Made by a program: the position numbers and the translations under genes | Assembly (NCBI RefSeq): GCF_022654015.1 | Contig: NZ_CP073063.1 | Coordinates: 1,116,001 to 1,180,000 of the forward strand | DNA length: 64,000 nucleotides | Reading direction: 5' to 3' | Origin: Brevundimonas diminuta | Lineage (GTDB): Bacteria; Pseudomonadota; Alphaproteobacteria; Caulobacterales; Caulobacteraceae | Notes under the pieces: generated by a model | Database searches by the model: none | Seen by the model: only the letters and a program-made list of their open reading frames with translations | What the model was told of the DNA's origin: nothing | Part shown: positions 1-64,000 of the stretch, piece after piece | Layout: each line of letters opens with the position of its first letter | Numbering within the stretch: the first letter of the stretch is position 1

Positions 1-1
1 C

Positions 2-151
2 ACCGGCTTCGTGCGCGAACTGCGCCCTGAGGATCTCAGCGGCTCGGCCGGCACCTATCAGCTGCGCGCCGAAATCCTGCGCCGCGTCAATCTGATCGCC
101 GCTCCTGGCAAGGTCGACGCCGTGCTGATCGAAGAAATGCTGGTGCAATAG
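2..151 (+). CDS. fliL: FliL, C-terminal end (partial)
   Basis: The frame from base 2 to the TAG at 149-151 encodes the last 49 residues of a FliL-type flagellar basal-body protein; the start lies outside the window. The tail contains a typical FliL periplasmic end (RREILRRVN-like helix, here LRAEILRRVN, then a short hydrophobic stretch ending IEEMLVQ). FliL sits in the inner membrane around the MS ring and stator. It is followed after 2 bases by fliM, the usual fliL-fliM order of Caulobacter relatives. The family call rests mainly on this context, because only the end is visible. Confidence 0.8.
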   Translation, partial: TGFVRELRPEDLSGSAGTYQLRAEILRRVNLIAAPGKVDAVLIEEMLVQ

Positions 152-153
152 GC

Positions 154-1197
154 ATGACGGACGCGGCGCAACTCGATCCGTTCGGCGGTCTGGGCGATCC
201 TGGCGACGCCCTGTCCGAACGCGTCCTGAACCAGGATGAGATCGACAGCCTGCTGGGCTTCGATCTGGGCGACGACGACGGTTCCGAACGCTCGGGCATC
301 CGCGCCATCATCAACTCCGCGCTCGTCAGTTACGAGCGTCTGCCGATGCTGGAGATCGTGTTCGATCGCCTGGTGCGGTTGATGACGACATCCTTGCGCA
401 ACTTCACCTCCGACAACGTCGAAGTCAGCCTGGACAATATCTCGTCGATCCGGTTCGGCGATTATCTGAATTCGATCCCGCTGCCGGCCATCCTTGCGGT
501 GTTTCGCGCAGAGGAGTTGGACAACTACGGGCTGCTGACCGTGGATTCCAACCTGATCTATTCGATCGTCGACGTGCTGCTGGGCGGTCGTCGCGGCACG
601 GCGGCGCTGCGCATCGAAGGCCGGCCCTACACCACGATCGAGCGGGTTCTGGTGCAACGGATGGTCGAGGTCGTGCTGAACGACGCCCGCCAGGCGTTCG
701 AGCCGCTGACCCCGGTCCACTTCAACCTGGACCGGCTGGAGACGAACCCGCGCTTCGCCGCCATCGCGCGTCCCGCCAACGCCGCCATCCTGATCAAACT
801 GCGGATCGACATGGAGGATCGCGGCGGTCGCATCGAACTGCTGCTGCCCTATGCGACGCTGGAGCCGATCCGCAAGATGCTGCTGCAGCAGTTCATGGGC
901 GAGAAGTTCGGCCGCGACAACATTTGGGAAGGCCACCTGGCCACCGAGATCTGGACGACCGAGACCGAAGTCCGCGCAGTCCTGGACGAACAGCAAATGC
1001 CCCTGTCCAGCGTGCTGAACCTCAAGGTCGGCGACACGATGATGCTGAACGCCACGCCGGATTCGGAGGTTTCGATCCGCGCCGGCTCCATTCCGCTGAC
1101 CACAGGCCGAATGGGTCGCAAGGGCCAGCACATCGCCATACGCGTCGAAGGACCGGTCAATCCGGAAGTCGCCGCCCGCCTGGGAGTGAACGTCTGA
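154..1197 (+). CDS. fliM: Flagellar motor switch protein FliM
   Basis: A 347-residue protein that forms the cytoplasmic C ring with FliG and FliN and binds phospho-CheY. The N terminus carries the family's CheY-binding signature (LNQDEIDSLLG, residues about 23-33). A middle CheC-like domain follows, and a C-terminal SpoA-type domain (about 260-345) ends the protein; length matches the family. The ATG at 154 lies 2 bases after the fliL stop, so the two are translationally coupled. Its TGA overlaps the next ATG by one base. Confidence 0.95.
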   Translation: MTDAAQLDPFGGLGDPGDALSERVLNQDEIDSLLGFDLGDDDGSERSGIRAIINSALVSYERLPMLEIVFDRLVRLMTTSLRNFTSDNVEVSLDNISSIRFGDYLNSIPLPAILAVFRAEELDNYGLLTVDSNLIYSIVDVLLGGRRGTAALRIEGRPYTTIERVLVQRMVEVVLNDARQAFEPLTPVHFNLDRLETNPRFAAIARPANAAILIKLRIDMEDRGGRIELLLPYATLEPIRKMLLQQFMGEKFGRDNIWEGHLATEIWTTETEVRAVLDEQQMPLSSVLNLKVGDTMMLNATPDSEVSIRAGSIPLTTGRMGRKGQHIAIRVEGPVNPEVAARLGVNV

Positions 1198-1778
1198 TGG
1201 CCGGAATGATCATGGACGGCGTGCTGATGGTGCTGCTGATCGCGGCGGTCGGCTACGGCATCAAGCTGGAACGCAAGCTGGCCGCCCTGCGCGCCGGACA
1301 GCTGGCCTTCGCCCAGGCCGTCACCGAACTGAACGCCGCCGCCGGCCGCGCCGAAAACGCGCTCGCCACCCTTCGCGCCTCGGGTCAGGAAACGGACCTG
1401 CTTCACGACCGCATCATCAAGGCGCGTGAGGTCAAGGCCCAGCTGGAAACCCTGATCGCCCGCGCCTCGGCCATGGCGCCGGCGCGGATTGTCGAAGAAG
1501 AGCCCGTCCGTCGCGCGCCCCCGGCCGCCCTCGCTCCGGCGCCGGCTGCAACAGAAGACGAGGAACGGGCCGAGCGCATGGCCGCCCTGGCGCAACGCAT
1601 CCAGGGACTGGCCAGTCCCGCTTCGAACCGTCGCAACGAAGCCGTCGCCCCCGCCGGGCGCGACAATGTCGCCGCCATCGTCCAGGCCCTGACGGCCGGA
1701 CGCTCCGCTAACCATTCCGCCAAACAAAGCCTCAACGCCGCGCGTCGTAATCTCGACGACGACCTGTTCGCCGCCTGA
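1197..1778 (+). CDS. DUF6468 family flagellar-cluster protein
   Basis: 193 residues. The start ATG at 1197 overlaps the fliM stop (TGATG), which fixes the start inside a longer open frame. Residues about 5-22 form one membrane helix (MDGVLMVLLIAAVGYGI). The rest is an alanine-rich, mostly helical cytoplasmic region with charged heptad-like stretches and a low-complexity Ala/Pro segment near residues 100-120. Proteins of this type occur between fliM and motE in alphaproteobacterial flagellar clusters. A role in the motor is inferred from position only. Confidence 0.75.
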   Translation: MAGMIMDGVLMVLLIAAVGYGIKLERKLAALRAGQLAFAQAVTELNAAAGRAENALATLRASGQETDLLHDRIIKAREVKAQLETLIARASAMAPARIVEEEPVRRAPPAALAPAPAATEDEERAERMAALAQRIQGLASPASNRRNEAVAPAGRDNVAAIVQALTAGRSANHSAKQSLNAARRNLDDDLFAA

Positions 1779-1795
1779 GTTCGGAACCCCACTTC

Positions 1796-2716
1796 ATGGC
1801 CCGCCTTCCTCGCATCCTGCCCCTGATCGCCATCGCCATCGGCGGGGTCGTCGCCGTGCGCGCCGTCGGCGTCGCGCCTGGCCTGTTCGACGGGGCCAAG
1901 GCCTGGGCCGAGGAGGCGGTTCCCGCTGCGGCCGGCGCGCCGCCCAAGCCCGCCCTGCCGGGAACCTGTTCCGCCCTGTCGCCCGAGCAACTGGCCCAGC
2001 AGGCCGGGATTTCGCCGGCCGAACTGAAGATCATCCAGTCGCTGTCGCAGCGCCGGGCGGCGCTGGATGCGCGTGACCAGGACTTCGCCACCACCCTGCC
2101 GCTGATGGTCGCCGCCGAGCAGAAGCTGGACGCCAAGGTCAAGGCGCTGGAAGCCTTGAAGACCGAGATGAAGCAGATGCTCGGCCAGGTGGACGAGCGC
2201 GAGAAGGCCGAGATCGACCGTCTGGTCCAGGTCTATTCCGCCATGCGTCCCAAGGAGGCCGCCCCGGTCATGGCGGCGCTGGAGGACCGGGTGCGCCTGC
2301 CGGTCGCCGCCGCCATGCGCCCGCGCACCCTGGCCGCCATCATGGCCCAGATGAGCGCACCGCAGGCCAAGGAGCTGACCGAAAAACTCGCCGCCCGCTT
2401 CCAGGCCCAGCAGATCGCCGCCCGCGCCGCCGCCGCCGAGGCTGCGACGCCTCCGGCCGCGACGCCCTCCGCTGCTGCGCCCGCTGCCACGACCCCGCCT
2501 GCGACGCCAACGGCTCAGCCTGCCGCCGCCCCGACGACCCGTCCGACGCCGCGCCCGGCCGCCAACCGTCCCGCTGCGCGACCGGCGGCCCGCCCAGCCG
2601 CGACCCCGGCGCGCCGTCCCGCCGCCACGCCTGCGACTGCTCCCGCTGCGACCGGCCCGCAGGCCTATCAGCCGTCAGCCGCCCCCAACGCCCAGCCCCG
2701 TCAAACTGTGCAGTAA
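1796..2716 (+). CDS. motE: MotE-like protein (MgtE N-domain fold)
   Basis: 306 residues with an N-terminal membrane or signal segment (residues 1-28), then a coiled-coil region (about 75-140), then an MgtE intracellular-domain-like helical part (about 140-200; motifs such as YSAMRPKEAAPVMAAL). The last 90 residues are an Ala/Pro/Thr-rich tail. In Rhizobiales, MotE is a periplasmic chaperone for MotC and belongs to the flagellar cluster; here it follows the DUF6468 gene by 17 bases, so it is probably in the same operon. The tail is unusually long and of low complexity. The general family is secure, the exact MotE role is inferred. Confidence 0.8.
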   Translation: MARLPRILPLIAIAIGGVVAVRAVGVAPGLFDGAKAWAEEAVPAAAGAPPKPALPGTCSALSPEQLAQQAGISPAELKIIQSLSQRRAALDARDQDFATTLPLMVAAEQKLDAKVKALEALKTEMKQMLGQVDEREKAEIDRLVQVYSAMRPKEAAPVMAALEDRVRLPVAAAMRPRTLAAIMAQMSAPQAKELTEKLAARFQAQQIAARAAAAEAATPPAATPSAAAPAATTPPATPTAQPAAAPTTRPTPRPAANRPAARPAARPAATPARRPAATPATAPAATGPQAYQPSAAPNAQPRQTVQ

Positions 2717-2823
2717 CCTTAAGTGTGATCTCGGCGCTGACGTTTCGTCTCGACAGCGCGCGCTGTTCGACCAATGATCTTCGAACGCTCCGTCAGAGAG
2801 CGATGACATCGAGGATCCGCGCC

Positions 2824-2943
2824 ATGATCGGCGAACTGCTTTACGTCGCGCACCGCATGCGCCGGGCCATCATACTCGCCGTTCCGGCGGTCGGAACCGT
2901 GATGATGGCCGCTGTCGCCCAGCACTATCACCTGCTGCCGTAG
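2824..2943 (+). CDS. Possible small membrane protein (39 aa)
   Basis: A short frame starting at ATG 2824, nine bases after a GAGG that could be a ribosome binding site. It encodes a basic N terminus (AHRMRRA) and one hydrophobic helix (IILAVPAVGTVMMAAVA). The frame is open upstream to 2725, but nothing supports an earlier start. I do not recognise the family; it may not be a gene. Confidence 0.35.
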   Translation: MIGELLYVAHRMRRAIILAVPAVGTVMMAAVAQHYHLLP

Positions 2944-3027
2944 TTCATTGAGCCCGGTTTCGGATTGGCAGGGCGCGCCTGCGCGTCTATCACCGCGCCT
3001 TCCCGAGATCTGAGCCCGACCAACGCC

Positions 3028-3267
3028 ATGTCCGACACGCCCCCCGATCGCCTTTCGGTCGACCCATCCAGCCCGCATCACGACGCCGAGGTTCTGCAAC
3101 GCGGCGTCGGCATTCGCTTCAAGGGCGAAGAGAAGACCAATGTCGAGGAATATTGCGTGTCCGAAGGCTGGGTCCGTCTGGCGCTCGGCAACCGCGTGGA
3201 TCGCAAGGGCAAGGCCCTGACCGTGAAACTGCAGGGTCCGGTCGAACCCTATTTCCAGAACGATTGA
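3028..3267 (+). CDS. DUF3297 family protein
   Basis: 79 residues, start ATG 3028 (MSDTPPDRLSVDP). The protein matches the small conserved DUF3297 family of Proteobacteria (VGIRFKGEEKTNVEEYC, then SEGWVRLA and a C-terminal VEPYF), sometimes mislabelled as glutathione peroxidase. No catalytic residues are evident and the function is unknown. The frame is open further upstream, but the family starts at this Met. It stands alone on the + strand between the flagellar cluster and the peptidase gene. Confidence 0.85.
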   Translation: MSDTPPDRLSVDPSSPHHDAEVLQRGVGIRFKGEEKTNVEEYCVSEGWVRLALGNRVDRKGKALTVKLQGPVEPYFQND

Positions 3268-3310
3268 ACCTACCTAGGGTCCGGCTCTCATCTGAGTCCG
3301 GAGCCTGCCT

Positions 3311-4756
3311 ATGTCCATCCGTCTGCTGACCGCCAGCGCCGTCGCCCTGGGTCTTGTCGCGTTTATCCCGGCGGCCCATGCTCAGGATGCGGCGGCGGTG
3401 CAGCAGGCGATCGTCGTGCGCGACGCCGCGATGCGTTCGAACATCGCCATGGACTATGTCACCCAGCTGACGACGCGGTTCGGCGCGCGCCCGGCGGGTT
3501 CGCGCTCCGAGCAGCAGGCCGCCGCCTGGGCCGCCGACTATCTGCGCGCCAACGGCTTCCAGAACGTCCGCATCGAAGAGTTCCCGCTGGTCGGCTGGGA
3601 GCGGGGCGAAAGCTCGGCCGCCATCGTCGGCGACAACGCCCAGGCCCTGGTCGCCGCCGCCCTGGGCCACTCTCCGGCCACGCCAAGAGGCGGCGTCGAG
3701 GCGGAGATCGTGCGTTTCTCCACCTTCGAAGACCTGCAGGCCGCGCCCGAGGCCGCCGTCCGCGGAAAGATCGTTTATGTTGATCTGGGCCAGATGCACC
3801 CTATGCAGGACGGCTCTGGCTATGGCCCTCAGACCCGCGTGCGCGGCGCCGGCCCCGGCGTGGCGGCGGCCAAGGGCGCGGCGGCCTTCGTCATGCGCTC
3901 GGTCGGCTCTGACGAGGACCGGATGCCTCATACCGGCACCACCCGCTATGTGGACGGCAAGCCGACCATTCCCGCCTTCGCCCTGGCCGCGCCCGACGCC
4001 GATCAGGTCAGTCGCCTGGTCGCTTTGGGCCAGCCGGTGCGCCTGCGCCTGACCTCGACCGCCCGCACCTATCGCACCACCAGCCAGAATGTGATCGGCG
4101 ATCTGCCGGGCGCCACGCGCCCCGACGAGATCATCGTGCTGGGCTCCCACATGGACAGCTGGGACCTGGGCACCGGCGCCATCGATGACGGGGCAGGGGG
4201 CGCCATCACCGTCGCCGCCGCCAAGGCCATCGCCGACAGCGGCCGTCGCCCGGCCCGCACCCTTCGCGTCATCTTCTACGGTTCGGAAGAAGTGGCCCAG
4301 CCGACCGCCCAGACCGGCAACGGCGGCGGCGTCTATGCGCGCGGCCAAGGCGCGGCGCTGGACAAGCACATCATCGCCGGCGAGAGCGATTTCGGCGCCG
4401 ACCGCGTCTATGCCCTGCGCCTGCCCGCCGGCGCGCAAGGGTCCGAGTTCCAGAAGGCCGCGACCCGCGTCCTCTATCCGATCGGCGTCCTGGCCTCGGA
4501 TCGTGTCGAGACCGAAGGCGGCGTCGATGTCGGACCGATGGGCCCGCTGGGCGTGCCCTTCTTCGGTCTGGCCCAGGACGGAACCCGCTATTTCGATCTG
4601 CACCACACCGCCAACGACACCCTGGACAAGATCGATCCGGCACAACTGAACCAGAACGTCGCCGCCTGGGCGGGCCTGCTGTGGCTGATCGCCGATTCCG
4701 ACGTGGACTTTCGGGCAATGAAGCCCGCGACCACGCCGGCGACCCCGACACGCTGA
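3311..4756 (+). CDS. Secreted M28-family zinc metallopeptidase
   Basis: 481 residues. A clear Sec signal peptide ends at about residue 24 (HAQD). A PA-like inserted segment lies at about 115-240. The M28 core begins near 255 with the zinc ligands: SHMDSWDLGTGAIDDGAG gives the first His and bridging Asp, and FYGSEE supplies the catalytic Glu pair. FDLHHTANDTLDKID near the end gives the last zinc His. The family cleaves N-terminal amino acids or dipeptides in the periplasm or outside the cell. It is monocistronic and is followed by a hairpin before the tRNA gene. Confidence 0.92.
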   Translation: MSIRLLTASAVALGLVAFIPAAHAQDAAAVQQAIVVRDAAMRSNIAMDYVTQLTTRFGARPAGSRSEQQAAAWAADYLRANGFQNVRIEEFPLVGWERGESSAAIVGDNAQALVAAALGHSPATPRGGVEAEIVRFSTFEDLQAAPEAAVRGKIVYVDLGQMHPMQDGSGYGPQTRVRGAGPGVAAAKGAAAFVMRSVGSDEDRMPHTGTTRYVDGKPTIPAFALAAPDADQVSRLVALGQPVRLRLTSTARTYRTTSQNVIGDLPGATRPDEIIVLGSHMDSWDLGTGAIDDGAGGAITVAAAKAIADSGRRPARTLRVIFYGSEEVAQPTAQTGNGGGVYARGQGAALDKHIIAGESDFGADRVYALRLPAGAQGSEFQKAATRVLYPIGVLASDRVETEGGVDVGPMGPLGVPFFGLAQDGTRYFDLHHTANDTLDKIDPAQLNQNVAAWAGLLWLIADSDVDFRAMKPATTPATPTR

Positions 4757-4771
4757 TGACTTGGAGACCCA

Positions 4772-4803
4772 GCCCGGTTCCGTCTATAGGAGCCGAACCG
4801 GGC
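4772..4803 (+). terminator. Hairpin after the peptidase gene
   Basis: GCCCGGTTC at 4772-4780 pairs with GAACCGGGC at 4795-4803, a perfect 9-bp stem with a 14-nt loop, 15 bases after the peptidase stop and just before the tRNA gene. No T-run follows, so a Rho-independent terminator is possible but not certain. Confidence 0.5.
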
Positions 4804-4814
4804 CAGACCGGGCT

Positions 4815-4853
4815 GCGGGCGTGGCGAAACTGGTAGACGCAGCAGACTTAAAA
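4815..4853 (+). pseudogene. tRNA-Leu(UAA), 5' half, cut in the anticodon loop by integration
   Basis: GCGGGCG acceptor strand, D arm (GCG...GGTAGACGC), 5' anticodon stem GCAGA (4842-4846) and the full 7-base loop CTTAAAA (4847-4853) with anticodon TAA. The expected TCTGC stem strand does not follow; element sequence (CCCACTACC) begins instead. The missing 3' half is found intact at 54585-54639, and joining the two restores a perfect tRNA with CCA. As it stands this half cannot fold into a tRNA. It is presumably still transcribed from the host tRNA promoter, toward the integrase gene. Confidence 0.93.
4845..4853 (+). repeat. Left attachment core (attL)
   Basis: The 9-bp direct repeat GACTTAAAA is the only sequence shared by the two junctions of the element (4845-4853 and 54583-54591). 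It covers the last two bases of the 5' anticodon stem and the whole anticodon loop of tRNA-Leu(UAA). Flanks differ on both sides (CA|core|CCC at left, TGC|core|TCT at right). Confidence 0.88.
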
Positions 4854-4905
4854 CCCACTACCGTAGATTTACGTATCTAAATCAATCGGTTAGAGCGGGT
4901 AGACA

Positions 4906-4924
4906 CTTACACACGACTTACACA
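4906..4924 (+). repeat. Left paired CTTACACA sites, candidate integrase arm sites
   Basis: CTTACACA occurs at 4906-4913 and 4917-4924, 11 bases apart, in the same orientation. The same octamer is paired again near the right end (54505 and 54517). Paired direct repeats near both ends of an element are typical of arm-type binding sites for tyrosine integrases. The second copy, with flanks, reads GACTTACACA, close to the core GACTTAAAA. Confidence 0.6.
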
Positions 4925-4950
4925 TTTGCCGCGAGCGGCAAGGAGGTCAT

Positions 4951-6246
4951 GTGTCGGAGTCTCACTCGCTCATGGAGGGCAAGCTCCACGTCTATCGTCG
5001 CGAGAACAGCCCATACTGGCAGTGCGCGACCTATCTGAGCGGCCGCAACTACCGTCAGTCGACGAAGGAGACGAACGTCGCCATCGCGCGCGAGTTTGCG
5101 CGCGATTGGTATCTCGATCGGCTCGCTGAAGATCGTCTCCGCAAGTCCGGGAAGCTCCCGTCGATGCCGGAGATGCCTGTCGTCGTCCCGGAGCGTGTGA
5201 CGCCGAAGCGGCCGGGAGAGAAGATCTTCCGTGAGGCGGCCGCCGTCTTCGAAAAGGAGTTCGAAGCGATGACGTTGGGTGAGCGGAATGCTCACTACGT
5301 CGCTGGGAAGGGGCGGGTGATCCGTCTCTACCTCAACCCGTTCTTCGGCGATTTGCCGATCACCGAAGTCTCCGCCGGCCGGATCCAGGATTACCGGCTT
5401 CACCGCGTCACGCCACCTGACGAGCCGCAGCGTGTGCGGTTCGTCTCGGAGGGGCAAGAACGGATCGGAAAAGCGAAGATCTGGAAACGGCCGAGCCGGC
5501 AGACGCTCCATAACGAGATGGTCTGTCTTCGGCAGATCCTGAAAACGGCGAACCGGAAAGGGTGGATTTCCGCCCTTCCGGACATGAGCAACCCGTACCG
5601 GGCATCCGGCAAGGTGAGCCACAGGGCTTGGTTCTCACCTGAAGAGTACAAGCGCCTCTACGAAGCGACGCGCGAGCGCGCGAAGAACCCGAAAAAGGAG
5701 CGCTGGCGCGAGGAGTGCGAGCAGTTCCACGACTTCGTGCTGTTCATGGTCAACACCGGGCTGCGTCCCGACGAGGCGCAGCGCCTCGAGTTCAGAGACG
5801 TCTCGATCGTTGAGGATGAGGCGACCGGCGAGCGCATCCTCGAGATCGAGGTGCGGGGCAAGCGTGGGGTAGGGTACTGCAAGAGCATGCCCGGCGCCGT
5901 CCGTCCGTTCGAACGGGTGCTCAAGCGCAAGAACGGCCAGCCGACCGATCTCGTCTTCGGTCTGGTGCAGCGCGAACTGTTGAACGCCATCTTGGACGAA
6001 CTCGGTCTGAAGAAGGACCGGGATGGAAGGCCTCGTACCGCCTACAGCCTGCGGCACACCTACATCTCCATGAGGCTCATGGAGGGCGCCGACATTTATC
6101 AGGTCGCCAAGAACTGCCGGACCAGCGTGGAGATGATCGAGAAATACTACGCCTCTCACATCAAGAACGTGCTCGACGCCTCGGCCATCAATGTCCGAAA
6201 GCCCAAGCCGGCGAAGCGAAAAACAGTGGATGCGAATGGTGCCTGA
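4951..6246 (+). CDS. int: Tyrosine recombinase / integrase of the element
   Basis: 431 residues; site-specific recombinase expected to integrate and excise the element at GACTTAAAA. An N-terminal SAM-like core-binding region spans about 90-200. The catalytic domain (about 220-415) has the first Arg in NTGLRPDEAQ, the Lys in VRGKRG, the YSLRHTY box (Tyr for the usual first His) and the nucleophile region SVEMIEKYY. Start GTG 4951 follows AAGGAGG (4940-4946) by four bases; an ATG at 4949 is in another frame, and Met8 (4972) is an alternative. It lies just inside attL and reads away from the tRNA half, so the tRNA promoter may drive it. Confidence 0.93.
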   Translation: MSESHSLMEGKLHVYRRENSPYWQCATYLSGRNYRQSTKETNVAIAREFARDWYLDRLAEDRLRKSGKLPSMPEMPVVVPERVTPKRPGEKIFREAAAVFEKEFEAMTLGERNAHYVAGKGRVIRLYLNPFFGDLPITEVSAGRIQDYRLHRVTPPDEPQRVRFVSEGQERIGKAKIWKRPSRQTLHNEMVCLRQILKTANRKGWISALPDMSNPYRASGKVSHRAWFSPEEYKRLYEATRERAKNPKKERWREECEQFHDFVLFMVNTGLRPDEAQRLEFRDVSIVEDEATGERILEIEVRGKRGVGYCKSMPGAVRPFERVLKRKNGQPTDLVFGLVQRELLNAILDELGLKKDRDGRPRTAYSLRHTYISMRLMEGADIYQVAKNCRTSVEMIEKYYASHIKNVLDASAINVRKPKPAKRKTVDANGA

Positions 6247-6274
6247 TCGCGGCGATCAGCCAGCGAACTTGATT

Positions 6275-6331
6275 ATTTCAGTGAAATGGTCTATTTCAAC
6301 GTAATGATGAAAATGGAACTTTCAGTGAAAG
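6275..6331 (+). promoter_or_regulatory. Two palindromes at the start of the abiE pair, candidate autoregulatory operator
   Basis: ATTTCAGTGAAAT (6275-6287) and CTTTCAGTGAAAG (6319-6331) share the inverted repeat TTTCAGTGAAA, with centres 44 bases apart. AbiEi antitoxins are known to repress their own operon through two inverted repeats. The second copy falls inside the reading frame if translation starts at 6286, 6304 or 6313, which makes a later start (GTG 6325) conceivable. Confidence 0.5.
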
Positions 6332-7380
6332 AGGCTGAACGCGCTCTCGCCGGGGAGCTGCGGGACGTACTCGCCGTCGTCCCGACCGTAGAGGTTCGGT
6401 CTATCGATATCGAGGGACCGGGCGACGCCCCGCGCGTCGATATCATCGCCGATGTCTCGATCGCTTCCAGAAGCTTCACGATATTGATGGAGGTGAAGAG
6501 TTCCGGACAGCCGCGGGTGATCCGGAGCGCCGTCGATCAGGCGCTTCAAGCTGCCGCTAACCTCGGAATGAAGTCCATCGTGCTCGTGGGGGCCCCCTAT
6601 ATGGCGGATGCCGCCCGGCGCCTGTGTGACGAGGCCGGCGTCGGCTGGCTCGATCTCGCGGGCAACGTCCGCATCGTCGGCCCGGGCCTCTATATCGACC
6701 GGCAGACGGCCGAGAAGCCCAAGGCAGTCGCGCGCGAGCTGAAGTCGCCGTTCGCACCGAAATCAGCGCGCGTTCTCCGTTGTCTCCTTCAGACGCCCGG
6801 TCGGGCCTGGAAGGTGACGGACCTCGCCGAAGCCGCGCAAGTGAGCTTGGGCCAAGTCAGCAACGTGCGGCGCGCGCTGATCGACCGTGAATGGGCCTCT
6901 GCCGATTCCGAGGGCCTGCAACTGACCGATCGCGAAGGTCTCCTGCGCGGCTGGCGGGAGGCCTATGAGGCGCCCGTTGGGGAGCGGCGGCGCTACTATA
7001 CGACCCTGCACGGGAAACGGCTGGATGTGGCCCTGCGAGACGCCCTGCGTGAGGCTCAGTCCTCAGGCCGGGCCGCGGCGATGTCCTTCACGGCCGCCGA
7101 TTGGTGGGCGCCTTACGCACGCGTGCCGATGACCTACCTCATCGCCGAACCCAGCGCCCTGCCGGCCTTGGTCGATCATCTGGAGCTCAAGCCCGCCGAA
7201 AGCGGGGCCAATGTCGAGATCCTGATCCCCGACGAGGCCGAGCTGTTCGACGATCTGCGTCAGCCGGCTCCAGACCTCTGGACGACCAGCCCGCTGCAGA
7301 CCTTCCTTGATCTCGGGACCGGCGGCGAACGCGGGCAGGAGGCGGCAGACCATCTGCTCGCCAGCGTGTCCCTGTGGTGA
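6286..7380 (+). CDS. abiEi: AbiEi-family antitoxin / winged-helix protein
   Basis: 364 residues from the first ATG; other in-frame starts are 6304, 6307, 6313 and GTG 6325. The N-terminal part (about 45-130) has a nuclease-like pattern with an Asp in RVDIIAD and an EVK (FTILMEVKSS) resembling a PD-(D/E)XK fold. A winged helix follows (about 160-215, VTDLAEAAQVSLGQVSNVRRAL). The C-terminal part has no motif I recognise. It overlaps the abiEii toxin gene, the standard antitoxin-toxin order of type IV AbiE systems, which abort phage infection. The large size fits the longer AbiEi subfamily rather than the roughly 200-residue form. Confidence 0.8.
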   Translation: MVYFNVMMKMELSVKEAERALAGELRDVLAVVPTVEVRSIDIEGPGDAPRVDIIADVSIASRSFTILMEVKSSGQPRVIRSAVDQALQAAANLGMKSIVLVGAPYMADAARRLCDEAGVGWLDLAGNVRIVGPGLYIDRQTAEKPKAVARELKSPFAPKSARVLRCLLQTPGRAWKVTDLAEAAQVSLGQVSNVRRALIDREWASADSEGLQLTDREGLLRGWREAYEAPVGERRRYYTTLHGKRLDVALRDALREAQSSGRAAAMSFTAADWWAPYARVPMTYLIAEPSALPALVDHLELKPAESGANVEILIPDEAELFDDLRQPAPDLWTTSPLQTFLDLGTGGERGQEAADHLLASVSLW

Positions 7381-8231
7381 AGCCGGAACCGCAGAGCGCG
7401 GCGGACTATCCCGCGCGCAGCACCGCCGCCGTCCGCCAGACCCTCGTCGAGATCGGACAGATCCTCGGCAGCTATGAAGGAAAGTTCGCCGTGGTCGGCG
7501 GCGCTGTGCCGTGGCTGTTGCTCGAGCCGGACGACATGATCCACGTCGGGACGTTCGACATCGATCTCGCACTCGACCCGGTCGCGCTCGCGGATACCGA
7601 ATACGCAGACCTGGTTCACGCGCTTCAGGCTCATGGCTACGAGCGCGGCCCCGAGGATCGGGCATTCCAGCTGACGCGGAAAGTTCCTGCCGAAGATGAC
7701 GGTCCCCCGATCAAGGTTGTCGTCGACTTCCTGATGCCGCGGGACGCGGAGGTGCCGAAGCGGGAGCGGCCGCTCGTGAAGGACTTCGCCGTCCAGAAGG
7801 CGGACGGGGCCGATCTGGCGATCGACTTCCAGGCTTTGGTCGAGATTGAGGACCGGATGCCGGGACGGTCGTGGACCAATCGCGTAAAGATCGCGGTGGC
7901 CTCGATCCCGGCGCTTCTCGGCATGAAAGGCCACGCCCTCGTCGGCCGCTTCAAGCGGAAGGACGCCTACGACATCTACTATTGCGTCCGAAACTACCCG
8001 GGCGGGCCCGAAGCCCTGGCCGACGCCTGCCGGCCCCTCCTGGAACGGGCTAGCGCTCTTCAAGGCTATGAGAAGATCGCCAGCAAGTTCAGGGATGTCG
8101 ATGACCACGGACCTGCCTGCGTTCGCGAGTTCGTAGAGACAAGCGCGGCCTTGGGCGACCGTACTCCGGAGCAGTGGCAGACGGACGCCTATGGGCAGGT
8201 CCGAGCCTTCCTGGATGCGCTCGGGCTCTAG
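7374..8231 (+). CDS. abiEii: AbiEii-family nucleotidyltransferase toxin
   Basis: 285 residues; start GTG 7374 (or GTG 7377), overlapping the abiEi stop at 7378-7380. The nucleotidyltransferase core is visible: the GG of VVGGAVPWLLL (about 40-50), then the metal-binding pair in FDIDLALD (about 62-69), with a later KVVVDFLMP strand. AbiEii toxins transfer nucleotides to tRNA and stop growth until neutralised by AbiEi. The convergent SLATT gene ends at the same spot (4-base overlap). Whether its substrate is tRNA here is family knowledge, not seen; the nearby tRNA gene makes the question relevant. Confidence 0.82.
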   Translation: MVKPEPQSAADYPARSTAAVRQTLVEIGQILGSYEGKFAVVGGAVPWLLLEPDDMIHVGTFDIDLALDPVALADTEYADLVHALQAHGYERGPEDRAFQLTRKVPAEDDGPPIKVVVDFLMPRDAEVPKRERPLVKDFAVQKADGADLAIDFQALVEIEDRMPGRSWTNRVKIAVASIPALLGMKGHALVGRFKRKDAYDIYYCVRNYPGGPEALADACRPLLERASALQGYEKIASKFRDVDDHGPACVREFVETSAALGDRTPEQWQTDAYGQVRAFLDALGL

Positions 8232-8764
8232 CCTCCTGCGAGCGCCAGTTCCTGTGCGGTGTATTCCGCCGATCCGCCCTGGATCGACTTGAACGCCTTC
8301 TTGTGAGCCGCTGACGGGATCGGCAGCGACTCGGACTGCAAGGCCCCGATCTTCTCCGTCAGCTCGGACAGGCGCGACCGGAGCGCCGTAACGTCCATCA
8401 TGCCGACGTCGATCTGGACGAACTGGCGCAGAGCGCGCCGGAGGACGCCGTAGGAGACGCCGCTGCGGTGATGTTGCGACGCCCGTTCGGAAGGGTTGAG
8501 AAAGGTCATCAGGGCTGTGATGGCAGCGCCGACAAGCGCGAGCGAACCGCCGATGGCAGGGTCCATATTCGCCAGAATGGTGGCGCCGGCGGTAGCGCCG
8601 ATGAGCGCTGCGGGAATGCCGAGCGAGTAAGTGCGACCGCGCCAGTCGCTGGCGGCCTCGAAATGACCCTTCTCCGAATAGAGCGCGTCCACGGCCAGTC
8701 GCCGGGCTTCCGCCAGAATGGCGTCGCGAGGGTCGCTTTCGATCGGGCTGACGGTATCGGTCAT
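8228..8764 (-). CDS. SLATT-domain membrane protein, CBASS effector
   Basis: 178 residues from ATG 8764, which overlaps the CD-NTase stop by four bases (ATGA). Two adjacent membrane helices (about 45-62 and 68-84; GIPAALIGATAGATILA and SLALVGAAITALMTFL) are followed by a helical cytoplasmic tail, the layout of SLATT proteins. In CBASS such two-helix proteins are thought to form pores when activated by a cyclic nucleotide. Pairing with the CD-NTase in one short operon supports the effector role. No Cap2/Cap3 genes are present, so this would be a minimal type I system. Confidence 0.78.
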   Translation of the reverse strand: MTDTVSPIESDPRDAILAEARRLAVDALYSEKGHFEAASDWRGRTYSLGIPAALIGATAGATILANMDPAIGGSLALVGAAITALMTFLNPSERASQHHRSGVSYGVLRRALRQFVQIDVGMMDVTALRSRLSELTEKIGALQSESLPIPSAAHKKAFKSIQGGSAEYTAQELALAGG

Positions 8765-9687
8765 GACAAAGGTCCAATCGCGGAGCCGAACAGCGACCGC
8801 CATTCCGCGCTCGCCCTGCGGTCGGCGTTTACCGCCTCATAGTGACAGGCGCGCTGGGCGGTCGCCAAGGCCGTTCGCGCTCGTGAGGCCCAGGCGTCGC
8901 CGATCGACACCCACTCGCCGGTTCCAGGCATCTGGACCGACCCGCCGACATACCGGAGCATGAACTCGAAGAAGTCGCGGACCATCCAGTCCTCATAGCC
9001 TGCGGTCGCGTGCTGCCAGGTTTCGAGGAAGGCCACGGCCAGGCGCTCGAGCATGAACGACTTGATCGGCGCATGGGCATGACGCTGCCACTGCTTGGCC
9101 ATCCGGATCAGGCGGCGCGTGGCGCCGAAGGTTGCGCGATCCGACGCTTCAAGCACCGAGAGCTCAGCCCACGGATCGGTGGTGCGGTACGAACCGCCGC
9201 CATTCGCATCGGCGATCAGATATTGACCGGTGTCGAGGCGGAAGGCCGGGATGACCTCGACGGGCATGGTCGCGAAGGGCACGACAACGACCTGGCCATC
9301 TCCACGGATCGCCGTTTGAGGGTAGGTCTGCGAGAGCGCCGAGCGAACTTCCTGGAGCAGTTGGGACTGGCGGTTGCCGGCGCGGGCCTCGTAGCGATGG
9401 AAGATATCGACAGGCATGCAGAACAGGACGTCGATGTCGCGCGGTGGGGCCACCCTCAGCGTCTTCGCCCAGGACCCGATCAACAGGCTGTTCTGCGTCG
9501 CCTCGCCATGGCCGTAGTACCAGCGGTTCAGGGCTGCCCGAACGCCCATCTGCTTGCGTGTACCGTCGACCGCCTGTTGCTCGGTGATCCCGAGCCTCTG
9601 CATGAAGGCCGAGAAGCGCTGCCCAACGAACATCCACCTGGGCGGGGGCACTGGCGGCGCGGGCGACAGCGGAACGAGGAAGCTCAA
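8761..9687 (-). CDS. SMODS-type CD-NTase (cyclic oligonucleotide synthase)
   Basis: 308 residues. The nucleotidyltransferase signature GSWAK (about residue 71) is followed by the metal pair in PPRDIDVLF, and a third acidic residue lies in PVEVIPAF, in the order known for CD-NTases of CBASS. A helical C-terminal domain follows. The enzyme would sense infection and make a cyclic nucleotide that opens the SLATT effector encoded directly downstream. Start ATG 9687; Met19 is an alternative. ATATCGCCGATAT at 9721-9733, just upstream, is a small inverted repeat that could be part of its promoter. Confidence 0.82.
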   Translation of the reverse strand: MSFLVPLSPAPPVPPPRWMFVGQRFSAFMQRLGITEQQAVDGTRKQMGVRAALNRWYYGHGEATQNSLLIGSWAKTLRVAPPRDIDVLFCMPVDIFHRYEARAGNRQSQLLQEVRSALSQTYPQTAIRGDGQVVVVPFATMPVEVIPAFRLDTGQYLIADANGGGSYRTTDPWAELSVLEASDRATFGATRRLIRMAKQWQRHAHAPIKSFMLERLAVAFLETWQHATAGYEDWMVRDFFEFMLRYVGGSVQMPGTGEWVSIGDAWASRARTALATAQRACHYEAVNADRRASAEWRSLFGSAIGPLS

Positions 9688-9833
9688 GGGTGGACCTGGG
9701 AACGGCGGCGAAGCGTCGGCATATCGCCGATATAGGGAGCGCTTGCGCCTATGCGAGAGCAGCGCGCGCTTTGGGGGTAATCGCGCCCGGAGACAGGTCG
9801 CCGCGTCCCGGTGGTTGAAGAATGCCCGCCGCC

Positions 9834-9863
9834 TTGGCGCGCGGGCACGAACACAGGTATAGA
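9834..9863 (+). promoter_or_regulatory. Probable promoter of the intron-bearing tRNA gene
   Basis: TTGGCG (9834-9839) and TATAGA (9858-9863) are separated by 18 bases, and transcription would begin about 7 bases before the mature tRNA 5' end at 9877. A GC hairpin (GCCCGC 9824-9829 with GCGGGC 9841-9846) overlaps the -35 box and may be the end of an upstream transcript. Confidence 0.45.
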
Positions 9864-9876
9864 GCCCGCTCGGCTG

Positions 9877-10184
9877 GCGGGCGTGGCGAAACTGGTAGAC
9901 GCAACGGACTTAAGCTGAGGATTGAGTGCGCCGGGGGAAATCCCGGACGTAGAACCGCTCAAAGTCGGGGAACCCTGTCAGATGGCGATCCCGAGCCAAG
10001 CCCGTCTCCGGACGGGAAGGTGTAGAGACTAGACGGGCGGCGTCTAAGGCCTTCGGGCTATGACGAAGGGATAGTCCAGACCACGAACGTCGGGCCTTCC
10101 GGGGCAGGCGGCGGCGAAAGTCGAAGTGGTACGAAAATCCGTCGGGCATTGCCCATGCCGGTTCGACCCCGGCCGCCCGCACCA
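9877..10184 (+). tRNA. tRNA-Leu(UAA) with a group I intron, carried by the element
   Basis: The 5' exon is 9877-9911 and the 3' exon 10134-10184 (86 nt spliced, CCA encoded). Acceptor GCGGGCG pairs fully with CGCCCGC (10174-10180). The T arm is GCCGG-TTCGACC-CCGGC and the long variable arm GGGC-ATT-GCCC. The anticodon stem ACGGA/TCCGT closes the loop CTTAAAA once the 222-nt intron is removed; the splice site is after U34 of the anticodon. It differs from the host copy in the anticodon stem, variable arm and T loop, so it is not a local duplicate. It is the only unbroken source of tRNA-Leu(UAA), the reader of UUA codons, in this window. Confidence 0.95.
9912..10133 (+). ncRNA. Group I intron (IC3-like) in the tRNA-Leu anticodon loop
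   Basis: 222 nt with no open reading frame of its own. It starts AAGCTGAGG after the exon U; the GAG of this segment can pair with exon CUU, leaving the U-G pair needed at the 5' splice site. It ends in G (10133). The conserved core is easy to read: GAGCCAAGCCCG, then the P7 5' strand in AGAGACTAGACGGG (10024-10037), and its partner GGGATAGTCCAG near 10068-10079. These blocks resemble the cyanobacterial tRNA-Leu(UAA) intron, inserted at the same position. Self-splicing is expected from the family, not shown here. Confidence 0.92.
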
Positions 10185-10205
10185 CCGAAACTCGAGGATC
10201 CCGCT

Positions 10206-10988
10206 TCAGCCGGCCTCGGCGGCGGGAGCGGCTCTCGCCTGGAGGTCGGCCAGGATGTGCTCGGCGACCTCGATCACGGTCGCGAAGTCACAGATCATTT
10301 GCCCGTGGAAACGAACAGGTCGCGCGCCTTCGCCGAAGGAATGCATCATTACCGGCTCGAAAACGCCGAGCCGCCGTTGGGCGGCGATGATCTCGGGCCA
10401 GCGGGCCCAGTCCCACCCTGGGCCGCCGACCTGCGCTTCCAGCCTTGCGAACTCCGCCGCGGCCGCGTCGTCGAGTTGTTTGGGCGGGATGTAGAGCGGA
10501 ATCCTGTGGGCTAGGGCGTGGCGATACTCTTCCAGATAGCCAAACCACTGATCCGTGCCTACCAGATAGGCTTGGCTTCGCGCCGACAGGCTGCCTCTGA
10601 GGTCCGCGTTGTCGGGCGTCAGACCGATCCGGCTGCGGTGAAGGGGACGTCCATTAGGGCCGCGCACGTCGGCTTCCAGACACCAGAGCCAGGCCAGGTT
10701 GTCCATGGCTCCGAAGATGTTGATGACGAAGGCCTGAAGGAAGGCCGTGGCGTCCCCGATCGCTTCGCGGCTCGGCTCGGCCTCCTGCGGCGGCAGCGTC
10801 TCGAAGACCCGACGAAGTCCATGCTTCAGGTCGGAAAGGCGGCGGCAGACGCCGTGGGTCATCATTTCTCTGGCCTGCGGAACCTGAAGCTGGAGACGGA
10901 ACAGTGAGCTGGTCAGGGCGCCCTCCCGCTCTAACCAGTCATCACAGCGGTCCTGCATCTCGGCGACGTCGTCATCGGAATAGGCCAT
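10206..10988 (-). CDS. HEPN-like hypothetical protein
   Basis: 260 residues, mostly helical. RHALAH at residues 156-161 matches the RX4-6H signature of HEPN ribonucleases, and the preceding FGAMDNLAWLW helix resembles that in HEPN proteins of defence islands. No signal peptide or membrane helix. It stands alone, 21 bases after the intron tRNA gene on the opposite strand. A HEPN RNase acting in defence or as a toxin is a plausible guess; a non-catalytic HEPN fold is equally possible. I see no partner antitoxin next to it. Confidence 0.6.
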   Translation of the reverse strand: MAYSDDDVAEMQDRCDDWLEREGALTSSLFRLQLQVPQAREMMTHGVCRRLSDLKHGLRRVFETLPPQEAEPSREAIGDATAFLQAFVINIFGAMDNLAWLWCLEADVRGPNGRPLHRSRIGLTPDNADLRGSLSARSQAYLVGTDQWFGYLEEYRHALAHRIPLYIPPKQLDDAAAAEFARLEAQVGGPGWDWARWPEIIAAQRRLGVFEPVMMHSFGEGARPVRFHGQMICDFATVIEVAEHILADLQARAAPAAEAG

Positions 10989-11092
10989 GGAGCCATTCTA
11001 ATGACGGAACCCGTTGAGCCCCTAGCGCGGAGTTGGGGACACATACCCAGCGTAATGGAAGGCTCGAGCCGACTCTCACTAGAGCAGCGGTC

Positions 11093-11368
11093 ATGACCCA
11101 CGATGAGCTTGACCGCACTCTCGACCGTATGTTCTCAGCGGCGGCGTCACCCGATGATCAGCCGGGTGTCGTCACTGTTCAAACGGACGAATGGTTGGGA
11201 GTCCTGTCCACGGCACGGGCGACCTGCGCGTCCCTTCAGGACGGCCTGCGCTATCGGGAAATCCAGGTTCTGGTCTCGTCGCAGTTCGAGACCCGGGTGC
11301 TGTCACGGACCGAGGCCGGGGGGGCGCGGCGAACCTTATCGCGAATTGCGCGACCGGACCGCAGATGA
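11093..11368 (+). CDS. Hypothetical protein (91 aa)
   Basis: Start ATG 11093 (MTHDELDRTLDRMFSAA). The first 60 residues look like a plausible acidic, helical protein; the end is Arg-rich (ARRTLSRIARPDRR) and could be out of frame, so the gene may be truncated or frameshifted. Two overlapping frames in the same span have worse composition. I do not recognise the family. Confidence 0.4.
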   Translation: MTHDELDRTLDRMFSAAASPDDQPGVVTVQTDEWLGVLSTARATCASLQDGLRYREIQVLVSSQFETRVLSRTEAGGARRTLSRIARPDRR

Positions 11369-11383
11369 CCTACGCGCTCCGGC

Positions 11384-11668
11384 CTAGTGGATGGAGACGG
11401 GCGGCCCCTCTGACGGGCAACCGGTCATGACCAGGCTTGCGACCATTGCGTCGATCTCAACCAGAAGCTCGGTAAGATCCTGACCGTCGAACCGCGTCCG
11501 GGCCGCCTCGCGCCACGCGCTCCGCAGTACATCGCGGGCGTCCTCTGGCGCGAGATCCTCAGGATAGATTAGGCCCCGTTCAGCCAATAGCCTCCGTGCG
11601 ACGACGCCGGCCTGTTCGGCGAGATCGCTGTAGATCTCCGTCTCCTCGGCGGTCAGCTCTTCGGCCAT
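11384..11668 (-). CDS. Hypothetical acidic helical protein (94 aa)
   Basis: Starts MAEELTAEETEIYSDLAEQ and is rich in Glu, Asp, Ala and Arg in regular helices, with normal codon-position composition. No motif, signal peptide or membrane segment. It is transcribed away from the 104-bp repeat at 11699-11802, which begins 30 bases upstream of its start and could hold its promoter. Function unknown. Confidence 0.55.
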   Translation of the reverse strand: MAEELTAEETEIYSDLAEQAGVVARRLLAERGLIYPEDLAPEDARDVLRSAWREAARTRFDGQDLTELLVEIDAMVASLVMTGCPSEGPPVSIH

Positions 11669-11698
11669 GGCGATCCTGGTGGGACAAGAATGGGGGAC

Positions 11699-11802
11699 GG
11701 GCCTGGAACTTCTGCGAAGAAGCCCGGGGTTTCAGGACCGGCCGCCGCCGACGTCAGGGACGTCCCCCGGCTCAAGGTCGGTCCCTATCGTTCCGGAACC
11801 CG
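11699..11802. repeat. 104-bp imperfect direct repeat, copy A
   Basis: Matches copy B at 22811-22914 over its whole length with one compensating gap each way, about three quarters identical by eye. Fully conserved blocks include GGGCCTGGAACTTCTG at the left end, CGCCGCCGACG in the middle and TTCCGGAACCCG at the right end. Both copies lie between a minus-strand gene start and a plus-strand gene start. No reading frame is conserved between them. Confidence 0.8.
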
Positions 11803-11989
11803 TCATCGGTCAGCCTACAGGCTCGCAGCCCCGACGCAATCAACGCAGGTCGCCGCGAAGGACGCATCGCGAGAATCGGTTCGATGCGATAGGCGGGACC
11901 GCCGGACCGCGACCGACCTTGCGCCCGGCAGCGGTCCCGCGCCGACCCGCCGTCGGCCGGGCCGCACCCTTCACTGCGAGGCCTCCGCC

Positions 11990-12889
11990 ATGAAATCCCT
12001 GATCGCGCTTTCGCTCTCGGCCGCTCTGCTGTCCGGATGCGTCGGGTGGATGCCGGCGCGCGACGCCGACGGGCTCAAGATCGCCAGCTGGAACATGGAG
12101 CATCTCGCGGAGCGGGACGGGGAGGGCTGCAGTCCGCGCTCCGAGGCCGACTACGCGCGGCTGCGGGCCCATGTCGCGGCGCTCCGCGCCGATGTGATCG
12201 CCTTCCAGGAGGTGCAGAACAAGGCTGCGGCCGAACGCGTGTTCGATCCGGCCATCTATGACGTCGTCATGTCCGGTCGTCCTCCCAGCACCCGCAGCGG
12301 TGAATGCCGGGGGAGCCCCGGCCTCTTCATCCAGAATCAGGCCGTCGGGTTCGCCATCAGGAAGGGCGTGCCCTGGACCCGGAACGCTGACCTGAGCGCC
12401 CTGGCGTTGGGCAATCCCGACCTGCGGTGGGGCGTCGACGTGACGGTGTCCCAGGGAAGGCCGATGCGGCTTCTGGCGGTGCACCTAAAGTCCGGGTGCA
12501 ATTCGGGGCGCGAGCTGACCGACCCCGACTGCCCGGTCCTGTTCGACCAACTCCCCGTACTGGAAGACTGGACGGAGGCGCGGGCCCGCGAAGGCCAGGC
12601 CTTCGTGGTGCTGGGCGACTGGAATCGCCGCCTCGCCAGCCGCGACGACGCCTTCTTGGCGGACCTCAACGACGGCGACCCGGCCGGCTCGACCCTGATT
12701 CTCACGTCCGGCGGTCAGGCGGCCGGCTGCAAGGCGCGCTATCGGGAGTTCATCGACTTCATCGCGACGGGAGACGCGGCGACCGCGCGTATCGAACCGG
12801 GGTCATTCGAGGAATATCGCTACGGCGGGATCCCCGAGGCCGAGCATCCCTCGGATCACTGCCCGATCTCGGTACGGATCGCCGGCTAG
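11990..12889 (+). CDS. Endonuclease/exonuclease/phosphatase-family lipoprotein
   Basis: 299 residues. Start ATG 11990 gives a lipoprotein signal with lipobox LLSGC (Cys at about 17). The EEP fold is marked by SWNMEHL (about 35, first Asn), AFQEVQN (metal Glu, about 72), the GDWNRR Asp-Trp-Asn motif (about 210), and SDHCPISV at the end with the catalytic Asp-His. The family hydrolyses phosphodiester bonds in nucleic acids, lipids or other substrates; here it would be anchored outside the cytoplasm. An open frame extends upstream to 11690, but that part overlaps the repeat and is not coding. Confidence 0.85.
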   Translation: MKSLIALSLSAALLSGCVGWMPARDADGLKIASWNMEHLAERDGEGCSPRSEADYARLRAHVAALRADVIAFQEVQNKAAAERVFDPAIYDVVMSGRPPSTRSGECRGSPGLFIQNQAVGFAIRKGVPWTRNADLSALALGNPDLRWGVDVTVSQGRPMRLLAVHLKSGCNSGRELTDPDCPVLFDQLPVLEDWTEARAREGQAFVVLGDWNRRLASRDDAFLADLNDGDPAGSTLILTSGGQAAGCKARYREFIDFIATGDAATARIEPGSFEEYRYGGIPEAEHPSDHCPISVRIAG

Positions 12890-12913
12890 GTCCGTTCCGA
12901 GCGAAGCGCGCGG

Positions 12914-13387
12914 CTACCGGCTCTGTGCGAGGTCGAAGATCCGTCGGGCGGCCTCATAGTCGATCGCGTGGAACCCGTGCGGCGTCGCCGTCACGAAGCG
13001 CCGAATTTCCTCAGGGGCGAAGGAAAAGGTCGAGGGGAGGGCCAGCTTCCTCTTGGCCGTTCCATCCGCGCTGTTGCACTGCTCGCAGATGACGGTGTCG
13101 GGGAACCGGCTGGATCGACCGTCGGGCGGCACCCGCCCGTATCGGATCACATCGAGATTATGATCATGATGCCGGTGATAGCCGCCGGCCCAGCCCCAGA
13201 ACCGGGTCGGGAGCTTGGGAAAACGCAGGGTCCATCGCAGGATCTCGAACTTGCTGCGAGCGCAGCCGGGGCAGCGCCAGTCCTCGGACAGACTCTGATA
13301 GCCGGTCTCGCGATGGACCCAGTCCGGCCAGATGTGCTCGCGGGTGAAAGGCCCCGAGCCGTCACAGTAAGGGCACAGCTTTTTCAT
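12914..13387 (-). CDS. HNH-type zinc-binding nuclease-like protein
   Basis: 157 residues. The N terminus has CPYC then FTREHIWP, the His-containing HNH start, and ICEQCNSADG at about 100 supplies the second CxxC and the Asn. A further CPGC pair lies near residue 40. This arrangement is that of HNH endonucleases found in mobile elements and restriction or anti-phage loci. The expected last His may be in HGFHAIDYE. The gene is convergent with the EEP lipoprotein gene and 112 bases beyond the imuB frame. Whether it is active is unknown. Confidence 0.7.
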   Translation of the reverse strand: MKKLCPYCDGSGPFTREHIWPDWVHRETGYQSLSEDWRCPGCARSKFEILRWTLRFPKLPTRFWGWAGGYHRHHDHNLDVIRYGRVPPDGRSSRFPDTVICEQCNSADGTAKRKLALPSTFSFAPEEIRRFVTATPHGFHAIDYEAARRIFDLAQSR

Positions 13388-13499
13388 CGCGCGACGCCCG
13401 CGTCGAGATGGAGGGCGGGGGTGAAGGGCGTCAGGATCATGGCCCTTTCATCGCCTGATCGAGGACGGTGGTCGAGCGCGCGCTTGAGGCGGGCGGCGC

Positions 13500-15020
13500 T
13501 CAGCCGAAGCGGCCGTGAATGAACCAGGCCTGCGACCCGGTTGAGGCGTCCTCGCCGTCGCCGGCGCGGAAGAGCCAGAAGCGTTCACCGGCGTCGTCCT
13601 CGACCTGGAAGTAATCTCGTACAGCCCACATCTCGGCGTCGCGGCGTCCCCATTCGCCGAAGATCCGTTCCGGGCCGTCGGCCCGGCGGATCCGGCGGCG
13701 GACGCCGCGCCAGGTAAAGTGGGTCGGCGGATTGTCGGGAAGCAACGCCATGGTCTCTATCGGCTCGGGCCTGCGGAACAGGCGAGCCGGGCGCGGCCAG
13801 TCCGCTGTCCACGCCAGCCCCGTCGGCGCGGCCAGCGGCGCGACCTTCCGGGTCGATCGCTCGGGGACGTCGCTCTCGACCGGCGCCAGTCGATACAGTC
13901 GGTCGGCTCCGATCCGGTTAGCCAAGGTATCCACGAGCAGGGAGACGTCCGGCTCCGCCTCCGCGCCGAGGTGCGCGGCGGCCGGACGCCAGTTCAGCGG
14001 TTCGGCCGCGCGCGCCGCGAGCGTCATCCGTTCGATGCCGAACCCCGGCTCGATGGTCTCGATCTTGTCGGTCAGCAATCGGGTCAACCGGCGAATGTCC
14101 CGCACCGGCTGGGCGAGGCCGACGCGAACGGCCTCGATCCGGTTGTCGACCCGATAGCAGAGCTAGTCGAGGCGCCGCGCGCCGAGGCCGCGCGTTTCCA
14201 GAAGACCGCACAGGGTCTCGACGAGCACCCCTGCATAGCGGGCGATGGTCTCCGGCGCGCCGATCGGCTCGGCGAAGACCCGTTCGACGCGGGGCGTCTC
14301 GGGCGCCTCGACCGGGATCAGTGGCTCGGTCGACCGGCCATAGGCCTGATCGAGCCGTCGCCCCAGTTCCGCGCCGAAACGCAGCTGGAGCGGCGCGCGC
14401 GGTCGGTGGGCGATGTCGCCGATCCGTTCGAACCCCATGCGCCGAAGGTCGGCCGGCAGGGCCGCCGGGAGGCGCAGGGCTTCCAGCGGCAGGGAAGACA
14501 GGGTTGCATCGACCCCATTGTCGTCAATGATCTGCACCTCGGTCCGGAACCGGGCGGCTGCATGGGCGGCGCCGTAGGTCGGCGCGACCACGCCTCGGCC
14601 GGTCACGCCGACCCGTTGAAGCCGCGCCGTCAAATCGCGCAACAGCGCCGCTTCGCCCCCCTTCAGGTGGGCGGCCCCGGTGATGTCGATCGCCAGTCCG
14701 TCCGGCGGATCGGCCTGGCAGACGGGGGCGTAGCGGTGCATCGCCCAAAGGGCGAGACGATCCAGGGCGTCGGCGTCTCCGACCGGATCGGCGTCCCTGA
14801 CGTCGAGGTCAGGAATGAGAGCCTGGGCCTGGGTCGCGGCCATGCCGACGCGCGCGCCGCATGCGGCGGCGGTGCTGTTGCAGGCCGTGACGACCCGCCT
14901 GCGGCCGAGCCGGCCGGTCAGGACAAGGGCGCGGTCAGGCGGCGGCGCGTCGGCGCCCAACAGCCGGCGCAACCGCTCTACGGGCCAGTTCGGCAGGAAG
15001 AGCGAGACGACCCGTCTCAT
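13500..15020 (-). pseudogene. imuB: imuB, Y-family polymerase-like protein, interrupted by an in-frame amber stop
   Basis: The frame from ATG 15020 reads 285 residues of ImuB (LFLPNWPVERLRR start, then VTACNSTAAACGARVGM, then AIDITGAAHL) to a TAG at 14163-14165. The same frame continues without shift (LCYRVDNRIEAVRVG) for 220 more codons to the TGA at 13500-13502, and the continuation is the normal ImuB C-terminal part. One base change explains the stop. ImuB bridges ImuA, the beta clamp and DnaE2 in SOS mutagenesis; no dnaE2 lies beside it here. It overlaps imuA by 86 bases, as in intact operons. The truncated 285-residue protein could still be made. Confidence 0.88.
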
Positions 15021-15693
15021 CGCAAGCGTCCAGAATGAAGTCCGCCGCGTCGGCGCCGCGGCAACGCATGAGTTCGATCCGCCACCGCGCTCGCCCGATG
15101 CCCGGGACCGGCAGGGGCGCCGACGGCTCGGCGCTGACGCGCCAGCGCGTCGCGGCGGCGGTCGGCTGGCCGAAGTCGGCCGCTTCGGCGGCCCGTCGCC
15201 ATCGCCGAACCGCCAGGCCGATGACGCCCGACGTCTCGGCCGCGAGCTGGAGCCGGCGTGAGGCGGTCATGGTCAGGCGCGACGTTTCGCAAACGACCCC
15301 GGCCAAGCCGCCATGGCGAAGGCCCTCCTCGAAACAGGCCATCAGGGCCTTTTCGTCGCCGGCCTCGACATAGATGACCCGATCCGGCCCCAGCCCGGCG
15401 TGACTGAGGGCCGGAGCGAACAGGTCCGGCCGCGTGACGCACCAGAGCACGGAGCCCGGCAGGCGGGCGACGACGCCCGCCGCGAACAGCGCGGCGGCGG
15501 CGCCCCCCACGGCGTCGTCGCCGCCGCCCGCCACTTCGTGAAGCGCTCCCAGGGCGAGACCGCCGCCGGGGAGAGCGGCGTCCAGAGCCTCCACCTCGAA
15601 CGGAAGCACGCCCACCGATTTACGGACAGCCTGCTCCAGTGCGCGCACCTGGGCGCGCAGATCCTCGAGATGGGCCGAACCGGCGGCCGGCAT
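14935..15693 (-). CDS. imuA: ImuA, RecA-like mutasome protein
   Basis: 252 residues, start ATG 15693. The ImuA signature GGGLALGALHEV (about 43-54) stands where RecA has its Walker A region, followed by a RecA-like core (SVLWCVTRPDLFAPAL and VIYVEAGDEKALMACFEEG). In Caulobacter imuA, imuB and dnaE2 form a LexA-controlled mutagenesis operon. A perfect LexA box (15721-15735) stands 28 bases upstream. The C terminus overlaps imuB. Because imuB is broken and dnaE2 absent locally, the product may act with chromosomal partners or be useless. Confidence 0.88.
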   Translation of the reverse strand: MPAAGSAHLEDLRAQVRALEQAVRKSVGVLPFEVEALDAALPGGGLALGALHEVAGGGDDAVGGAAAALFAAGVVARLPGSVLWCVTRPDLFAPALSHAGLGPDRVIYVEAGDEKALMACFEEGLRHGGLAGVVCETSRLTMTASRRLQLAAETSGVIGLAVRRWRRAAEAADFGQPTAAATRWRVSAEPSAPLPVPGIGRARWRIELMRCRGADAADFILDACDETGRLALPAELARRAVAPAVGRRRAAA

Positions 15694-15720
15694 GGACGAA
15701 CTCCTCCTGGCGTCTATAAT

Positions 15721-15735
15721 GTTCCTGAAATGTTC
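15721..15735. promoter_or_regulatory. LexA (SOS) box between imuA and the SRAP gene
   Basis: GTTC-CTGAAAT-GTTC, a perfect match to the alphaproteobacterial LexA operator GTTC-N7-GTTC. It lies 28 bases before the imuA start on the minus strand and 110 bases before the SRAP gene on the plus strand, so it can control both. A TATAAT on the plus strand (15715-15720) abuts it and could be the -10 element of the SRAP promoter. Confidence 0.85.
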
Positions 15736-15844
15736 TGGTTCGAAGCCGGCGTCGGAGTCAATCCGGTCGTCGCCTTATCCCCTTCGATTTGCGGCGACGC
15801 CGGAGCCGTGAAATCCTCGGCCATAGGTCAAAGGAGGTCGCGCG

Positions 15845-16423
15845 ATGTGCAATGAATACCAGCTCATTCTGCCGTTCGACGACATCATCGAGGCGTTCGA
15901 CCTGAGCGGAAACCGGCTGGTGTTTCCGGGCGGCATGCCGAATTTCGGACCTATGGCCTCCATTCGCATCGGCGATCGGGCGCCCATCATTCAGATGGGG
16001 TCGGAAGGGCCGGAAGCGGTGATGACGCCCTGGGCATGGAAGGGGCCGGGCGGACGACCGGTCTTCAACTTCCGATCGGACGGGCGGTCGTTTGAAGGGT
16101 CACACCGGTGCCTGATCCCGGCGGACGGCATTTTCGAGTTCACCGACCCGGAACCGGGCCAGAAGCGAAAGACCAAATGGCGCTTCACCCTGTCCGACCA
16201 GCGGCTCTTCTGGGTGGCGGGCCTGATCAAGGACGGCGCTTTCGCCATGCTGACCACCGAGCCGGGGGCGGACATCGCCCCCTATCATGACCGGCAGATC
16301 GTGCTCCTGCGCCCCGAGGACGGTGCGGCCTGGCTCAATCTTCAGAAGCCCGAGGCCGAGCTGTTGCGGGCTCTGCCCGCCGGGAGCCTTGACGTCGAAA
16401 AGGTCTTCCCGATCGCGGCCTGA
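15845..16423 (+). CDS. SOS response-associated peptidase (SRAP/YedK family)
   Basis: 192 residues beginning M-C-N-E-Y: Cys2 is the residue that crosslinks covalently to abasic sites in single-stranded DNA in YedK/HMCES proteins. The Asn in FNFRSD (about 77), the Glu in IPADGIFEF and a late His (PYHDRQIVLL) match the other active-site positions. It shields abasic sites at stalled forks. The ribosome site AAAGGAGG precedes ATG 15845. It is divergent from imuA across a LexA box, so SOS induction of both is likely. ICE of this lineage often carry an SRAP gene. Confidence 0.92.
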   Translation: MCNEYQLILPFDDIIEAFDLSGNRLVFPGGMPNFGPMASIRIGDRAPIIQMGSEGPEAVMTPWAWKGPGGRPVFNFRSDGRSFEGSHRCLIPADGIFEFTDPEPGQKRKTKWRFTLSDQRLFWVAGLIKDGAFAMLTTEPGADIAPYHDRQIVLLRPEDGAAWLNLQKPEAELLRALPAGSLDVEKVFPIAA

Positions 16424-16511
16424 GCCACCGGACTGCGAGCGGGTCTCGAGCACCGTGAGGCGTCGACTGCGGTGGGGGATCCCGAGGCGCCCCCTGTCTC
16501 GCATCTTTCTC

Positions 16512-16571
16512 GCGCCAGCCGGCGCGGCCTCTCGATGAGGCGGATCTGACCGAAACCCGGTCGGCTGGCGC
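16512..16571. repeat. 10-bp inverted repeat with 40-bp spacer in the gap before the DUF736 gene
   Basis: GCGCCAGCCG (16512-16521) and CGGCTGGCGC (16562-16571) are perfect complements. They lie in the 335-bp intergenic stretch 16424-16758, which otherwise shows only GC-rich low-complexity sequence and no credible gene. The site could be a regulatory hairpin or part of a transfer origin; the relaxase gene is 3 kb away, so this is only a candidate. Confidence 0.4.
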
Positions 16572-16758
16572 AACCGCTCACGCGACTTTCATCCCCGGCC
16601 TGACGGCCTTCCTCGCGAAACAAGAAAGTCTCTTGCCACGGTCCTCCGCTTCGCTGCGGGGGCCTCGCTTCGCTCTCCCTGCGCGCCGCCCGCGCCCCGG
16701 TCTGCCGATCGCCATCGAGGCCGCGGCAGGCGTGGCCCGAAGCAAAGGAGAGACTGAC

Positions 16759-17052
16759 ATGGCCACCATCGGCACCTTCACCTCCCAGGGCGACGGCTAC
16801 ACCGGTTCGATCAAGACCCTCACCCTCAACGTCAAGTCGGCGGTCCTGCGGCCCAACGAGAAGAGCGACGACAAGGCCCCCGACTTCCGGATCTTCGCCG
16901 GCCAGACCGAGTTCGGCGCCGCCTGGAAGAAGACGAGCCAGCAGAACCGCGAGTACCTCTCGGTCAAGCTCGACGATCCCAGCTTCCCGGCGCCGATCTA
17001 CGCCTCCCTGGTGGAGGTCGAGGGCGGACACAGCCTGATCTGGTCCCGCTGA
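16759..17052 (+). CDS. DUF736 family protein
   Basis: 97 residues, start ATG 16759 after AAAGGAG. Starts [18 protein letters not shown], the family signature, and continues with the [16 protein letters not shown] segment. DUF736 genes are markers of alphaproteobacterial ICE and plasmids and typically stand near antirestriction and transfer genes, as here (ArdC follows after 73 bases). The biochemical role is unknown; it is small, soluble and probably expressed early in transfer, which is inference from context. Confidence 0.92.
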
Positions 17053-17125
17053 CCCAAGAGCCGCGGCGGCGCGGGGAACGCGCCGCCGCTCCTTCTTCCC
17101 GCAATCCATTTTCGAGGAGGCCGCC

Positions 17126-18013
17126 ATGACGCGCCCCACCGATCCCGCACGCCTGGACGTCTACACCCGGATCACCCAACAGATCCTCGCCCAGCTCGAA
17201 GCCGGGGTCCGCCCCTGGACCCAGCCCTGGAAGAGCGCCACTTCGGTCAGCCGCCCCCTTCGCCATGACGGCACGCCCTACAACGGCATCAACATCGTCC
17301 TGCTGTGGGGCGAAGCGACCGGCCGGGGATTTACCCGATCGACCTGGATGACCTTCCGCCAGGCGCTGGCGCTCGGCGCCCACGTCCGCAAAGGCGAGCG
17401 CGGGGCGACGGTGGTTTACGCAAACCAGATCGTGCGCGAGGACATTGACGAGATCGGCGAAGGCGTCGAACAGCGAATCCCGTTCCTCAAGGCCTACACG
17501 GTCTTCAACGTCGATCAGATCGACGGCCTGCCGGATCGCTACGGCGAGCCCGAAGTCCAGGGCATCAATGCCGACGAACGGATCGCGCGTGTCGACGCCT
17601 TCTTCCGGAACTGCGGCGCGGACATCCGTCACGGCGGCGGGAGCGCCTATTACGCCCCGGGGCCGGACCATGTGCAGATGCCGCCGTTCGAATGCTTCGA
17701 GGATGCCGACGCCTATTACGGTACCCTCGGCCATGAGATGACGCACTGGACGCGTCACCCCACCCGCCTCGATCGGGACTTCGGCCGCCAGCGTTTCGGC
17801 GATCCCGGCTACGCTCGCGAAGAACTGGTCGCCGAACTCGGAGCCGCCTTCCTCTGCGCGGATCTCGGTCTCGCCCTCGAGCCGCGCGAGGATCATGCGG
17901 CCTATGTCGGTCACTGGCTCCAGGTGCTCAAGGACGACAAGCGGTTCATCGTCTCGGCGGCGGCTCACGCGCAGAAGGCCGTCGATCACCTGCATCGCCT
18001 CCAGCCAGTTTGA
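17126..18013 (+). CDS. ardC: ArdC-family antirestriction protein
   Basis: 295 residues. The N-terminal ssDNA-binding domain (about 8-125) has the family pattern VRPWTQPW and YNGINIVLLW. The C-terminal zincin-like domain has LGHEMTHWTRH (HEXXH, about 205-215) with a downstream Glu in REELVAELGAAF. ArdC proteins protect incoming single-stranded element DNA from restriction. Start ATG 17126 follows GAGGAGG. It forms a plus-strand pair with the DUF736 gene. Confidence 0.92.
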   Translation: MTRPTDPARLDVYTRITQQILAQLEAGVRPWTQPWKSATSVSRPLRHDGTPYNGINIVLLWGEATGRGFTRSTWMTFRQALALGAHVRKGERGATVVYANQIVREDIDEIGEGVEQRIPFLKAYTVFNVDQIDGLPDRYGEPEVQGINADERIARVDAFFRNCGADIRHGGGSAYYAPGPDHVQMPPFECFEDADAYYGTLGHEMTHWTRHPTRLDRDFGRQRFGDPGYAREELVAELGAAFLCADLGLALEPREDHAAYVGHWLQVLKDDKRFIVSAAAHAQKAVDHLHRLQPV

Positions 18014-18062
18014 ACTGGCGCCCGCGTCCTGTCCGGGGCAGCCTCGGTGAGGACGCGGGATC

Positions 18063-19034
18063 ATGGCCGACAACAAGAATCAGCACTTCGTACCCAAGGC
18101 CCATCTCAAACCCTTCTCGGTGGATGGAGGGGGCAAGGCCATTCACCTGTTCAACCTCGACAGGGACCGCGCGATCCCGAACGCCCCGGTGCGCAACCAG
18201 TGCTCCAGCGATTATTTCTATGGCCAGGATCCTCAGCTGGAGGCCGCCATCCAGAGCGTCGAAGGGCCCTATGGTCAGATGCTCGCGCGTGTCCTTCCCA
18301 ACGGCGCGATCCCCGGCGCCCTGGACCGAACGGTGCTGAGGCGCTTCATCCTGCTCCAACATTTGAGGACCGAAGCGGCCGCCGCCAGCGCGAGCCAGGT
18401 CCTGGCCGCGATGGCGCAGCTGCCTGGCGTCCTGCCGCCCGGCGAAGACTTCGACGTCAAGAAGGCCATGCGCGTCGCGGTCGAGGAGGCCATGCTGGTC
18501 TATGCCCGGCAGATGCGGATCGTCGATGATCTGAGGGTCACCGTGATCCGCAACGAAAGCCGGACGCCCTTCATCACATCGGATGACCCCGCCGTGCTGA
18601 CGAACCGGTGGCATCTCCAGAATCCCAGAGGGCGATATCGGCCTTTCAGCCTGAGGCACGCGGGCCTGGTGATGCTGCTGCCGCTGTCGCCGTGCGTACT
18701 GGCGATGCTCCATGATCCCGACGTCTATACGGTCGCTCATCGCCAGGGCGTCGTCATCATCGATCGCGATCGTGACGCCGACGCACTCAACGCCCACCAG
18801 ATCCTCAACTGCGCGGCCAATGTCTTCTTCCAGGACTGGGCGGGTCGGGATCAGCTGACAGAGGCGGTTCGTGCGGCGGCGCAGGACCGACCCGCACGCC
18901 GCCACCGGACTACCTATGCGGTGCAGGATCGGACCGTCGGCCAACACACCCGCTACGCCGTCGCGCCGCTCGAGGAGATCGACCCCGGCGCAGGGCGAGA
19001 GGTTCTGATCCACACCGAGATCCTTCGCCCTGGC
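18063..19034 (+). CDS. DUF4238 protein with lost stop codon
   Basis: Start ATG 18063 (MADNKNQHFVPKAHLKPFS), the recognisable DUF4238 opening QHFVPKxxLKxF. About 324 residues look like coding sequence, ending in LIHTEILRP, which resembles the usual family C terminus. No stop follows: the frame stays open through the out-of-frame mobC gene and into the relaxase frame, ending only at 20372. The end given here is where homology seems to stop. The function of DUF4238 is unknown. The lost stop and the truncated mobC start coincide, suggesting a deletion or insertion joint near 19025-19040. Confidence 0.65.
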
Positions 19035-19038
19035 GCCG

Positions 19039-19371
19039 GTGGACCTGGTCGTGCTCGAGCGCGAGGCGGCATCGCGAGGCCAGTCCCGAACCCAATGGAC
19101 GGTCGCGCTGATCAGAGCGCAACTGCATGGCCGACCGCAGCTGAGCCGGAGCGAGGCGATCGCCTTTGTCGAGGTCCAGCGCGAGCTCCGACGCATCGGG
19201 GTCAACATCAACCAGATCGCCCGGGCGTTAAATACGGCGGTGATGGAGGGGGCGGTGCTGGACCTGGAGGTGGCCCAGCTTGCTGCCTTCTCGGACGAAA
19301 TCCGCGCGCATCTGGTCGGAGTTCGGGACGCTTTCGAGGGCAATCTCGCCTATTGGGCGCCGGGGCCGTGA
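19039..19371 (+). CDS. mobC: MobC-like relaxosome protein, 5'-truncated
   Basis: 110 residues from GTG 19039; in-frame stop at 19006 prevents a long N-terminal extension. A ribbon-helix-helix-like start (LVVLEREAASRGQSR) is followed by the MobC signature ELRRIGVNINQIARALN (about 55-71). MobC helps the relaxase open the transfer origin. The usual first residues of the domain appear to be missing and replaced by the end of the DUF4238 gene. It overlaps the relaxase GTG by four bases (GTGA). Confidence 0.72.
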   Translation: MDLVVLEREAASRGQSRTQWTVALIRAQLHGRPQLSRSEAIAFVEVQRELRRIGVNINQIARALNTAVMEGAVLDLEVAQLAAFSDEIRAHLVGVRDAFEGNLAYWAPGP

Positions 19372-20372
19372 ACGACTTCCGCGTCCCGGTCGGGTTCGAG
19401 GACGCCCTGCGTCCGCCGGTCCGTATGCGACGGGCGAGGTTGGCCCATGCCGTCCTGCGTGTCGGGCGGAGCGAGGACGCCGGCGCGGCCCGCGCCAAGC
19501 TCGCGCGCATGGTGCGCCGGGCGCCCGAGGTCATGGTCAAGATCACGGGCCGAACGCGGGACGGGGGGCACCTCCAGCGCCACCTCGACTACATCAGCCG
19601 CAATGGAAAGCTGGTCCTCGAGGGGGCTGAGGGCGAGCGTCTTCTGGGTCAATCAGAGGTGAGGGCGCTGGCCGAGGACTGGCGCGCCGAGCTGGATGTG
19701 TTGCCCGGTCGGCGAGACGCGCCGGTCTCCCTGTCGATCGTTCTGAGCATGCCGGCGGGTGTCGATCCCGGTCGGGTCCATGATGCGTCACGCGCTTTCG
19801 CCGCCACCGTGTTCGGAGATCGGCATCCCTATGTCTTTGCCCTGCATACAGATGATCGGCACCCACATGTCCATCTGACCGTCCGCGCGCTTGGGCGGGA
19901 CGGCGAGCGGCTCAATCCGCGCAAGGCCGACCTTCAGCTCTGGCGAGAGACCTTCGCGGCGGCGCTGCGGGATCGGGGTGTCGAGGCCGAGGCGACGCCG
20001 CGGCGGGCGCGGGGCGTCGTGCGGAAGGCCGAGCGGACACCCGTGAGGAAACTCCGCGAACGGTTCGAACGCGGGGAGGGGGAAATGCCTGAGGTGATGA
20101 AGGGCGCGCTGAAGGCGGCGGCGACCTCACCCTCGGTCGAACCGCCTTGGGAGGCCCGGCTAAGCCAGAGGCAGGCGTACATAAGGCGCGCGCTGGTGGT
20201 CGAGGCGGTGCGGCTGCAAGCGTCCAGATCCGGCGACGACCGCCAGTTGGGGCTGGACCTTGAGCGCTTCATCCGCACACTGCCGCCCGTGGCGACCCAG
20301 CGGGAAATCCTCGCGCGGGCGCTCGCGGTCGATCGTGAGGCCGCCCGGACACCGGGTGGGCGTTCGCGCTAG
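19368..20372 (+). CDS. Relaxase / mobilization nuclease (TraI/VirD2-like)
   Basis: 334 residues from GTG 19368. The relaxase motifs are present: a Tyr in QRHLDYISRNG (about 68) after VMVKITGR, and the three-histidine motif HTDDRHPHVHLTV (about 160). It would nick the element at its transfer origin and pilot the strand. The C-terminal part is short compared with relaxases that carry an extra DUF3363/LPD7 region; an LPD7-type protein is encoded separately on the other strand 0.9 kb away. The frame is fused upstream to DUF4238, but the GTG overlap with mobC indicates the true start. Confidence 0.82.
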   Translation: MNDFRVPVGFEDALRPPVRMRRARLAHAVLRVGRSEDAGAARAKLARMVRRAPEVMVKITGRTRDGGHLQRHLDYISRNGKLVLEGAEGERLLGQSEVRALAEDWRAELDVLPGRRDAPVSLSIVLSMPAGVDPGRVHDASRAFAATVFGDRHPYVFALHTDDRHPHVHLTVRALGRDGERLNPRKADLQLWRETFAAALRDRGVEAEATPRRARGVVRKAERTPVRKLRERFERGEGEMPEVMKGALKAAATSPSVEPPWEARLSQRQAYIRRALVVEAVRLQASRSGDDRQLGLDLERFIRTLPPVATQREILARALAVDREAARTPGGRSR

Positions 20373-21223
20373 CGGCGCCTGCGCTCGATCTCGGCGGAGA
20401 TTTCGTCCCACCGGCCGGCGTCCGCATCGACATAGGTCTGCGGATACCCGTGAGCCAGATCTGCGAACGGGGGTTCGCCAGCCGTGTGGACGGCGAGGAT
20501 TGCATTGGCGGAGAGCGGTTCGGTCACATGCAGATCGAACGCCTTGGATTCGACCGAACACCCCAGCAAGCGGGCGTAGGCGGCCATCACCGCTTCAGCG
20601 GCGGAGAATCCGTGGGGCGTTTTCGAAAGCGGGGCGGCGACCTCCACGACCCGTGGGCGTCCGAGCTTGGCGACCCGGGCCTTGAGCGCCGCGTCGGAGA
20701 GCCAGAAGTAGACCCCTTCGCCACCCCAGTTGCCCAGCAGCAGCTCCACTCCGCCATCCGCGATCTCGAGCGGGTGCGATACCATCCAGAACCGCCCCGA
20801 CCGGATCTGCGACTGGCTGCGCTGGAAAGGGCTGGCGGTAAAGATCGCATCGGCCTCAGCGACGGTGAAGGCGCCGGCCGCCACCTGAGCGTCAAGGCGG
20901 ACGCGGATCGAAGCTGGAGAGGGCAAGCGCACGCCGTCCCGTCGGAACTGGTCCACCTCGGAATCGGTCATACGGGTGTAGTGCCAGCCCCGGATGATGC
21001 GTTGGTTCATCACCGTCATCAGCGTCTCCGCCAGCGCAATGTGGTCGGCTGCGAACGGATTCTGCGGATAGGGCCCCGTGCGATCCGACAGCTCGCGCTG
21101 GATCAGGTTCTCCCGCGATGTGGCGTGGTAGTTTCGGAGCAGGTCGGCGTGGTCGCCGAGCATGTCGCGTAGCTCCGGATCGAAGCTCGCGACATCCCAG
21201 ACATCAAGAATCCGTTCGGACAT
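20369..21223 (-). CDS. Hypothetical protein with a weak ADP-ribosyltransferase-like pattern
   Basis: 284 residues, convergent with the relaxase (4-base overlap). GWHYTRMTDSEVDQFRRDG at about 79-97 looks like the His strand and helix that open ART folds. Further on, GGVELLLGNWGGEGVYFWLSD supplies an acidic residue in a beta-rich stretch, and SRENLIQRE precedes. No signal peptide or membrane helix. I cannot confirm the ART fold; the protein is a plausible stand-alone toxin or cargo gene inserted among transfer genes. Confidence 0.5.
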   Translation of the reverse strand: MSERILDVWDVASFDPELRDMLGDHADLLRNYHATSRENLIQRELSDRTGPYPQNPFAADHIALAETLMTVMNQRIIRGWHYTRMTDSEVDQFRRDGVRLPSPASIRVRLDAQVAAGAFTVAEADAIFTASPFQRSQSQIRSGRFWMVSHPLEIADGGVELLLGNWGGEGVYFWLSDAALKARVAKLGRPRVVEVAAPLSKTPHGFSAAEAVMAAYARLLGCSVESKAFDLHVTEPLSANAILAVHTAGEPPFADLAHGYPQTYVDADAGRWDEISAEIERRRR

Positions 21224-21251
21224 GGGGGACTCCAGCGCAGCGCGGGGAAGT

Positions 21252-21890
21252 CTAACGCTCCCGGCGTCGTTCGGCTCGCCGGTTCTGCTCCCGGTCCGGC
21301 TTGTCTCGCGCCCTGTCAGCGTCGGGTCGCACCCGGGCCCAGGCGCGTTCCATCAGCCGCGCCTGCGCAGCTGGATCGGCGATCAGGGTGCGGACAACCA
21401 TGGCGGCCATCTCCAGGCGACGTTTGATGTCATCGCGCGCAGGGGGCTTCTGACGGGAGGCGTCCCGTTGGGTGTTGGGTTGAGGAACCTCATTGGCCGC
21501 CTGGCGGTCGCGCTCCGTCGGCCGGTATCCGGCGACCTCAAGCCCGAGCGTCCTGGCCTGCACCCAGACCTCGCGGCGAAAGGCGTCGTCGCCCGTCACC
21601 TTGATGTTCGACCAGCCGCGGTGCTGGGCGATCCGCAACATGGCGGCGATCGAGTCCGGATAAGCCTGATGGGAAGACAGGGCGCGCCCATGGTCTCTGA
21701 ACGACGGGTCCGCAGTTTTGTGGTCGCGATAGTAGCGCTCCGGTCGGCCTTGCCGATCGCGCTCGACCAGATAGCGGTCCAACAGCTGGGCGGGCACGTC
21801 GCCCTTGTCGAGCGAGCGACGCTCGGAGGACGAAGCGGTTCGGGGCGAGATCCGGTTGCCGGATGATGGAGAAGGGCGAGCTTCGGTCAT
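21252..21890 (-). CDS. LPD7-domain protein (relaxase-associated)
   Basis: 212 residues. The central part (about 30-125; VPAQLLDRYLVERDRQGRP, FRDHGRALSSHQAYPDS and RGWSNIKVTGDDAFRREVW) matches the large polyvalent protein-associated domain 7 commonly fused to or encoded beside relaxases of alphaproteobacterial ICE. A charged Arg-rich C terminus follows. It overlaps the truncated coupling-protein gene by four bases on the same strand, so the two form one transcript. Function unproven; it likely belongs to DNA processing during transfer. Confidence 0.8.
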   Translation of the reverse strand: MTEARPSPSSGNRISPRTASSSERRSLDKGDVPAQLLDRYLVERDRQGRPERYYRDHKTADPSFRDHGRALSSHQAYPDSIAAMLRIAQHRGWSNIKVTGDDAFRREVWVQARTLGLEVAGYRPTERDRQAANEVPQPNTQRDASRQKPPARDDIKRRLEMAAMVVRTLIADPAAQARLMERAWARVRPDADRARDKPDREQNRRAERRRER

Positions 21891-22774
21891 GATCTGCGCC
21901 CCCGCGAGGGGAGAGCGGCGGCCGGGGCGGTGACGACCCGATCCAGCCAGGCCTGAACGTCTTTCTCGGAAGCGCCAGGCGGCGGGGGCGTCAGGCCTTC
22001 GGCGGCGAAGCGACGAACGATGCTGTCGAAATCCATGTCTGTCCCCGCTTCTGAGGACATCGGGACGGGGTGAACAGGCGTTATGGGGCGCGGCGGAGTC
22101 GGGGCGACCGACACGTCAGGCGGAGGGCGCAGCCTGTCGGTGAAGCGGCGGTCCGAGAAATAGACGAGCTTGCGTCCGCGCGTGGGGGCGAGTCCTGCCT
22201 TCAGCACGATGAAAGCATGCTGCGGAAACTGCATCAGCTCCTGCGGAAGCATGAGCGCGCGTCGCTGGTCGGAGTCCGTCAGACTGCGGCGACCCTGGCC
22301 CAGTCCCATCGGGCGACTGCGGCTTCGTGCGCGATAGGTGTAGTAGCCAAGCCGCTCGCTCAGCTCCTGCGCTACCTTCAATTCTTTGGGCGCGAAGACG
22401 ATCTCCAGCCCGCAGTTGGTGACAATGTCCTCCGTCACGTCTGGCCCATAGAGGGCGCGGAGTTGTGACGGGCTCTGGATCACCGGGAGCAGACGCAGCC
22501 CGTATCCCGCCACCCAGGCGAAAGCGTGCGCCAGCACCGGCGCGCGGCCTAGACGGGCGAACTCGTCCAGCAGCACCAAGGTCTGAGGATCGCCAGCATC
22601 AGGCAGGGCGCGGCTGTTCAGGTCGACCAGCTGCTGGAACAGGAGGGCGTAAAGCGGCGCGACCCGGTCCATGTTCTCCGGGGAGGCCGTCAGATACCTG
22701 GAAAAGACCTGCGCAAAGCTAAGGGTAAGAACCCGGATCGAAGCGGTCGCCGTGGCGGTTCGCGCAGGCCTCAT
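21887..22774 (-). pseudogene. TraG/VirD4 coupling protein, N-terminal part missing
   Basis: Only the C-terminal 270 residues of a type IV coupling ATPase are present: TASPENMDRVAPLYALLFQQ, the Walker B motif VLLDEFARLG (about 66-75), QSPSQLRALYG and PQELMQFP. The membrane anchor and Walker A half are absent. The first 26 residues (MRPARTATATAS...) have no family match and mark a junction near 22696. Upstream lies the second copy of the 104-bp repeat. Without this ATPase the element cannot transfer by itself unless a helper supplies one. Confidence 0.8.
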
Positions 22775-22810
22775 CGACCCAGACGACGAATAAGGGCGAG
22801 AAAAGGGGGC

Positions 22811-22914
22811 GGGCCTGGAACTTCTGTACGGAAGCCGGGTGTTTCAGCGCTGATCGCCGCCGACGCCTTCGCGTCCCCTGGCTCTCGATCAACGCCTATC
22901 CGTTCCGGAACCCG
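22811..22914. repeat. 104-bp imperfect direct repeat, copy B
   Basis: Partner of 11699-11802, same orientation and length. It starts 36 bases before the 5' end of the truncated coupling-protein frame and ends 125 bases before the plus-strand gene at 23040. The terminal blocks GGGCCTGGAACTTCTG and TTCCGGAACCCG are identical in both copies, the interior diverges, which suggests either a conserved regulatory site or an old mobile sequence. Confidence 0.8.
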
Positions 22915-23039
22915 CCGCCATACAGTCTAGGGTCAGCTCCCCGGTCGAGTCGATCCTCTCGCGCGAGCGGCATGCGGTCAGGTCTGGCGGATTGAAGCTG
23001 CTAGACTGTGCGGAGCGATTGCGAGCGACAGGTGACCTG

Positions 23040-23957
23040 ATGTCCTACCCTTCTTTCACGAGCGCAGAGGCGACGGTTGATCGCTTTCTGGAGATCCTGT
23101 CGGAACACGGCGTGGATCTGGCGGGCGCGTCGCAGGATGAGGCGCTGCAGATGACGAACGTCATCGAGATGTGGCGAAATCCTGCTCTGAGGCCGCTGGA
23201 TCCGCGGCCTGTACTGCGCGCGGCGATGGGTTTCGTCGATCTCGCCGGCAAAGTGGTGAGAGTCGCCGAACACAAGGATTTCGGGGAGCTGATCCCCCAT
23301 CTGAAGATGCTGGCGAAGACGACCGTGCTGCAGAATGCCGCCAGCCCGGTGACCGATGACGCCGGCAACAAGGTCATCGAGCTCTATGTCGCCGCCCTGG
23401 CCATGACGTTTGCTGACGAGGTGAAGCTGGATCACCCCTCGTCCTCGAAGGGCGACAATCCGGACGTTATGTTGACCTTCCGCTCCAGGCGTTGGGCTCT
23501 GGCCCTGAAGACCCTGCACAGCCGAAGCGCCCGAACGATTTACGACAACATCAAGAAGGCCTCCGATCAGATCGAGGCGTGCGAGGCGGACCATGGGCTG
23601 GTGGTCCTGAACGTAAAGAACCTGCTCGACTACGATGCCCTGTGGCCCGCGCCTGCGACGGCATTTCCCGAAGCAGCGGTCATCTCCGACTATTTCCGGC
23701 AGGTCGAGGGCATCATCGCGCCGCTCGCCGAGATTACGAACGAGGACTGGCTCGCCGCGCTTGGGCCGGATCGAAAAGCGGCGTTGCCGGTGATGTTCAT
23801 TGGCCAAGCGGCCGCGTTCGCTCAACCGACGTACGGCGGCGGGCCTCATCCCATGGCGATCAAAGGCATGGTGTCGCACATGGTCCCGGCCGGCGACCCT
23901 GTGGGGGCGATGAGATTGGCGAAGGCGCTCAACGATGCCGCCCAGCAGTTCACCTGA
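23040..23957 (+). CDS. Hypothetical protein with nuclease-like region
   Basis: 305 residues from ATG 23040; the frame is open to 22992 but no better start exists. The middle (about 140-200) reads GDNPDVMLTFRSRRWALALKTL and DQIEACEADHGLVVLNVKN, which has the strand order and spacing of a PD-(D/E)XK nuclease, except that the usual Glu of the EXK is Ala (ALK). No signal or membrane segment. The gene stands alone between the transfer remnants and the metal island. An inactive nuclease fold or an unrelated protein are both possible. Confidence 0.6.
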   Translation: MSYPSFTSAEATVDRFLEILSEHGVDLAGASQDEALQMTNVIEMWRNPALRPLDPRPVLRAAMGFVDLAGKVVRVAEHKDFGELIPHLKMLAKTTVLQNAASPVTDDAGNKVIELYVAALAMTFADEVKLDHPSSSKGDNPDVMLTFRSRRWALALKTLHSRSARTIYDNIKKASDQIEACEADHGLVVLNVKNLLDYDALWPAPATAFPEAAVISDYFRQVEGIIAPLAEITNEDWLAALGPDRKAALPVMFIGQAAAFAQPTYGGGPHPMAIKGMVSHMVPAGDPVGAMRLAKALNDAAQQFT

Positions 23958-24004
23958 CCGGGACAACCACGACCGTCTGAAATGGTGGAGGCCGAGCGTC
24001 GCAC

Positions 24005-24451
24005 CTATGCGTGAGGACCGTCGCATTGCGCATGGTTTCCGAGCGCCTCGATTACCCGGCAATCGGAGATCCGCCCACCCGAACAACTCGCCGCCTGAAT
24101 CCGGGCGAGCTCGGCGTGGAGCGTCTGAAGCCCGGCAATGCGAGTCTCAACCGCCGCAAGCTGGCGCTCGGCGATCCGGTTGACCTCCGTGCAGGGGTGG
24201 TCGGGTTCGTCGGACAGCGCCAGCAGGGCGCGGATGTCGTCGATCTCGAAACCCAGCTGTCGCGCGTGACGAATAAAAGCGAGCCGCCGCGTCGCCGCCC
24301 CGTCGTAGAGGCGCCGATCGCTTGCCGTGCGGGGCGCTTCCTTCATCAGGCCAATCTGCTCGTAGAACCGGATCGTCGGAACCTTCACGCCGGTCTCGGC
24401 TGAGAGGCGACCGATCGTCCGGAGCGGGGGAGGGGATGGGTCTCTGGCCAT
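24005..24451 (-). CDS. MerR-family metal regulator (CadR/PbrR-like)
   Basis: 148 residues: winged helix (about 12-80; VPTIRFYEQIGLM), dimerisation helix, and a metal loop. Cys in HPCTEV (about 86) and the pair in CSGGRISDC (about 122-130) occupy the positions used by CadR, PbrR and ZntR for Zn, Cd or Pb. It is divergent from a CDF exporter gene, and a classical MerR promoter lies between the two (24468-24496). It likely activates the long czc operon and represses itself. Which divalent metal is sensed cannot be read from sequence alone. Confidence 0.88.
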   Translation of the reverse strand: MARDPSPPPLRTIGRLSAETGVKVPTIRFYEQIGLMKEAPRTASDRRLYDGAATRRLAFIRHARQLGFEIDDIRALLALSDEPDHPCTEVNRIAERQLAAVETRIAGLQTLHAELARIQAASCSGGRISDCRVIEALGNHAQCDGPHA

Positions 24452-24467
24452 TCGCGAAATATAGGGC

Positions 24468-24496
24468 TTGATCCTCTAGTGGCTAGAGGATGCATG
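24468..24496 (+). promoter_or_regulatory. MerR-type promoter with long spacer and operator dyad
   Basis: A -35 TTGATC (24468-24473) leads into the dyad CCTCTAG-TGG-CTAGAGG (24473-24489), followed by a -10-like TGCATG (24491-24496). The dyad sits between the boxes as in zntA and cadA promoters, where MerR proteins untwist an over-long spacer. Transcription would start almost at the CDF gene's ATG 24505. Confidence 0.8.
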
Positions 24497-24504
24497 AAGG
24501 TCGC

Positions 24505-25173
24505 ATGACGACGCCCGCCCCGACAGAATCCTGCGCCCCGTCACGAGGCTGCTGCGGCCATCAGGTCCGGTTCGACGGGGCCTCGCCCGCCTATCGGCGT
24601 GTGCTGGTGGCCGTCATCGCCCTTAATTTAGGTGGGTTCTTCGCGGTCGCCGCCGGTGGTCTCATGCAGGGCTCGGCGGCTCTCGCCGCCAACGCCATGG
24701 ACTTCCTGGCCGACAGCGCCACCTACGCTATCAGCCTCTGGGCCATTGGCAAGTCCGTGCAGGTGCGGTCCGGCGCTGCAGTCTTCAAAAGCGCAAGCCT
24801 CCTCGTCATGGCCGTGAGCATTCTCGGCTACGCCGTCTGGAGAGCGGTCACGGGGCAGCCGCCCGAAGGCGTCGTCATCACCGGTCTGGGACTGGTCGGC
24901 TTCGCCGCGAATCTAATCGCCGCCCTGCTGCTCGTGCGTTTCCGTGACGGTGACGCCAACGTGCGCTCCGTCTGGCTTTGCACACGGAACGATCTGATCC
25001 ACAGCCTGGGCGTCGCCGCGGCCGGCGGGCTGGTCTGGCTGACTGGATCCCGGTGGCCGGACTTGCTGGCGGGCCTTCTGCTGGGCGGAGTCTTCCTCCA
25101 GTCCGCCATTTCGATCTTGGTGCAGGCTAGGGCGGAGAGCCGCGCAGCCCACGCCGCTGCTCGGACTTTGTAA
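24505..25173 (+). CDS. CDF-family cation efflux transporter
   Basis: 222 residues with about six membrane helices. The ATG at 24490 lies inside the promoter, so ATG 24505 is chosen. Cys residues ESCAPSRGCCGH precede the first helix. CDF metal-site Asp residues are in ANAMDFLADSATYA (helix 2) and CTRNDLIHSLG (helix 5). It lacks the long cytoplasmic C-terminal domain of larger CDF proteins. It exports divalent cations by proton exchange and is the first gene of the MerR-controlled run. Confidence 0.85.
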   Translation: MTTPAPTESCAPSRGCCGHQVRFDGASPAYRRVLVAVIALNLGGFFAVAAGGLMQGSAALAANAMDFLADSATYAISLWAIGKSVQVRSGAAVFKSASLLVMAVSILGYAVWRAVTGQPPEGVVITGLGLVGFAANLIAALLLVRFRDGDANVRSVWLCTRNDLIHSLGVAAAGGLVWLTGSRWPDLLAGLLLGGVFLQSAISILVQARAESRAAHAAARTL

Positions 25174-25201
25174 CGCATTGCCTGACTTCGAGAACGAAAG
25201 T

Positions 25202-25558
25202 ATGCAGCGCGCGATGACCTGGTCGATGACGACATGGGCGAAGCTGATCGTGGCGATGACTCTTGTCTTCGCCGCCTTCTTCTTTGCGCCCGCCGTCGAC
25301 GCCGCGACCTGTCTGCCGGAACCGCCTGCGGCTCACGCGGTCGTCGATCATGATCAAAGCGACGGCGACCACAGCGGCAAGAGCGGCGGTCACGGGATCT
25401 GCTCGCACGGCCACTGCCATCACGCCTCAACGGCGCGCGGTCCTGCCGTGGACGCCTTTGCTCCGTCGTTCGGCGAGCCTCCTCTGCAAAGCGGCCGACA
25501 GGATGACTTCCGGGCGTCCATCACGCCTGACGGCCTGAAGCGTCCTCCCAGAGTCTGA
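25202..25558 (+). CDS. Exported His-rich small protein
   Basis: 118 residues from ATG 25202 (the frame opens at TTG 25178). A signal or anchor helix (LIVAMTLVFAAFFFAPAV) is followed by AATCLPEPP and a histidine/cysteine cluster (DHDQSDGDHSGKSGGHG, then CSHGHCHHAS). Such proteins precede czcCBA in other metal islands and may buffer metal in the periplasm; that role is inferred. It sits 28 bases after the CDF gene and 56 before czcC. Confidence 0.65.
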   Translation: MQRAMTWSMTTWAKLIVAMTLVFAAFFFAPAVDAATCLPEPPAAHAVVDHDQSDGDHSGKSGGHGICSHGHCHHASTARGPAVDAFAPSFGEPPLQSGRQDDFRASITPDGLKRPPRV

Positions 25559-25614
25559 CCGAAGACCTGCGCCTTAGCGCGCCTCTTCGTCCTCAGAAAC
25601 TCTGGAAATGAATC

Positions 25615-26868
25615 ATGTCTCCCACATCTCGCAGGCGGCCGCGTTACGCGGTCGGCTGCGCCCTCGCTGCGATCGCGGCGACCCTGGCCAGTCCCGTATG
25701 GGCTGACCCAGCTCCGACCTATGCCCAACTCCTCGCTCAACTCGGGAATGCGCCTGCGACCCTTGAGGCGGGCGCCAACTACGACGCAGCGGAAGCCCGT
25801 GTCCGTCAGGCACGGGTGCGTCCCAACCCTGTCCTCGGCTTCGATGTCGAGAACGCCTATGGCTCAGGCCCCTATTCGGGTCTGAACAACGCGGACATGA
25901 CCCTGGCGATCAGTCAGGATCTCGAGCTGTGGGGACGTCGTTCGACGCGCATAGCCGCCGCTCGCGCCGAGGCCGGCGCAGTGGGCCTTCAACGAGACCT
26001 TGCGGTCATCGACGCCGCAGGCCGCCTGGCCCTGGTCTATGCCGAAGCGGAGGCCGCGCAGAGGCGAGCCACGCTCGCGGAAGAAACCCTCACCCTGACC
26101 GTCGCGGATGCCCGCGCGGCCCTGACCCTCGTGGAGGAAGGTCGCGAACCTCTCCTCCGCGGCATTCAGGGGGAGGCCGAGGCTGCCTCGGCGCGCGCGA
26201 CGCGGGATGAAGCTGTCGCGGAACGCGACGCGGCCTATGCCCGTCTCACGGCTGTCGCCATGATCCCGGTTCCGGTCACGCAGATCGAAGACAGCCTTCT
26301 CGACGAGGCGCCGACGACGATCGGATCCGTGATCGAGGATGCGCCGACGGTCCGCGTCGCCGAAGCCCAACGGTCCGCCGCCGAACGACGCATCGATGTT
26401 CAACGGGTTCAGGCCCGCCCCGACATCAACGCCAGTATCGGCATCCGCCGCTTCGAGGCGGAAGATGCGACGGCGCTGACTTTCGGCGTCAGCATGCCGC
26501 TGCCGTTGTTCGACCGGAACCGGGGAAACATCGAAGCGGCGCAAGCCGAGTTTCGCGCTGCCGACGCCCGGCTGATGAGTGCGCGGCAGGAAGCCCAGGC
26601 GGACCGCGCTGCCGCGGTCGCTCGCCTTTCGGCCTCGGTCAGTCGCGTCAACGCTGCTGACGGCGGCGTCGCCGCCGCAGAGGAAGCCTATCGCCTGTCC
26701 CGCATCGGCTTTGAGTCCGGCCGCATTTCCCAGGTCGAACTGCGGGTGACCCGCACCGCCCTCGTCAACGCCCGGTCTGCAGCGGTCGACGCGCGTCTCG
26801 CGCGCGTCCGAGCCGAGATCGATCTCGCGCGCCTTGATGGCCGCGCCCCCTTCGAAGGAGCCCAGTGA
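25615..26868 (+). CDS. czcC: TolC/CzcC-family outer membrane efflux protein
   Basis: 417 residues, signal peptide to about residue 30 (PVWADPA). Two OEP repeats with long coiled-coil helices (about 50-215 and 235-410) and the family pattern RVRPNPVLGFDVEN and SMPLPLFDRNRGNI. It forms the outer channel of the CzcCBA tripartite pump. The stop overlaps the start of the adaptor gene (TGATG). Confidence 0.92.
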   Translation: MSPTSRRRPRYAVGCALAAIAATLASPVWADPAPTYAQLLAQLGNAPATLEAGANYDAAEARVRQARVRPNPVLGFDVENAYGSGPYSGLNNADMTLAISQDLELWGRRSTRIAAARAEAGAVGLQRDLAVIDAAGRLALVYAEAEAAQRRATLAEETLTLTVADARAALTLVEEGREPLLRGIQGEAEAASARATRDEAVAERDAAYARLTAVAMIPVPVTQIEDSLLDEAPTTIGSVIEDAPTVRVAEAQRSAAERRIDVQRVQARPDINASIGIRRFEAEDATALTFGVSMPLPLFDRNRGNIEAAQAEFRAADARLMSARQEAQADRAAAVARLSASVSRVNAADGGVAAAEEAYRLSRIGFESGRISQVELRVTRTALVNARSAAVDARLARVRAEIDLARLDGRAPFEGAQ

Positions 26869-28070
26869 TGCGCAAGCGCACATCGAACAAGACCCTGCTG
26901 ATCGGCGGCGTCGCCGCCCTGGTCATTCTCGGAGGCGGCGGCCTCTGGTTGGCCACCCGGTCCTCCGAACCCGCCGCGCCGGCTGCCGCCGAAGGCGAAG
27001 CCGGCCATGCCGAGGAAGAGGGGGGACACGCCGAGGGGGAGGCCGCCGGGGCAGAGACCGAAGGTCGGATTGAACTCACCGCAGCAGAGATCCAGGCAGC
27101 GGGCATCACGGTCGTCGGCGTCGGCGGCGGAGGAGGAGGGGAGACCCGGCTCGCCGGCCGCGTAGAGCCGATGGTCGATTCTCGCGCTGCCGTGGGCGCT
27201 GCCGTCGGAGGTCGCGTCGAGCGCGTTCTCGTCGCGCCGGGTCAGTCGGTCCGCGCCGGTCAGCCGCTTGTGAACCTTGTCAGCGGCGAGGCGGCGACCT
27301 TCCGCGCGGACGCCGACGCGGCCGGGGCATCCGCTGAAGCGGCGCGCCAGGCCTATGAGCGAAATCGCAGTCTGGCGGATCAGGGCATCGTCGCGCGGCA
27401 GGAGGTCGAAGCGTCACGCGCCCAGTTCCTGAGCGCCGAGGCGGCGACCCGCGCCGCTCGCGCCCGCTCGGCGGCCGCTGGCTCTCCGAACGCTTCGGGC
27501 AGGCTCAGCGTGACCAGTCCGATCTCGGGCGTGGTCAGCAGCGTCCAGGTCGGTCCGGGCGGGTTCGTCGCCCAGGGCGGCGTGGTGGCGGAAGTCAGCA
27601 ATCCTGCTCGTGTCGAGATGGTCTTCAACGCACCGCCTGCCCTTGCGGCCAATGTGCGTGCCGGTGCGCCGATGCGCGTGACCGGGCCGAACGGCGAGTT
27701 CGACGCCGTCGTCACCGGCGTCGCCGCCGACGCCGGTCTCAGCGAAAGCGGCGCGACCGTGATCCGGGCCCGACCCTCTGGCGCGTCTCTGCCGCCAGCC
27801 GGTTCGGCCGTCACTGGCGCCATCGTGACCGGCGAGGCGACTGGCGGGATGACCGTGCCCACCGAGGCGGTCCAGACCGTCGATGGAAACACCGTGGTCT
27901 TCGTGCAGGTCGAGGGCGGCTTCCAAGCCGTGCAAGTGCTCGCAGGCCGCCAGGCCGCGGGCCGCACCGAGATCCTGCGCGGGCTCACCGGATCTGAACG
28001 CGTGGCGTCCGCCAACGCCTTCCTGCTCAAGGCCGAAATGGCCAAGGGCGAAGCCGAGCACGGGCACTAG
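26868..28070 (+). CDS. czcB: RND efflux adaptor protein, CzcB type
   Basis: 400 residues from ATG 26868. One N-terminal membrane helix, then a Glu/His-rich linker (GHAEEEGGHAEGEAAG, about 45-65) typical of metal-exporting adaptors, then the membrane-fusion barrel and hairpin (AAVGGRVERVLVAPGQSVRAGQPL, lipoyl-like) and a beta-barrel with the C-terminal HGH. It joins CzcA to CzcC in the periplasm and may pass metal to the pump. Confidence 0.92.
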   Translation: MRKRTSNKTLLIGGVAALVILGGGGLWLATRSSEPAAPAAAEGEAGHAEEEGGHAEGEAAGAETEGRIELTAAEIQAAGITVVGVGGGGGGETRLAGRVEPMVDSRAAVGAAVGGRVERVLVAPGQSVRAGQPLVNLVSGEAATFRADADAAGASAEAARQAYERNRSLADQGIVARQEVEASRAQFLSAEAATRAARARSAAAGSPNASGRLSVTSPISGVVSSVQVGPGGFVAQGGVVAEVSNPARVEMVFNAPPALAANVRAGAPMRVTGPNGEFDAVVTGVAADAGLSESGATVIRARPSGASLPPAGSAVTGAIVTGEATGGMTVPTEAVQTVDGNTVVFVQVEGGFQAVQVLAGRQAAGRTEILRGLTGSERVASANAFLLKAEMAKGEAEHGH

Positions 28071-28078
28071 GGGGCGTC

Positions 28079-31000
28079 ATGTTCAAAGCACTTATCGAAG
28101 CCTCGGTCCGCTTCCGATGGTTCGTGGTCCTGGCGACGGCGATCGTCGCCGCCTTCGGCCTCTACAACCTGACGCAGCTACCCATCGACGCCGTGCCGGA
28201 CATCACCAACCGGCAGGTTCAAATCAACACCATCGCGCCAGCGCTCGCGCCCGAGCAGATGGAACGTCAGGTCACCTATCCGCTCGAAACCGCGATGGCG
28301 GGTATTCCTGGCATCCAGACCACGCGGTCGCTGAGCCGAAACGGCTTCAGCCAGGTCACGGTCATCTTCTCCGACAACACGGACATCTACTTCGCCCGCC
28401 AGCAGGTGGCCGAACGGATGGCCCAGGCGCGCGAACGGTTGCCCGAAGGCGTGGAGCCGGCGCTTGCGCCCATCACCACGGGACTGGGCGAGGTGCTGAT
28501 GTGGACGGTCGACTTCAAGCCGTTCAACAGCGCCAACCTCGCCAAACCGGGTGAGCCCGGCTGGCAGGCGGGCGGCGCCTATCTGACGCCCGAAGGCGAA
28601 CTCCTGACCACGCCCCAGGCCCGCGCAACCTATCTCCGCACGGTTCAGGACTGGATCATCGCCCCGCGCATGCGGACCGCGAAGGGACTGGCCGGCGTTG
28701 ATGTGAACGGCGGCTATGTGAAGGAGTATGCGGTCCGACCCGACGCCGCGCGTCTGGCGGGTTACGGTCTGAGCCTGAACGATCTCGTCGTCGCGCTGGA
28801 ACGGGCCAACACCCAGGCTGGCGCTGGCTATGTCCAGCGGTCCGGCGAAGCCTTGACCGTGCGGACCGACGCCCTGGCGCAGACCATCCCGGATCTCGCC
28901 CAGGCCCCCGTCGTCAACCGCAACGGACTGGTCGTCCGGGTCGCCGACGTCGCCACCGTCGAGATTGGCCAGGCGCCGCGTCTCGGCGGCGCCAGCCGCG
29001 ACGGCCACGAGGCCGTGGTTGGTACGGCGCTGATGCTGGCCGGCGGCAACAGCCGGACGGTGGCCCAAGCCGCAGCCGAACGTCTCGAGGAGGTTTCCGC
29101 GAGCCTGCCGCCGAGCGTTGTCGCCGAACCGGTCCTGAACCGCAGCTCGCTGGTCAACAAGACCATCTCAACCGTCGCCAAGAACCTGATCGAAGGCGCT
29201 CTGCTGGTGATCGTGGTGCTGTTCCTGCTGCTCGGCAACATCCGTGCGGCCTCGATCACCGCCCTGATGATCCCGATCAGCTTCCTGTTCGCGGTCATCG
29301 GCATGAACCGCTTTGGCATCAGCGGAAACCTGATGAGCCTCGGCGCGCTGGACTTCGGCCTTCTGGTCGACGGCGCGGTCGTGGTGGTCGAGAATACCCT
29401 GCTGATGCTCAGCCAGCGGCGGGCCGAAGCCGGTCGAATGCTAACACGTCGGGAGCGGCTCGAGGTTGCTGGAGCCGCGGCGCGTCAGATGGTCAAACCG
29501 GCTGCTTTTGGCCAGCTGATCATCCTCCTGGTCTTCACGCCGCTGCTGATGCTTGAGGGCGTGGAGGGCAAGACCTTCATCCCCATGGGCGCAACGGTGA
29601 TGCTGGCCCTCGTCGGCGCCTTCATCTTCTCCTTCACCTTCGTGCCGGCGATGACGGCCCTGCTGGTCCGGGATCCGAAGAAGGTCGAGGTCGATGAGCA
29701 CGGCCACGCCCACGAGCACGAGACCTTCATCCTCCGATACGCGCGGCGCTGGATCGAACCGGCGATCCGCGCCGCCGTCGACCGGCCCAAAGTCGTCCTG
29801 GCGTCCGCGCTCGGCGCCCTCGTCATTGGCGGCATCGCCTTCAGTTCTTTGGGGCGGGAGTTCATTCCGACCCTGGATGAAGGCGATATCGCCATGCAGG
29901 CGTTGCGCGTGCCGTCCGCCTCGCTGGAACAATCGGTGGCGATGCAGATGGCCCTCGAACGCGTCATCAAGGCCCAGCCCGAGGTGAAGACTGTCTTCGC
30001 CCGGACCGGGACGGCGGAGGCGGCGGTGGACCCGATGCCGCCGAACATTTCGGACGCGGTCATCGTCCTGAAAGACCGCAAGGAGTGGCCCGATCCGAAC
30101 CTTCCGAAAGAGGAGCTGATCGAACGGTTCGAAGAGCTCGCCGCCGGACAACTCGGCAACAGCTTCGAGTTCAGCCAGCCCATCGAGCTGCGCTTCAACG
30201 AGCTGATCTCGGGGGTTCGGACCGACCTCGCCGTGATGGTCTATGGCGACGACTTCACCCAGCTGCAGGCCACTGCGGACCGGGTCGCCGCCGCCCTTCG
30301 TGCAACGCCCGGATCGGCCGACGTTCGCGTCGAGCAGGCGTCGGGTCTGCCCACCCTGACCGTCAGCGTGGATCGTTTCGCGGCCGCCAACTACGGCTTG
30401 TCGGCCGCCGATGTCTCCGAGGCGGTTTCGGCCGCGGTCGGCGGCGCCGAGGCCGGGCAAATCTTCGAAGGCGATCGTCGCTTCAGCGTCGTCGTCCGTC
30501 TCGCGGATGATGCACGGAATGATCCGGCGGCCCTTGCGGCTCTGCCGGTAACGACCGCCACAGGCGTGACCGTGCCGCTCTCCTCCGTCGCCCGGATTCA
30601 GGTCGCGGAAGGACAGAACCAGATCAGCCGCAATGACGGCAGCCGGCGGATGGTGGTGCAGGCCAACGTTCGCGGGCGCGACCTGGGCGGCTTCGTCACC
30701 GAGGCCCAGGCCAAGGTGGAGGCCGATGTCGATCTTCCGACCGGCTACTCCCTGACCTGGGGTGGCCAGTTCGAGAACCTGAAGCGGGCCGAACAGCGTC
30801 TGGGGCTGGTCATTCCGATCGTCTTCATCCTGATCGGGGTCTTGCTTTTCATGGCTCTGGGATCCTTCGCCGAGGCGGGCCTGGTGTTCGCGTGCGTTCC
30901 GTTGGCTCTGGTCGGCGGCGCCCTGGCGCTTGTCCTCAGGGGGATGCCGTTCTCGGTTTCCGCAGCGGTCGGTTTCATCGCCGTGTCCGGCGTCGCGACC

Positions 31001-31303
31001 TTGAACGGTCTCGTGCTGATGCAGGCCATTCGGGAGCGTCTCACGGGCGGAGCGGCGCCGCGTCTTGCCGCCATCGAAGGCGCGACAAGCCGGCTTCGCG
31101 CCGTCCTGACGACGGCTCTCGTCGCCATCGTCGGGTTCATCCCGATGGCATTCGCTCACGGCGCCGGCGCCGAAGTGCAGAAGCCGCTGGCCACCGTGGT
31201 CATCGGAGGCCTGCTCACGGCCACCGCGCTGACGCTCCTTGTCCTTCCGACCTTCGCGGCCAAGGCCGTGAAACACCGGAAGGCGGAAGGGATCGAGGAA
31301 TGA
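28079..31303 (+). CDS. czcA: Heavy-metal RND pump, CzcA type
   Basis: 1074 residues with the 12-helix RND layout and two periplasmic loops. The helix-4 motif DFGLLVDGAVVVVEN (Asp425, Asp431, Glu438) is that of divalent-cation pumps (Co/Zn/Cd/Ni), not the motif of the Cu/Ag pumps. A cytoplasmic His-rich stretch DEHGHAHEHE lies near residue 540. It uses the proton gradient to expel metal through CzcB and CzcC. Eight bases separate it from czcB; it overlaps the next CDF gene by four bases. Confidence 0.95.
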   Translation: MFKALIEASVRFRWFVVLATAIVAAFGLYNLTQLPIDAVPDITNRQVQINTIAPALAPEQMERQVTYPLETAMAGIPGIQTTRSLSRNGFSQVTVIFSDNTDIYFARQQVAERMAQARERLPEGVEPALAPITTGLGEVLMWTVDFKPFNSANLAKPGEPGWQAGGAYLTPEGELLTTPQARATYLRTVQDWIIAPRMRTAKGLAGVDVNGGYVKEYAVRPDAARLAGYGLSLNDLVVALERANTQAGAGYVQRSGEALTVRTDALAQTIPDLAQAPVVNRNGLVVRVADVATVEIGQAPRLGGASRDGHEAVVGTALMLAGGNSRTVAQAAAERLEEVSASLPPSVVAEPVLNRSSLVNKTISTVAKNLIEGALLVIVVLFLLLGNIRAASITALMIPISFLFAVIGMNRFGISGNLMSLGALDFGLLVDGAVVVVENTLLMLSQRRAEAGRMLTRRERLEVAGAAARQMVKPAAFGQLIILLVFTPLLMLEGVEGKTFIPMGATVMLALVGAFIFSFTFVPAMTALLVRDPKKVEVDEHGHAHEHETFILRYARRWIEPAIRAAVDRPKVVLASALGALVIGGIAFSSLGREFIPTLDEGDIAMQALRVPSASLEQSVAMQMALERVIKAQPEVKTVFARTGTAEAAVDPMPPNISDAVIVLKDRKEWPDPNLPKEELIERFEELAAGQLGNSFEFSQPIELRFNELISGVRTDLAVMVYGDDFTQLQATADRVAAALRATPGSADVRVEQASGLPTLTVSVDRFAAANYGLSAADVSEAVSAAVGGAEAGQIFEGDRRFSVVVRLADDARNDPAALAALPVTTATGVTVPLSSVARIQVAEGQNQISRNDGSRRMVVQANVRGRDLGGFVTEAQAKVEADVDLPTGYSLTWGGQFENLKRAEQRLGLVIPIVFILIGVLLFMALGSFAEAGLVFACVPLALVGGALALVLRGMPFSVSAAVGFIAVSGVATLNGLVLMQAIRERLTGGAAPRLAAIEGATSRLRAVLTTALVAIVGFIPMAFAHGAGAEVQKPLATVVIGGLLTATALTLLVLPTFAAKAVKHRKAEGIEE

Positions 31304-31905
31304 GCGGGGCCCACGAAACAGAGCAGGTCCAGCGCCGCACCCTCCTGGTGGTGCTGTTCCTGAACGCTCTGCTGTTCGTGGGCCTGGGAGTCGGCGGCCT
31401 CGCCGCCGACTCCAGCGCTCTGCTCGCGAACGCCGTCGACAACGGCTCCGACGCGGCCGTCTATCTGATCAGCTTCCTCGCCGTCGGGCGCGCGCTGATC
31501 TGGAAGACGCGGGCGGCTCAGGTCTCCGGCGTGATGCTGCTGATCTTCTCGGTCCTCGTCCTGCTCGACGCCCTGCGCCGGACGCTGACGGGAACCGAGC
31601 CGGTCGGACCGACCATGATGGTGCTCGCTGTCGTAGCGGCGGTTACCAATCTGATCTGCCTGCTGCTGATCCGTCGGCAGCAGAGCAGCGACGTCAACAT
31701 GAAGGCGGCCGAGACATTCAGCCTGAACGATTTCGCCTCGAACGGCGGCATCCTCGTCGCAGGCGGCCTGGTGATGTGGTTGGACCAGTCGTGGCCCGAC
31801 CTGCTGGTGGGGGTGCTGGTCGCCGCCATAGCCGCCAAGGGCGGCTTCGACATTCTACGCGATGCGCGCCTTGCGCGACGCGACGCGGAGAGCTCGGTGA
31901 CATGA
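31300..31905 (+). CDS. Second CDF-like cation transporter
   Basis: 201 residues from ATG 31300 (ATGA overlap with czcA). Six predicted helices; metal-site Asp in ANAVDNGSDAAVYL (helix 2) and SLNDFASNGG (helix 5). It resembles the first CDF protein (24505) in length and in lacking a C-terminal domain, so the operon carries two related exporters around czcCBA. It overlaps the following methyltransferase gene by four bases. Confidence 0.82.
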   Translation: MSGAHETEQVQRRTLLVVLFLNALLFVGLGVGGLAADSSALLANAVDNGSDAAVYLISFLAVGRALIWKTRAAQVSGVMLLIFSVLVLLDALRRTLTGTEPVGPTMMVLAVVAAVTNLICLLLIRRQQSSDVNMKAAETFSLNDFASNGGILVAGGLVMWLDQSWPDLLVGVLVAAIAAKGGFDILRDARLARRDAESSVT

Positions 31906-32513
31906 GCCCGCCGTTGATCGACATCGCCTCCGTCCAGCGCTGGCGCAAACTCTTCATCGCCGCCGGGTTGTTCGCCCTGCTGGCCTGGACCGCTCTCGTG
32001 AAGGCCCAGCCACAGCTCGAGCATCCCGTCGAACATCTCGGGCTGATCGCCATCATGGTTTGCGTCCTGGGGCGCGCCTGGTGCTCGCTCTACATCGGCG
32101 GCCGAAAGAAGCAGGAGATCGTCACCAGCGGGCCCTATTCGCTGTGTCGAAACCCGCTTTATGTTTTCAGCTTCATCGGCGCATTCGGGATCGGCGCACA
32201 GACGGGCAGCCTGACCGTCGGCGCCACCTTCGCCGTCGCCTGCTGGATCGTGTTCCGCATCGTCGCGAGCCGAGAGGAAAGCTTCCTGACGTCGGCCTTC
32301 GGCGACACCTACCGCAGCTACGTCGTGCGCACCCCCCGCTTCGTTCCGAACCTGCGCCTCTGGCGTGATGAGGCGGAACTGTCCGTCCGGCCGGCCTTCT
32401 TCCTCCGGACTGTCCGCGACAGCCTTGTCTTCCTTCTGGCGTTGCCCGTGTTCGAGGGACTGGAGCACCTCCAGAACCTCGGCTGGCTCGACGCTCTCAT
32501 CGCCCTACCGTGA
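31902..32513 (+). CDS. Isoprenylcysteine methyltransferase-family (ICMT) membrane protein
   Basis: 203 residues, about four membrane helices. The ICMT/PEMT core is clear: CSLYIGGRKKQEIVTSGPYSLCRNPLY split as GRKK, GPYS and RNPLY (about 65-90), and EE in ASREES near 125 for S-adenosylmethionine binding. The substrate is unknown; similar proteins (CzcN) occur in czc clusters. A strikingly similar gene lies in host DNA at 56977-57606. Starts at ATG 31902 within the end of the CDF gene. Confidence 0.85.
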   Translation: MSPPLIDIASVQRWRKLFIAAGLFALLAWTALVKAQPQLEHPVEHLGLIAIMVCVLGRAWCSLYIGGRKKQEIVTSGPYSLCRNPLYVFSFIGAFGIGAQTGSLTVGATFAVACWIVFRIVASREESFLTSAFGDTYRSYVVRTPRFVPNLRLWRDEAELSVRPAFFLRTVRDSLVFLLALPVFEGLEHLQNLGWLDALIALP

Positions 32514-32520
32514 GGTCGAG

Positions 32521-32652
32521 ATGAACCGCAAGCGACTGGTCATCCTCCTGAGTGCGGCTTTGGCGATCGCCGCCTTCGTCGCTGGAGCCGTCGCCCAGCG
32601 CGCCGGGATGTTCGTGCCCGACCGCTCGATCCCTACCCGTGATGTCTCCTGA
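32521..32652 (+). CDS. Small exported or membrane peptide (43 aa)
   Basis: Starts MNRKRLVILLSAALAIAAFVAG, a basic N terminus and one hydrophobic helix, followed by a short periplasmic tail. ATG 32521 follows GAGGTCGAG closely, 8 bases after the ICMT stop. It lies 11 bases before the ATPase gene. Position and composition suggest a real small gene; function unknown. Confidence 0.55.
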   Translation: MNRKRLVILLSAALAIAAFVAGAVAQRAGMFVPDRSIPTRDVS

Positions 32653-32663
32653 GGAGCCCGATC

Positions 32664-35225
32664 ATGCCCAAGACCCTCCGCCTCAACATTCCCGTCCTCC
32701 TGCCTCATGCGCCCGATGTGCAGGACGGCTGCGTTGGACGGCTGATCGCGCTGTTGCGGGCCGAACCCGGCGTCTCTGAGGCGCATGTCGCCGAAGGCGA
32801 GGGAGGCCCAGAGCTTTGCATCCATTACGACCCCGACCAGCTGTCGCTGGCTCAGGTCCGTCGCCGTGCGCGTCAGGCCGGAGCCGAGGTCAGTGAGCGT
32901 TTCGGGCATCTCGTCGGGCGAGTGGAGGGTGTCCGCCACGCCCGGCACGCCCGCACGCTCGCGGCCGCGCTCGGCGAAGAAGCCGGCGTGATCGAGGCGG
33001 TGCTGGATCCGGCTGGCGCTCTGCGCCTGGAGTTCGACCGGCAGATCACGAACCGTGAGACGCTTGTCGATCGCCTTGCGAGCCACGGCCTCGCACTGGT
33101 CGGAGCGACGGAGGACGCTGCTTCAGCCACTGCAAAGCGCCCTGATGCGCAGCCGACTGCGCCATCCGATGACGAGGCCAGTCATACGCCCGATGACGGT
33201 CACGGCCATGGCCACTTCGATGGCGATGGCCATGACCACGGACATTCCGAAGGCGACGGGCACGACCATGGTCATGGCGGCTTCCTCGGACCCAACACGG
33301 AGCTCATTTTCGCGGTCGGCAGCGGTGTCGCGCTCACGATTGGTTGGCTGATCGAGAAATTCATTCCGGGCGTGCCGGGATGGCTGCCCTTCGGCCTTTT
33401 CCTGATCGCCTATGCCTTGGGCGGCTGGTTCACGGTCGGCGAGGCTGTCGGGAATCTGCGGCGCAAGCGTTTCGAGATCGACACCCTGATGCTGGTGGCC
33501 GCAGCCGGCGCCGCGGCGCTCGGAGCCTGGGCGGAAGGGGCGCTGCTACTGTTCCTGTTCAGCCTCGGGCACGCCCTCGAACACTTCGCGATGGGTCGCG
33601 CCAAGAAGGCGATCGAGGCTCTGGCCGCCTTGGCCCCGCGCACCGCTCATGTGCGGCGAGGAGAGGCCGTCGTCGAACTTCCGGTCGAAGAGCTGGAAGT
33701 CGGCGACCTCGTCGTCGTCCGGCCGAACGAGCGTCTCCCGGCCGACGGCTTCGTCGTGAAGGGAACATCCAGCGTGAACCAGGCTCCCGTGACAGGGGAG
33801 AGCATTCCGGTGGACAAGCAGCCTGTCCTGAACCCCGAGGAGGCCCGCGCCAAGCCGGCGAATGTCTCGGCGGCGTCGGTGGTCTTCGCCGGCACCATTA
33901 ACGGCGGCGGCGCCATCGAGATCGAAACGACGCGTCGATCCAACGACACCACCTTGGCCAAGGTCGTCCGGATGGTGAGTGAGGCCGAGACCCAAAAGTC
34001 GCCGACCCAGCGCTTCACCGATCGCTTCGAGCGCGTCTTCGTGCCCCTCGTGCTCGGTCTGGCCTTCGTCCTCCTGTTTGCATGGGTTGTCGTCGACGAG
34101 CCGTTCCGCGACAGCTTCTATCGGGCGATGGCCGTGCTGGTAGCCGCCAGTCCGTGCGCTCTCGCGATCGCCACGCCGAGCGCGGTTTTGTCCGGGGTCG
34201 CCCGGGCGGCCCGCGCCGGGGTTCTCGTCAAGGGTGGCGCGCCGCTCGAAAACCTGGGAGCGCTCGACGCCATCGCGTTTGACAAGACCGGGACGCTGAC
34301 CGAGGGGCGGCCGCGGATCACCGATGTCGTTCCGTTCGGCCAGACGACAGAGAGCGAGCTCCTGGAGATTGCTGTCGCGGTCGAACGGCTCAGCGATCAC
34401 CCCTTGGCGGAAGCGATCGTCCGCGACGGAAGCCAGCGGTTGGTCGCCGCCCCCGTTCGAACCGCAACGGATTTGCGCAGCTTGACCGGCAAGGGCGTCA
34501 CTGCACGCCTGGACGACCAGGATGTTTGGATCGGCAAGCCGGAGATGTTCGGTTCGGACTCCATCGCACCGCTCGGACCGGAGGCGGAGATCGCTGTAGC
34601 GGCCCTGCGCAACCAGGGGCGGACGCTGATGGTGGTTCGACGCGGGACAAAGGATCTCGGGATAATCGGCCTTCTCGACACGCCTCGGGCCAAGGCGCGC
34701 GAGACGCTTACGGCGCTCCGCGCGCTCGGCATTCGCCGCATGATCATGATCTCGGGCGACCACCAGAAGGCGGCCCAGGCGGTCGCCGGCCAAGTCGGGC
34801 TGACCGAGGCGTGGGGCGACCTGATGCCGGAGGACAAGGTCGAGGCCATCAAGAAACTGCGGGCGGAGGCCAAGGTCGCCATGGTCGGCGACGGCGTCAA
34901 CGATGCTCCGGCGATGGCCACCGCGACGGTCGGCGTCGCCATGGGCGCGGCCGGATCGGACGTTGCTCTGGAGACGGCCGACGTAGCCTTGATGGCGGAC
35001 GATCTGTCCAAGCTGCCCTTCACCGTGGGTCTTAGCCGTCAGACCCGCCGCATCATCCGCCAGAACCTTTTCGTCAGCCTCGGGGTCGTGGCGTTCCTCG
35101 TCCCGGCGACGATCCTCGGTCTCGGCATCGGACCCGCCGTCGCCCTCCACGAGGGTTCCACCCTGCTGGTCGTCTTCAACGCGCTTCGCCTTCTGGCCTG
35201 GCGCGGCCCGCGCGGCGTCGAGTGA
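32664..35225 (+). CDS. P1B-4-type heavy-metal P-type ATPase
   Basis: 853 residues. Two degenerate HMA-like domains (1-150) lack CxxC; a His-rich segment (about 172-210, repeats of GDGHDHGH) follows. The transmembrane motif is SPC (Ser496-Pro-Cys498) rather than CPC, and the last helix has HEGST (His829); together these mark the P1B-4 subgroup, which exports Co, Zn or Cd in characterised cases. Phosphorylation site DKTGT at Asp540, GDGVNDAPA hinge present. It backs up the czc pump by moving metal from cytoplasm to periplasm. Confidence 0.92.
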   Translation: MPKTLRLNIPVLLPHAPDVQDGCVGRLIALLRAEPGVSEAHVAEGEGGPELCIHYDPDQLSLAQVRRRARQAGAEVSERFGHLVGRVEGVRHARHARTLAAALGEEAGVIEAVLDPAGALRLEFDRQITNRETLVDRLASHGLALVGATEDAASATAKRPDAQPTAPSDDEASHTPDDGHGHGHFDGDGHDHGHSEGDGHDHGHGGFLGPNTELIFAVGSGVALTIGWLIEKFIPGVPGWLPFGLFLIAYALGGWFTVGEAVGNLRRKRFEIDTLMLVAAAGAAALGAWAEGALLLFLFSLGHALEHFAMGRAKKAIEALAALAPRTAHVRRGEAVVELPVEELEVGDLVVVRPNERLPADGFVVKGTSSVNQAPVTGESIPVDKQPVLNPEEARAKPANVSAASVVFAGTINGGGAIEIETTRRSNDTTLAKVVRMVSEAETQKSPTQRFTDRFERVFVPLVLGLAFVLLFAWVVVDEPFRDSFYRAMAVLVAASPCALAIATPSAVLSGVARAARAGVLVKGGAPLENLGALDAIAFDKTGTLTEGRPRITDVVPFGQTTESELLEIAVAVERLSDHPLAEAIVRDGSQRLVAAPVRTATDLRSLTGKGVTARLDDQDVWIGKPEMFGSDSIAPLGPEAEIAVAALRNQGRTLMVVRRGTKDLGIIGLLDTPRAKARETLTALRALGIRRMIMISGDHQKAAQAVAGQVGLTEAWGDLMPEDKVEAIKKLRAEAKVAMVGDGVNDAPAMATATVGVAMGAAGSDVALETADVALMADDLSKLPFTVGLSRQTRRIIRQNLFVSLGVVAFLVPATILGLGIGPAVALHEGSTLLVVFNALRLLAWRGPRGVE

Positions 35226-35255
35226 CCCGCCTTCAGGAAAGCAAAGGATAGTCCC

Positions 35256-35693
35256 ATGAAACGTCTCGGCTGGGTTGGCGTCATCGCCGCCTTTCTCCTG
35301 ATCTCGGTCTTCGGCTTCGGGATGCTCTCGCGGCAGGGTCGCCCGGCGCCGGAGCCGACGGCAGTCGATGCGCGCCCGATCGACCAGCATGCCGGGCACG
35401 GCGATGCCGCCGCGGATGACCCCGCCACCCGCTCCTACAAGGAGGCGAACGAGCGGATGCACGCCGCTATGAACATCGACTACAGCGGCGACGCCGATGT
35501 CGACTTCATGCGCGGGATGATCGCCCACCACGAGGGGGCGGTCGCAATGGCCAGGATCGCGCTAGACCAAGGTTCGGATCCCGAGGTCAGGGGCCTCGCG
35601 GAGGAGATCATTCGCACCCAGGAAGCGGAGATCGTCCGGATGCGGGTGTGGTTGGCGAACCGCGCGGCTCGCCCAGCGGACGCGCAGGGCTGA
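35256..35693 (+). CDS. DUF305 (CopM-like) periplasmic metal-binding protein
   Basis: 145 residues. An N-terminal membrane anchor (residues 5-24) is followed by QHAGHGDAA and the DUF305 core [17 protein letters not shown] (about 88-104), a four-helix bundle rich in His and Met. Family members bind copper or silver. The core's second helix [14 protein letters not shown] is intact. It lies 30 bases after the ATPase gene in the same operon. Confidence 0.88.
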
Positions 35694-35697
35694 AGCC

Positions 35698-36114
35698 ATG
35701 GGGGGCAAGCGATCCGCGATCCGGAGCAAGGCTCCCCGATGGCGGCCGGGCCGTTACAAGGGTCGCGGCCGGTCCAAGCTGTACGGGAAGCCAGAGCCGT
35801 TCCGGCCGGTGCAGGACACACTGATCGCGGTTGGCGCGAGCCTCGTCGCCGGCGCGATCGTCTTCTGTCTCGCCGTGCCCCTGGCGGCGACCTACCGCAT
35901 CCCGGTGTTCGTGTCGTTCGGCGTTCTCATGTCGCTTCTGGCGATCATGACCTATCGTCTTGGGCGGAAAGGGCAGGCCGGTCGGGTCATGACCGCCGCC
36001 ATGGCGGCGGTCTGTCTTCTGGGGTTTGGCGTTCTTGTCCTGGCGCGAGATCAGTTAGAGTTCGCTCCGCGTCATCACGACCACCCCGCAGCGGCCGGAG
36101 CGGCACGATCTTGA
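35698..36114 (+). CDS. Hypothetical three-helix membrane protein
   Basis: 138 residues. A strongly basic N terminus (KAPRWRPGRYKGRGRSK) precedes three hydrophobic helices (about 42-62, 68-84, 96-113), and a His cluster ends the protein (RHHDHP). I do not recognise the family. It overlaps the acyltransferase gene start by one base and follows DUF305 by 4 bases, so it is translated with them. Confidence 0.6.
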   Translation: MGGKRSAIRSKAPRWRPGRYKGRGRSKLYGKPEPFRPVQDTLIAVGASLVAGAIVFCLAVPLAATYRIPVFVSFGVLMSLLAIMTYRLGRKGQAGRVMTAAMAAVCLLGFGVLVLARDQLEFAPRHHDHPAAAGAARS

Positions 36115-37238
36115 TGACCACACCGGAGACCGCAAGACCGCAGCCGGTCAGGATTTCGCGCGGCGGTTGGCTCGACATCCTCCGCTTCGTCGCCGGCGCG
36201 CTGATCATCCTCTATCACTTCCGCGAAGCCGCCCCGACGCCTTTGGGTCAGTTCCACCCCGTGTTCGACCGGGGCTATCTCCTGACGAACTTTTTCATCA
36301 TCGACTCCGGCTACGTCCTTGCCCGGATCTACGGCGACGGCTTCGCGGCCCGGGCGATCCCGCTACACGCCTATGTCCGCCAGCGCTTTCTCCGCGTCGC
36401 CCCCTCTCATCTGGTGGTCGTCGGCGCGCTGGCGCTGTTGATCGCCCTCGCCGGGCTTTTCGGGGTCGCTCCGAGCAATCCGCAGTGGTTCGATTGGGGT
36501 CAGCTGCCGGCGCAGGTCTTCCTGGTTCAGGCGTACGGTGTTCCAGGCGGGCTGGGGTGGAACGCGCCGACCTGGACGCTATCCGCCCTTCTCGGCTGCT
36601 ACCTTCTACTTCCCTGGATATGCCGCCTGCTCTGGCGGCTCGATCCTTGGACCGTGGTGATCGGCGCCGGTTTGTTGATGATTGCCACAGACTGGGCGTG
36701 CCGAACATGGCTAGGCGAGCCCCTCTACCGCCTGCCTCTGAGGTTTGGATTCATTCGAGCGCTTCCGCTGTTCCTCCTTGGGGTCGCCGCCGCTCTTTTG
36801 GGATCACGCATCTATTCGACGCCGATATGGGCCGGCTGCATCGGTCTGCTCGCTTTGGTCGGTCTCGTCGCGGCGCAAGCCATCGGCCACTTCGCTCTGG
36901 TCTCGGTGGTCCTGCTAACCGTTTTGATCTGGGCGGCCGGAGCCTTGCCAACCGTGCGGCCGTCGAGGTTGGTCGAACACCTCGGACTGATGTCGTTCGC
37001 CATGTTCCTCACCAATGAGGTGAGCCGGATCGTCTGGTTTGGAGCGTTCGACGCCTTTGGTCAGTCCGACTGGTCGGATGCCGTTCGGTGGGGTGTGTGG
37101 ACGGCGGGGATTATCGCGGCTTTCCTTGGCGCTGCGGCTTTTCGCTACGGCTTCGATCGCCCGGTTCAAACAAAGCTGAATCTGCCTCGGGCCCGGACAC
37201 CGTTGCCCGGGACAAGCGCCGATCGACCAATCGCCTGA
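36114..37238 (+). CDS. Acyltransferase family 3 (OafA-like) membrane protein
   Basis: 374 residues, about ten helices. The family start RFVAGALIILYHFRE gives the conserved Arg and the catalytic-region His (about residue 35), with GYLLTNFFIIDSGYVL and later YVRQRFLRVAP in place. Such enzymes O-acylate sugars of envelope polysaccharides. Its presence at the end of a metal-efflux operon is unusual; a second member lies at 39856-41010. The start ATG 36114 overlaps the previous stop (TGATG). Confidence 0.85.
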   Translation: MTTPETARPQPVRISRGGWLDILRFVAGALIILYHFREAAPTPLGQFHPVFDRGYLLTNFFIIDSGYVLARIYGDGFAARAIPLHAYVRQRFLRVAPSHLVVVGALALLIALAGLFGVAPSNPQWFDWGQLPAQVFLVQAYGVPGGLGWNAPTWTLSALLGCYLLLPWICRLLWRLDPWTVVIGAGLLMIATDWACRTWLGEPLYRLPLRFGFIRALPLFLLGVAAALLGSRIYSTPIWAGCIGLLALVGLVAAQAIGHFALVSVVLLTVLIWAAGALPTVRPSRLVEHLGLMSFAMFLTNEVSRIVWFGAFDAFGQSDWSDAVRWGVWTAGIIAAFLGAAAFRYGFDRPVQTKLNLPRARTPLPGTSADRPIA

Positions 37239-37549
37239 TGGTGCTCAATCCTCGTCATCATCGGGTACAGCCGGGGGCGGCGCCCAACCACCCGCTTCGA
37301 ACAGAGCGGCCATCTCAGCGAAGGATTCTCGGCGGCGCGACCCGAGAGGCATCTGGTAGAAGCGGTTCCGAGCACCCACAGAGGGACGCCGTCCCGCCCC
37401 GCATTCCTGACAATGCTTGGATGCGGGTCTCGCAATCGAGACTACGGCCGGTGCGTGGGTTAGCCGCGATCATGGCTGATGAGGGGAGGGCCTGTCAGAC
37501 GCGTAGAGAAGCGGAAGGCCCGGATCGGCCAAATATTAGGAGCCCGAGT
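37239..37549. other. 311-bp stretch without a recognised gene
   Basis: Between the acyltransferase and copC genes. Reading frames here have poor composition and no family resemblance on either strand. It may contain the copC-copD promoter; I see no convincing operator. It separates the MerR-driven run from the copper block. Confidence 0.4.
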
Positions 37550-37912
37550 ATGCGAATTTTCAGTCCCGCGCCCTTCATCGCCGTCGCGGCGGCCGTCGCC
37601 TTCTCCGCCGGGCCGGCTGCGGCGCACGCACGACTGGTCAGCGCGACACCCTCGGCGAACTCGACAGTGGCCGCGACCCGAACGCTAAGTCTGACGTTCA
37701 GCGAGCGCTCCGTGCCCGCATTCTCAGGCTTTGATGTCGTCAATGCAGCGGGCGAGAAGCTCGCCATTCGGACCTCGTTCGCCGAGGACGGCAAGACGTT
37801 GACCGGCACGCTAGTTCGCCCGCTGGCGGCCGGCGCCTACCGTGTCGACTGGCGCATCGCATCAAGCGACGGCCACCGCATGACAGGGTCTTACACCTTC
37901 TCGGTGCGTTGA
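37550..37912 (+). CDS. copC: CopC-family periplasmic copper carrier
   Basis: 120 residues from ATG 37550. Signal peptide ends at AAA-HARLVSATP, which would leave a mature N-terminal His as in copper(II)-binding CopC. A beta-barrel follows with DWRIASSDGHRMTGSYTF near the end supplying the second conserved His. It passes copper to CopD in the inner membrane, whose gene follows after 4 bases. No Met-rich loop is evident, so it is likely a Cu(II)-only CopC. Confidence 0.88.
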   Translation: MRIFSPAPFIAVAAAVAFSAGPAAAHARLVSATPSANSTVAATRTLSLTFSERSVPAFSGFDVVNAAGEKLAIRTSFAEDGKTLTGTLVRPLAAGAYRVDWRIASSDGHRMTGSYTFSVR

Positions 37913-37916
37913 CGCC

Positions 37917-38831
37917 GTGCTCGAAATCGCGGTCATCGCGATTCGCTGGCTTCAGTACAGCGGCGCCGTCGTCCTTCTCGGCGCGCCGCTGTTTCTGCTC
38001 TACAGCTTCAGAGCGGCTGGGGGACCGAACCTGGCTTGGGCGCGCTCCGCGCTGATCCCGTCGGCGCTTGTCGTTGCGCTTGGGTCGTTCGCCGCTCTGG
38101 TGGCCCAGACCGCCGTGATGGCCGGCTCGCTGAGCGAAGCGGTCAAACCGGCGTCACTGTCGTTCATGGTCACCGGCACGGCCTTGGGAGTGGCCATGGC
38201 TGGCCGAGCGGCCGTCGCCGTCGTTGGGCTCGTTGCGATCCTCGCCCTGAAACCCGGGCGCCTCCTCTGGAGCCTGACGGTCGTGGTTGGGCTGATCGTC
38301 GCCGCCAGCTTCGCCTGGACGGGACACGGCGCGGCCTCCGTTGGGCCCGGCGCGCCTTTCCATCTCGGGGCCGACATCGTCCACACCATCGCCGCCGCCT
38401 TGTGGCTAGGCGCTCTGGCGTCCCTGACGATCCTACTGATACACCGGACCTCGACGGACGATCGCGCGCTCCATCGCGCCCTGCATGGGTTTGCCGGCCT
38501 TGGGACCTTGGCGGTCACCCTGTTGGTCTTGAGCGGCCTCGTGAACAGTTGGTTTCTCATCGGGCCAACGCGGGTCGGAGAGATGGGGACCAATCTCTAT
38601 GGCCAGCTGCTTATCGCCAAGCTGGTTTTGTTTGTGCTGATGCTCGCCTTGGCCGCTGGAAACAGGTTCCGACTTACCCCGGTGTTGGGCTCGGCCCTGG
38701 CGGGCGGGGGAGACGTTCAACGGGCCCTCGCCCACCTCCGACGCAGCGTCGTTATAGAGACGCTGGTCGGGGCCACGTTGCTGGCCGTCGTCGCGGTGAT
38801 GGGCACGCTCGCTCCGCCGTCAGCGATGTGA
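37917..38831 (+). CDS. copD: CopD-family copper transport membrane protein
   Basis: 304 residues from GTG 37917, about eight helices. The conserved His pattern of the CopD domain is present: WTGHGAAS (about 140-147) and ADIVHTIAAALWLGAL (about 160). It works with CopC to move copper across the inner membrane. It is convergent with the NTF2-like gene, 13 bases away. Confidence 0.85.
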   Translation: MLEIAVIAIRWLQYSGAVVLLGAPLFLLYSFRAAGGPNLAWARSALIPSALVVALGSFAALVAQTAVMAGSLSEAVKPASLSFMVTGTALGVAMAGRAAVAVVGLVAILALKPGRLLWSLTVVVGLIVAASFAWTGHGAASVGPGAPFHLGADIVHTIAAALWLGALASLTILLIHRTSTDDRALHRALHGFAGLGTLAVTLLVLSGLVNSWFLIGPTRVGEMGTNLYGQLLIAKLVLFVLMLALAAGNRFRLTPVLGSALAGGGDVQRALAHLRRSVVIETLVGATLLAVVAVMGTLAPPSAM

Positions 38832-38844
38832 AGCTGCGAGCGGG

Positions 38845-39336
38845 CTAGCTGGGCGCGCGCGACGACCAATGGATGTGGTGGATGCGCCAGCCTTCAGCAT
38901 GCCGCTTCAACACCATCGTCTCAGTGGTCAGCCGATCCACGGCGCGACCGTTGAACTGGCCCGTGGTTCGGCCTTCGCTGGTGATCAAGGCGACGTCCCC
39001 ATCCGCCCATCCCGATCTCCGCGCGACCGTAGCCTCAGACGCGGCGGCGAAGGCGGCGTCCGAGCTGAGGTGGTGGGACTCGTATTCCTCTCGCGATCGC
39101 TCCGCGCCGCCCTCTTCGAAGATCATCACATCCGTCGCCAGGAAGGTCAGGGCAGTCGCCGTGTCGCCGGTCTTGAGGGCCGCATGGAAGGCGTCGACGG
39201 CGGCGGCTGCGTCCGTCGCCTCCGCTGCGACCGAACTGGCAGCATGGTCGGGACTGTGGGCGTGGTCCTGAGCGAAGGCGGGCGTCGTCAAAAACACGGT
39301 GAGCGACGCGGCAAGGGCGAGGGTTTTGCGGGACAT
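38845..39336 (-). CDS. Exported NTF2-like (DUF4440/SnoaL) protein
   Basis: 163 residues from ATG 39336; signal peptide to about residue 23 (PAFAQDHAHS). The mature part begins with a His-containing stretch, then an NTF2-like cone fold (VDAFHAALKTGDTATALTFLA, LITSEGRTTG and WRIHHIHWS at the end). Function unknown; copper islands often include such proteins. It is the last gene of a three-gene minus-strand run with DUF411 and an acyltransferase. Confidence 0.75.
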   Translation of the reverse strand: MSRKTLALAASLTVFLTTPAFAQDHAHSPDHAASSVAAEATDAAAAVDAFHAALKTGDTATALTFLATDVMIFEEGGAERSREEYESHHLSSDAAFAAASEATVARRSGWADGDVALITSEGRTTGQFNGRAVDRLTTETMVLKRHAEGWRIHHIHWSSRAPS

Positions 39337-39382
39337 GGCAGGCTCCGGTTGATTGATGTGAGTGAGTCGATCGCGATCTGCG

Positions 39383-39859
39383 TCAGGTGGGCTGATTGTG
39401 GCGGGCGAACAGGCGAGTTCCTCCCGACAGAAGCACCAGGAGGGTGTCGTAGGGATCCCTATGCCCCTGCGGCGTCTCCATGCCGGGCGAACCGAGCGGC
39501 ATGGCGGGCACGGCGATGCCGATCGCTGTCGGTCGCTCGGCCAGCAGGCGGATGACGTCCTGAGCCGGCACATGACCCTCGACCAAATAACCGCCGATCA
39601 GCCCAGTGTGGCAGGAAGCTAAAGCGTCCGGCATTCCCCGACTGCTACGGACCGATTGCAAGCTCGGAAGTACCGTGATGGTGGTGGTGAAGCCCGCCTC
39701 GCGCATGTGGGCGATCCAGGAGTCGCAGCACGCGCAGGTCGGCGTCTTGAAGACCGTCAGTTCCCTTGATGGGTGCGTCTGCGCGCAGGCGATTCCCGCC
39801 ATGCCGACGAACACCACGGCTCCCAAGACAAGGCGACGGTTCGGTTGGTTGGGGTTCAA
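39383..39859 (-). CDS. DUF411 periplasmic metal-binding protein
   Basis: 158 residues. A Tat-like or Sec signal (NRRLVLGAVVFVGMAGIACAQ) is followed by the DUF411 signature TPTCACCDSWIAHM (about 39-52; thioredoxin-like CxCC) and ASCHTGLIGGYLVEGHVP. DUF411 proteins (CopG type) accompany copper resistance genes and bind copper. It overlaps the acyltransferase gene by four bases. Confidence 0.88.
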   Translation of the reverse strand: MNPNQPNRRLVLGAVVFVGMAGIACAQTHPSRELTVFKTPTCACCDSWIAHMREAGFTTTITVLPSLQSVRSSRGMPDALASCHTGLIGGYLVEGHVPAQDVIRLLAERPTAIGIAVPAMPLGSPGMETPQGHRDPYDTLLVLLSGGTRLFARHNQPT

Positions 39860-41010
39860 AAGGGTTCTCCCTGATTGCTGTGAGCGGATCGTCTGGCCTC
39901 AACTGCATCGGCGCGCCTTGGCGTCATCCTCGTCCGGAGCCATCGCCGGCCTGGCTGCTCGATGAAGACATGGATGGCGGCGGCCGCGACGAGGGTCGAC
40001 ACCAGCAGACCGGAGAGCTCGCCCAAGCCCATCCGATAGTCTCCAGGCCAGCCGGCGACCGCTTGAACGGCGTTGCGCCACACCATCAGGATGGGAATGT
40101 GGACGAGGTAGAGGGCGAACGACGCCTCACCCGCGAAGAGGGCGGTCGGGTTCGACAGGAAGGTCGTCACAGGGGCTTTGGCCAATAGGGCGAGCGACAG
40201 AATGAAGGGGCCCGCGGCGGCCACGATCACGCGGTCGTCGGCGCCGACCTGCATCAAGGCGAGCAGCGTGGTCGTGGTCCCCAAAGCGACGATGACGGCC
40301 ACGCGCGGCGAGAGGGTCCAGCGCTGGCCGAGGTAGTAGAGACCTATGCCGTAGAGGAACTCGGGAAGGATGCGCAGAATGCCCAGGCTGTCTTCAGCCC
40401 GTGGCAGGACCGGCCCGAACTGCGTCCTGTAAAAAGCGTCAAGCGCTACGAACAGCAGCGAGGCGAGCGCGATCAGAACCCACGGCCTCGACCGCAGGCG
40501 CAGGGCGACAGCAGCGTAGACCGGAAAGGCCAGATAGGCGAACCATTCGGCAGACAGCGACCAGGCTGGTCCGTTCCAGAGCGCCATGGTTTCGCGCGGC
40601 AACCAGGCCTGAACGAGCAGCAGAGTGCCCGCGAAATCGGCGGGATTGAATCGGCCCGGCTCCAGACCCACGCCGACCATCGGGGCGATCAATACAAGCC
40701 CCAGCATAGCCACGAGGATGAATAGGTGAGCCGGATAGATTCGGGCGAGCCGAGCTGCCAGGAACCGCTTGTAGTCGGGCGCGCCTTCCCCTTGCAGATA
40801 GACGTGCGTGAGGATGAAGCCCGACAGGATGAAGAAGACATCCACGCCAAGCCGGGCACGATTCAGCAGGCCAGCGCTCTCCGCAGGCAAGGTCCAGTAA
40901 AGTTGGAAATGGAAGAGCACGACGCCGAGCGCGAGGAAGAACCTTACGCTGGAGAGGGGATCGAGCACGTCCGGAAAAGGAGCCCGGGCGGGGCCTGATC
41001 TGTCGCTCAC
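39856..41010 (-). CDS. Second acyltransferase family 3 membrane protein
   Basis: 384 residues, about ten helices, with the family start SSVRFFLALGVVLFHFQLY (His about 34) and GVDVFFILSGFILTHVY. It starts the minus-strand operon with DUF411 and the NTF2-like gene and is divergent from the Cnr-type regulator genes. It is not closely similar to the acyltransferase at 36114, so the two are not a recent duplication. Target polysaccharide unknown. Confidence 0.85.
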   Translation of the reverse strand: MSDRSGPARAPFPDVLDPLSSVRFFLALGVVLFHFQLYWTLPAESAGLLNRARLGVDVFFILSGFILTHVYLQGEGAPDYKRFLAARLARIYPAHLFILVAMLGLVLIAPMVGVGLEPGRFNPADFAGTLLLVQAWLPRETMALWNGPAWSLSAEWFAYLAFPVYAAVALRLRSRPWVLIALASLLFVALDAFYRTQFGPVLPRAEDSLGILRILPEFLYGIGLYYLGQRWTLSPRVAVIVALGTTTTLLALMQVGADDRVIVAAAGPFILSLALLAKAPVTTFLSNPTALFAGEASFALYLVHIPILMVWRNAVQAVAGWPGDYRMGLGELSGLLVSTLVAAAAIHVFIEQPGRRWLRTRMTPRRADAVEARRSAHSNQGEPF

Positions 41011-41074
41011 ATCGATCCCCTTGGACGAAACGGCTATTCCGGTCGTTCTCTGGTATCTACGCGGGGTCGGACCT

Positions 41075-41092
41075 TTCCCCTCACGAGGGGAA
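41075..41092. promoter_or_regulatory. Perfect palindrome between the acyltransferase and cnr-type genes
   Basis: TTCCCCTC-AC-GAGGGGAA, 8-bp arms and a 2-base centre, in the 128-bp divergent gap 41011-41138. The location suits an operator for one or both promoters; a terminator is less likely because both genes start here. Confidence 0.45.
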
Positions 41093-41138
41093 GCTCAAAC
41101 CGGCGCGTATGGAGGAGGGGGCGTGAGGCAGGTGCGCA

Positions 41139-41417
41139 ATGACTGACGACATCGAAAGACTGATCGGAGCAGCTGCGCCCGGCGACGCTGCACGCCTTGC
41201 GGGCGTGGAGGACGCCGTCTGGTCCCGGATCGGCGAGCGCCGGGATCGCGCCCGAATGGGTCAGGTGCGGATCGCCGCCGTAGCGATCGCCCTTGTCGTC
41301 GGCGGTGCGAACGGCGGTCTGATGCTCATGACCCCACGGCCAGAGCCTTCAGAGATGCGCATCTTTACGGTGTCAGCAGGCCTGTCGCCTATGGCCAGCC
41401 TGGATGTTTGGGGATGA
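41139..41417 (+). CDS. CnrY-like anti-sigma factor (membrane)
   Basis: 92 residues: a cytosolic N-terminal part (1-45, acidic then basic) and one membrane helix (IAAVAIALVVGGANGGLMLM, about 46-65) with a short periplasmic end. The size, topology and place directly before a CnrX-type sensor and an ECF sigma gene are those of CnrY, which holds the sigma factor at the membrane. Sequence similarity is weak, as is common for this family; the call rests on context. Confidence 0.65.
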   Translation: MTDDIERLIGAAAPGDAARLAGVEDAVWSRIGERRDRARMGQVRIAAVAIALVVGGANGGLMLMTPRPEPSEMRIFTVSAGLSPMASLDVWG

Positions 41418-41854
41418 GGGCGACCTGGAAGTCGATCGTCGCCACAGCGATCCTGGCCGCGCTCGCCAGCGGGGCAGCGACCTGGGCGAGCGCGACCTGG
41501 ATCATGCGCGAGCGCCAGCCGCCGAGCCTGCACAGCGTCGTCCATGAAAAACTCGACCTCAGCCCAGAGCAGGACCGCCGTCTAGACGTCATTGAAGCCC
41601 GCTTCGCCGCACGTCGCCCGGCGCTGGAGGCGGAGGTTCGCGCTGCGAATCGCGAACTCGCGGCCGCCATCGCCGCCAGCAACGGGGACACGCCGCAGGT
41701 CCAGTCGGCTGTCGATCACTTCCATACCGCCATGGGCGATCTGCAGAAGGCGACGATAACCCATGTGTTCGAGATGCGATCCGTCCTGACCCCGGCGCAG
41801 GCCGAGGTGTTCGACGCGGCCGTCGTCGATGCCGTGCGCTACGACGCCGGCTAA
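41414..41854 (+). CDS. CnrX-family periplasmic metal sensor
   Basis: 146 residues from ATG 41414 (overlapping the upstream stop). N-terminal membrane anchor (8-30), then a helical hairpin. The metal ligands of CnrX are all present with the same spacing: His40 and His44 (HSVVH), Glu61, His117 and Met121 (HVFEM), exactly two positions below the numbering of the Cupriavidus protein. CnrX senses Co and Ni and triggers release of the sigma factor from CnrY. Here the trio stands before copper genes, which is unexpected. Confidence 0.85.
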   Translation: MRATWKSIVATAILAALASGAATWASATWIMRERQPPSLHSVVHEKLDLSPEQDRRLDVIEARFAARRPALEAEVRAANRELAAAIAASNGDTPQVQSAVDHFHTAMGDLQKATITHVFEMRSVLTPAQAEVFDAAVVDAVRYDAG

Positions 41855-41863
41855 GCGCGGCGC

Positions 41864-42412
41864 GTGGGGGCTAAAGCCAGCATCGAGGTCCGAGCGGCGG
41901 GTGGAGACCGGGCCGCTTTCACTGCCTTGATGACCGCCACCAAGGCTGACCTCTACCGGTTCATTCGCCGCTACGTAGGCGACGAGGCTGAAGCGCATGA
42001 CGTGCTTCAGGAAGCCTATGCCTCCGCATGGCTCGCCATGCGGCGATATGATCCGGCGCGGCCTTTCGATGTCTGGCTGCGTTCCATTGCCTTGAACAAA
42101 TGTCGGGACTGGAGCCGGCGGCGTTCCGTTCGCCGTGTCGTGCGCGGCGTGATGGGCCTTGATGCCCCCGAGGCCACGGCAGTGGGCGAAGACGCACCCA
42201 TGCCTGAAGCTAGGCTGGACGATCAGCGCAGGGCCCAGGACCTACAACACGCGCTGTCTGAGCTTCCCGACGCCCTGAAGGCCCCGCTCCTGTTGGCCAC
42301 ACTTGAAGGGCGTTCTCATGCGGAGGTCGCATCCATATTGGGCATCACGCCGAAGGCCGTAGAAACGCGGATCGCCCGCGCAAGAAAAAAGCTGGTCGAC
42401 GCCTTGGCTTGA
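41864..42412 (+). CDS. ECF sigma factor, CnrH type
   Basis: 182 residues from GTG 41864. Region 2 (about 25-90; YVGDEAEAHDVLQEAYASAW) binds the -10 element, and region 4 (about 120-175; LEGRSHAEVASILGITPKAVETRIARARKKL) the -35. A long linker separates them. Order anti-sigma, sensor, sigma equals cnrYXH. It probably transcribes this trio and the copA operon that begins 137 bases downstream. Confidence 0.88.
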   Translation: MGAKASIEVRAAGGDRAAFTALMTATKADLYRFIRRYVGDEAEAHDVLQEAYASAWLAMRRYDPARPFDVWLRSIALNKCRDWSRRRSVRRVVRGVMGLDAPEATAVGEDAPMPEARLDDQRRAQDLQHALSELPDALKAPLLLATLEGRSHAEVASILGITPKAVETRIARARKKLVDALA

Positions 42413-42549
42413 GCGCCGGCCGGCGTCGCGGTGACGAGCGCGCGCAAGGGCGTGATTTCAAAGACTTTGGCGACTTAGCGCGAGGGATGCGCCGCTCAGA
42501 TGCGTATCTGAACGAACGACTCACCTGCCGACCAAGGAAAACTTCGCTG

Positions 42550-44361
42550 ATGTCGACCGCTCGCCTTGATCGCCGAACGCTTCTCCGGGGCGCCGCCATC
42601 GGCGGTGGATTGCTCGGACTGCAAGGCTTGCTTCCAGCCTGGGCGCAGACAGGTTCTGCGGGTCTGCGGGCGGACCTGCCGACCCTGACGGGGCCGAACA
42701 TTGATCTGACCGTGGGCCACTCACCGTTCACGGTTGGTGGTCGCACCGGCCATGCGGTGACCACCAATGGCGTCCTGCCAGCGCCGCTCCTGCGCTTTCG
42801 GGAAGGCCAGAACGTCCGCCTGGCGGTGACCAATGGTCTGGACGAGGACACCTCGATCCATTGGCACGGCTTGCTGTTGCCGTTCCAGATGGACGGCGTG
42901 CCAGGCATCAGCTTCCCCGGCATCAAAGCCCGAGAGACCTTCGTCTACGAGTTCCCGATCAAGCAGTCGGGGACCTTCTGGTATCACAGTCACTCTGGCC
43001 TGCAGGAGGCCATGGGCCACTACGGCCCAATTGTGATCGACCCGGCTGGCGCCGATCCGGTCGCCTACGACCGCGAGCATGTGCTGGTCCTCTCGGACTG
43101 GAGCTTCATGCATCCGCACGAAATCCTCGCCAAGCTGAAGAAGAGCCCTGGGTACTTCAACCAGCAGCGCACGACCCTCGCTGGTCTCATTGACGGCAGC
43201 GACCGCATGAGCCTGGAGGAGCGGCGCATGTGGGGGCAGATGCGGATGGACCCGCGCGATATCCTCGACGTCAACGGCTCGACCTACACCTATCTGATCA
43301 ACGGCCACGGACCTGAGGAAAACTGGACCGGCTTGTTCCGGCCAGGCGAGCGGGTGCGTCTGCGCATCATTAACGCTTCGGCCATGTCGATCTTCAACGT
43401 CCGCATTCCGGGCCTGGCGATGACCGTGGTCCAGGCCGACGGTGAGAACGTCCGCCCCGTCGAGACCGACGAGTTCCAGATTTCGGTGGCCGAGACCTAT
43501 GACGTGATCGTCCAGCCGACCGAGGATCGCGCCTACACAATCGTCTCCGAGGCCATCGACCGATCCGGCATGGGAAGGGCCACTCTGGCGCCCCGCCTGG
43601 GCATGACCGCCGAGGTCCCGCCGCTACGTGAGGTCCCAAACCTGACGATGCGCGACATGGGCATGGGCGGAATGGACCACGGCTCAATGGGCGACATGTC
43701 CGGGATGGATCACGGGTCGATGGCCGGCATGAATCATGGAGCGGCAGGCCAAGAGGCGGCGCCGGTGGGCGAAATGGCTGGTATGTCCATGGCCGGCATG
43801 AACATGCGCGATCCCGAGAACGCGCCGCCGGACATGGCGGTGGGCGTCGGGGTCGATGCGATCGCCATGGACCCCGCCAACCGGCTCGGCGAGCGTCCCA
43901 TAGGTCTCGCCGACGTCGATCACCGCGTCCTTGTCTACACCGACTTAGTGTCGCTCCAGCCCAACAAGGACCAGCGGCCGCCATCGCGGACGATGGAGAT
44001 CCACCTGACCGGCAATATGGAGCGGTTCATGTGGGGCTTTGACGGCCGCAAGTTCAGCGAAATCGTCGAGCCGATCCGCTTCGAGCGCAACGAGCGGGTG
44101 CGGGTGACTCTGGTCAACGACACCATGATGGCTCACCCGATCCACCTGCATGGCCACTTCTTCGAATTGGTGACGGGCGGCCCGGCCGGGCATCAGCCGC
44201 TGAAGCATACCGTCAACGTCGCGGCCGGCGGCAAGGTGACCTTCGACCTGACGGCGGACGCGCCCGGCGATTGGGCCTTCCACTGCCACATGCTGATGCA
44301 CATGCATGCGGGAATGTTCAATGTGGTGACGGTGCGCCCCATGGACGGAGCTGCATCATGA
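42550..44361 (+). CDS. copA: CopA multicopper oxidase (copper resistance)
   Basis: 603 residues from ATG 42550, with a twin-arginine signal (LDRRTLLRGAAIGGG). All four copper-binding segments are present: IHWHG (about 106), WYHSH (about 146), HPIHLHGHF (about 535) and HCHMLMHMHAGM (about 580). A Met/His-rich loop (about 375-430; MDHGSM repeats) can bind further copper. It oxidises Cu(I) to Cu(II) in the periplasm. The open frame extends upstream, but the Tat signal sets the start. CopB overlaps by four bases. Confidence 0.95.
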   Translation: MSTARLDRRTLLRGAAIGGGLLGLQGLLPAWAQTGSAGLRADLPTLTGPNIDLTVGHSPFTVGGRTGHAVTTNGVLPAPLLRFREGQNVRLAVTNGLDEDTSIHWHGLLLPFQMDGVPGISFPGIKARETFVYEFPIKQSGTFWYHSHSGLQEAMGHYGPIVIDPAGADPVAYDREHVLVLSDWSFMHPHEILAKLKKSPGYFNQQRTTLAGLIDGSDRMSLEERRMWGQMRMDPRDILDVNGSTYTYLINGHGPEENWTGLFRPGERVRLRIINASAMSIFNVRIPGLAMTVVQADGENVRPVETDEFQISVAETYDVIVQPTEDRAYTIVSEAIDRSGMGRATLAPRLGMTAEVPPLREVPNLTMRDMGMGGMDHGSMGDMSGMDHGSMAGMNHGAAGQEAAPVGEMAGMSMAGMNMRDPENAPPDMAVGVGVDAIAMDPANRLGERPIGLADVDHRVLVYTDLVSLQPNKDQRPPSRTMEIHLTGNMERFMWGFDGRKFSEIVEPIRFERNERVRVTLVNDTMMAHPIHLHGHFFELVTGGPAGHQPLKHTVNVAAGGKVTFDLTADAPGDWAFHCHMLMHMHAGMFNVVTVRPMDGAAS

Positions 44362-45647
44362 ACCGCCTCGCCGTCGCCATCGCGCCGCTGATCCTCGCCG
44401 CCAGCGCCCTCAGCGCACAGGCTCAAGACACTCACGCCGGTCACGTCAGGCTGGCAGCCCCGGCACCGACGCGACCCGTCCCCGCTCCGGTCGTCCCGCC
44501 TGCCCGGCCGGCTACGCAGGATCCGCAGGCGGGTCACGTCATGCCGCCGGCGCAGACGTCGCCTGCGACCGATCCTCACGTGAGCCATAAGATGCCGGCT
44601 GGGCCCCAGACCGTTGATCCCCATACGGCGCACGACATGTCGACAATGAAGCCGATGGCGCAGCCCGACCCTCACGCGAGCCACGACATGTCCACCATGG
44701 CTCCCGTCCAGGCTGATCCGCACGCCGGGCATGACATGTCGACGAGGGTGCCCCCGGCGCAGCCCGATCCGCACGCGGGCCATGACATGTCCACCATGAC
44801 CCCGGCCGAGGCCGATCCCCACGCCGGGCACGACATGTCGACGATGACCATGGGGCCGCCCGATATCCCGACCAGCGCCGACAACTTGGGCCGCCCTCCG
44901 GAGGAACCGTTCCCGGCCGCTGCCCGGGGCAACCCGGTCCACGCCGCAGATCTCGTCTTCGGAGCCGAGGCAATGGCCGCCTCACGCCGCACCCTTATAC
45001 GCGAGAACGGCGATGTCCGCACCACGGCGGTCGTCATCGACCGTTTCGAAGCCGGCTTCGGCAACGACGGCGAGTCTTATCTCTGGGATGCGCAGGGTTG
45101 GAGCGGCGGCGACATCAATCGCTTCTGGTGGAAGTCGGAGGGTGAGGGCGACTTCAGCGGTGGTCTGGAGGAAGCCGAAGTCCAGGCTCTATACAGCCGC
45201 GCCGTGGCGCCTTTCTGGGACGTGCAGGCCGGGGTTCGTCAGGATTTCCGGCCTGACGGCGAGGATACGACGCACCTCGTTCTGGGCGTCCAAGGGCTGG
45301 CGCCCTATTGGTGGGAGATCGATGCCGCCGCCTTCCTGTCGACAGAGGGCGACCTGACCGCGCGCGTCGAGGCCGAATACGACCAGCGTATCACCCAGCG
45401 TCTAATCCTCCAGCCGCGTTTCGAACTCGACGCCTCCGCCAGCGACATTCCTGGCCTCGAAATCGGCTCGGGCCTATCCTCGATCGTGGCAGGCCTTCGG
45501 CTGCGTTACGAGTTCAGGAAAGAGTTCGCCCCCTATGTCGGCGTCGAGTGGAGCCGCGCGCTTGGAGACACCGCCGACTACGTTGAAGCCCGCGGCGGCG
45601 CGGCTGATGACACCCGTTTCGTCCTCGGCCTCAAGGCCTGGTTTTAA
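44358..45647 (+). CDS. copB: CopB outer membrane copper resistance protein with His/Met repeats
   Basis: 429 residues from ATG 44358; signal peptide to about residue 22 (AQAQDTH). Residues 72-164 hold a repeat region of six units of the type DPHxxHDMSTM, separated by Pro/Ala/Gln linkers, a likely copper-binding sponge. The C-terminal half (about 200-429) is the CopB beta-barrel (FGNDGESYLWDAQGW, GVQGLAPYWWEIDAA). It sequesters copper at the outer membrane together with CopA. Confidence 0.92.
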   Translation: MNRLAVAIAPLILAASALSAQAQDTHAGHVRLAAPAPTRPVPAPVVPPARPATQDPQAGHVMPPAQTSPATDPHVSHKMPAGPQTVDPHTAHDMSTMKPMAQPDPHASHDMSTMAPVQADPHAGHDMSTRVPPAQPDPHAGHDMSTMTPAEADPHAGHDMSTMTMGPPDIPTSADNLGRPPEEPFPAAARGNPVHAADLVFGAEAMAASRRTLIRENGDVRTTAVVIDRFEAGFGNDGESYLWDAQGWSGGDINRFWWKSEGEGDFSGGLEEAEVQALYSRAVAPFWDVQAGVRQDFRPDGEDTTHLVLGVQGLAPYWWEIDAAAFLSTEGDLTARVEAEYDQRITQRLILQPRFELDASASDIPGLEIGSGLSSIVAGLRLRYEFRKEFAPYVGVEWSRALGDTADYVEARGGAADDTRFVLGLKAWF

Positions 45648-45664
45648 CCCAAGGAGACCAACTC

Positions 45665-46048
45665 GTGATCCGCATCCTCGTTCTCACCACCGCACTGGCG
45701 TCCGCCGGCGCCGCTGCCGCTCAGGATCCGCACGCCGGGCACGCGATGCAGGCGCACACCGTCGCGCCCCAATCCGGCATCACTACGGTTCCGGCCAACG
45801 GCGCCATGATCTCCGGGTCCCCGGAACGCTTCAGCGTCACCTTCCCACACGCTATGGTCCTGAAGACCGTGACCCTGAACGCCGAGGGGCAGGCGCCACT
45901 CGTCGTGACGGCTCCCGCCGCGTCGGCCGCCACAACGGTCAGCGTCGCCCTTCCTCGCCTCACCGCGGGCACCTACACTGCCGCCTGGGCTGCTGAAGGA
46001 CCAGACGGCCACAAGATGTCCGGCTCTGCCAGCTTCATGGTTCACTAG
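45665..46048 (+). CDS. copC: CopC-domain periplasmic protein, second copy
   Basis: 127 residues from GTG 45665. Signal peptide to about 19, then QDPHAGHAMQAH, a His/Met-rich N terminus, and a CopC-type beta-barrel ending GPDGHKMSGSASFMVH. It lacks the mature N-terminal His of the first CopC (37550) and is only distantly similar to it. It follows copB by 17 bases, in the copAB operon. Confidence 0.85.
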   Translation: MIRILVLTTALASAGAAAAQDPHAGHAMQAHTVAPQSGITTVPANGAMISGSPERFSVTFPHAMVLKTVTLNAEGQAPLVVTAPAASAATTVSVALPRLTAGTYTAAWAAEGPDGHKMSGSASFMVH

Positions 46049-46058
46049 GAGAACAACG

Positions 46059-46277
46059 ATGAGAATTTCCACTCTTTTGGCCGCCGCTGGCGTGGTGTTC
46101 GCTTTGAGCGCTGGTGCGGCCCTGTCCGATGTAGGCTGCGAATGCTGCAAGGACATGGCGCCTGACGCCGAGATGAAATGCTGTGACGAAATGAAGCCCC
46201 CTGCGGGAGAGCCGACGCCCGAGCCCGAGGCGCCGCAGCAGGCGCCCGCTGCGCCGACGTTAGCGCCAGGGAGCTGA
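46059..46277 (+). CDS. Small exported Cys/Met-rich protein
   Basis: 72 residues: signal peptide (about 1-23), then CECCKDMAPDAEMKCCDEMK, with five cysteines in two clusters, then a Pro/Ala-rich tail. Ten bases after the CopC gene. Periplasmic binding of copper or another soft metal is likely from composition; the family is unknown to me. Confidence 0.7.
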   Translation: MRISTLLAAAGVVFALSAGAALSDVGCECCKDMAPDAEMKCCDEMKPPAGEPTPEPEAPQQAPAAPTLAPGS

Positions 46278-46332
46278 TGCGCTTTGTCTCTACTTAGGCC
46301 CTCGTCCTCAAGGCCGAATTCTGGATATCGGG

Positions 46333-46743
46333 TCAGGCGCCTTCCCCTTGGAAGGCCGCGATTATCGGACAGGGCCCTGTGTCCTTGGACTGACAGGCTT
46401 GTGCCAGACGTCTCAGGGCGGCGCGCGCCTGCTCCAGATCGGAAATGGTGCGATCCAAGGCAGCCAACCGTTCGGCAGCCAGCTCCCGCGCGCGAATACG
46501 GTCCTCGCCGGCGTCCAGTGACAGCAACTCCTTGATCTGTTCGAGCGTGAACCCGGCGACCTGAGCTGACCGTATGAACCGGAGGCGGCGCACATCGTCT
46601 TCCCCGTAGCGGCGGATGCCGCCGGCGCCTCCGCTTGACCAGCGATCCGGCGTCGGGATCAAACCCCGCCGCTGATAAAAGCGTACCGTCTCGACCCCGA
46701 CGCCGCCCTCGCGCGCCAGTCCGGCGATCGTCCGAACATTCAT
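46333..46743 (-). CDS. MerR-family regulator
   Basis: 136 residues with a MerR winged helix (GVGVETVRFYQRRGLI, about 13-28) and dimerisation helix. Near the end ACQSKDTGPCPI gives two Cys at the positions of MerR's C-terminal pair, but the third Hg ligand (the helix Cys) is missing, so mercury sensing is doubtful. It is divergent from the glutaredoxin/MauE gene across a typical MerR promoter (46746-46777). Confidence 0.85.
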   Translation of the reverse strand: MNVRTIAGLAREGGVGVETVRFYQRRGLIPTPDRWSSGGAGGIRRYGEDDVRRLRFIRSAQVAGFTLEQIKELLSLDAGEDRIRARELAAERLAALDRTISDLEQARAALRRLAQACQSKDTGPCPIIAAFQGEGA

Positions 46744-46745
46744 GC

Positions 46746-46777
46746 TTGACTCCGTATCATGGTACGGAACCTAGGGT
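46746..46777 (+). promoter_or_regulatory. MerR-type promoter of the glutaredoxin/MauE gene
   Basis: TTGACT (46746-46751), inverted repeat CCGTA-TCATGG-TACGG (46752-46767), and TAGGGT (46772-46777), a 20-base spacer. The operator lies between the boxes as MerR regulators require. Confidence 0.72.
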
Positions 46778-46812
46778 GTGCGCCTCGGACTGAGAATGTC
46801 GAGGAGACCCAG

Positions 46813-47574
46813 ATGACCAAGACCGCCACAATCTATCGCATGGTGATGCCGGAGCACACCTGTCCGTGGGGACTGAAAGCCCGTCACCTGCTCAAGAGCC
46901 GCGGTTATAAGGTCGAGGATCATTGGCTGACGACGCGTGAGCAGACCGACGCCTTCAAGACCGAGCATGGGGTTAAGACGACGCCCCAGGTGTTCATCGA
47001 CGGAAAACGGATCGGCGGACACGACGACCTGCGCCGCTTCTTCGGCCTCAAGGTCCGCGATCCGAAGGCGACGACCTACACGCCGGTGCTCGTGGTGTTT
47101 ATGACCACCGCCGTCATGGCCGCAATGCTCAGCCTGGCAGTCGATGGGACGCCGTTCACGGTGCGCGCTGGCGAGTGGTTCATCGCTCTGTCGATGATGG
47201 CGCTGGCCATGTTCAAGCTTCAGAACGTCGAGAGCTTCTCGGCGATGTTTCTTAACTATGATCTTCTGGCCAAACGGTGGGTGCCCTACGGCAAGGTCTA
47301 CCCCTACGCCGAGTTTGGGGCGGGGGCTCTGATGGTAGCGGGCGTGCTGACTTGGCTGTCTGCTCCGGTCGCTCTGTTCATCGGCGGCGTCGGGGCAGTC
47401 TCGGTGGCCAGGGCGGTATCCATCGACAAGCGCGAGCTGAAATGCGCCTGCGTTGGCGGCGACAGCAATGTCCCGCTAGGCTTCCTGTCGCTGACTGAGA
47501 ACCTGATGATGATCGCCATGGCGGCCTGGATGCTGGTTATGGAGTATGGCCGGGTCGGCGAAATGGCGATGTAG
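46813..47574 (+). CDS. Glutaredoxin-MauE/DoxX-like fusion membrane protein
   Basis: 253 residues from ATG 46813. The N-terminal glutaredoxin domain (1-80) has HTCPWGLKARHLL with a CPWG site (one Cys) and TTPQVFIDGKRIGG. Four helices of a MauE-like domain follow (about 92-250), with a CACVGG motif before the last helix. Such fusions are seen in metal islands and may handle thiol redox at the membrane. Regulated by the divergent MerR gene. Confidence 0.82.
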   Translation: MTKTATIYRMVMPEHTCPWGLKARHLLKSRGYKVEDHWLTTREQTDAFKTEHGVKTTPQVFIDGKRIGGHDDLRRFFGLKVRDPKATTYTPVLVVFMTTAVMAAMLSLAVDGTPFTVRAGEWFIALSMMALAMFKLQNVESFSAMFLNYDLLAKRWVPYGKVYPYAEFGAGALMVAGVLTWLSAPVALFIGGVGAVSVARAVSIDKRELKCACVGGDSNVPLGFLSLTENLMMIAMAAWMLVMEYGRVGEMAM

Positions 47575-47689
47575 TTTGCCGCGACGGCGAGATGGATCAA
47601 GGCTGCGGGCCGTCGGCATTGCATCGCCTTGATCGCTCGTGCCTTGTATTTTCGCTGGATCGTTCATCCATCGAGCGGGGAGACGGGGC

Positions 47690-47727
47690 TTGATCTAAAA
47701 TCATATTTCGACGATAGTAGAAATATG
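47690..47727 (+). promoter_or_regulatory. ars promoter with ArsR operator palindrome over the start codon
   Basis: TTGATC (47690-47695), 17 bases, then GATAGT (47713-47718). Over it lies CATATTTC (47702-47709) and GAAATATG (47720-47727), perfect 8-bp inverted arms with a 10-base centre; the right arm contains the ATG of arsR (47725). Repressor binding would cover the -10 region and the start codon. Confidence 0.72.
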
Positions 47728-48060
47728 GAATCAACTTCAGCACTCCTTTCCCTCGCGGCGTTGTCGCAGGCCACACGGCTGGACGCGTTTCGTCTCCTCG
47801 TGCTCCACGAACCCGACGGTCTGCCGGCCGGGGAAATCTCCAACCATCTGGCAATCCCGGCCAATACGCTGTCGTCTCATCTCGGTGTCCTTACCCGGGC
47901 GGGGCTGATCAAGTCGGAGCGTCGCAGCCGGTCGATCATCTATCGGGCCGACTTGGACCGGCTTCGCGATCTGGTCCTGTTCCTGCTCAAGGACTGCTGT
48001 GGGGGCAGAGCGGAACTGTGCGAGCCATTGTTGGCCGAACTCGCGCCCTGTTGCCCCTGA
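47725..48060 (+). CDS. arsR: ArsR-family arsenic repressor
   Basis: 111 residues from ATG 47725. Winged helix (about 10-85; ALSQATRLDAFRLLV, then NTLSSHLGVLTRAGLI) and a C-terminal KDCCGGRAELC, giving three Cys close together for arsenite binding, the arrangement of C-terminally sensing ArsR proteins. First gene of arsR-arsC-acr3-arsN2-arsH-arsC2 and likely repressor of the run through the palindrome at its start. Confidence 0.9.
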   Translation: MESTSALLSLAALSQATRLDAFRLLVLHEPDGLPAGEISNHLAIPANTLSSHLGVLTRAGLIKSERRSRSIIYRADLDRLRDLVLFLLKDCCGGRAELCEPLLAELAPCCP

Positions 48061-48064
48061 GGAC

Positions 48065-48493
48065 ATGATGGACATCGTTATCTATCACAACCCCGCCTGC
48101 GGGACGTCTCGCAACGCCCTGGAACTGATCCGGCACGTCGGGATCGAGCCTCATGTGGTCGAATATCTGAAGACCCCGCCGTCGCGCGCCATGGTCGCCT
48201 GGCTGGCCGGGCGGATCGGCGCCCCGCTGCGCGACCTGCTGCGGGAGAAGGGCACGCCCTTCGCCGAACTGGGTCTCGAGAACCCCGACCTGACGGATGA
48301 GCAGCTGCTCGATGCGATCGAGGCCCATCCGATCCTGCTCAACCGTCCGATCGTGGTCAGCCCCTTTCGGGTCCGCCTGTGCCGCCCGTCGGAGGCCGTG
48401 CTGGATCTGCTGCCGGGCGAGGACCTGAAGCCCTTCACCAAGGAGGACGGCGAGGTCGTCATCGACGCCGACGGCCGCCGGGTGGGACGATGA
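48065..48493 (+). CDS. arsC: Arsenate reductase, glutaredoxin-dependent type
   Basis: 142 residues from ATG 48065. Active-site HNPACGTSR (Cys about 13), then the Arg cluster in [10 protein letters not shown] that binds arsenate. It reduces arsenate to arsenite with glutathione and glutaredoxin for export by Acr3, whose gene overlaps its end by four bases. Unlike the LMW-phosphatase-like arsC at the end of the operon, all catalytic residues are present. Confidence 0.92.
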
Positions 48494-49569
48494 CCGACGC
48501 GCCCGCCGCTGCGCCGCGCCGCCTGTCATTCCTCGACCGCTGGCTGACGGTGTGGATCTTCGCCGCCATGGCTGTGGGCGTTTTGCTCGGAACCGTGGCG
48601 CCTGGCCTGCCCGCGTGGGTCGACAGCCTGTCGGTGGGGACCACCAACATCCCGATCGCCATCGGCCTCATCCTGATGATGTACCCGCCGCTGGCCAAGG
48701 TGCGCTACGAGGCCCTGCCGCGCGTGTTCGCCGACAAGCGGGTTCTGGCCCTGTCCCTGATCCAGAACTGGATTCTCGGGCCGGTGCTGATGTTCGCCCT
48801 GGCGGTGATCTTCCTGCGCGATCAGCCGGAGTACATGACCGGCGTGATCCTGATCGGCTTGGCGCGCTGTATCGCCATGGTGCTGGTCTGGAACCAGCTG
48901 GCGCGCGGCGACAACCAGTATGTGGCCGGTCTCGTGGCCTTCAACTCGATCTTCCAGATCCTGTTCTTCAGCCTCTACGCCTGGCTCTTCCTCACCGTCC
49001 TGCCGCCGCTGTTCGGCCTGCAGGGCAGCGTGGTGGACGTCAGCGTCTGGACCATCGCCGAAGCCGTGCTGGTCTATCTCGGCGTTCCGTTCCTGGCCGG
49101 TTTCCTGACCCGCCGCAGCCTGATCGCCCGCAAGGGCGCCGATTGGTACGAGCGCCGCTTCCTGCCGCGCATCGGGCCGATCACCCTGATCGCGCTGCTC
49201 TTCACCATCGTGGCCATGTTCAGCCTCAAGGGCGGAGAGGTCGTGGCCCTGCCGCTGGACGCCCTGCGCATCGCCATTCCGCTGACGATCTACTTCCTCG
49301 TCATGTTCGTCGTCAGCTTCCTGATGGGCAAGCTGATCGAGGCCGACTACCCGCGCACCACGGCCCTGGCCTTCACCGCGGCGTCCAACAATTTCGAGCT
49401 GGCCATCGCGGTCGCCATCGCGGCGTTCGGCCTGGCCTCGCCGGTCGCCTTCGCGGCCGTCATCGGCCCGCTGGTGGAGGTGCCGGTGCTGATCCTGCTG
49501 GTGTCGGTCGCCCTCTGGATGGGCCGGCGCTGGTTCCCGGACACCGTCCCGCCGGCGGACGCCGGGTGA
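48490..49569 (+). CDS. acr3: Acr3-type arsenite efflux permease
   Basis: 359 residues, ten membrane helices. Family motifs: the conserved Cys in [18 protein letters not shown] (about 122) and the Glu in [16 protein letters not shown] (about 310). It exports arsenite by proton exchange. Start ATG 48490 overlaps arsC; the stop overlaps arsN2 (TGATG). Confidence 0.93.
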
Positions 49570-49985
49570 TGGTGGTCCTCTATCTGATCGAGGCGACCGA
49601 CGCCGGCCTGATCGCCGCGTTGCGGGCCGAAGGCCTGCCCGCGCCTGAGGCCGGCCGCTACTTCAGCGCCGATCACCACGGCGCCGTGGTCGGCTACGTC
49701 GGTCTGGAAGGGGAGGGACGCGACCTGCTGCTCCGCTCCCTGGTTGTGCTCGCCGACCGGAAGGCGCGCGGCCTCGGAGCCCGGGTGCTGGCCGCCGCTG
49801 AAACCGTCGCCGGTGATCTGGGCGGCGAACGCCTGCATCTGCTCACCACGACGGCCGAGCCCTTCTTCGCCCGGCACGGCTACCGGGCGGCGAACCGCCA
49901 GACGGCGCCGGAGACGATCCGGCGGACCCGCGAGTTCGCGGGGCTGTGCCCGGCGTCGGCGGCTTATCTGACCAAGGATCTCTGA
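49569..49985 (+). CDS. arsN2: ArsN2-like GNAT acetyltransferase
   Basis: 138 residues. GNAT core with [21 protein letters not shown] (acetyl-CoA loop about 62-82) and the C-terminal [12 protein letters not shown]. ArsN-type enzymes sit in arsenic operons and are thought to acetylate arsenical compounds; the exact substrate is unproven here. Overlaps acr3 and arsH by one base each. Confidence 0.82.
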
Positions 49986-50737
49986 TGACCTTCGACCGCC
50001 TGCGACCGCTGCCCGATGCGGATCATCTGCCGGCCTTGGACAAGGCCTATCTCTCGGCCGATACGGCCCGCGGTCTGGGACCGCACGAGCATCCGCCCCG
50101 GATCCTGCTCCTCTACGGATCGCTCCGCGAACGGTCCTATTCGCGCTTCTGCGTTGAGGAGGCGGCCCGTCTGCTGCAATGGATGGGGTGTGAAACCCGT
50201 ATCTTCGATCCGTCTGACCTGCCCCTCCCGGGGTCGCCCAGCGACGACGATCACCCGGCGGTGAGAGAGTTGCGCGAGCACGCCCTTTGGTCCGAGGGCA
50301 TGGTGTGGTGCAGCCCGGAGCGGCATGGCCAAGTCTCGGGCCTGATGAAGCTGCAGATTGATCATCTTCCCCTGAGCATGGGCGGCGTGCGCCCGACCCA
50401 GGGCCGGACCCTGGCCGTCATGCAGGTCTCCGGCGGGTCGCAGAGCTTCAACGCCGTCAACACCCTGCGGCTGCTCGGCCGCTGGATGCGGATGATCACC
50501 ATCCCCAACCAGTCCAGCGTGGCCAAGGCCTTTCAGGAGTTCGATGACGCCGGGCGGATGAAGCCGTCCGCCTACTATGAGCGCATCGTCGACGTGATGG
50601 AGGAGCTGGTGCGCTTCACAATCCTCACCCGGCCGCACGCCGCCCGACTGGTCGATCGCTATTCCGAGCGCAAGGCGGCCGGGGTTCCGGTCGACGCCGC
50701 GACCGACCTGTCCTCCATCGCCATCGCCGCCCAATAG
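49985..50737 (+). CDS. arsH: ArsH NADPH-dependent FMN reductase
   Basis: 250 residues. Flavodoxin-like fold with the FMN loop [15 protein letters not shown] (about 43-57), then [21 protein letters not shown] and [13 protein letters not shown], all ArsH signatures. ArsH oxidises trivalent organoarsenicals and handles oxidative stress. Start ATG 49985 overlaps the arsN2 stop. Confidence 0.93.
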
Positions 50738-50755
50738 GCCCGCCGGGAGCTCGCC

Positions 50756-51277
50756 ATGCCCAGTACCGACCGCCGCTTCTCCGTGCTCTTCCGGCGCACG
50801 GGCAATTCCGCGCGCTCGATCATCGCCGAATCCATCCTGCGCAAGATCGGGTCGGATCGCTTCATCGCCCATTCCGCGGGCTCCGCGCCCAAGGGGGCCG
50901 CCCATCCCGCCGCCCTGCGCGTCTTGGACTCGCACGGCTATCCGACCGAAGGCCTGCGCTCGAAAGGCTGGGACGAGTTCGCCGCCCCCGGCGCCGACCC
51001 GATCGATATCGTGGTCACCGTCTGCGACAACGCCGCCGGAGAGGTCTGCCCGGTCTGGCCCGGGCATCCGGTGGCGGTGCACTACGGTCTTGAGGATCCG
51101 GCCGCCGTCGAGGGCGACGAGGCCGAGATCGATCGCGCCTTCGGACGGACCCTTAAGGAGTTGCTGGCCCGCATCAGCCTGCTGACCCAGCTGCACGTCG
51201 AGAGCTTGGACCGCCTGGCGCTGAAGGCCCAGCTGCAGGCCATCCACCAGACCGCCGGGGCGGACGAGAACGGCTAG
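50756..51277 (+). CDS. LMW-phosphatase-type arsenate reductase without its catalytic cysteine
   Basis: 173 residues. The P-loop normally reads LCTGNSARS; here it is VLFRRTGNSARS, with Arg14 (CGC) in place of the nucleophilic Cys and Arg13 in place of Leu. Single-base changes from TGC and CTG explain both. The later parts are intact: VCDNAAGEVCPVWPG holds the two relay cysteines, and HYGLEDPAAVEGD matches the family. It should not be able to reduce arsenate, yet the frame is intact and it ends the ars operon, 18 bases after arsH. It could bind arsenate or be on its way to loss. Confidence 0.85.
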   Translation: MPSTDRRFSVLFRRTGNSARSIIAESILRKIGSDRFIAHSAGSAPKGAAHPAALRVLDSHGYPTEGLRSKGWDEFAAPGADPIDIVVTVCDNAAGEVCPVWPGHPVAVHYGLEDPAAVEGDEAEIDRAFGRTLKELLARISLLTQLHVESLDRLALKAQLQAIHQTAGADENG

Positions 51278-51604
51278 AGCCGCGTTCTCAGCGACGGGTC
51301 GATCGAGCGGCGCCAATCCTCGCCCACCTGGGCGGCGTCGGCGAACTCCGACCATCGGGGAACCGTGTCATGTCCACTTTCAGAGCATCGCCTTGAGGGC
51401 GGGCGCGCTTGGCACGCAGCCCAGGTCAAGGCGCCTTCGCCAGTAATCGTGTCCGAATGCTGCAGGGTCGCCCGCATAACTCGCCATTTTTGGCGAACTG
51501 CGGTGGCCCAGGGGCTGTAAGTCGCCACAAGTGGCGACTTGTGACCTCTGCAGACGAGCGACCGCTTTGGCGACGACCCCAAAGCCTACGACTGTACGCC
51601 TGCG
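51278..51604. other. 327-bp gap between the ars operon and the iron permease, with two hairpins
   Basis: No credible gene. Two inverted repeats share TCGCCA: TCGCCA-TTTT-TGGCGA (51481-51496) and the perfect 10-bp AAGTCGCCAC-AA-GTGGCGACTT (51519-51540). They lie downstream of both convergent genes, so a bidirectional terminator is possible, although no T-tract follows. Confidence 0.5.
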
Positions 51605-53539
51605 TCAGCCGGCGGCCGCCGCCTTCGCGCTCGATCGGGACGCCCGGAGGAAGCCGACCACGAGGACGAGGAAGGTGAGCAGCTGAAAGAGGACGCCCTC
51701 CAGGGTCGGATACAGGCCCAGGATTTCGGTGCGGGGAATCCAGGCGACCGGATGGACGTCGATCCAGCCCGCTTCCTGCAGGGCGGCGACGCCCTTGCCG
51801 ACCAGGACGACCGACAGGACCGCCATCAGGATCGAGCTGAGAGAGAAGAACTGACCGATCGGCAGGCGCTTGCTGTAGGTCAGCAGGGCCCAGGCCACGA
51901 CCGCGAGCACGGCGACGGCCGAGAGGGCGCCGGCCAGCATGCCGAGATGACCGCCCTGGCTCCAGATGGCGGCATAGAACAGGATGGTCTCGAACACTTC
52001 GCGGTAGACCACCACGAAGGCGAGCAGGAACAGCAGCCAGGCCGATCGGCCCGATAGGGCCCTGGAGAGCTTGTCGCGGATATAGGTCTGCCAGGCGTCG
52101 GCGTGCGACTTGCCGTGCATCCAGATGCCGACGGAGACGAGCACCGCGCCGGCCAGGAGCGAGCCGAAGCCCTCGGTCAGTTCGCGGCTCGCGCCGCTGA
52201 TCGAGATCAGGAAGGTGGCCGCCGCCCAGGTCGCCCCGCCCGCCGCCAGGGCGGCGATCCAACCGCCATGAACGTAGCGCAGCGCCTCGGGGCGCTCCGC
52301 CTTGCGCAGGAAGGCGATCATGGCGACCACGATCAGCAGGGCCTCCAGCCCTTCGCGCAGGAGGATGGTGAAGGCGCCGGCGAAGCTGGCGACATTGTCC
52401 GCCTCCTGGGGCGCCAGGGCCCGTTCGGCGGTGTCGAGCAGGGCGCTGAGGCGTTCGACCTGGGCCTCGACCTCGCTGGTCGGGGCGCCCCGGCCGATGG
52501 CGGCCCGCAAGCCGGTCATGGCGGTTTCGACCCGTCGCAGCAGAGCGCCGTCGCGGGCGCCGAGCGCCGGCTCCACGGGCTCGAAGCCGTCGAGATAGGC
52601 CGAGAGCGCCAGATCGGCGGCCTGTTTGCGGTCGCCCGCGCGATAGGCCGTCAGGCTCTCGGTCAGGCGCGTGCGGGCGAGCGTCAGCGCGCCGCCCGAG
52701 GCCGGCGGCGCCGCGTCCGGATGCCGGCGCAGATAGGCGGTGACGGCGCGGGCCTTGGTCTCGCCGATACGCGACGCCAGGTCGGCGGGCGTGGTCTGGG
52801 TGACCGCGGCCAAGGTGGGGAAGGCGGCCCGGATCGCCGGATCGCTCTCCCACAGGCGCTGGCCTTCGGCGGCTTCGGCCTCGGTGAAGGCGAAGCGTCC
52901 GACGTAGAAGGCGAGGGCCCAGCGATCCTCGGCCGGCAGATGCGCGAAACTGGCCATCGCCGTGCCGTCCAGGCCTTGGTCGATCACCTGATAGAGGCCG
53001 AAGACGCTGCGCTGGCGAGCCCGCTCGACATCGGCGAAGGCGATGGGCGCGGGGTCCAGCCCCTGAGCCCCTTCGCCGTCGGCGCGGCCCGTGACGCCGT
53101 GGCAGACGGCGCACTGCTCCTGGTAGAGGGCCTGCCCTCGCGCGAGATCGGGCGGGAAGGACGGCGCCAGCGGGCTCGGATAGGCGGCGAGCAGGGCCGC
53201 GGCCAGGGTCTTGGCCTGGGCTGCGACCGCCTCCGGTGCGGCCTTGTCGCGGATGCGGGTCTCCAGGGCGGCGGCGTCGCGCACGAGTGCGGCCTTGCCG
53301 GCGGTCGCGGGCAGGGCGTCGATGCGGGTGCGGATCTGGCCCGCGAACTCGGTCATCTCGCCGTATTCGGCCGGGTTTACGATCTGGCCGTTCGCGACGG
53401 CGCCGGCGTAGTCGACCGACACATAGTCCAGCAGCCGCCAAGCGACTTGGGCTTCCGAGGCGGCGGGCGCCTGGGCTTGGACCGGAGCCGAGGACCCGAG
53501 GAGCAGGGTCAAGAACAGCAACTGAAGGAGATGACGCAT
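51605..53539 (-). CDS. Cytochrome c-FTR1 fusion iron permease
   Basis: 644 residues: signal peptide (1-22), a periplasmic part with a haem c site CAVCH (about 140), a helical linker, and an FTR1 permease domain (about 395-640) with seven helices. The two iron motifs are REGLEALL (about 399) and REVFETILF (about 515), the REXXE pairs. Fused cytochrome domains suggest it oxidises ferrous iron before uptake. A -10-like GATAAT lies upstream on the minus strand near 53563-53568. It is the only gene here that imports a metal. Confidence 0.9.
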   Translation of the reverse strand: MRHLLQLLFLTLLLGSSAPVQAQAPAASEAQVAWRLLDYVSVDYAGAVANGQIVNPAEYGEMTEFAGQIRTRIDALPATAGKAALVRDAAALETRIRDKAAPEAVAAQAKTLAAALLAAYPSPLAPSFPPDLARGQALYQEQCAVCHGVTGRADGEGAQGLDPAPIAFADVERARQRSVFGLYQVIDQGLDGTAMASFAHLPAEDRWALAFYVGRFAFTEAEAAEGQRLWESDPAIRAAFPTLAAVTQTTPADLASRIGETKARAVTAYLRRHPDAAPPASGGALTLARTRLTESLTAYRAGDRKQAADLALSAYLDGFEPVEPALGARDGALLRRVETAMTGLRAAIGRGAPTSEVEAQVERLSALLDTAERALAPQEADNVASFAGAFTILLREGLEALLIVVAMIAFLRKAERPEALRYVHGGWIAALAAGGATWAAATFLISISGASRELTEGFGSLLAGAVLVSVGIWMHGKSHADAWQTYIRDKLSRALSGRSAWLLFLLAFVVVYREVFETILFYAAIWSQGGHLGMLAGALSAVAVLAVVAWALLTYSKRLPIGQFFSLSSILMAVLSVVLVGKGVAALQEAGWIDVHPVAWIPRTEILGLYPTLEGVLFQLLTFLVLVVGFLRASRSSAKAAAAG

Positions 53540-53580
53540 GGCGGGCCTAACTGTGAACGGCTCGCATTATCACTGGTGCG

Positions 53581-53955
53581 TCAGGGTGTCGCGCTCGAAA
53601 GTGAAGCTCGCCCGCCGGCGTCGTGCCCATGACCGCAGAAGGCGTGGTCATGCAGCACCTCGATGACCTTGCAGGCGGAGACCCGGCCGCCGGCGCATTC
53701 GGTCGTCATGCGCGACAGCTCCGTCTTGAGCGCCTCAAGCTGGGCGATCTTCTCGGTGACGTCGCTCAGATGGCGCTCGGCGATCGCATTGGCCTCGCCG
53801 CAAGCCCGGTCGGGATGATCCGACAGGTCGAGCAGGGACTGGATCGAGCCGATGTCGAACCCCAGCTGGAGCGCGTCGTGGATTACGGAGAGGCAGCGGG
53901 GGCGGAGCCGTCATACAGGCGGAGATCGCTGGCGGTGCGCGACGGGGTTGGCAAC
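53581..53955 (-). pseudogene. MerR-family regulator remnant
   Basis: Read on the minus strand, a MerR fragment begins RTASDLRLYDG, runs into a stop after a frameshift near 53910, and continues in another frame as LQLGFDIGSIQSLLDLSDHPD to MTTECAGGRVSACKVIEVL. The N-terminal helix-turn-helix is missing. It resembles the intact regulator at 24005-24451 (same CxGGRxSxC loop) but ends HDHAFCGHGH. It lies directly upstream of the iron permease in the same orientation. Confidence 0.8.
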
Positions 53956-54504
53956 TAATACGATGTGCTCATAGACGCGGATGGCCCTGAGCGATCAATG
54001 TCGTCATCGAGACATCGGCCACACGCGCGGCCCCGACCGGGACCGCTGTTGGCAGGACGCCACCCAACTAGGAAGCCCGTGTTGGATCCTGAGGGCTGGG
54101 ACCCCGACTACGATGGTGAGCGTAATCGGCGGCTCTTGAGCGGTCGACTCTCAATCGACCGCCGGGTGCCCCGGCTCAACGGCAGCAAAGCCGCACATGG
54201 ACCGGCGTCCCGCCGTCTTGCGGAACCTCGCGGAATGCGTGGTGGTGGCATGCGATGACGAAAAAGCCCGATGCGCCACACTAGGGACTTGGACTTCCTG
54301 AGGTCAAGGACGGTGGGCGGTCGACGTAGAGCCTCGGGACCGATGTCAAACTTCCGGCAGTGAAATAGCGTCCGCTCCTAGTGCATATCGGGCGCGAGGA
54401 TAGGAGGGCGTCTTAAACGTCTGTTGCAATCGTGCTCGCTCGCGCGGCACCTCGTTCACCGTGCTCCGTCGCATGAGCCTTGAAGCGTCGCACTCGCACT
54501 TGGA
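53956..54504. other. Right-end stretch of the element without recognised genes
   Basis: About 550 bases. A 97-codon frame (53965-54258) exists on the plus strand, but its composition (Arg/Pro/Gly-rich) and lack of any motif argue against a gene. Nothing else is seen until the paired repeats at 54505. Confidence 0.5.
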
Positions 54505-54524
54505 CTTACACAAGTTCTTACACA
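54505..54524 (+). repeat. Right paired CTTACACA sites, candidate integrase arm sites
   Basis: CTTACACA at 54505-54512 and 54517-54524, 12 bases apart, same orientation as the left pair at 4906 and 4917. The right-hand copy continues ACG as does the first copy of the left pair (CTTACACACG). They end 58 bases before the right core. Confidence 0.6.
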
Positions 54525-54582
54525 CGTCCTAGATTTGTGATAGAAACTCGAAAAGTTTCAAGCCGTTGATGCTGCCGTGTGC

Positions 54583-54591
54583 GACTTAAAA
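54583..54591 (+). repeat. Right attachment core (attR)
   Basis: GACTTAAAA, identical to 4845-4853. Upstream bases (GCTGCCGTGTGC) are element sequence and do not form a tRNA 5' half; downstream bases (TCTGCCGG) belong to the host tRNA. Confidence 0.88.
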
Positions 54592-54639
54592 TCTGCCGGA
54601 CGAAAGTCCTTGCCGGTTCAAGCCCGGCCGCCCGCACCA
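54585..54639 (+). pseudogene. tRNA-Leu(UAA), 3' half, separated from its 5' half
   Basis: Loop CTTAAAA (54585-54591), stem strand TCTGC that pairs with GCAGA at 4842-4846, variable arm GGAC-GAAA-GTCC, T arm GCCGG-TTCAAGC-CCGGC, acceptor strand CGCCCGC (54629-54635), then ACCA. Joined to 4815-4853 it gives a complete canonical tRNA-Leu. Alone it has no 5' half and probably no promoter. Confidence 0.93.
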
Positions 54640-54656
54640 CTCCGAACGCTACTCGA

Positions 54657-56066
54657 TCAGAACGGGAAGAAGATCGGGATGGCGACCATGGCGGCGATCC
54701 AGGTGATCAGGTTCAGGGGCAGGCCAACGCGGACGAAGTCCATGTAGCTGTAGCCGCCCATGTTGAAGACCAGCACATTGGTCTGATAGCCGAACGGGGT
54801 GGCGAAGGCGGCAGAGGCCGCCATCATAACGCACACCAGGAAGGGGCGGGGATCCACGCCCAGGCTTTCGGCCAAGGCTACGGCGATGGGGGTGATCAGG
54901 ACTGCGACCGTGGCGTTGGACAGCAGTTCGGTGGCGAACAGCGTCACGCCGTAGAGCACGATCAAGGCGCCCAGCGGCCCCAGCGGCCGGATCACGCCGA
55001 TCAGACGATCTGCGCCGGCGGACGCCAGCCCCGTCACTTCGATGGCCGTGCCGACCACGACCATGCCGGCGATCAGCAGCAAGATTTCGGGGCGCAGTCC
55101 GGCATAGGCCTCCTCGGGCGTGATGACGCGCAGCAGGATCAGTCCGACGGCTCCGGCGAAGGCCGAGGCGGCGATCGGCGCCCACCCCAGCGCCGCCGAC
55201 AGGATCACCAGCACGAAGACGCCCAGCGAGATCGCCGCCGGCCTGAGCCGAAGCGGGCGATCCGCGGCCCCATACAGTTCCACGTCGCCGAGATGCGCGT
55301 CGCCCGATCCGTCGACCTGATTTCGTGATCCGCCCAGGCGCGGCAGGCCGAACGGCAGCAGGCGCTTGCGGCGATTGATGGCTTCGGCCTCTGCGCGACG
55401 ACGCGCCTCTTCCATTTCCGCCAGACGTGCGGCTTCCGCCTCGTCCATGGCGACCGATCGACCCAGTTGGCGCGCACCCACGAAATAGAGCCACAGGCCG
55501 CCGACGACCGCGATGGCCAATCCTACGGGCGTGATCTCGAAAAGGCCGAACACCGGCTGGCCGGCGTTGCGGGCCATGTCGTTGACCAGCAGATTGGTCG
55601 ATGTCCCGATCAGCGTCAGCAGACCGCCCATGACCGTGACGTGGCTGAGCGGCATCAGAAAGCGTTTGGGCGACAGGCGAAGCGACTGGGCCACGTCGCG
55701 GATCACCGGCGCGGCCAAGACCACCACAGGGGTGTTGTTCAGAAAGCCGCCGACCGAACCGCACAGGCCGATGACGATCCAGATGCCCCGGGCGCCGATC
55801 CGGGCGGACAGCTGCGTCGCCTGTCGGATCAGCCAGCCCAAGAGGCCGGACAGTTCGATGGCGTAGGCGATGACGAACAGACCGGCCAAAGCGATGACCG
55901 CGGGACTGGCGAAGGCGCCCTGCACCTCAACCGGCCGCACGACGCCCAGCAGCAGGAGGACGGCGGCGCCCGTCAAGGCGACGACATCCGCCCGCATCTT
56001 GCCATGGATCAACACGCCCACGACGGCGACAAGCACGGCTAGGGCGGCGATCTGGTCGAAAGTCAT
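54657..56066 (-). CDS. SLC13-family (DASS-like) permease
   Basis: 469 residues from ATG 56066; ATG 56090 is an alternative. Eleven or so helices. Typical SLC13 pair: FLNNTPVVVLAAPV (about 112) and GGLLTLIGTSTNLLVND (about 148), and the repeat LLSNATVAVLITPIAVALAE in the second half. A charged cytoplasmic loop (about 205-260) separates the halves and lacks TrkA-C domains. Substrate (sulfate, dicarboxylate or other) cannot be told. First host gene beyond the element. Confidence 0.88.
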   Translation of the reverse strand: MTFDQIAALAVLVAVVGVLIHGKMRADVVALTGAAVLLLLGVVRPVEVQGAFASPAVIALAGLFVIAYAIELSGLLGWLIRQATQLSARIGARGIWIVIGLCGSVGGFLNNTPVVVLAAPVIRDVAQSLRLSPKRFLMPLSHVTVMGGLLTLIGTSTNLLVNDMARNAGQPVFGLFEITPVGLAIAVVGGLWLYFVGARQLGRSVAMDEAEAARLAEMEEARRRAEAEAINRRKRLLPFGLPRLGGSRNQVDGSGDAHLGDVELYGAADRPLRLRPAAISLGVFVLVILSAALGWAPIAASAFAGAVGLILLRVITPEEAYAGLRPEILLLIAGMVVVGTAIEVTGLASAGADRLIGVIRPLGPLGALIVLYGVTLFATELLSNATVAVLITPIAVALAESLGVDPRPFLVCVMMAASAAFATPFGYQTNVLVFNMGGYSYMDFVRVGLPLNLITWIAAMVAIPIFFPF

Positions 56067-56155
56067 GATGCTGTGCAGACCGTCCCCCATCGTTCGCGTC
56101 AACCTTTTTCGGGTGAGCGCATCCCCATCAGCGGTTCGCGTGTTAGGGTGGTTCC

Positions 56156-56974
56156 ATGCTCGAAACGATTGCGTCGCCTCGGTATTCGATAATCGCGCTT
56201 GCGGCGTCCCTGCTGGTGCTCGCCGCGTGCCAGCGTGAGCCGCAGCCCGCACCCGCTCCGGCTGAGAAATCCGAAACGCCGCCGGTAGTGACCGTCGCGC
56301 CTGCGCCGGTGCTGGATCGCGCCGGCCTGCTTGAAGCCATGGACATCGCCGCCTCGGCCTTCGCCGCAGGGCGAGAGGTCGGGGGCGCGTCTCTGGCCGG
56401 GCGACGGTTCGTCGTCCGCCAGGCCTTTGGCTGCGGGGCGCCGAGCGAGGCCGCCGAAGCTGCGGCCGATGGGCTGGCGACGGTCGCCTGGGCGAAAGAC
56501 CGCCAAAGCCTGAAGTTTAGTTTGGCGCCGGCGGATTGGCTGCAGTCCGGTGTGGTTGGAGGCGACGACAGCGGGCTGGAGGCTGTCGAGGGATTCTGGC
56601 TTGCCCGGCCGTGGCTGCTCACCGAGGCCTGCCCGGCGATGGCGCCCGGCGCCTCGGCTTCAACTCAGGCCTCGCCTCAGACGGCGGGGCTGGCCGCCGT
56701 ATTCAAACCGAACGGCGCTCGGACCGGGCGCCGAAACGGCCGCGCCTATGAGTTCACCTTGCGCGGCGAGGACGGTCAACCACCCGTGCCGTCGGCGCAA
56801 GGATACCGTCTTGTCCTCGAAGGCCGGATGACCGCCTTCGCCGACGGCCGCGCGATCCACTGTCGGGCCGCCGCCGCCGATCAACGGCCGGCTTGCATCG
56901 GCGCAGTGCAACTCGACCGCGTCGCCTTCGAAGACGCCGACGGCCAGATGCTCAGCGAGTGGCGCGACGGTTAG
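56156..56974 (+). CDS. Hypothetical lipoprotein
   Basis: 272 residues with lipobox LAAC (Cys about 25) after a hydrophobic signal. A Pro/Ala-rich linker (about 28-55) leads to a folded part with several Cys (FGCGAPSEA, TEACPAMA, IHCRAAA, PACIG). No family recognised. Convergent with the ICMT gene, two bases apart. Confidence 0.7.
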   Translation: MLETIASPRYSIIALAASLLVLAACQREPQPAPAPAEKSETPPVVTVAPAPVLDRAGLLEAMDIAASAFAAGREVGGASLAGRRFVVRQAFGCGAPSEAAEAAADGLATVAWAKDRQSLKFSLAPADWLQSGVVGGDDSGLEAVEGFWLARPWLLTEACPAMAPGASASTQASPQTAGLAAVFKPNGARTGRRNGRAYEFTLRGEDGQPPVPSAQGYRLVLEGRMTAFADGRAIHCRAAAADQRPACIGAVQLDRVAFEDADGQMLSEWRDG

Positions 56975-56976
56975 GT

Positions 56977-57606
56977 CTAGAACAGACTGACCGGGAAGCC
57001 GATCAACCCCGACGATTGCAGGTGCTCGATGCCTTCCATGACGGGGACGGCGGCGAGGAAGACCAGGCCGTCGCGCAGGGTGCGGACGAAGAAGGCGGGA
57101 CGGATGGTCAGTTCCTCGGCGTCGCGCCAGCGGGTGGGATTGGGCAGGAAGCGCGGCGTGCGGGCGCAGTAGGCGGCATAGGGCGCGCCGAAATGTTCGG
57201 CCAGCCAGGCCTCTTCGCGACCGACCGTGCGCAGAAAGACCAGGAAGGTCGCCACGGCGAAGATCGCGCCGATCGTCACGCTGCCGGTCTGGGCGCCGAC
57301 GCCGAAGGCGCCGATGAAGCTGAAGACATAGAGCGGGTTGCGCGTGATGGAATAGGGGCCGCGATCAACGATCTCGGCCTTCTTGCGTCCGCCGATATAG
57401 AGCGAGCACCAGGCGCGGCCGACGATGGCGACGATTATCGCGGCCAGGCCCAAGGCCTCGACGCCCTCATGCCATTCGCCGTCGAGGGCGGCGACCGAGC
57501 GGACGCTGGCGGTCAGGACGATGAGGGCCAGCAGAACCAGGCCGGCGAACCATTTGCGACGGCGTTGGACGACGTCGAGCGACAGGGCGGGGGGAACAGG
57601 GCTCAT
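56977..57606 (-). CDS. ICMT-family membrane methyltransferase (host copy)
   Basis: 209 residues from ATG 57606. Same family and very similar to the element's protein at 31902-32513: both share GRAWCSLYIGGRKK, RNPLYVFSFIGAFG, the REE near the middle, RTPRF, and RPAFF near the end. About four helices. Last gene of a minus-strand run of six. Substrate unknown; family members methylate small or lipid substrates with S-adenosylmethionine. Confidence 0.85.
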   Translation of the reverse strand: MSPVPPALSLDVVQRRRKWFAGLVLLALIVLTASVRSVAALDGEWHEGVEALGLAAIIVAIVGRAWCSLYIGGRKKAEIVDRGPYSITRNPLYVFSFIGAFGVGAQTGSVTIGAIFAVATFLVFLRTVGREEAWLAEHFGAPYAAYCARTPRFLPNPTRWRDAEELTIRPAFFVRTLRDGLVFLAAVPVMEGIEHLQSSGLIGFPVSLF

Positions 57607-57617
57607 GATGGATCTGT

Positions 57618-58265
57618 TCAGTGATGCTGCTGGGCGCGGACGAGCAGGGCGCGGGCCTCGGCCTTGCGGCCACGGTCGGCGACGGCGCGGCCGGGACGGG
57701 CAGGGGCGTCGATGGCCTTTTGCAGATAGCGGGCGGCGCCGTTCCAATCGTGTTCACGCACCAGCAGATCGCCCATGAAGAAGTTGGCATCGACGTCGTT
57801 GGGCGCCATGGCCAGACCACGCTGGAGATAGTCGCGGGCGCGCTGACGGTTGCCGAAACCGATCGGGGCGCCCGGAACCTGGGCGTAGAGCGAACCGAGG
57901 CTGACATAGACCGAACCGTTCAGCGCGCGCGGATTGATCCGCTCGGCCTGTTCCAGTTCGGTGCGCGCCTCACGCACCAGGCCCAGGGCGCCGATTCCGC
58001 CCTTCAATCCCGCTTCCGAAGCGGTGATGATGGCGTCCCAGACCAGAGGTTCGGCGCGGTTGGGGCATTGGGCCACGACGGCGTCGGCCTGGGTGTTCAA
58101 CCGCGCCATTTCCGCCATTCGAACGCCTTGCGGGACCTCGAAATTCACATGGTCCCACGACTGCTGGAGGCCGCGCGCGCGGTCGTCGCAGGCGTCGGCG
58201 TGGGCGACGGAGGCGACCGTCAGGGGGGCGGCCATCAGGGCCAGGGCGAACAGGGCGGTCTTCAT
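57618..58265 (-). CDS. Exported TPR-like protein
   Basis: 215 residues, signal peptide to about 23 (AHADACDD). Helical repeats: ARTELEQAERINP, then ARDYLQRGLAMAPNDVDANFFMGDLL and AARYLQKAIDAP, typical tetratricopeptide units. Two N-terminal Cys (ACDD, AQCPNR) may form a disulfide. Twelve bases before the ICMT gene, in the same operon. Role unknown; such proteins often hold partners in the periplasm. Confidence 0.75.
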   Translation of the reverse strand: MKTALFALALMAAPLTVASVAHADACDDRARGLQQSWDHVNFEVPQGVRMAEMARLNTQADAVVAQCPNRAEPLVWDAIITASEAGLKGGIGALGLVREARTELEQAERINPRALNGSVYVSLGSLYAQVPGAPIGFGNRQRARDYLQRGLAMAPNDVDANFFMGDLLVREHDWNGAARYLQKAIDAPARPGRAVADRGRKAEARALLVRAQQHH

Positions 58266-58292
58266 GGCGTGTCTCTCCTTTTGTTCTGTGGT

Positions 58293-59045
58293 TCAGCCGG
58301 CGAACAGGGCGCGGGCCTTCAGGTCGTTGGATTTCAGGGCCCCGTCGATCAGGCCGGGCGCCAGGGCGTTGAGGCGGACGAACAGGCTTTCGGGGAAGCC
58401 GAGATAGACGTCGCGGCGATCTGAGCGGATGGCGGCGACGATGCGGTCGGCGATCGGGTCCGGATCGTCCACGGCCATGCCGGTCAGACGCGCATATTCG
58501 TCGACCTTGGCGGAGTTGAACGGCGTAGCCACTGCGCGGGGCGCGACATAGGTGACGCCGACGCCCGTGCCGGCCAGTTCGCGACGCAACGATTGGCTGA
58601 GCGCCCGCATCCCGGCCTTGGCGCTGGAATAGCTGGCGAAGTGGGCGAAGTTGATCGAGCCGAAGATCGATCCGACGTTGGCGATCTGGCCGTGCTTGCG
58701 GGCCTTCATGCCGGGCAGGACGGCCTGTGCCAGACGCGCCGGCGCGACCAGATTGACCATATAGGTCGCCAGCAGATGCTCGGGCGTCTGCTGCTCCAGC
58801 GGGCCGAAATGCTGGATGCCGGCGATATTGATCAGAATGTCCCAGGCGCGGCCGCCGGCCTGTTCGGCGACGCTGTCGAGGCCCTGCGGAGTGGACAGGT
58901 CGCCCACCAGGGTGTGATGGCCCGCCACCGGCGCGCGGGCGACGATCGTGACCCGACCGCCCTCGCGCTCGATCCGCTCGACCACACGACGTCCCAAGGC
59001 GCCTGAGCCGCCGGTGATCAGGATGTTGCGATCCTCAAACTGCAT
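58293..59045 (-). CDS. Short-chain dehydrogenase/reductase
   Basis: 250 residues. Rossmann motif TGGSGALGRRV (about 11-21), NIAG (about 73-76), catalytic Ser about 128 with Tyr and Lys in ASYSSAKAGMRA (about 136-147). A classical SDR, probably NADP-linked given the Arg after the first strand. Overlaps the diiron-protein gene by 11 bases. In this cluster it likely reduces or oxidises a fatty-acid-derived intermediate (inference). Confidence 0.88.
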   Translation of the reverse strand: MQFEDRNILITGGSGALGRRVVERIEREGGRVTIVARAPVAGHHTLVGDLSTPQGLDSVAEQAGGRAWDILINIAGIQHFGPLEQQTPEHLLATYMVNLVAPARLAQAVLPGMKARKHGQIANVGSIFGSINFAHFASYSSAKAGMRALSQSLRRELAGTGVGVTYVAPRAVATPFNSAKVDEYARLTGMAVDDPDPIADRIVAAIRSDRRDVYLGFPESLFVRLNALAPGLIDGALKSNDLKARALFAG

Positions 59046-59712
59046 CGACCGTCTCCCGCGCTGCGATGTGGGGGATGGAGGCGAAGACCCCGCCGAACAG
59101 ACCGAACATCACCTTGGCCATGTGGACGATGGCGGCGCGGTCGTCGGCGTCCGACACTCCGTCCAGCAGTTGCTTGAGGAAAAGGATGTGATCCTGATCC
59201 AGAGCCCCGTGGGAAATCAGATAGGTGAAGGCGGCGGGCGGCAGGCCGAGGCTCTGTTGCACGGCCTCGGCGCCGACGCTGGCCAGTTGGATGCTGGTGC
59301 CTTCCAGCACATAGACCATGCCGAAGAAGGCCATCGGATTGATGCGCTGGATGGTGTCATAGGCATAGGCCACCATCAGTTCGGTCGCGACGTTCGGGCC
59401 GTGCTGCACGGTCTGATCGGGGTCGCCGCCGGCGGCGCGGATGTCGTTCAGAATCCACTGCTCGTGGCCGGTTTCCTCGGCGATGTAGTCGTCGAGCGCG
59501 GCCTTGAAGACGGCGTGATCATCGTCGAGCCGCGCCCGGGCGGCCTGCATCAACGGCACGGTGTGGCGGACGTGGTGATAGGCTTGGGCCAGATAGGCGA
59601 CGTAGGTTTCGCGGCTGATGCGGCCGGCCAGACCGTCCCTGATCTGGGGGATGGCGCTGAAGGCGGCCCGCTCGGTTGCGGTCGCGGCGACCAGGGTTTC
59701 AAAAAACGACAT
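59035..59712 (-). CDS. Haem-oxygenase-like iron-containing redox enzyme
   Basis: 225 residues from ATG 59712, all helical. Iron-ligand pattern of haem-oxygenase-like diiron oxidases: YHHVRHT (about 45), YIAEETGHEQW (EExxH, about 100) and LISHGALDQDHILFL (HxxxDxxH, about 178). Family members include UndA, which makes a terminal alkene from a fatty acid. Neighbouring AMP-ligase and acyltransferase-like genes support a lipid substrate, not proven. Confidence 0.82.
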   Translation of the reverse strand: MSFFETLVAATATERAAFSAIPQIRDGLAGRISRETYVAYLAQAYHHVRHTVPLMQAARARLDDDHAVFKAALDDYIAEETGHEQWILNDIRAAGGDPDQTVQHGPNVATELMVAYAYDTIQRINPMAFFGMVYVLEGTSIQLASVGAEAVQQSLGLPPAAFTYLISHGALDQDHILFLKQLLDGVSDADDRAAIVHMAKVMFGLFGGVFASIPHIAARETVDAV

Positions 59713-59720
59713 GCGAACTC

Positions 59721-61145
59721 TCAGGCGGCTTGCGAGGGGGAGGGGGCGTAGGTGCGCAGCAGGGTCTCGCGACGCGGACGACCGTTGGCGGTGACCTGAC
59801 CGGCGGCGGGATCGAAGGGCGGGACCAGACGCCAGTCGCCGATGCGGGCGTAGTCGGGCAGGCGGGCGTTGGCGCGTGCGACGGCGGCTTCGATCTGGGC
59901 CGGTTCGGCGCCGGGCATCGCCACGATCAGGGCCGACAACGACGCCTCCGCCTCGCCCATCGCCATGGCCTGAAGGATCTGGGGTTCGGCCAGAAGCTCG
60001 CTCTCGACCCATTCGGGCGCGACGTTGCGCCCGAAGGCGGTGATCAGGGTGTTGGCCTTGCGGCCTTCGATGCTGAGCCGTCCATCGGCGTCGAAGCGGC
60101 CGATGTCGCCGGTGTGCAGACGCTCCGGCGCGGGCGCCTGGCCGACATAGCCGAGGAAGGGATGGGGCGAGACCAGGATTTCGCCGTCGTCGGCCAGATG
60201 GACCGCAAGGTGAGGCAAGGGCCGGCCGACCGTGCCGGGGCGAGCGTCGTCCGGACTGTTGAGCGCCACGACCGAGGCGCATTCGCTGAGGCCATAGCCC
60301 TCGACCACAGGCAGGCCGGCATTGGCGGCGGCCTCCAGCAGCGCCGGGGACACCCGGGCGCCGCCGACCGCGATCATCTCCAGCCGATGATCCAGCCGCA
60401 TCGCGCCTTGGGCGGCGATCAGGCCGCGCAGCAGTTCGGGAACCAGGATCAGGGTCGTGGCACCGGTCTGGACAGCGGTGGTCAGCAGGCGCGCAAAGTC
60501 GGGGCGGAATGCCTCGCCCATCCCGGCCTCGGCCAGGCTGGCGGCGTGATAGCAGCCGCCGGCCAGAAGCGTCGCATAGAGGCCGGCGACATTCTCCAGC
60601 AGCACCGCCAGCGGCAGCACAGGCAGATGCAGCCCTGCGCGGTCCCGGCCCAGGACCTGAACCAGAGAGGCGGCGACCGCCTCCATCTGATCCTGCGACA
60701 GGCAGACCCCCTTGGGCGCGCCGGTCGAGCCGGAGGTGTAGGTGATCTTGGCCGTGCCGGGATGCAAATCACGCACCGGCAGCCCCGTCGGCGTCAGCCG
60801 GATCGGCGCGCCGCCCGCCGTCAGCTCGCCTGGAGCGCCCGGCGTGATCAGCAGCCCCGCGCCGGCATCGGCCAAGGCATGATCGCGTTGAGCGGCCGTG
60901 AAGAAGGGCGGGATCGGCACGCTCGGTCGCTGGGCGAGGATCAGCGCCAGATCGGCGACGACCCAGGCCGCCCCGTTGTCGAGCAGGACCCCGACCGGAG
61001 ATCGGTCGTCGGCCAGGGCGGTCGCCAGCTGACCGACCTGCGCCAGCAGTTCGGCCGCGGTCAACGAACCTTCGGCCCACTCGATCACCACATCATCGGG
61101 CGTGGTGCGGGCGCGACGCGACAGGGCGTCCAGAACGGCGCTCAT
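59721..61145 (-). CDS. AMP-dependent acyl ligase
   Basis: 474 residues from ATG 61145. Adenylation motifs: TYTSGSTGAPKGV (about 136-148), EGYGLSECAS (about 283), TGDIGRFDADG (about 353) and the Lys of NGRPRR region near the end. It activates a carboxylic acid, probably a fatty acid, as the acyl-adenylate. The start overlaps the stop of the hemolysin-family gene (TAATG), showing coupling. Confidence 0.9.
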   Translation of the reverse strand: MSAVLDALSRRARTTPDDVVIEWAEGSLTAAELLAQVGQLATALADDRSPVGVLLDNGAAWVVADLALILAQRPSVPIPPFFTAAQRDHALADAGAGLLITPGAPGELTAGGAPIRLTPTGLPVRDLHPGTAKITYTSGSTGAPKGVCLSQDQMEAVAASLVQVLGRDRAGLHLPVLPLAVLLENVAGLYATLLAGGCYHAASLAEAGMGEAFRPDFARLLTTAVQTGATTLILVPELLRGLIAAQGAMRLDHRLEMIAVGGARVSPALLEAAANAGLPVVEGYGLSECASVVALNSPDDARPGTVGRPLPHLAVHLADDGEILVSPHPFLGYVGQAPAPERLHTGDIGRFDADGRLSIEGRKANTLITAFGRNVAPEWVESELLAEPQILQAMAMGEAEASLSALIVAMPGAEPAQIEAAVARANARLPDYARIGDWRLVPPFDPAAGQVTANGRPRRETLLRTYAPSPSQAA

Positions 61146-61825
61146 TAGCGATCCTCGTAGTGCAGGCGGGTGCGGACGGCCCGTCCGACCGGCGCCGTTT
61201 CGGAGAAGTGATCCAGCGGCGCGGTCGCCGCGTCGATCGAGCCGGCCAGCACCACGGGATCGGTCTGATAGTAGGCGCCCCAGCTGCCGCCGCCGTCGTC
61301 GAGGCGGCGCGGATCGGCGCGCGCGAGCTGAAGCGCGCCCAGACCGGCCTTGTGGAAGATGCGGCGCAACTCGTCGGTCGCGGTGGCGACGGCGAACCTC
61401 AGACCTTCGGACTGCAGATGATGGGCCATGGCGGCGAACAGGAAGACGGTCGCGCCCTGTCCGCTGGAGGCCAGGCTGCCGATCTCGACCACCTGCGCGC
61501 GGTCGATGGCGCCGATGGCCTGGCTCAGGACCGTCTCGACGGAGCCGTCCAGATATTGTTCCAAGTACAGGGGCGCCTCGGCGGCGTGCCGGAAGCCGAC
61601 GGCGGCGTAGATGACGCCAGCCTCGTCCTGAACGCTCATCAGGGTCGGGAAATGGGCCTGGATCTGGCCGCCATAGGCCTCGGCATAGGCCGCCTCGATG
61701 AACTGCTCCACGCGGCGACGTTCGCCTCGGCAGGGGTCGTCGAACCGGATGATGCGCGACGACAGCGTGCGGCGCGCGCGCGGCCGAACCGGATCGGCGT
61801 CTTCGGGCAGGCGGAGTGGAAACAT
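61145..61825 (-). CDS. Thermostable hemolysin-family protein
   Basis: 226 residues from ATG 61825; an upstream in-frame Met (61882) is less likely. The family pattern includes VEQFIEAAYAEAYGG, FRHAAEAPLYLEQYLD and VVEIGSLASSGQGA. The fold of this family is related to acyl-homoserine-lactone synthases and GNAT enzymes, so an N-acyltransferase role is a reasonable inference; the hemolysin name comes from Vibrio. First gene of the minus-strand operon; divergent from the sigma-factor gene. Confidence 0.82.
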   Translation of the reverse strand: MFPLRLPEDADPVRPRARRTLSSRIIRFDDPCRGERRRVEQFIEAAYAEAYGGQIQAHFPTLMSVQDEAGVIYAAVGFRHAAEAPLYLEQYLDGSVETVLSQAIGAIDRAQVVEIGSLASSGQGATVFLFAAMAHHLQSEGLRFAVATATDELRRIFHKAGLGALQLARADPRRLDDGGGSWGAYYQTDPVVLAGSIDAATAPLDHFSETAPVGRAVRTRLHYEDR

Positions 61826-61943
61826 GCGGGCCTCGGGCCAAGGGACTTCGGGCCAGAGACGACGCGGTGCGGCGACCCCCACAAAAAAATCTTTCGCCGT
61901 CGCAATCGCGGTTGCCGCAGAGTGCGCAGCAACCCACGATGGG

Positions 61944-62510
61944 GTGGTGAACGCCTCTTCCGGTCCCCCTCAGCACGACCCGAGCCGACCGGCGCGGCAA
62001 GCCTTGGCGGACGCGTGGCTGGACAGCCGCCCGGCGCTTGTGCGCTTTCTGACGGCGCGCACGGGATCGTCGGCTGCGGCCGAAGATTTGGCGCAGGATG
62101 TCTGGGTGCGGCTGCAATCCGTGACCGAGGAGGCCGCCGCCGAGGTCCGCCATCCGCAGGCCTTCCTCTATCGGATCGCCGCCAATCTGGCCCTGGATGC
62201 GTCCAAGGCGCAGCGTCGTGCAGGCGCGCGCGATCTGGAATGGCGGCGCGCTTCCGCTATCGATGATGCGGCCGAAGCCCAGGATGCGCCGTCGGCCGAG
62301 GACGCCGTCTGGGCCAAGCTGAAACTGGAAAAGGTTGTCGCCGCGATCGACCGGATGCCGCCCAAGGCCGCGGAGGCCTTCCGTCTGCACAAGATGGCCG
62401 GGCTCAGCCAGGCCGAGGTGGCCGAGCGGATGGGCGTCTCGCGCAGCGCGGTCGAAAAATACGTTTCCGCCTCGCTGAAGGAACTGCTGCTGCGGGTCGG
62501 TTGGCCATGA
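61944..62510 (+). CDS. fecI: FecI-type ECF sigma factor
   Basis: 188 residues from GTG 61944 (or GTG 61947). Region 2 (about 20-90; SAAAEDLAQDVWVRLQ, then HPQAFLYRIAANLALD) and region 4 (about 130-185; MAGLSQAEVAERMGVSRSAVEKYV). It directs transcription of an iron-uptake receptor when released by FecR, whose gene follows after 85 bases. Confidence 0.88.
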   Translation: MVNASSGPPQHDPSRPARQALADAWLDSRPALVRFLTARTGSSAAAEDLAQDVWVRLQSVTEEAAAEVRHPQAFLYRIAANLALDASKAQRRAGARDLEWRRASAIDDAAEAQDAPSAEDAVWAKLKLEKVVAAIDRMPPKAAEAFRLHKMAGLSQAEVAERMGVSRSAVEKYVSASLKELLLRVGWP

Positions 62511-62595
62511 CGACTGTTTTTCGCCATTTTTCATTGAGGATGCGGCGCGACCGCGTCGTCTCTCCCACAAAGCCCGCTCGGGCCCGGACCGGATC

Positions 62596-63576
62596 ATGAC
62601 CCAGGACGCTGTCATCAAGGACGAGGAGATCGCCGCCCAGGCCGCCGCCTGGGTCGTGCGTCTGCGCGCCGATGACGTGACGATTGCGGACATCGACGCG
62701 GCGACGGCCTGGCTCGATCAAGATCCGGCCCATCGGCGCGCCTTCGACGAGGCCGAGGGGCTTTGGGCGGCCTCGGATGTCCTAGACGACCGTTCCGACG
62801 TTCAGCCGGCGCCAGTCATCGACCTGTCGGCGCATCGCGAGCGGCGCAAGGGACCGGGGCGGCGATGGATGGTGGCGGTCCCGGCGATGGCTGCGGCTCT
62901 CGCCGCGGCGATCTTCCTAGGCCCGATGCTGCAAACCGCGCCCACCGTGGTCTACAGCACCGCGCCCGGCGAAACGCGGACGGTGACCTTGGACGACGGA
63001 TCGCGGCTTCAGATCAACGGCGGCTCGACCCTGTCGGTGAAGATGGAGCGAGGACGGCGTCTGGTGCATATGGATCAGGCCGAGGCGACCTTCGATGTCG
63101 CGCATGACGCCGGCCGACCCTTCCTGATCGATGTCGGCGAAAGCCAGGTGCGCGTGGTCGGCACGGCGTTCAACATCCGAAGATCCGCCGATGACACCCA
63201 GGTGGCGGTGCTGCGGGGCGTCGTCGAGGTCAGCGACCTGAAACAGCCCGCGCGGCGGGTGCGTCTGACGGTCGGTCAGTCGGTCCAGCGCGACGACGCC
63301 GACGACCGCATGACCGTGGCCCCCGTCGATGTCCGCACCGCCGCCGCCTGGACCCAGGGGCGACGGGCCTATGACGATCGGCCGCTGCGCGAGATCGTCG
63401 CCGACCTCAGCCGCGCCTTCGCTACGCCGGTGACCGTGGCGCCGAACGCGGCGAACCTGCGCTTCTCCGGCACGCTGGTTCTTGATGACGAAGCGGCGGT
63501 GATCGGCCGGCTGGAACGGTTCCTGCCGATCAAGGCCACTCGCGGGCCGCAAGGGGTTCGTCTAGAACGGCGCTGA
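62596..63576 (+). CDS. fecR: FecR-type anti-sigma factor
   Basis: 326 residues. An N-terminal cytosolic DUF4880-like part (WVVRLRADDV, AWLDQDPAHRRAFDEAEGLW), one membrane helix (about 90-112), and a periplasmic FecR domain (about 118-215; TAPGETRTVTLDDGSRLQING) followed by an STN-like end. It relays the signal from the TonB receptor to FecI. Standard fecI-fecR-receptor order. Confidence 0.92.
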   Translation: MTQDAVIKDEEIAAQAAAWVVRLRADDVTIADIDAATAWLDQDPAHRRAFDEAEGLWAASDVLDDRSDVQPAPVIDLSAHRERRKGPGRRWMVAVPAMAAALAAAIFLGPMLQTAPTVVYSTAPGETRTVTLDDGSRLQINGGSTLSVKMERGRRLVHMDQAEATFDVAHDAGRPFLIDVGESQVRVVGTAFNIRRSADDTQVAVLRGVVEVSDLKQPARRVRLTVGQSVQRDDADDRMTVAPVDVRTAAAWTQGRRAYDDRPLREIVADLSRAFATPVTVAPNAANLRFSGTLVLDDEAAVIGRLERFLPIKATRGPQGVRLERR

Positions 63577-63597
63577 ACCTGCTTCGGACGTCGCCTT

Positions 63598-64000
63598 TTG
63601 GTACGAGCCTTCCTCTGCGCGCTGGTCGTCGTTTGCGGTGTGACCACGCCGTCGATCGGCATGGCTCAAGGCCGTTCCGCGCTTCAGGTGTCGGTCTCGC
63701 CTCAGCCCTTGCGGACTGCCGTCCTCGACTTCGGTCTGCAGGCGGGCGTCAGCATCGACGCCGCCGGAACCGAGCGATGCGGCCCAACGCGCGGGGTGAG
63801 AGGCCGACTTTCCGTCGACGCCGCCTTGTCCAGATTGATGCTGGGCACGCACTGCGTCGCGACCCGCGTCGGCGACGGCGCCTACAGGATCGTGCGGGTC
63901 GCCGCCGCGCCGCCTGCCGTCGCGCGGACGATTGCAGCGCCGCCCGCGCCCGTGGCCCCGACGACGCTGGATGAAGTCGTGGTGACGGCGTCACGCACGG
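63598..64000 (+). CDS. TonB-dependent transducer receptor, N-terminal part (cut by window end)
   Basis: The frame from TTG 63598 runs open to the window edge (134 residues). Signal peptide (FLCALVVVCGVTTPSIGMAQG), then a secretin/TonB short N-terminal domain (about 28-100; PLRTAVLDFGLQAGVSID, RLSVDAALSRLM), a Pro/Ala linker, and a TonB box LDEVVVTASRT. Such an N-terminal domain is found in receptors that signal through FecR. The start could also be Met22 (63661), but the signal peptide favours the TTG. Confidence 0.8.
   Translation, partial: MVRAFLCALVVVCGVTTPSIGMAQGRSALQVSVSPQPLRTAVLDFGLQAGVSIDAAGTERCGPTRGVRGRLSVDAALSRLMLGTHCVATRVGDGAYRIVRVAAAPPAVARTIAAPPAPVAPTTLDEVVVTASRT

What the first reader, a model, noticed from the sequence alone, without database searches (positions are those of the whole stretch)
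9877..10184. The element brings a replacement tRNA-Leu(UAA) interrupted by a group I intron at the same anticodon loop
A full tRNA-Leu(UAA) with a 222-nt group I intron (IC3-like core blocks) lies 5 kb inside attL. Its exons differ from the split host gene at several positions, so it was imported. Group I introns at this exact tRNA position are classically cyanobacterial and plastid; finding one as cargo of a proteobacterial element that breaks the same tRNA species is remarkable.
Basis: partly seen in the sequence, partly recalled or inferred. Interest (0 to 1): 0.95.

Follow-up and report, generated by a model that had tools for sequence, protein, structure and literature searches.

The report
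Intron hides tRNA from its integrase
A mobile DNA element has split its bacterial host's tRNA gene for the leucine codon UUA and carries a spare copy interrupted by a predicted self-splicing intron, which likely stops the element's own integrase from splitting the spare as well.

Summary
Confirmed. Window 9877-10184 is a complete tRNA-Leu(UAA) with a 222-nt group I intron between U34 and A35. It is cargo of a 49.7-kb element (4845-54591) that split the host's tRNA-Leu(UAA) in the anticodon loop; GACTTAAAA stands at both ends. No other tRNA-Leu(UAA) was found in the 3.2-Mb genome, so the intron copy would have to be spliced if UUA is to be read.

It is a recurring design. Relatives of the integrase sit in split tRNA-Leu genes and mostly carry a replacement tRNA downstream. 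Of 73 that could be classed (110 hits), 33 have a UAA target: 32 replacements have an intron, one a changed loop base. Forty have a CAA target, none with an intron: 31 carry C32 to T in the loop, 8 differ only beside the loop, 1 is unchanged. Native tRNA-Leu(UAA) loops read the same in 150 of 150 listed matches.

Best reading (inferred): the intron breaks the integrase's target in the DNA and leaves the mature tRNA unchanged. Splicing and protection are untested; the CAA exceptions and intron genes without such an integrase speak against a strict rule.

The parts
4845..54591 (.). the integrated element, from the first to the last base of the two core copies (49,738 bp core to core)
   Evidence: shared core GACTTAAAA at 4845-4853 and 54583-54591; the rejoined halves are found in 2 of 6 same-genus loci checked, L062 and L074; empty site with both flanking genes in L235
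4815..4853 (+). attL: 5' half of the host's split tRNA-Leu(UAA), ending in the core
4951..6246 (+). tyrosine integrase, 431 aa
   Evidence: Pfam Phage_integrase E 3.4e-5, below its cut-off; 384 relatives in genome contigs, 80 kept
6286..8231 (+). AbiEi/AbiEii-like toxin-antitoxin pair, cargo between integrase and tRNA
   Evidence: Pfam AbiEi_2 and AbiEii above cut-offs
8761..9687 (-). SMODS nucleotidyltransferase (CBASS-type), cargo
   Evidence: Pfam PF18144 E 2.5e-28
9834..9863 (+). predicted promoter of the replacement tRNA: TTGGCG, 18 bases, TATAGA
   Evidence: similar CTTGG ... TATA elements precede many, not all, of the 40 related intron-bearing tRNAs printed
9877..9911 (+). 5' exon of the replacement tRNA-Leu(UAA), ending at U34
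9912..10133 (+). group I intron, 222 nt, too short for a homing endonuclease gene
10134..10184 (+). 3' exon of the replacement tRNA, with encoded CCA
54583..54639 (+). attR: core plus 3' half of the host's split tRNA-Leu(UAA)

Best explanation
The element sits in the anticodon loop of the host's tRNA-Leu(UAA) gene, which it has split, and it carries a complete tRNA-Leu(UAA) gene whose 222-nt group I intron is predicted to splice out of the RNA and likely hides this spare gene from the element's own integrase. Shown: the split gene, the matching 9-bp cores, the spare gene, and that the intron interrupts the 7-nt loop CTTAAAA that makes up most of the shared core. Inferred: the intron is removed by self-splicing, the mature tRNA replaces the lost one, and an uninterrupted spare would be a second target, so that attL or an incoming copy could recombine with it and delete the integrase or break the last tRNA-Leu(UAA). 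The intron alters the DNA site while the spliced loop would stay CTTAAAA; native tRNA-Leu(UAA) loops do not vary in the listed samples, so a base change seems hardly tolerated here. Sister elements in tRNA-Leu(CAA), whose natives do vary at base 32, mostly carry a base change instead.
For: Replacement state follows target state: UAA targets 32 intron, 1 C32 to T (L140), 0 intact; CAA targets 31 C32 to T, 5 CACTC, 3 GGCTC, 1 intact (73 of 110 integrase hits could be classed). With integrases over 90% alike merged: UAA 21 intron, 1 T; CAA 14 T, 3 CACTC, 1 GGCTC, 1 intact. On the integrase tree the fewest changes are 11 for the target and 9 for intron/no intron; 6 of 6 independent pairs on starred branches agree, sign test p 0.031. 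Native-type matches for tRNA-Leu(UAA): 58 of 58 listed in the order and 150 of 150 listed in the class read GACTTAAAAT; for CAA 57 GACTC, 3 CACTC, 32 GATTC of 92 listed (by eye, lists cut off). Full-length intron genes were found in 17 of 249 genomes of the order, 9 of them behind a related integrase. Covariation supports the ribozyme fold. No other tRNA-Leu(UAA) found in the genome. Outside this family, phage Gaia carries a tRNA-Leu(CAA) with C32, while its attP-like site and the attP-like sites of two phages with related integrases have T32.
Against: No RNA or recombination data. In 8 of 40 CAA elements the 7-nt loop is intact and only bases beside it differ; C30, one of these differences, also occurs in attL sites of the family, so its effect is doubtful. 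One CAA element (L145) carries a spare with the 9-mer intact, 7.5 kb downstream, and a tRNA-Ser(UGA) element (L202) carries an unchanged loop. Five CAA elements show no spare in about 10 kb behind the integrase (L136, L141, L165, L167, L197). Eight of the 17 intron genes in the order have no related integrase within the stretch fetched, one of them at the native locus (L119), so a spare could have been picked up with its intron by chance. T32 in native CAA genes is clustered: 24 of 32 are in one family, and natives of Sphingomonadales, where many CAA elements lie, were not sampled (one search failed). The rows are not independent.
Confidence: 0.68

Rival explanations
1. Hitch-hiking: the spare tRNA was captured from a host whose tRNA-Leu(UAA) already had the intron, and the intron is a neutral passenger that would splice out harmlessly.
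For: 8 of 17 intron genes in the order have no related integrase in the stretch fetched, L119 sits at the native locus; element and stand-alone introns are interleaved in a poorly resolved intron tree.
Against: Introns are in 32 of 33 UAA spares, but stand-alone ones were found in only 8 of 249 genomes of the order (a lower bound, BLAST with one query); the state tracks the target over several switches, and the one UAA spare without intron has a changed core base instead (L140).
Confidence: 0.22
2. The intron is itself a mobile element that homes or reverse-splices into exposed tRNA-Leu(UAA) genes and has no link with the integrase.
For: Stand-alone copies exist; L142 has a distant integrase but an intron of the window's clade, so cassette or intron moves between elements.
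Against: At 207-281 nt the introns are too short for a homing endonuclease gene; the enrichment in spares is not explained.
Confidence: 0.06
3. The intron-bearing gene is dead, and the cell reads UUA by another tRNA or barely uses it.
For: UUA is rare in this GC-rich genome: 3 in 12 window ORFs counted. The Rfam score is below the gathering threshold.
Against: UUA codons do occur; the ribozyme core shows compensatory changes, and the base facing the splice-site U is G in 30 of 30; a promoter-like pair stands upstream.
Confidence: 0.04

Closest known systems
tRNA-dependent lysogeny of actinobacteriophages (Guerrero-Bustamante and Hatfull 2024, PMC10865867; outline with abstract, sections 6 and 11, and found passages read)
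   Same: A tyrosine integrase splits a host tRNA gene using a short core (about 10 bp; [quoted passage not shown] Gaia has int followed by tRNA-Leu(CAA).
   Different: No intron in the parts read; phages of Actinobacteria, not a relaxase-bearing element; the parts read do not ask why the carried tRNA is not itself a target. The window's integrase has no match in the phage collection at E 1e-5.
Archaeal tRNA introns brought by integrating elements, and introns as protection (Sugahara et al. 2012, PMC3293823, found passages; Randau and Soll as cited in PMC4390854, found passages)
   Same: The idea that an intron at the attachment site prevents further integration, also to the benefit of the element.
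   Different: Archaeal tRNA introns proposed to come in with attP and the rebuilt junction; one natural population. Here it is a group I ribozyme in a separate full gene, with a census against sister elements.
Group I introns in tRNA-Leu(UAA) of cyanobacteria and plastids (PMC4476775, start of abstract in a search listing; IC3 class recalled)
   Same: Same tRNA; the same anticodon-loop site and the small IC3-like core are from recall.
   Different: There a gene of most cyanobacteria and plastids; here cargo of a mobile element in Alphaproteobacteria. No cyanobacterial sequence was compared.
Genomic islands in tRNA genes (Islander, PMC4383910, found passages incl. part of the abstract)
   Same: Tyrosine integrase, anticodon-centred attachment site.
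   Different: Islands there are found by the tRNA that integration restores; here neither junction holds a whole tRNA.

Membership tests
Group I intron | covariance model match | tested here: met
   RF00028 40.8 bits, E 4.5e-9 on 501 bases; but below the gathering score of 50, and no hit at gathering level over the window
Group I intron | P1 with U.G at the 5' splice site, P3-P8 and P7 core | tested here: met
   hand-drawn helices pair in 98.7% of cells in 30 sequences; P1, P4, the base of P6 and P7 do not vary and so add no covariation. Terminal G was part of the pattern used to cut out most introns, so it is no independent test
Group I intron | self-splicing | not testable with these tools
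   needs RNA
IC3 subclass of cyanobacterial tRNA-Leu introns | grouping with known IC3 introns | not tested
   no cyanobacterial intron was at hand; the label rests on recall
tRNA-dependent integration (as in tRNA-dependent lysogeny) | short shared core, no tRNA rebuilt at attL or attR | tested here: met
   9-bp core; each junction holds only half a tRNA
[quoted passage not shown]
   9877-10184, anticodon UAA
tRNA-dependent integration (as in tRNA-dependent lysogeny) | host has no other copy | tested here: met
   45 tRNA matches in a 99.99% complete genome; Leu anticodons TAG, CAA, CAG, GAG only; the intron-gene query finds only itself and the attL half
tRNA-dependent integration (as in tRNA-dependent lysogeny) | carried tRNA required for survival | not testable with these tools
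   needs a bench test
Temperate phage | virion genes | tested here: inconclusive
   36 window proteins scanned against Pfam, 33 of them in the element: relaxase, partial T4SS coupling protein, ArdC and metal genes, no virion family; not all ORFs were scanned

The most novel reading that the evidence does not exclude
Bacterial anticodon-loop introns can be target-site immunity devices: a ribozyme that takes an integrase's attachment site out of the DNA without changing the tRNA. Elements whose target loop tolerates no base change carry an intron, those whose loop tolerates one carry a base change, and intron-bearing tRNA-Leu(UAA) genes scattered through bacteria are partly the remains or the sources of such spares.
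Probability: 0.5. Interest if true: 0.9.

Novelty: new variant of a known kind. Interest (0 to 1): 0.8.

Why it matters
Whether introns guard tRNA genes against integrating elements has been proposed for Archaea, where a 2012 paper still found no direct evidence of the link before its own case (PMC3293823, passages). Here one integrase family has switched repeatedly between two target tRNAs, and the form of the spare tRNA switches with it. That gives a natural experiment, a clear prediction for an in vitro integrase assay, and a possible function for a group I intron that is neither neutral nor merely selfish. It also shows that plain tRNA and RNA-family scans can miss the only gene for a codon: saw nothing.

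Tried and rejected
Rfam at gathering level and plain ARAGORN miss the gene. Single-sequence folding energy gives no support (z -0.73). The Rfam mir-935 and RAGATH-28 hits are below gathering scores and were set aside. An intron tree (40 introns, 234 columns, 7 of 34 inner branches starred) is too weak to place the origin. Whether stand-alone introns are old element scars: mixed. L119 lies at the native locus of a same-genus genome; L110, L115, L118 and L123 share neighbouring genes with native loci but at other distances or on the other side; L111 and L117 gave no match and L116 only weak ones (13 native loci). Fionnbharth was looked at as a second phage case and left out, because the host site could not be read. 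The integrase was not folded.

Rows dropped: 110 integrase hits in 104 stretches (L208 left out as the window itself, L108, L109 and L114 as doubles); 73 had a readable attL and a classed spare. Of the other 37, 9 had attL but no spare found: L132, L159, L169 and L205 with 1, 154, 28 and 2115 bases left, and L136, L141, L165, L167, L197 with about 10 kb; 9 had a spare or spare-like tRNA but no readable attL (3 of them with intron); 19 had neither by my patterns, among them L202, whose tRNA-Ser halves I read by eye. L176 and L186 were classed from ARAGORN and L217 from the start of its intron at a locus end. The attL of L180 reads GACTTGAAA. The patterns that cut out 36 introns demanded ACTT before and GAAAATC at the end, so these ends are not independent findings; 4 were missed, 3 of them (L115, L186, L209) and L176 were added from ARAGORN, L118 stayed out. 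Counts were made by eye from 150 listed rows each; both lists were cut off, the pattern sees only genes with GGTAGACGC (161 of 372 genomes), and rows were not checked for element origin (the G377:C9 and G601:C18 rows are split genes).

Full report
What is there. ARAGORN with introns allowed reads tRNA-Leu(taa) at 9877-10184 with a 222-nt intron. Exons are 9877-9911 and 10134-10184, intron 9912-10133. Rfam gives Intron_gpI at 40.8 bits, E 4.5e-9 when 501 bases are searched, under the curated cut-off. To go beyond that, I aligned 30 related introns and laid a hand-drawn group I structure on them: 98.7% of cells are paired (shuffles 91.4), 96 cells are changed on both sides (shuffles 26.5, none of 500 as high), and sliding the partner by one to three columns drops pairing to 26-45%. 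P1 pairs the exon ACUU with GAGU, with U.G at the splice site in 30 of 30. Four helices (P1, P4, the base of P6, P7) never vary and so neither support nor oppose the fold. The names P1 to P9 and the IC3 label are from recall.

The element. Window 4815-4853 is the 5' half of a tRNA-Leu(UAA), 54583-54639 the 3' half; both hold GACTTAAAA, that is the 7-nt anticodon loop CTTAAAA plus two stem bases. Rejoined, they are found as an intact gene in two of six same-genus loci checked, L062 and L074. In L235 the intact gene lies between relatives of the same two flanking genes, a peptidase (92%) and a citrate-transporter-like protein (90%). The element is 49,738 bp core to core. A tyrosine integrase starts 97 bases after the attL core; an AbiE pair, a CBASS-type nucleotidyltransferase, ArdC, relaxase, a partial coupling protein and metal-resistance genes follow, so it is likely an integrative mobilizable element. 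G008 has the same attL and an attR with the same core about 90 kb apart, likely one sister element.

The spare is needed. The genome is one contig of 3.21 Mb. Of 45 tRNA matches the leucine ones have anticodons TAG, CAA, CAG and GAG, and the intron-gene query finds only itself and the attL half. The only tRNA found that can read UUA by the usual rules is the intron-bearing one. In two sister genomes, G008 and G109, the pattern for an uninterrupted Leu(UAA)/(CAA) loop finds one gene each, a CAA. UUA is rare: 3 codons in 12 ORFs counted.

The census. A nine-integrase alignment found 384 relatives in genome contigs, of which 80 loci were returned, 3 in viral contigs, and 14 of 385 genomes of the class at E 1e-60, the window's own included. 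With the window and five loci this gave 110 integrase hits in 104 stretches. Seventy-three could be classed for both the split host gene and the spare. UAA targets: 32 spares with intron, 1 (L140) uninterrupted but with C32 changed to T. CAA targets: 40 spares, none with an intron; 31 have C32 changed to T, 5 read CACTC and 3 GGCTC (loop intact, neighbouring stem bases changed), 1 (L145) is unchanged over the nine bases. With integrases over 90% alike merged the counts are 21 and 1, and 14, 3, 1 and 1. A tRNA-Ser element, L202, carries a spare with an unchanged loop. Five CAA elements show no spare within about 10 kb. Hits beside tRNA-Met follow another plan and were not classed.

Is it one event inherited? 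On the integrase tree the fewest changes are 11 for the target and 9 for intron/no intron; of the pairs that can be drawn on starred branches without sharing any, 6 of 6 go the expected way, sign test p 0.031. The tree is a quick one with 42 of 98 inner branches starred. The intron tree suggests that cassettes move: L142 has a distant integrase but an intron in the window's clade. L176 has a much more divergent group I intron at the same site.

Why an intron for one target and a base change for the other? Matches of native type for tRNA-Leu(UAA) read GACTTAAAAT in 58 of 58 listed cases in the order and in 150 of 150 listed in the class, though the pattern allowed T at position 32. Those for tRNA-Leu(CAA) have T there in 32 of 92, 24 of the 32 in one family; in the window's own family it is 2 of 28. 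So the UAA loop seems fixed by function, and a change of the DNA that would vanish from the RNA is one way left. The extracted exon ends would join to the wild-type loop, but the extraction patterns demanded those ends. This is inference from comparison; that mismatches in the overlap are typically strongly deleterious to tyrosine integrases is stated in PMC10865867, section 11, which also notes that some integrases may tolerate them.

Against it. Introns also occur in tRNA-Leu(UAA) genes with no such integrase in the stretch fetched: 8 of the 17 genomes with a full-length match among 249 searched, one at the native locus. The CAA exceptions above weaken a strict rule. Nothing here measures splicing or recombination.

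An outside check. Mycobacteriophage Gaia is listed as using tRNA-dependent lysogeny with tRNA-Leu(CAA) (PMC10865867, Table 2, passage) and has int followed by that tRNA. Its tRNA reads CTCAAAA, while the attP-like site after int, and the attP-like sites of two phages with related integrases (LittleE, WXIN), read TTCAAAA. So here too the carried tRNA differs from the attachment site inside the loop. The host site itself was not read.

Compared with what is known. The plan is that of tRNA-dependent lysogeny, extended to a likely mobilizable element and with an intron in the carried tRNA. That introns may protect tRNA genes was proposed for Archaea (PMC4390854 citing Randau and Soll; PMC3293823; passages). 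My full-text searches (only the top of some lists was shown) turned up no report of a bacterial element carrying an intron-bearing replacement tRNA; the library lacks most subscription papers. Other papers of which I saw passages: PMC3984707, PMC2647930, PMC9897764, PMC8371274, PMC4383910, PMC6861422. The nearest named relatives of the integrase are Brevundimonas and other Caulobacterales; the host itself is unnamed.

Noticed in passing
window 6286-9687: An AbiE pair and a SMODS/CBASS-type nucleotidyltransferase lie between integrase and spare tRNA; in L127, L128 and L134 the spare follows the integrase directly, so this looks like a cargo slot.
   Followed up: partly
window 24005-53539: Metal cargo: MerR regulator, cation efflux, RND efflux set, E1-E2 ATPase, CopB, CopC, CopD, multicopper oxidase, FTR1.
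   Followed up: no
window 21887-22774: T4SS coupling protein of only 295 aa that matches the C-terminal part of its family, so likely a remnant.
   Followed up: no
L140 10001-12900: The one UAA element without intron: two tandem integrases, then an uninterrupted tRNA-Leu(UAA) with GATTTAAAA.
   Followed up: partly
L112, L113, L140, L165, L215: Loci with two related integrase genes.
   Followed up: no
L214, L215, L218-L220, L222: Relatives of the integrase lie near an intact tRNA-Met(CAT), perhaps a different way of dealing with the target tRNA.
   Followed up: no
L119 near 9993, compared with L226: Intron-bearing tRNA-Leu(UAA) at the native locus of its genus, with about 1.4 kb more DNA downstream than the relative.
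   Followed up: partly
L117 and L123, 0.2-0.4 kb upstream of the intron gene: A further piece of tRNA-Leu (ACTTAAAATCTGTCGGCAAGC...) stands upstream, as if another kind of element had split the gene at a different point.
   Followed up: no
L176 11303-11607: A much more divergent group I intron (Rfam 32.9 bits, E 9.5e-7, below gathering score) at the same site in a Nevskia element, possibly an independent recruitment.
   Followed up: partly
L237 9121-9203 (phage Gaia): Carried tRNA-Leu(CAA) has C32 where the attP-like site has T32, the mirror image of the CAA elements here.
   Followed up: partly
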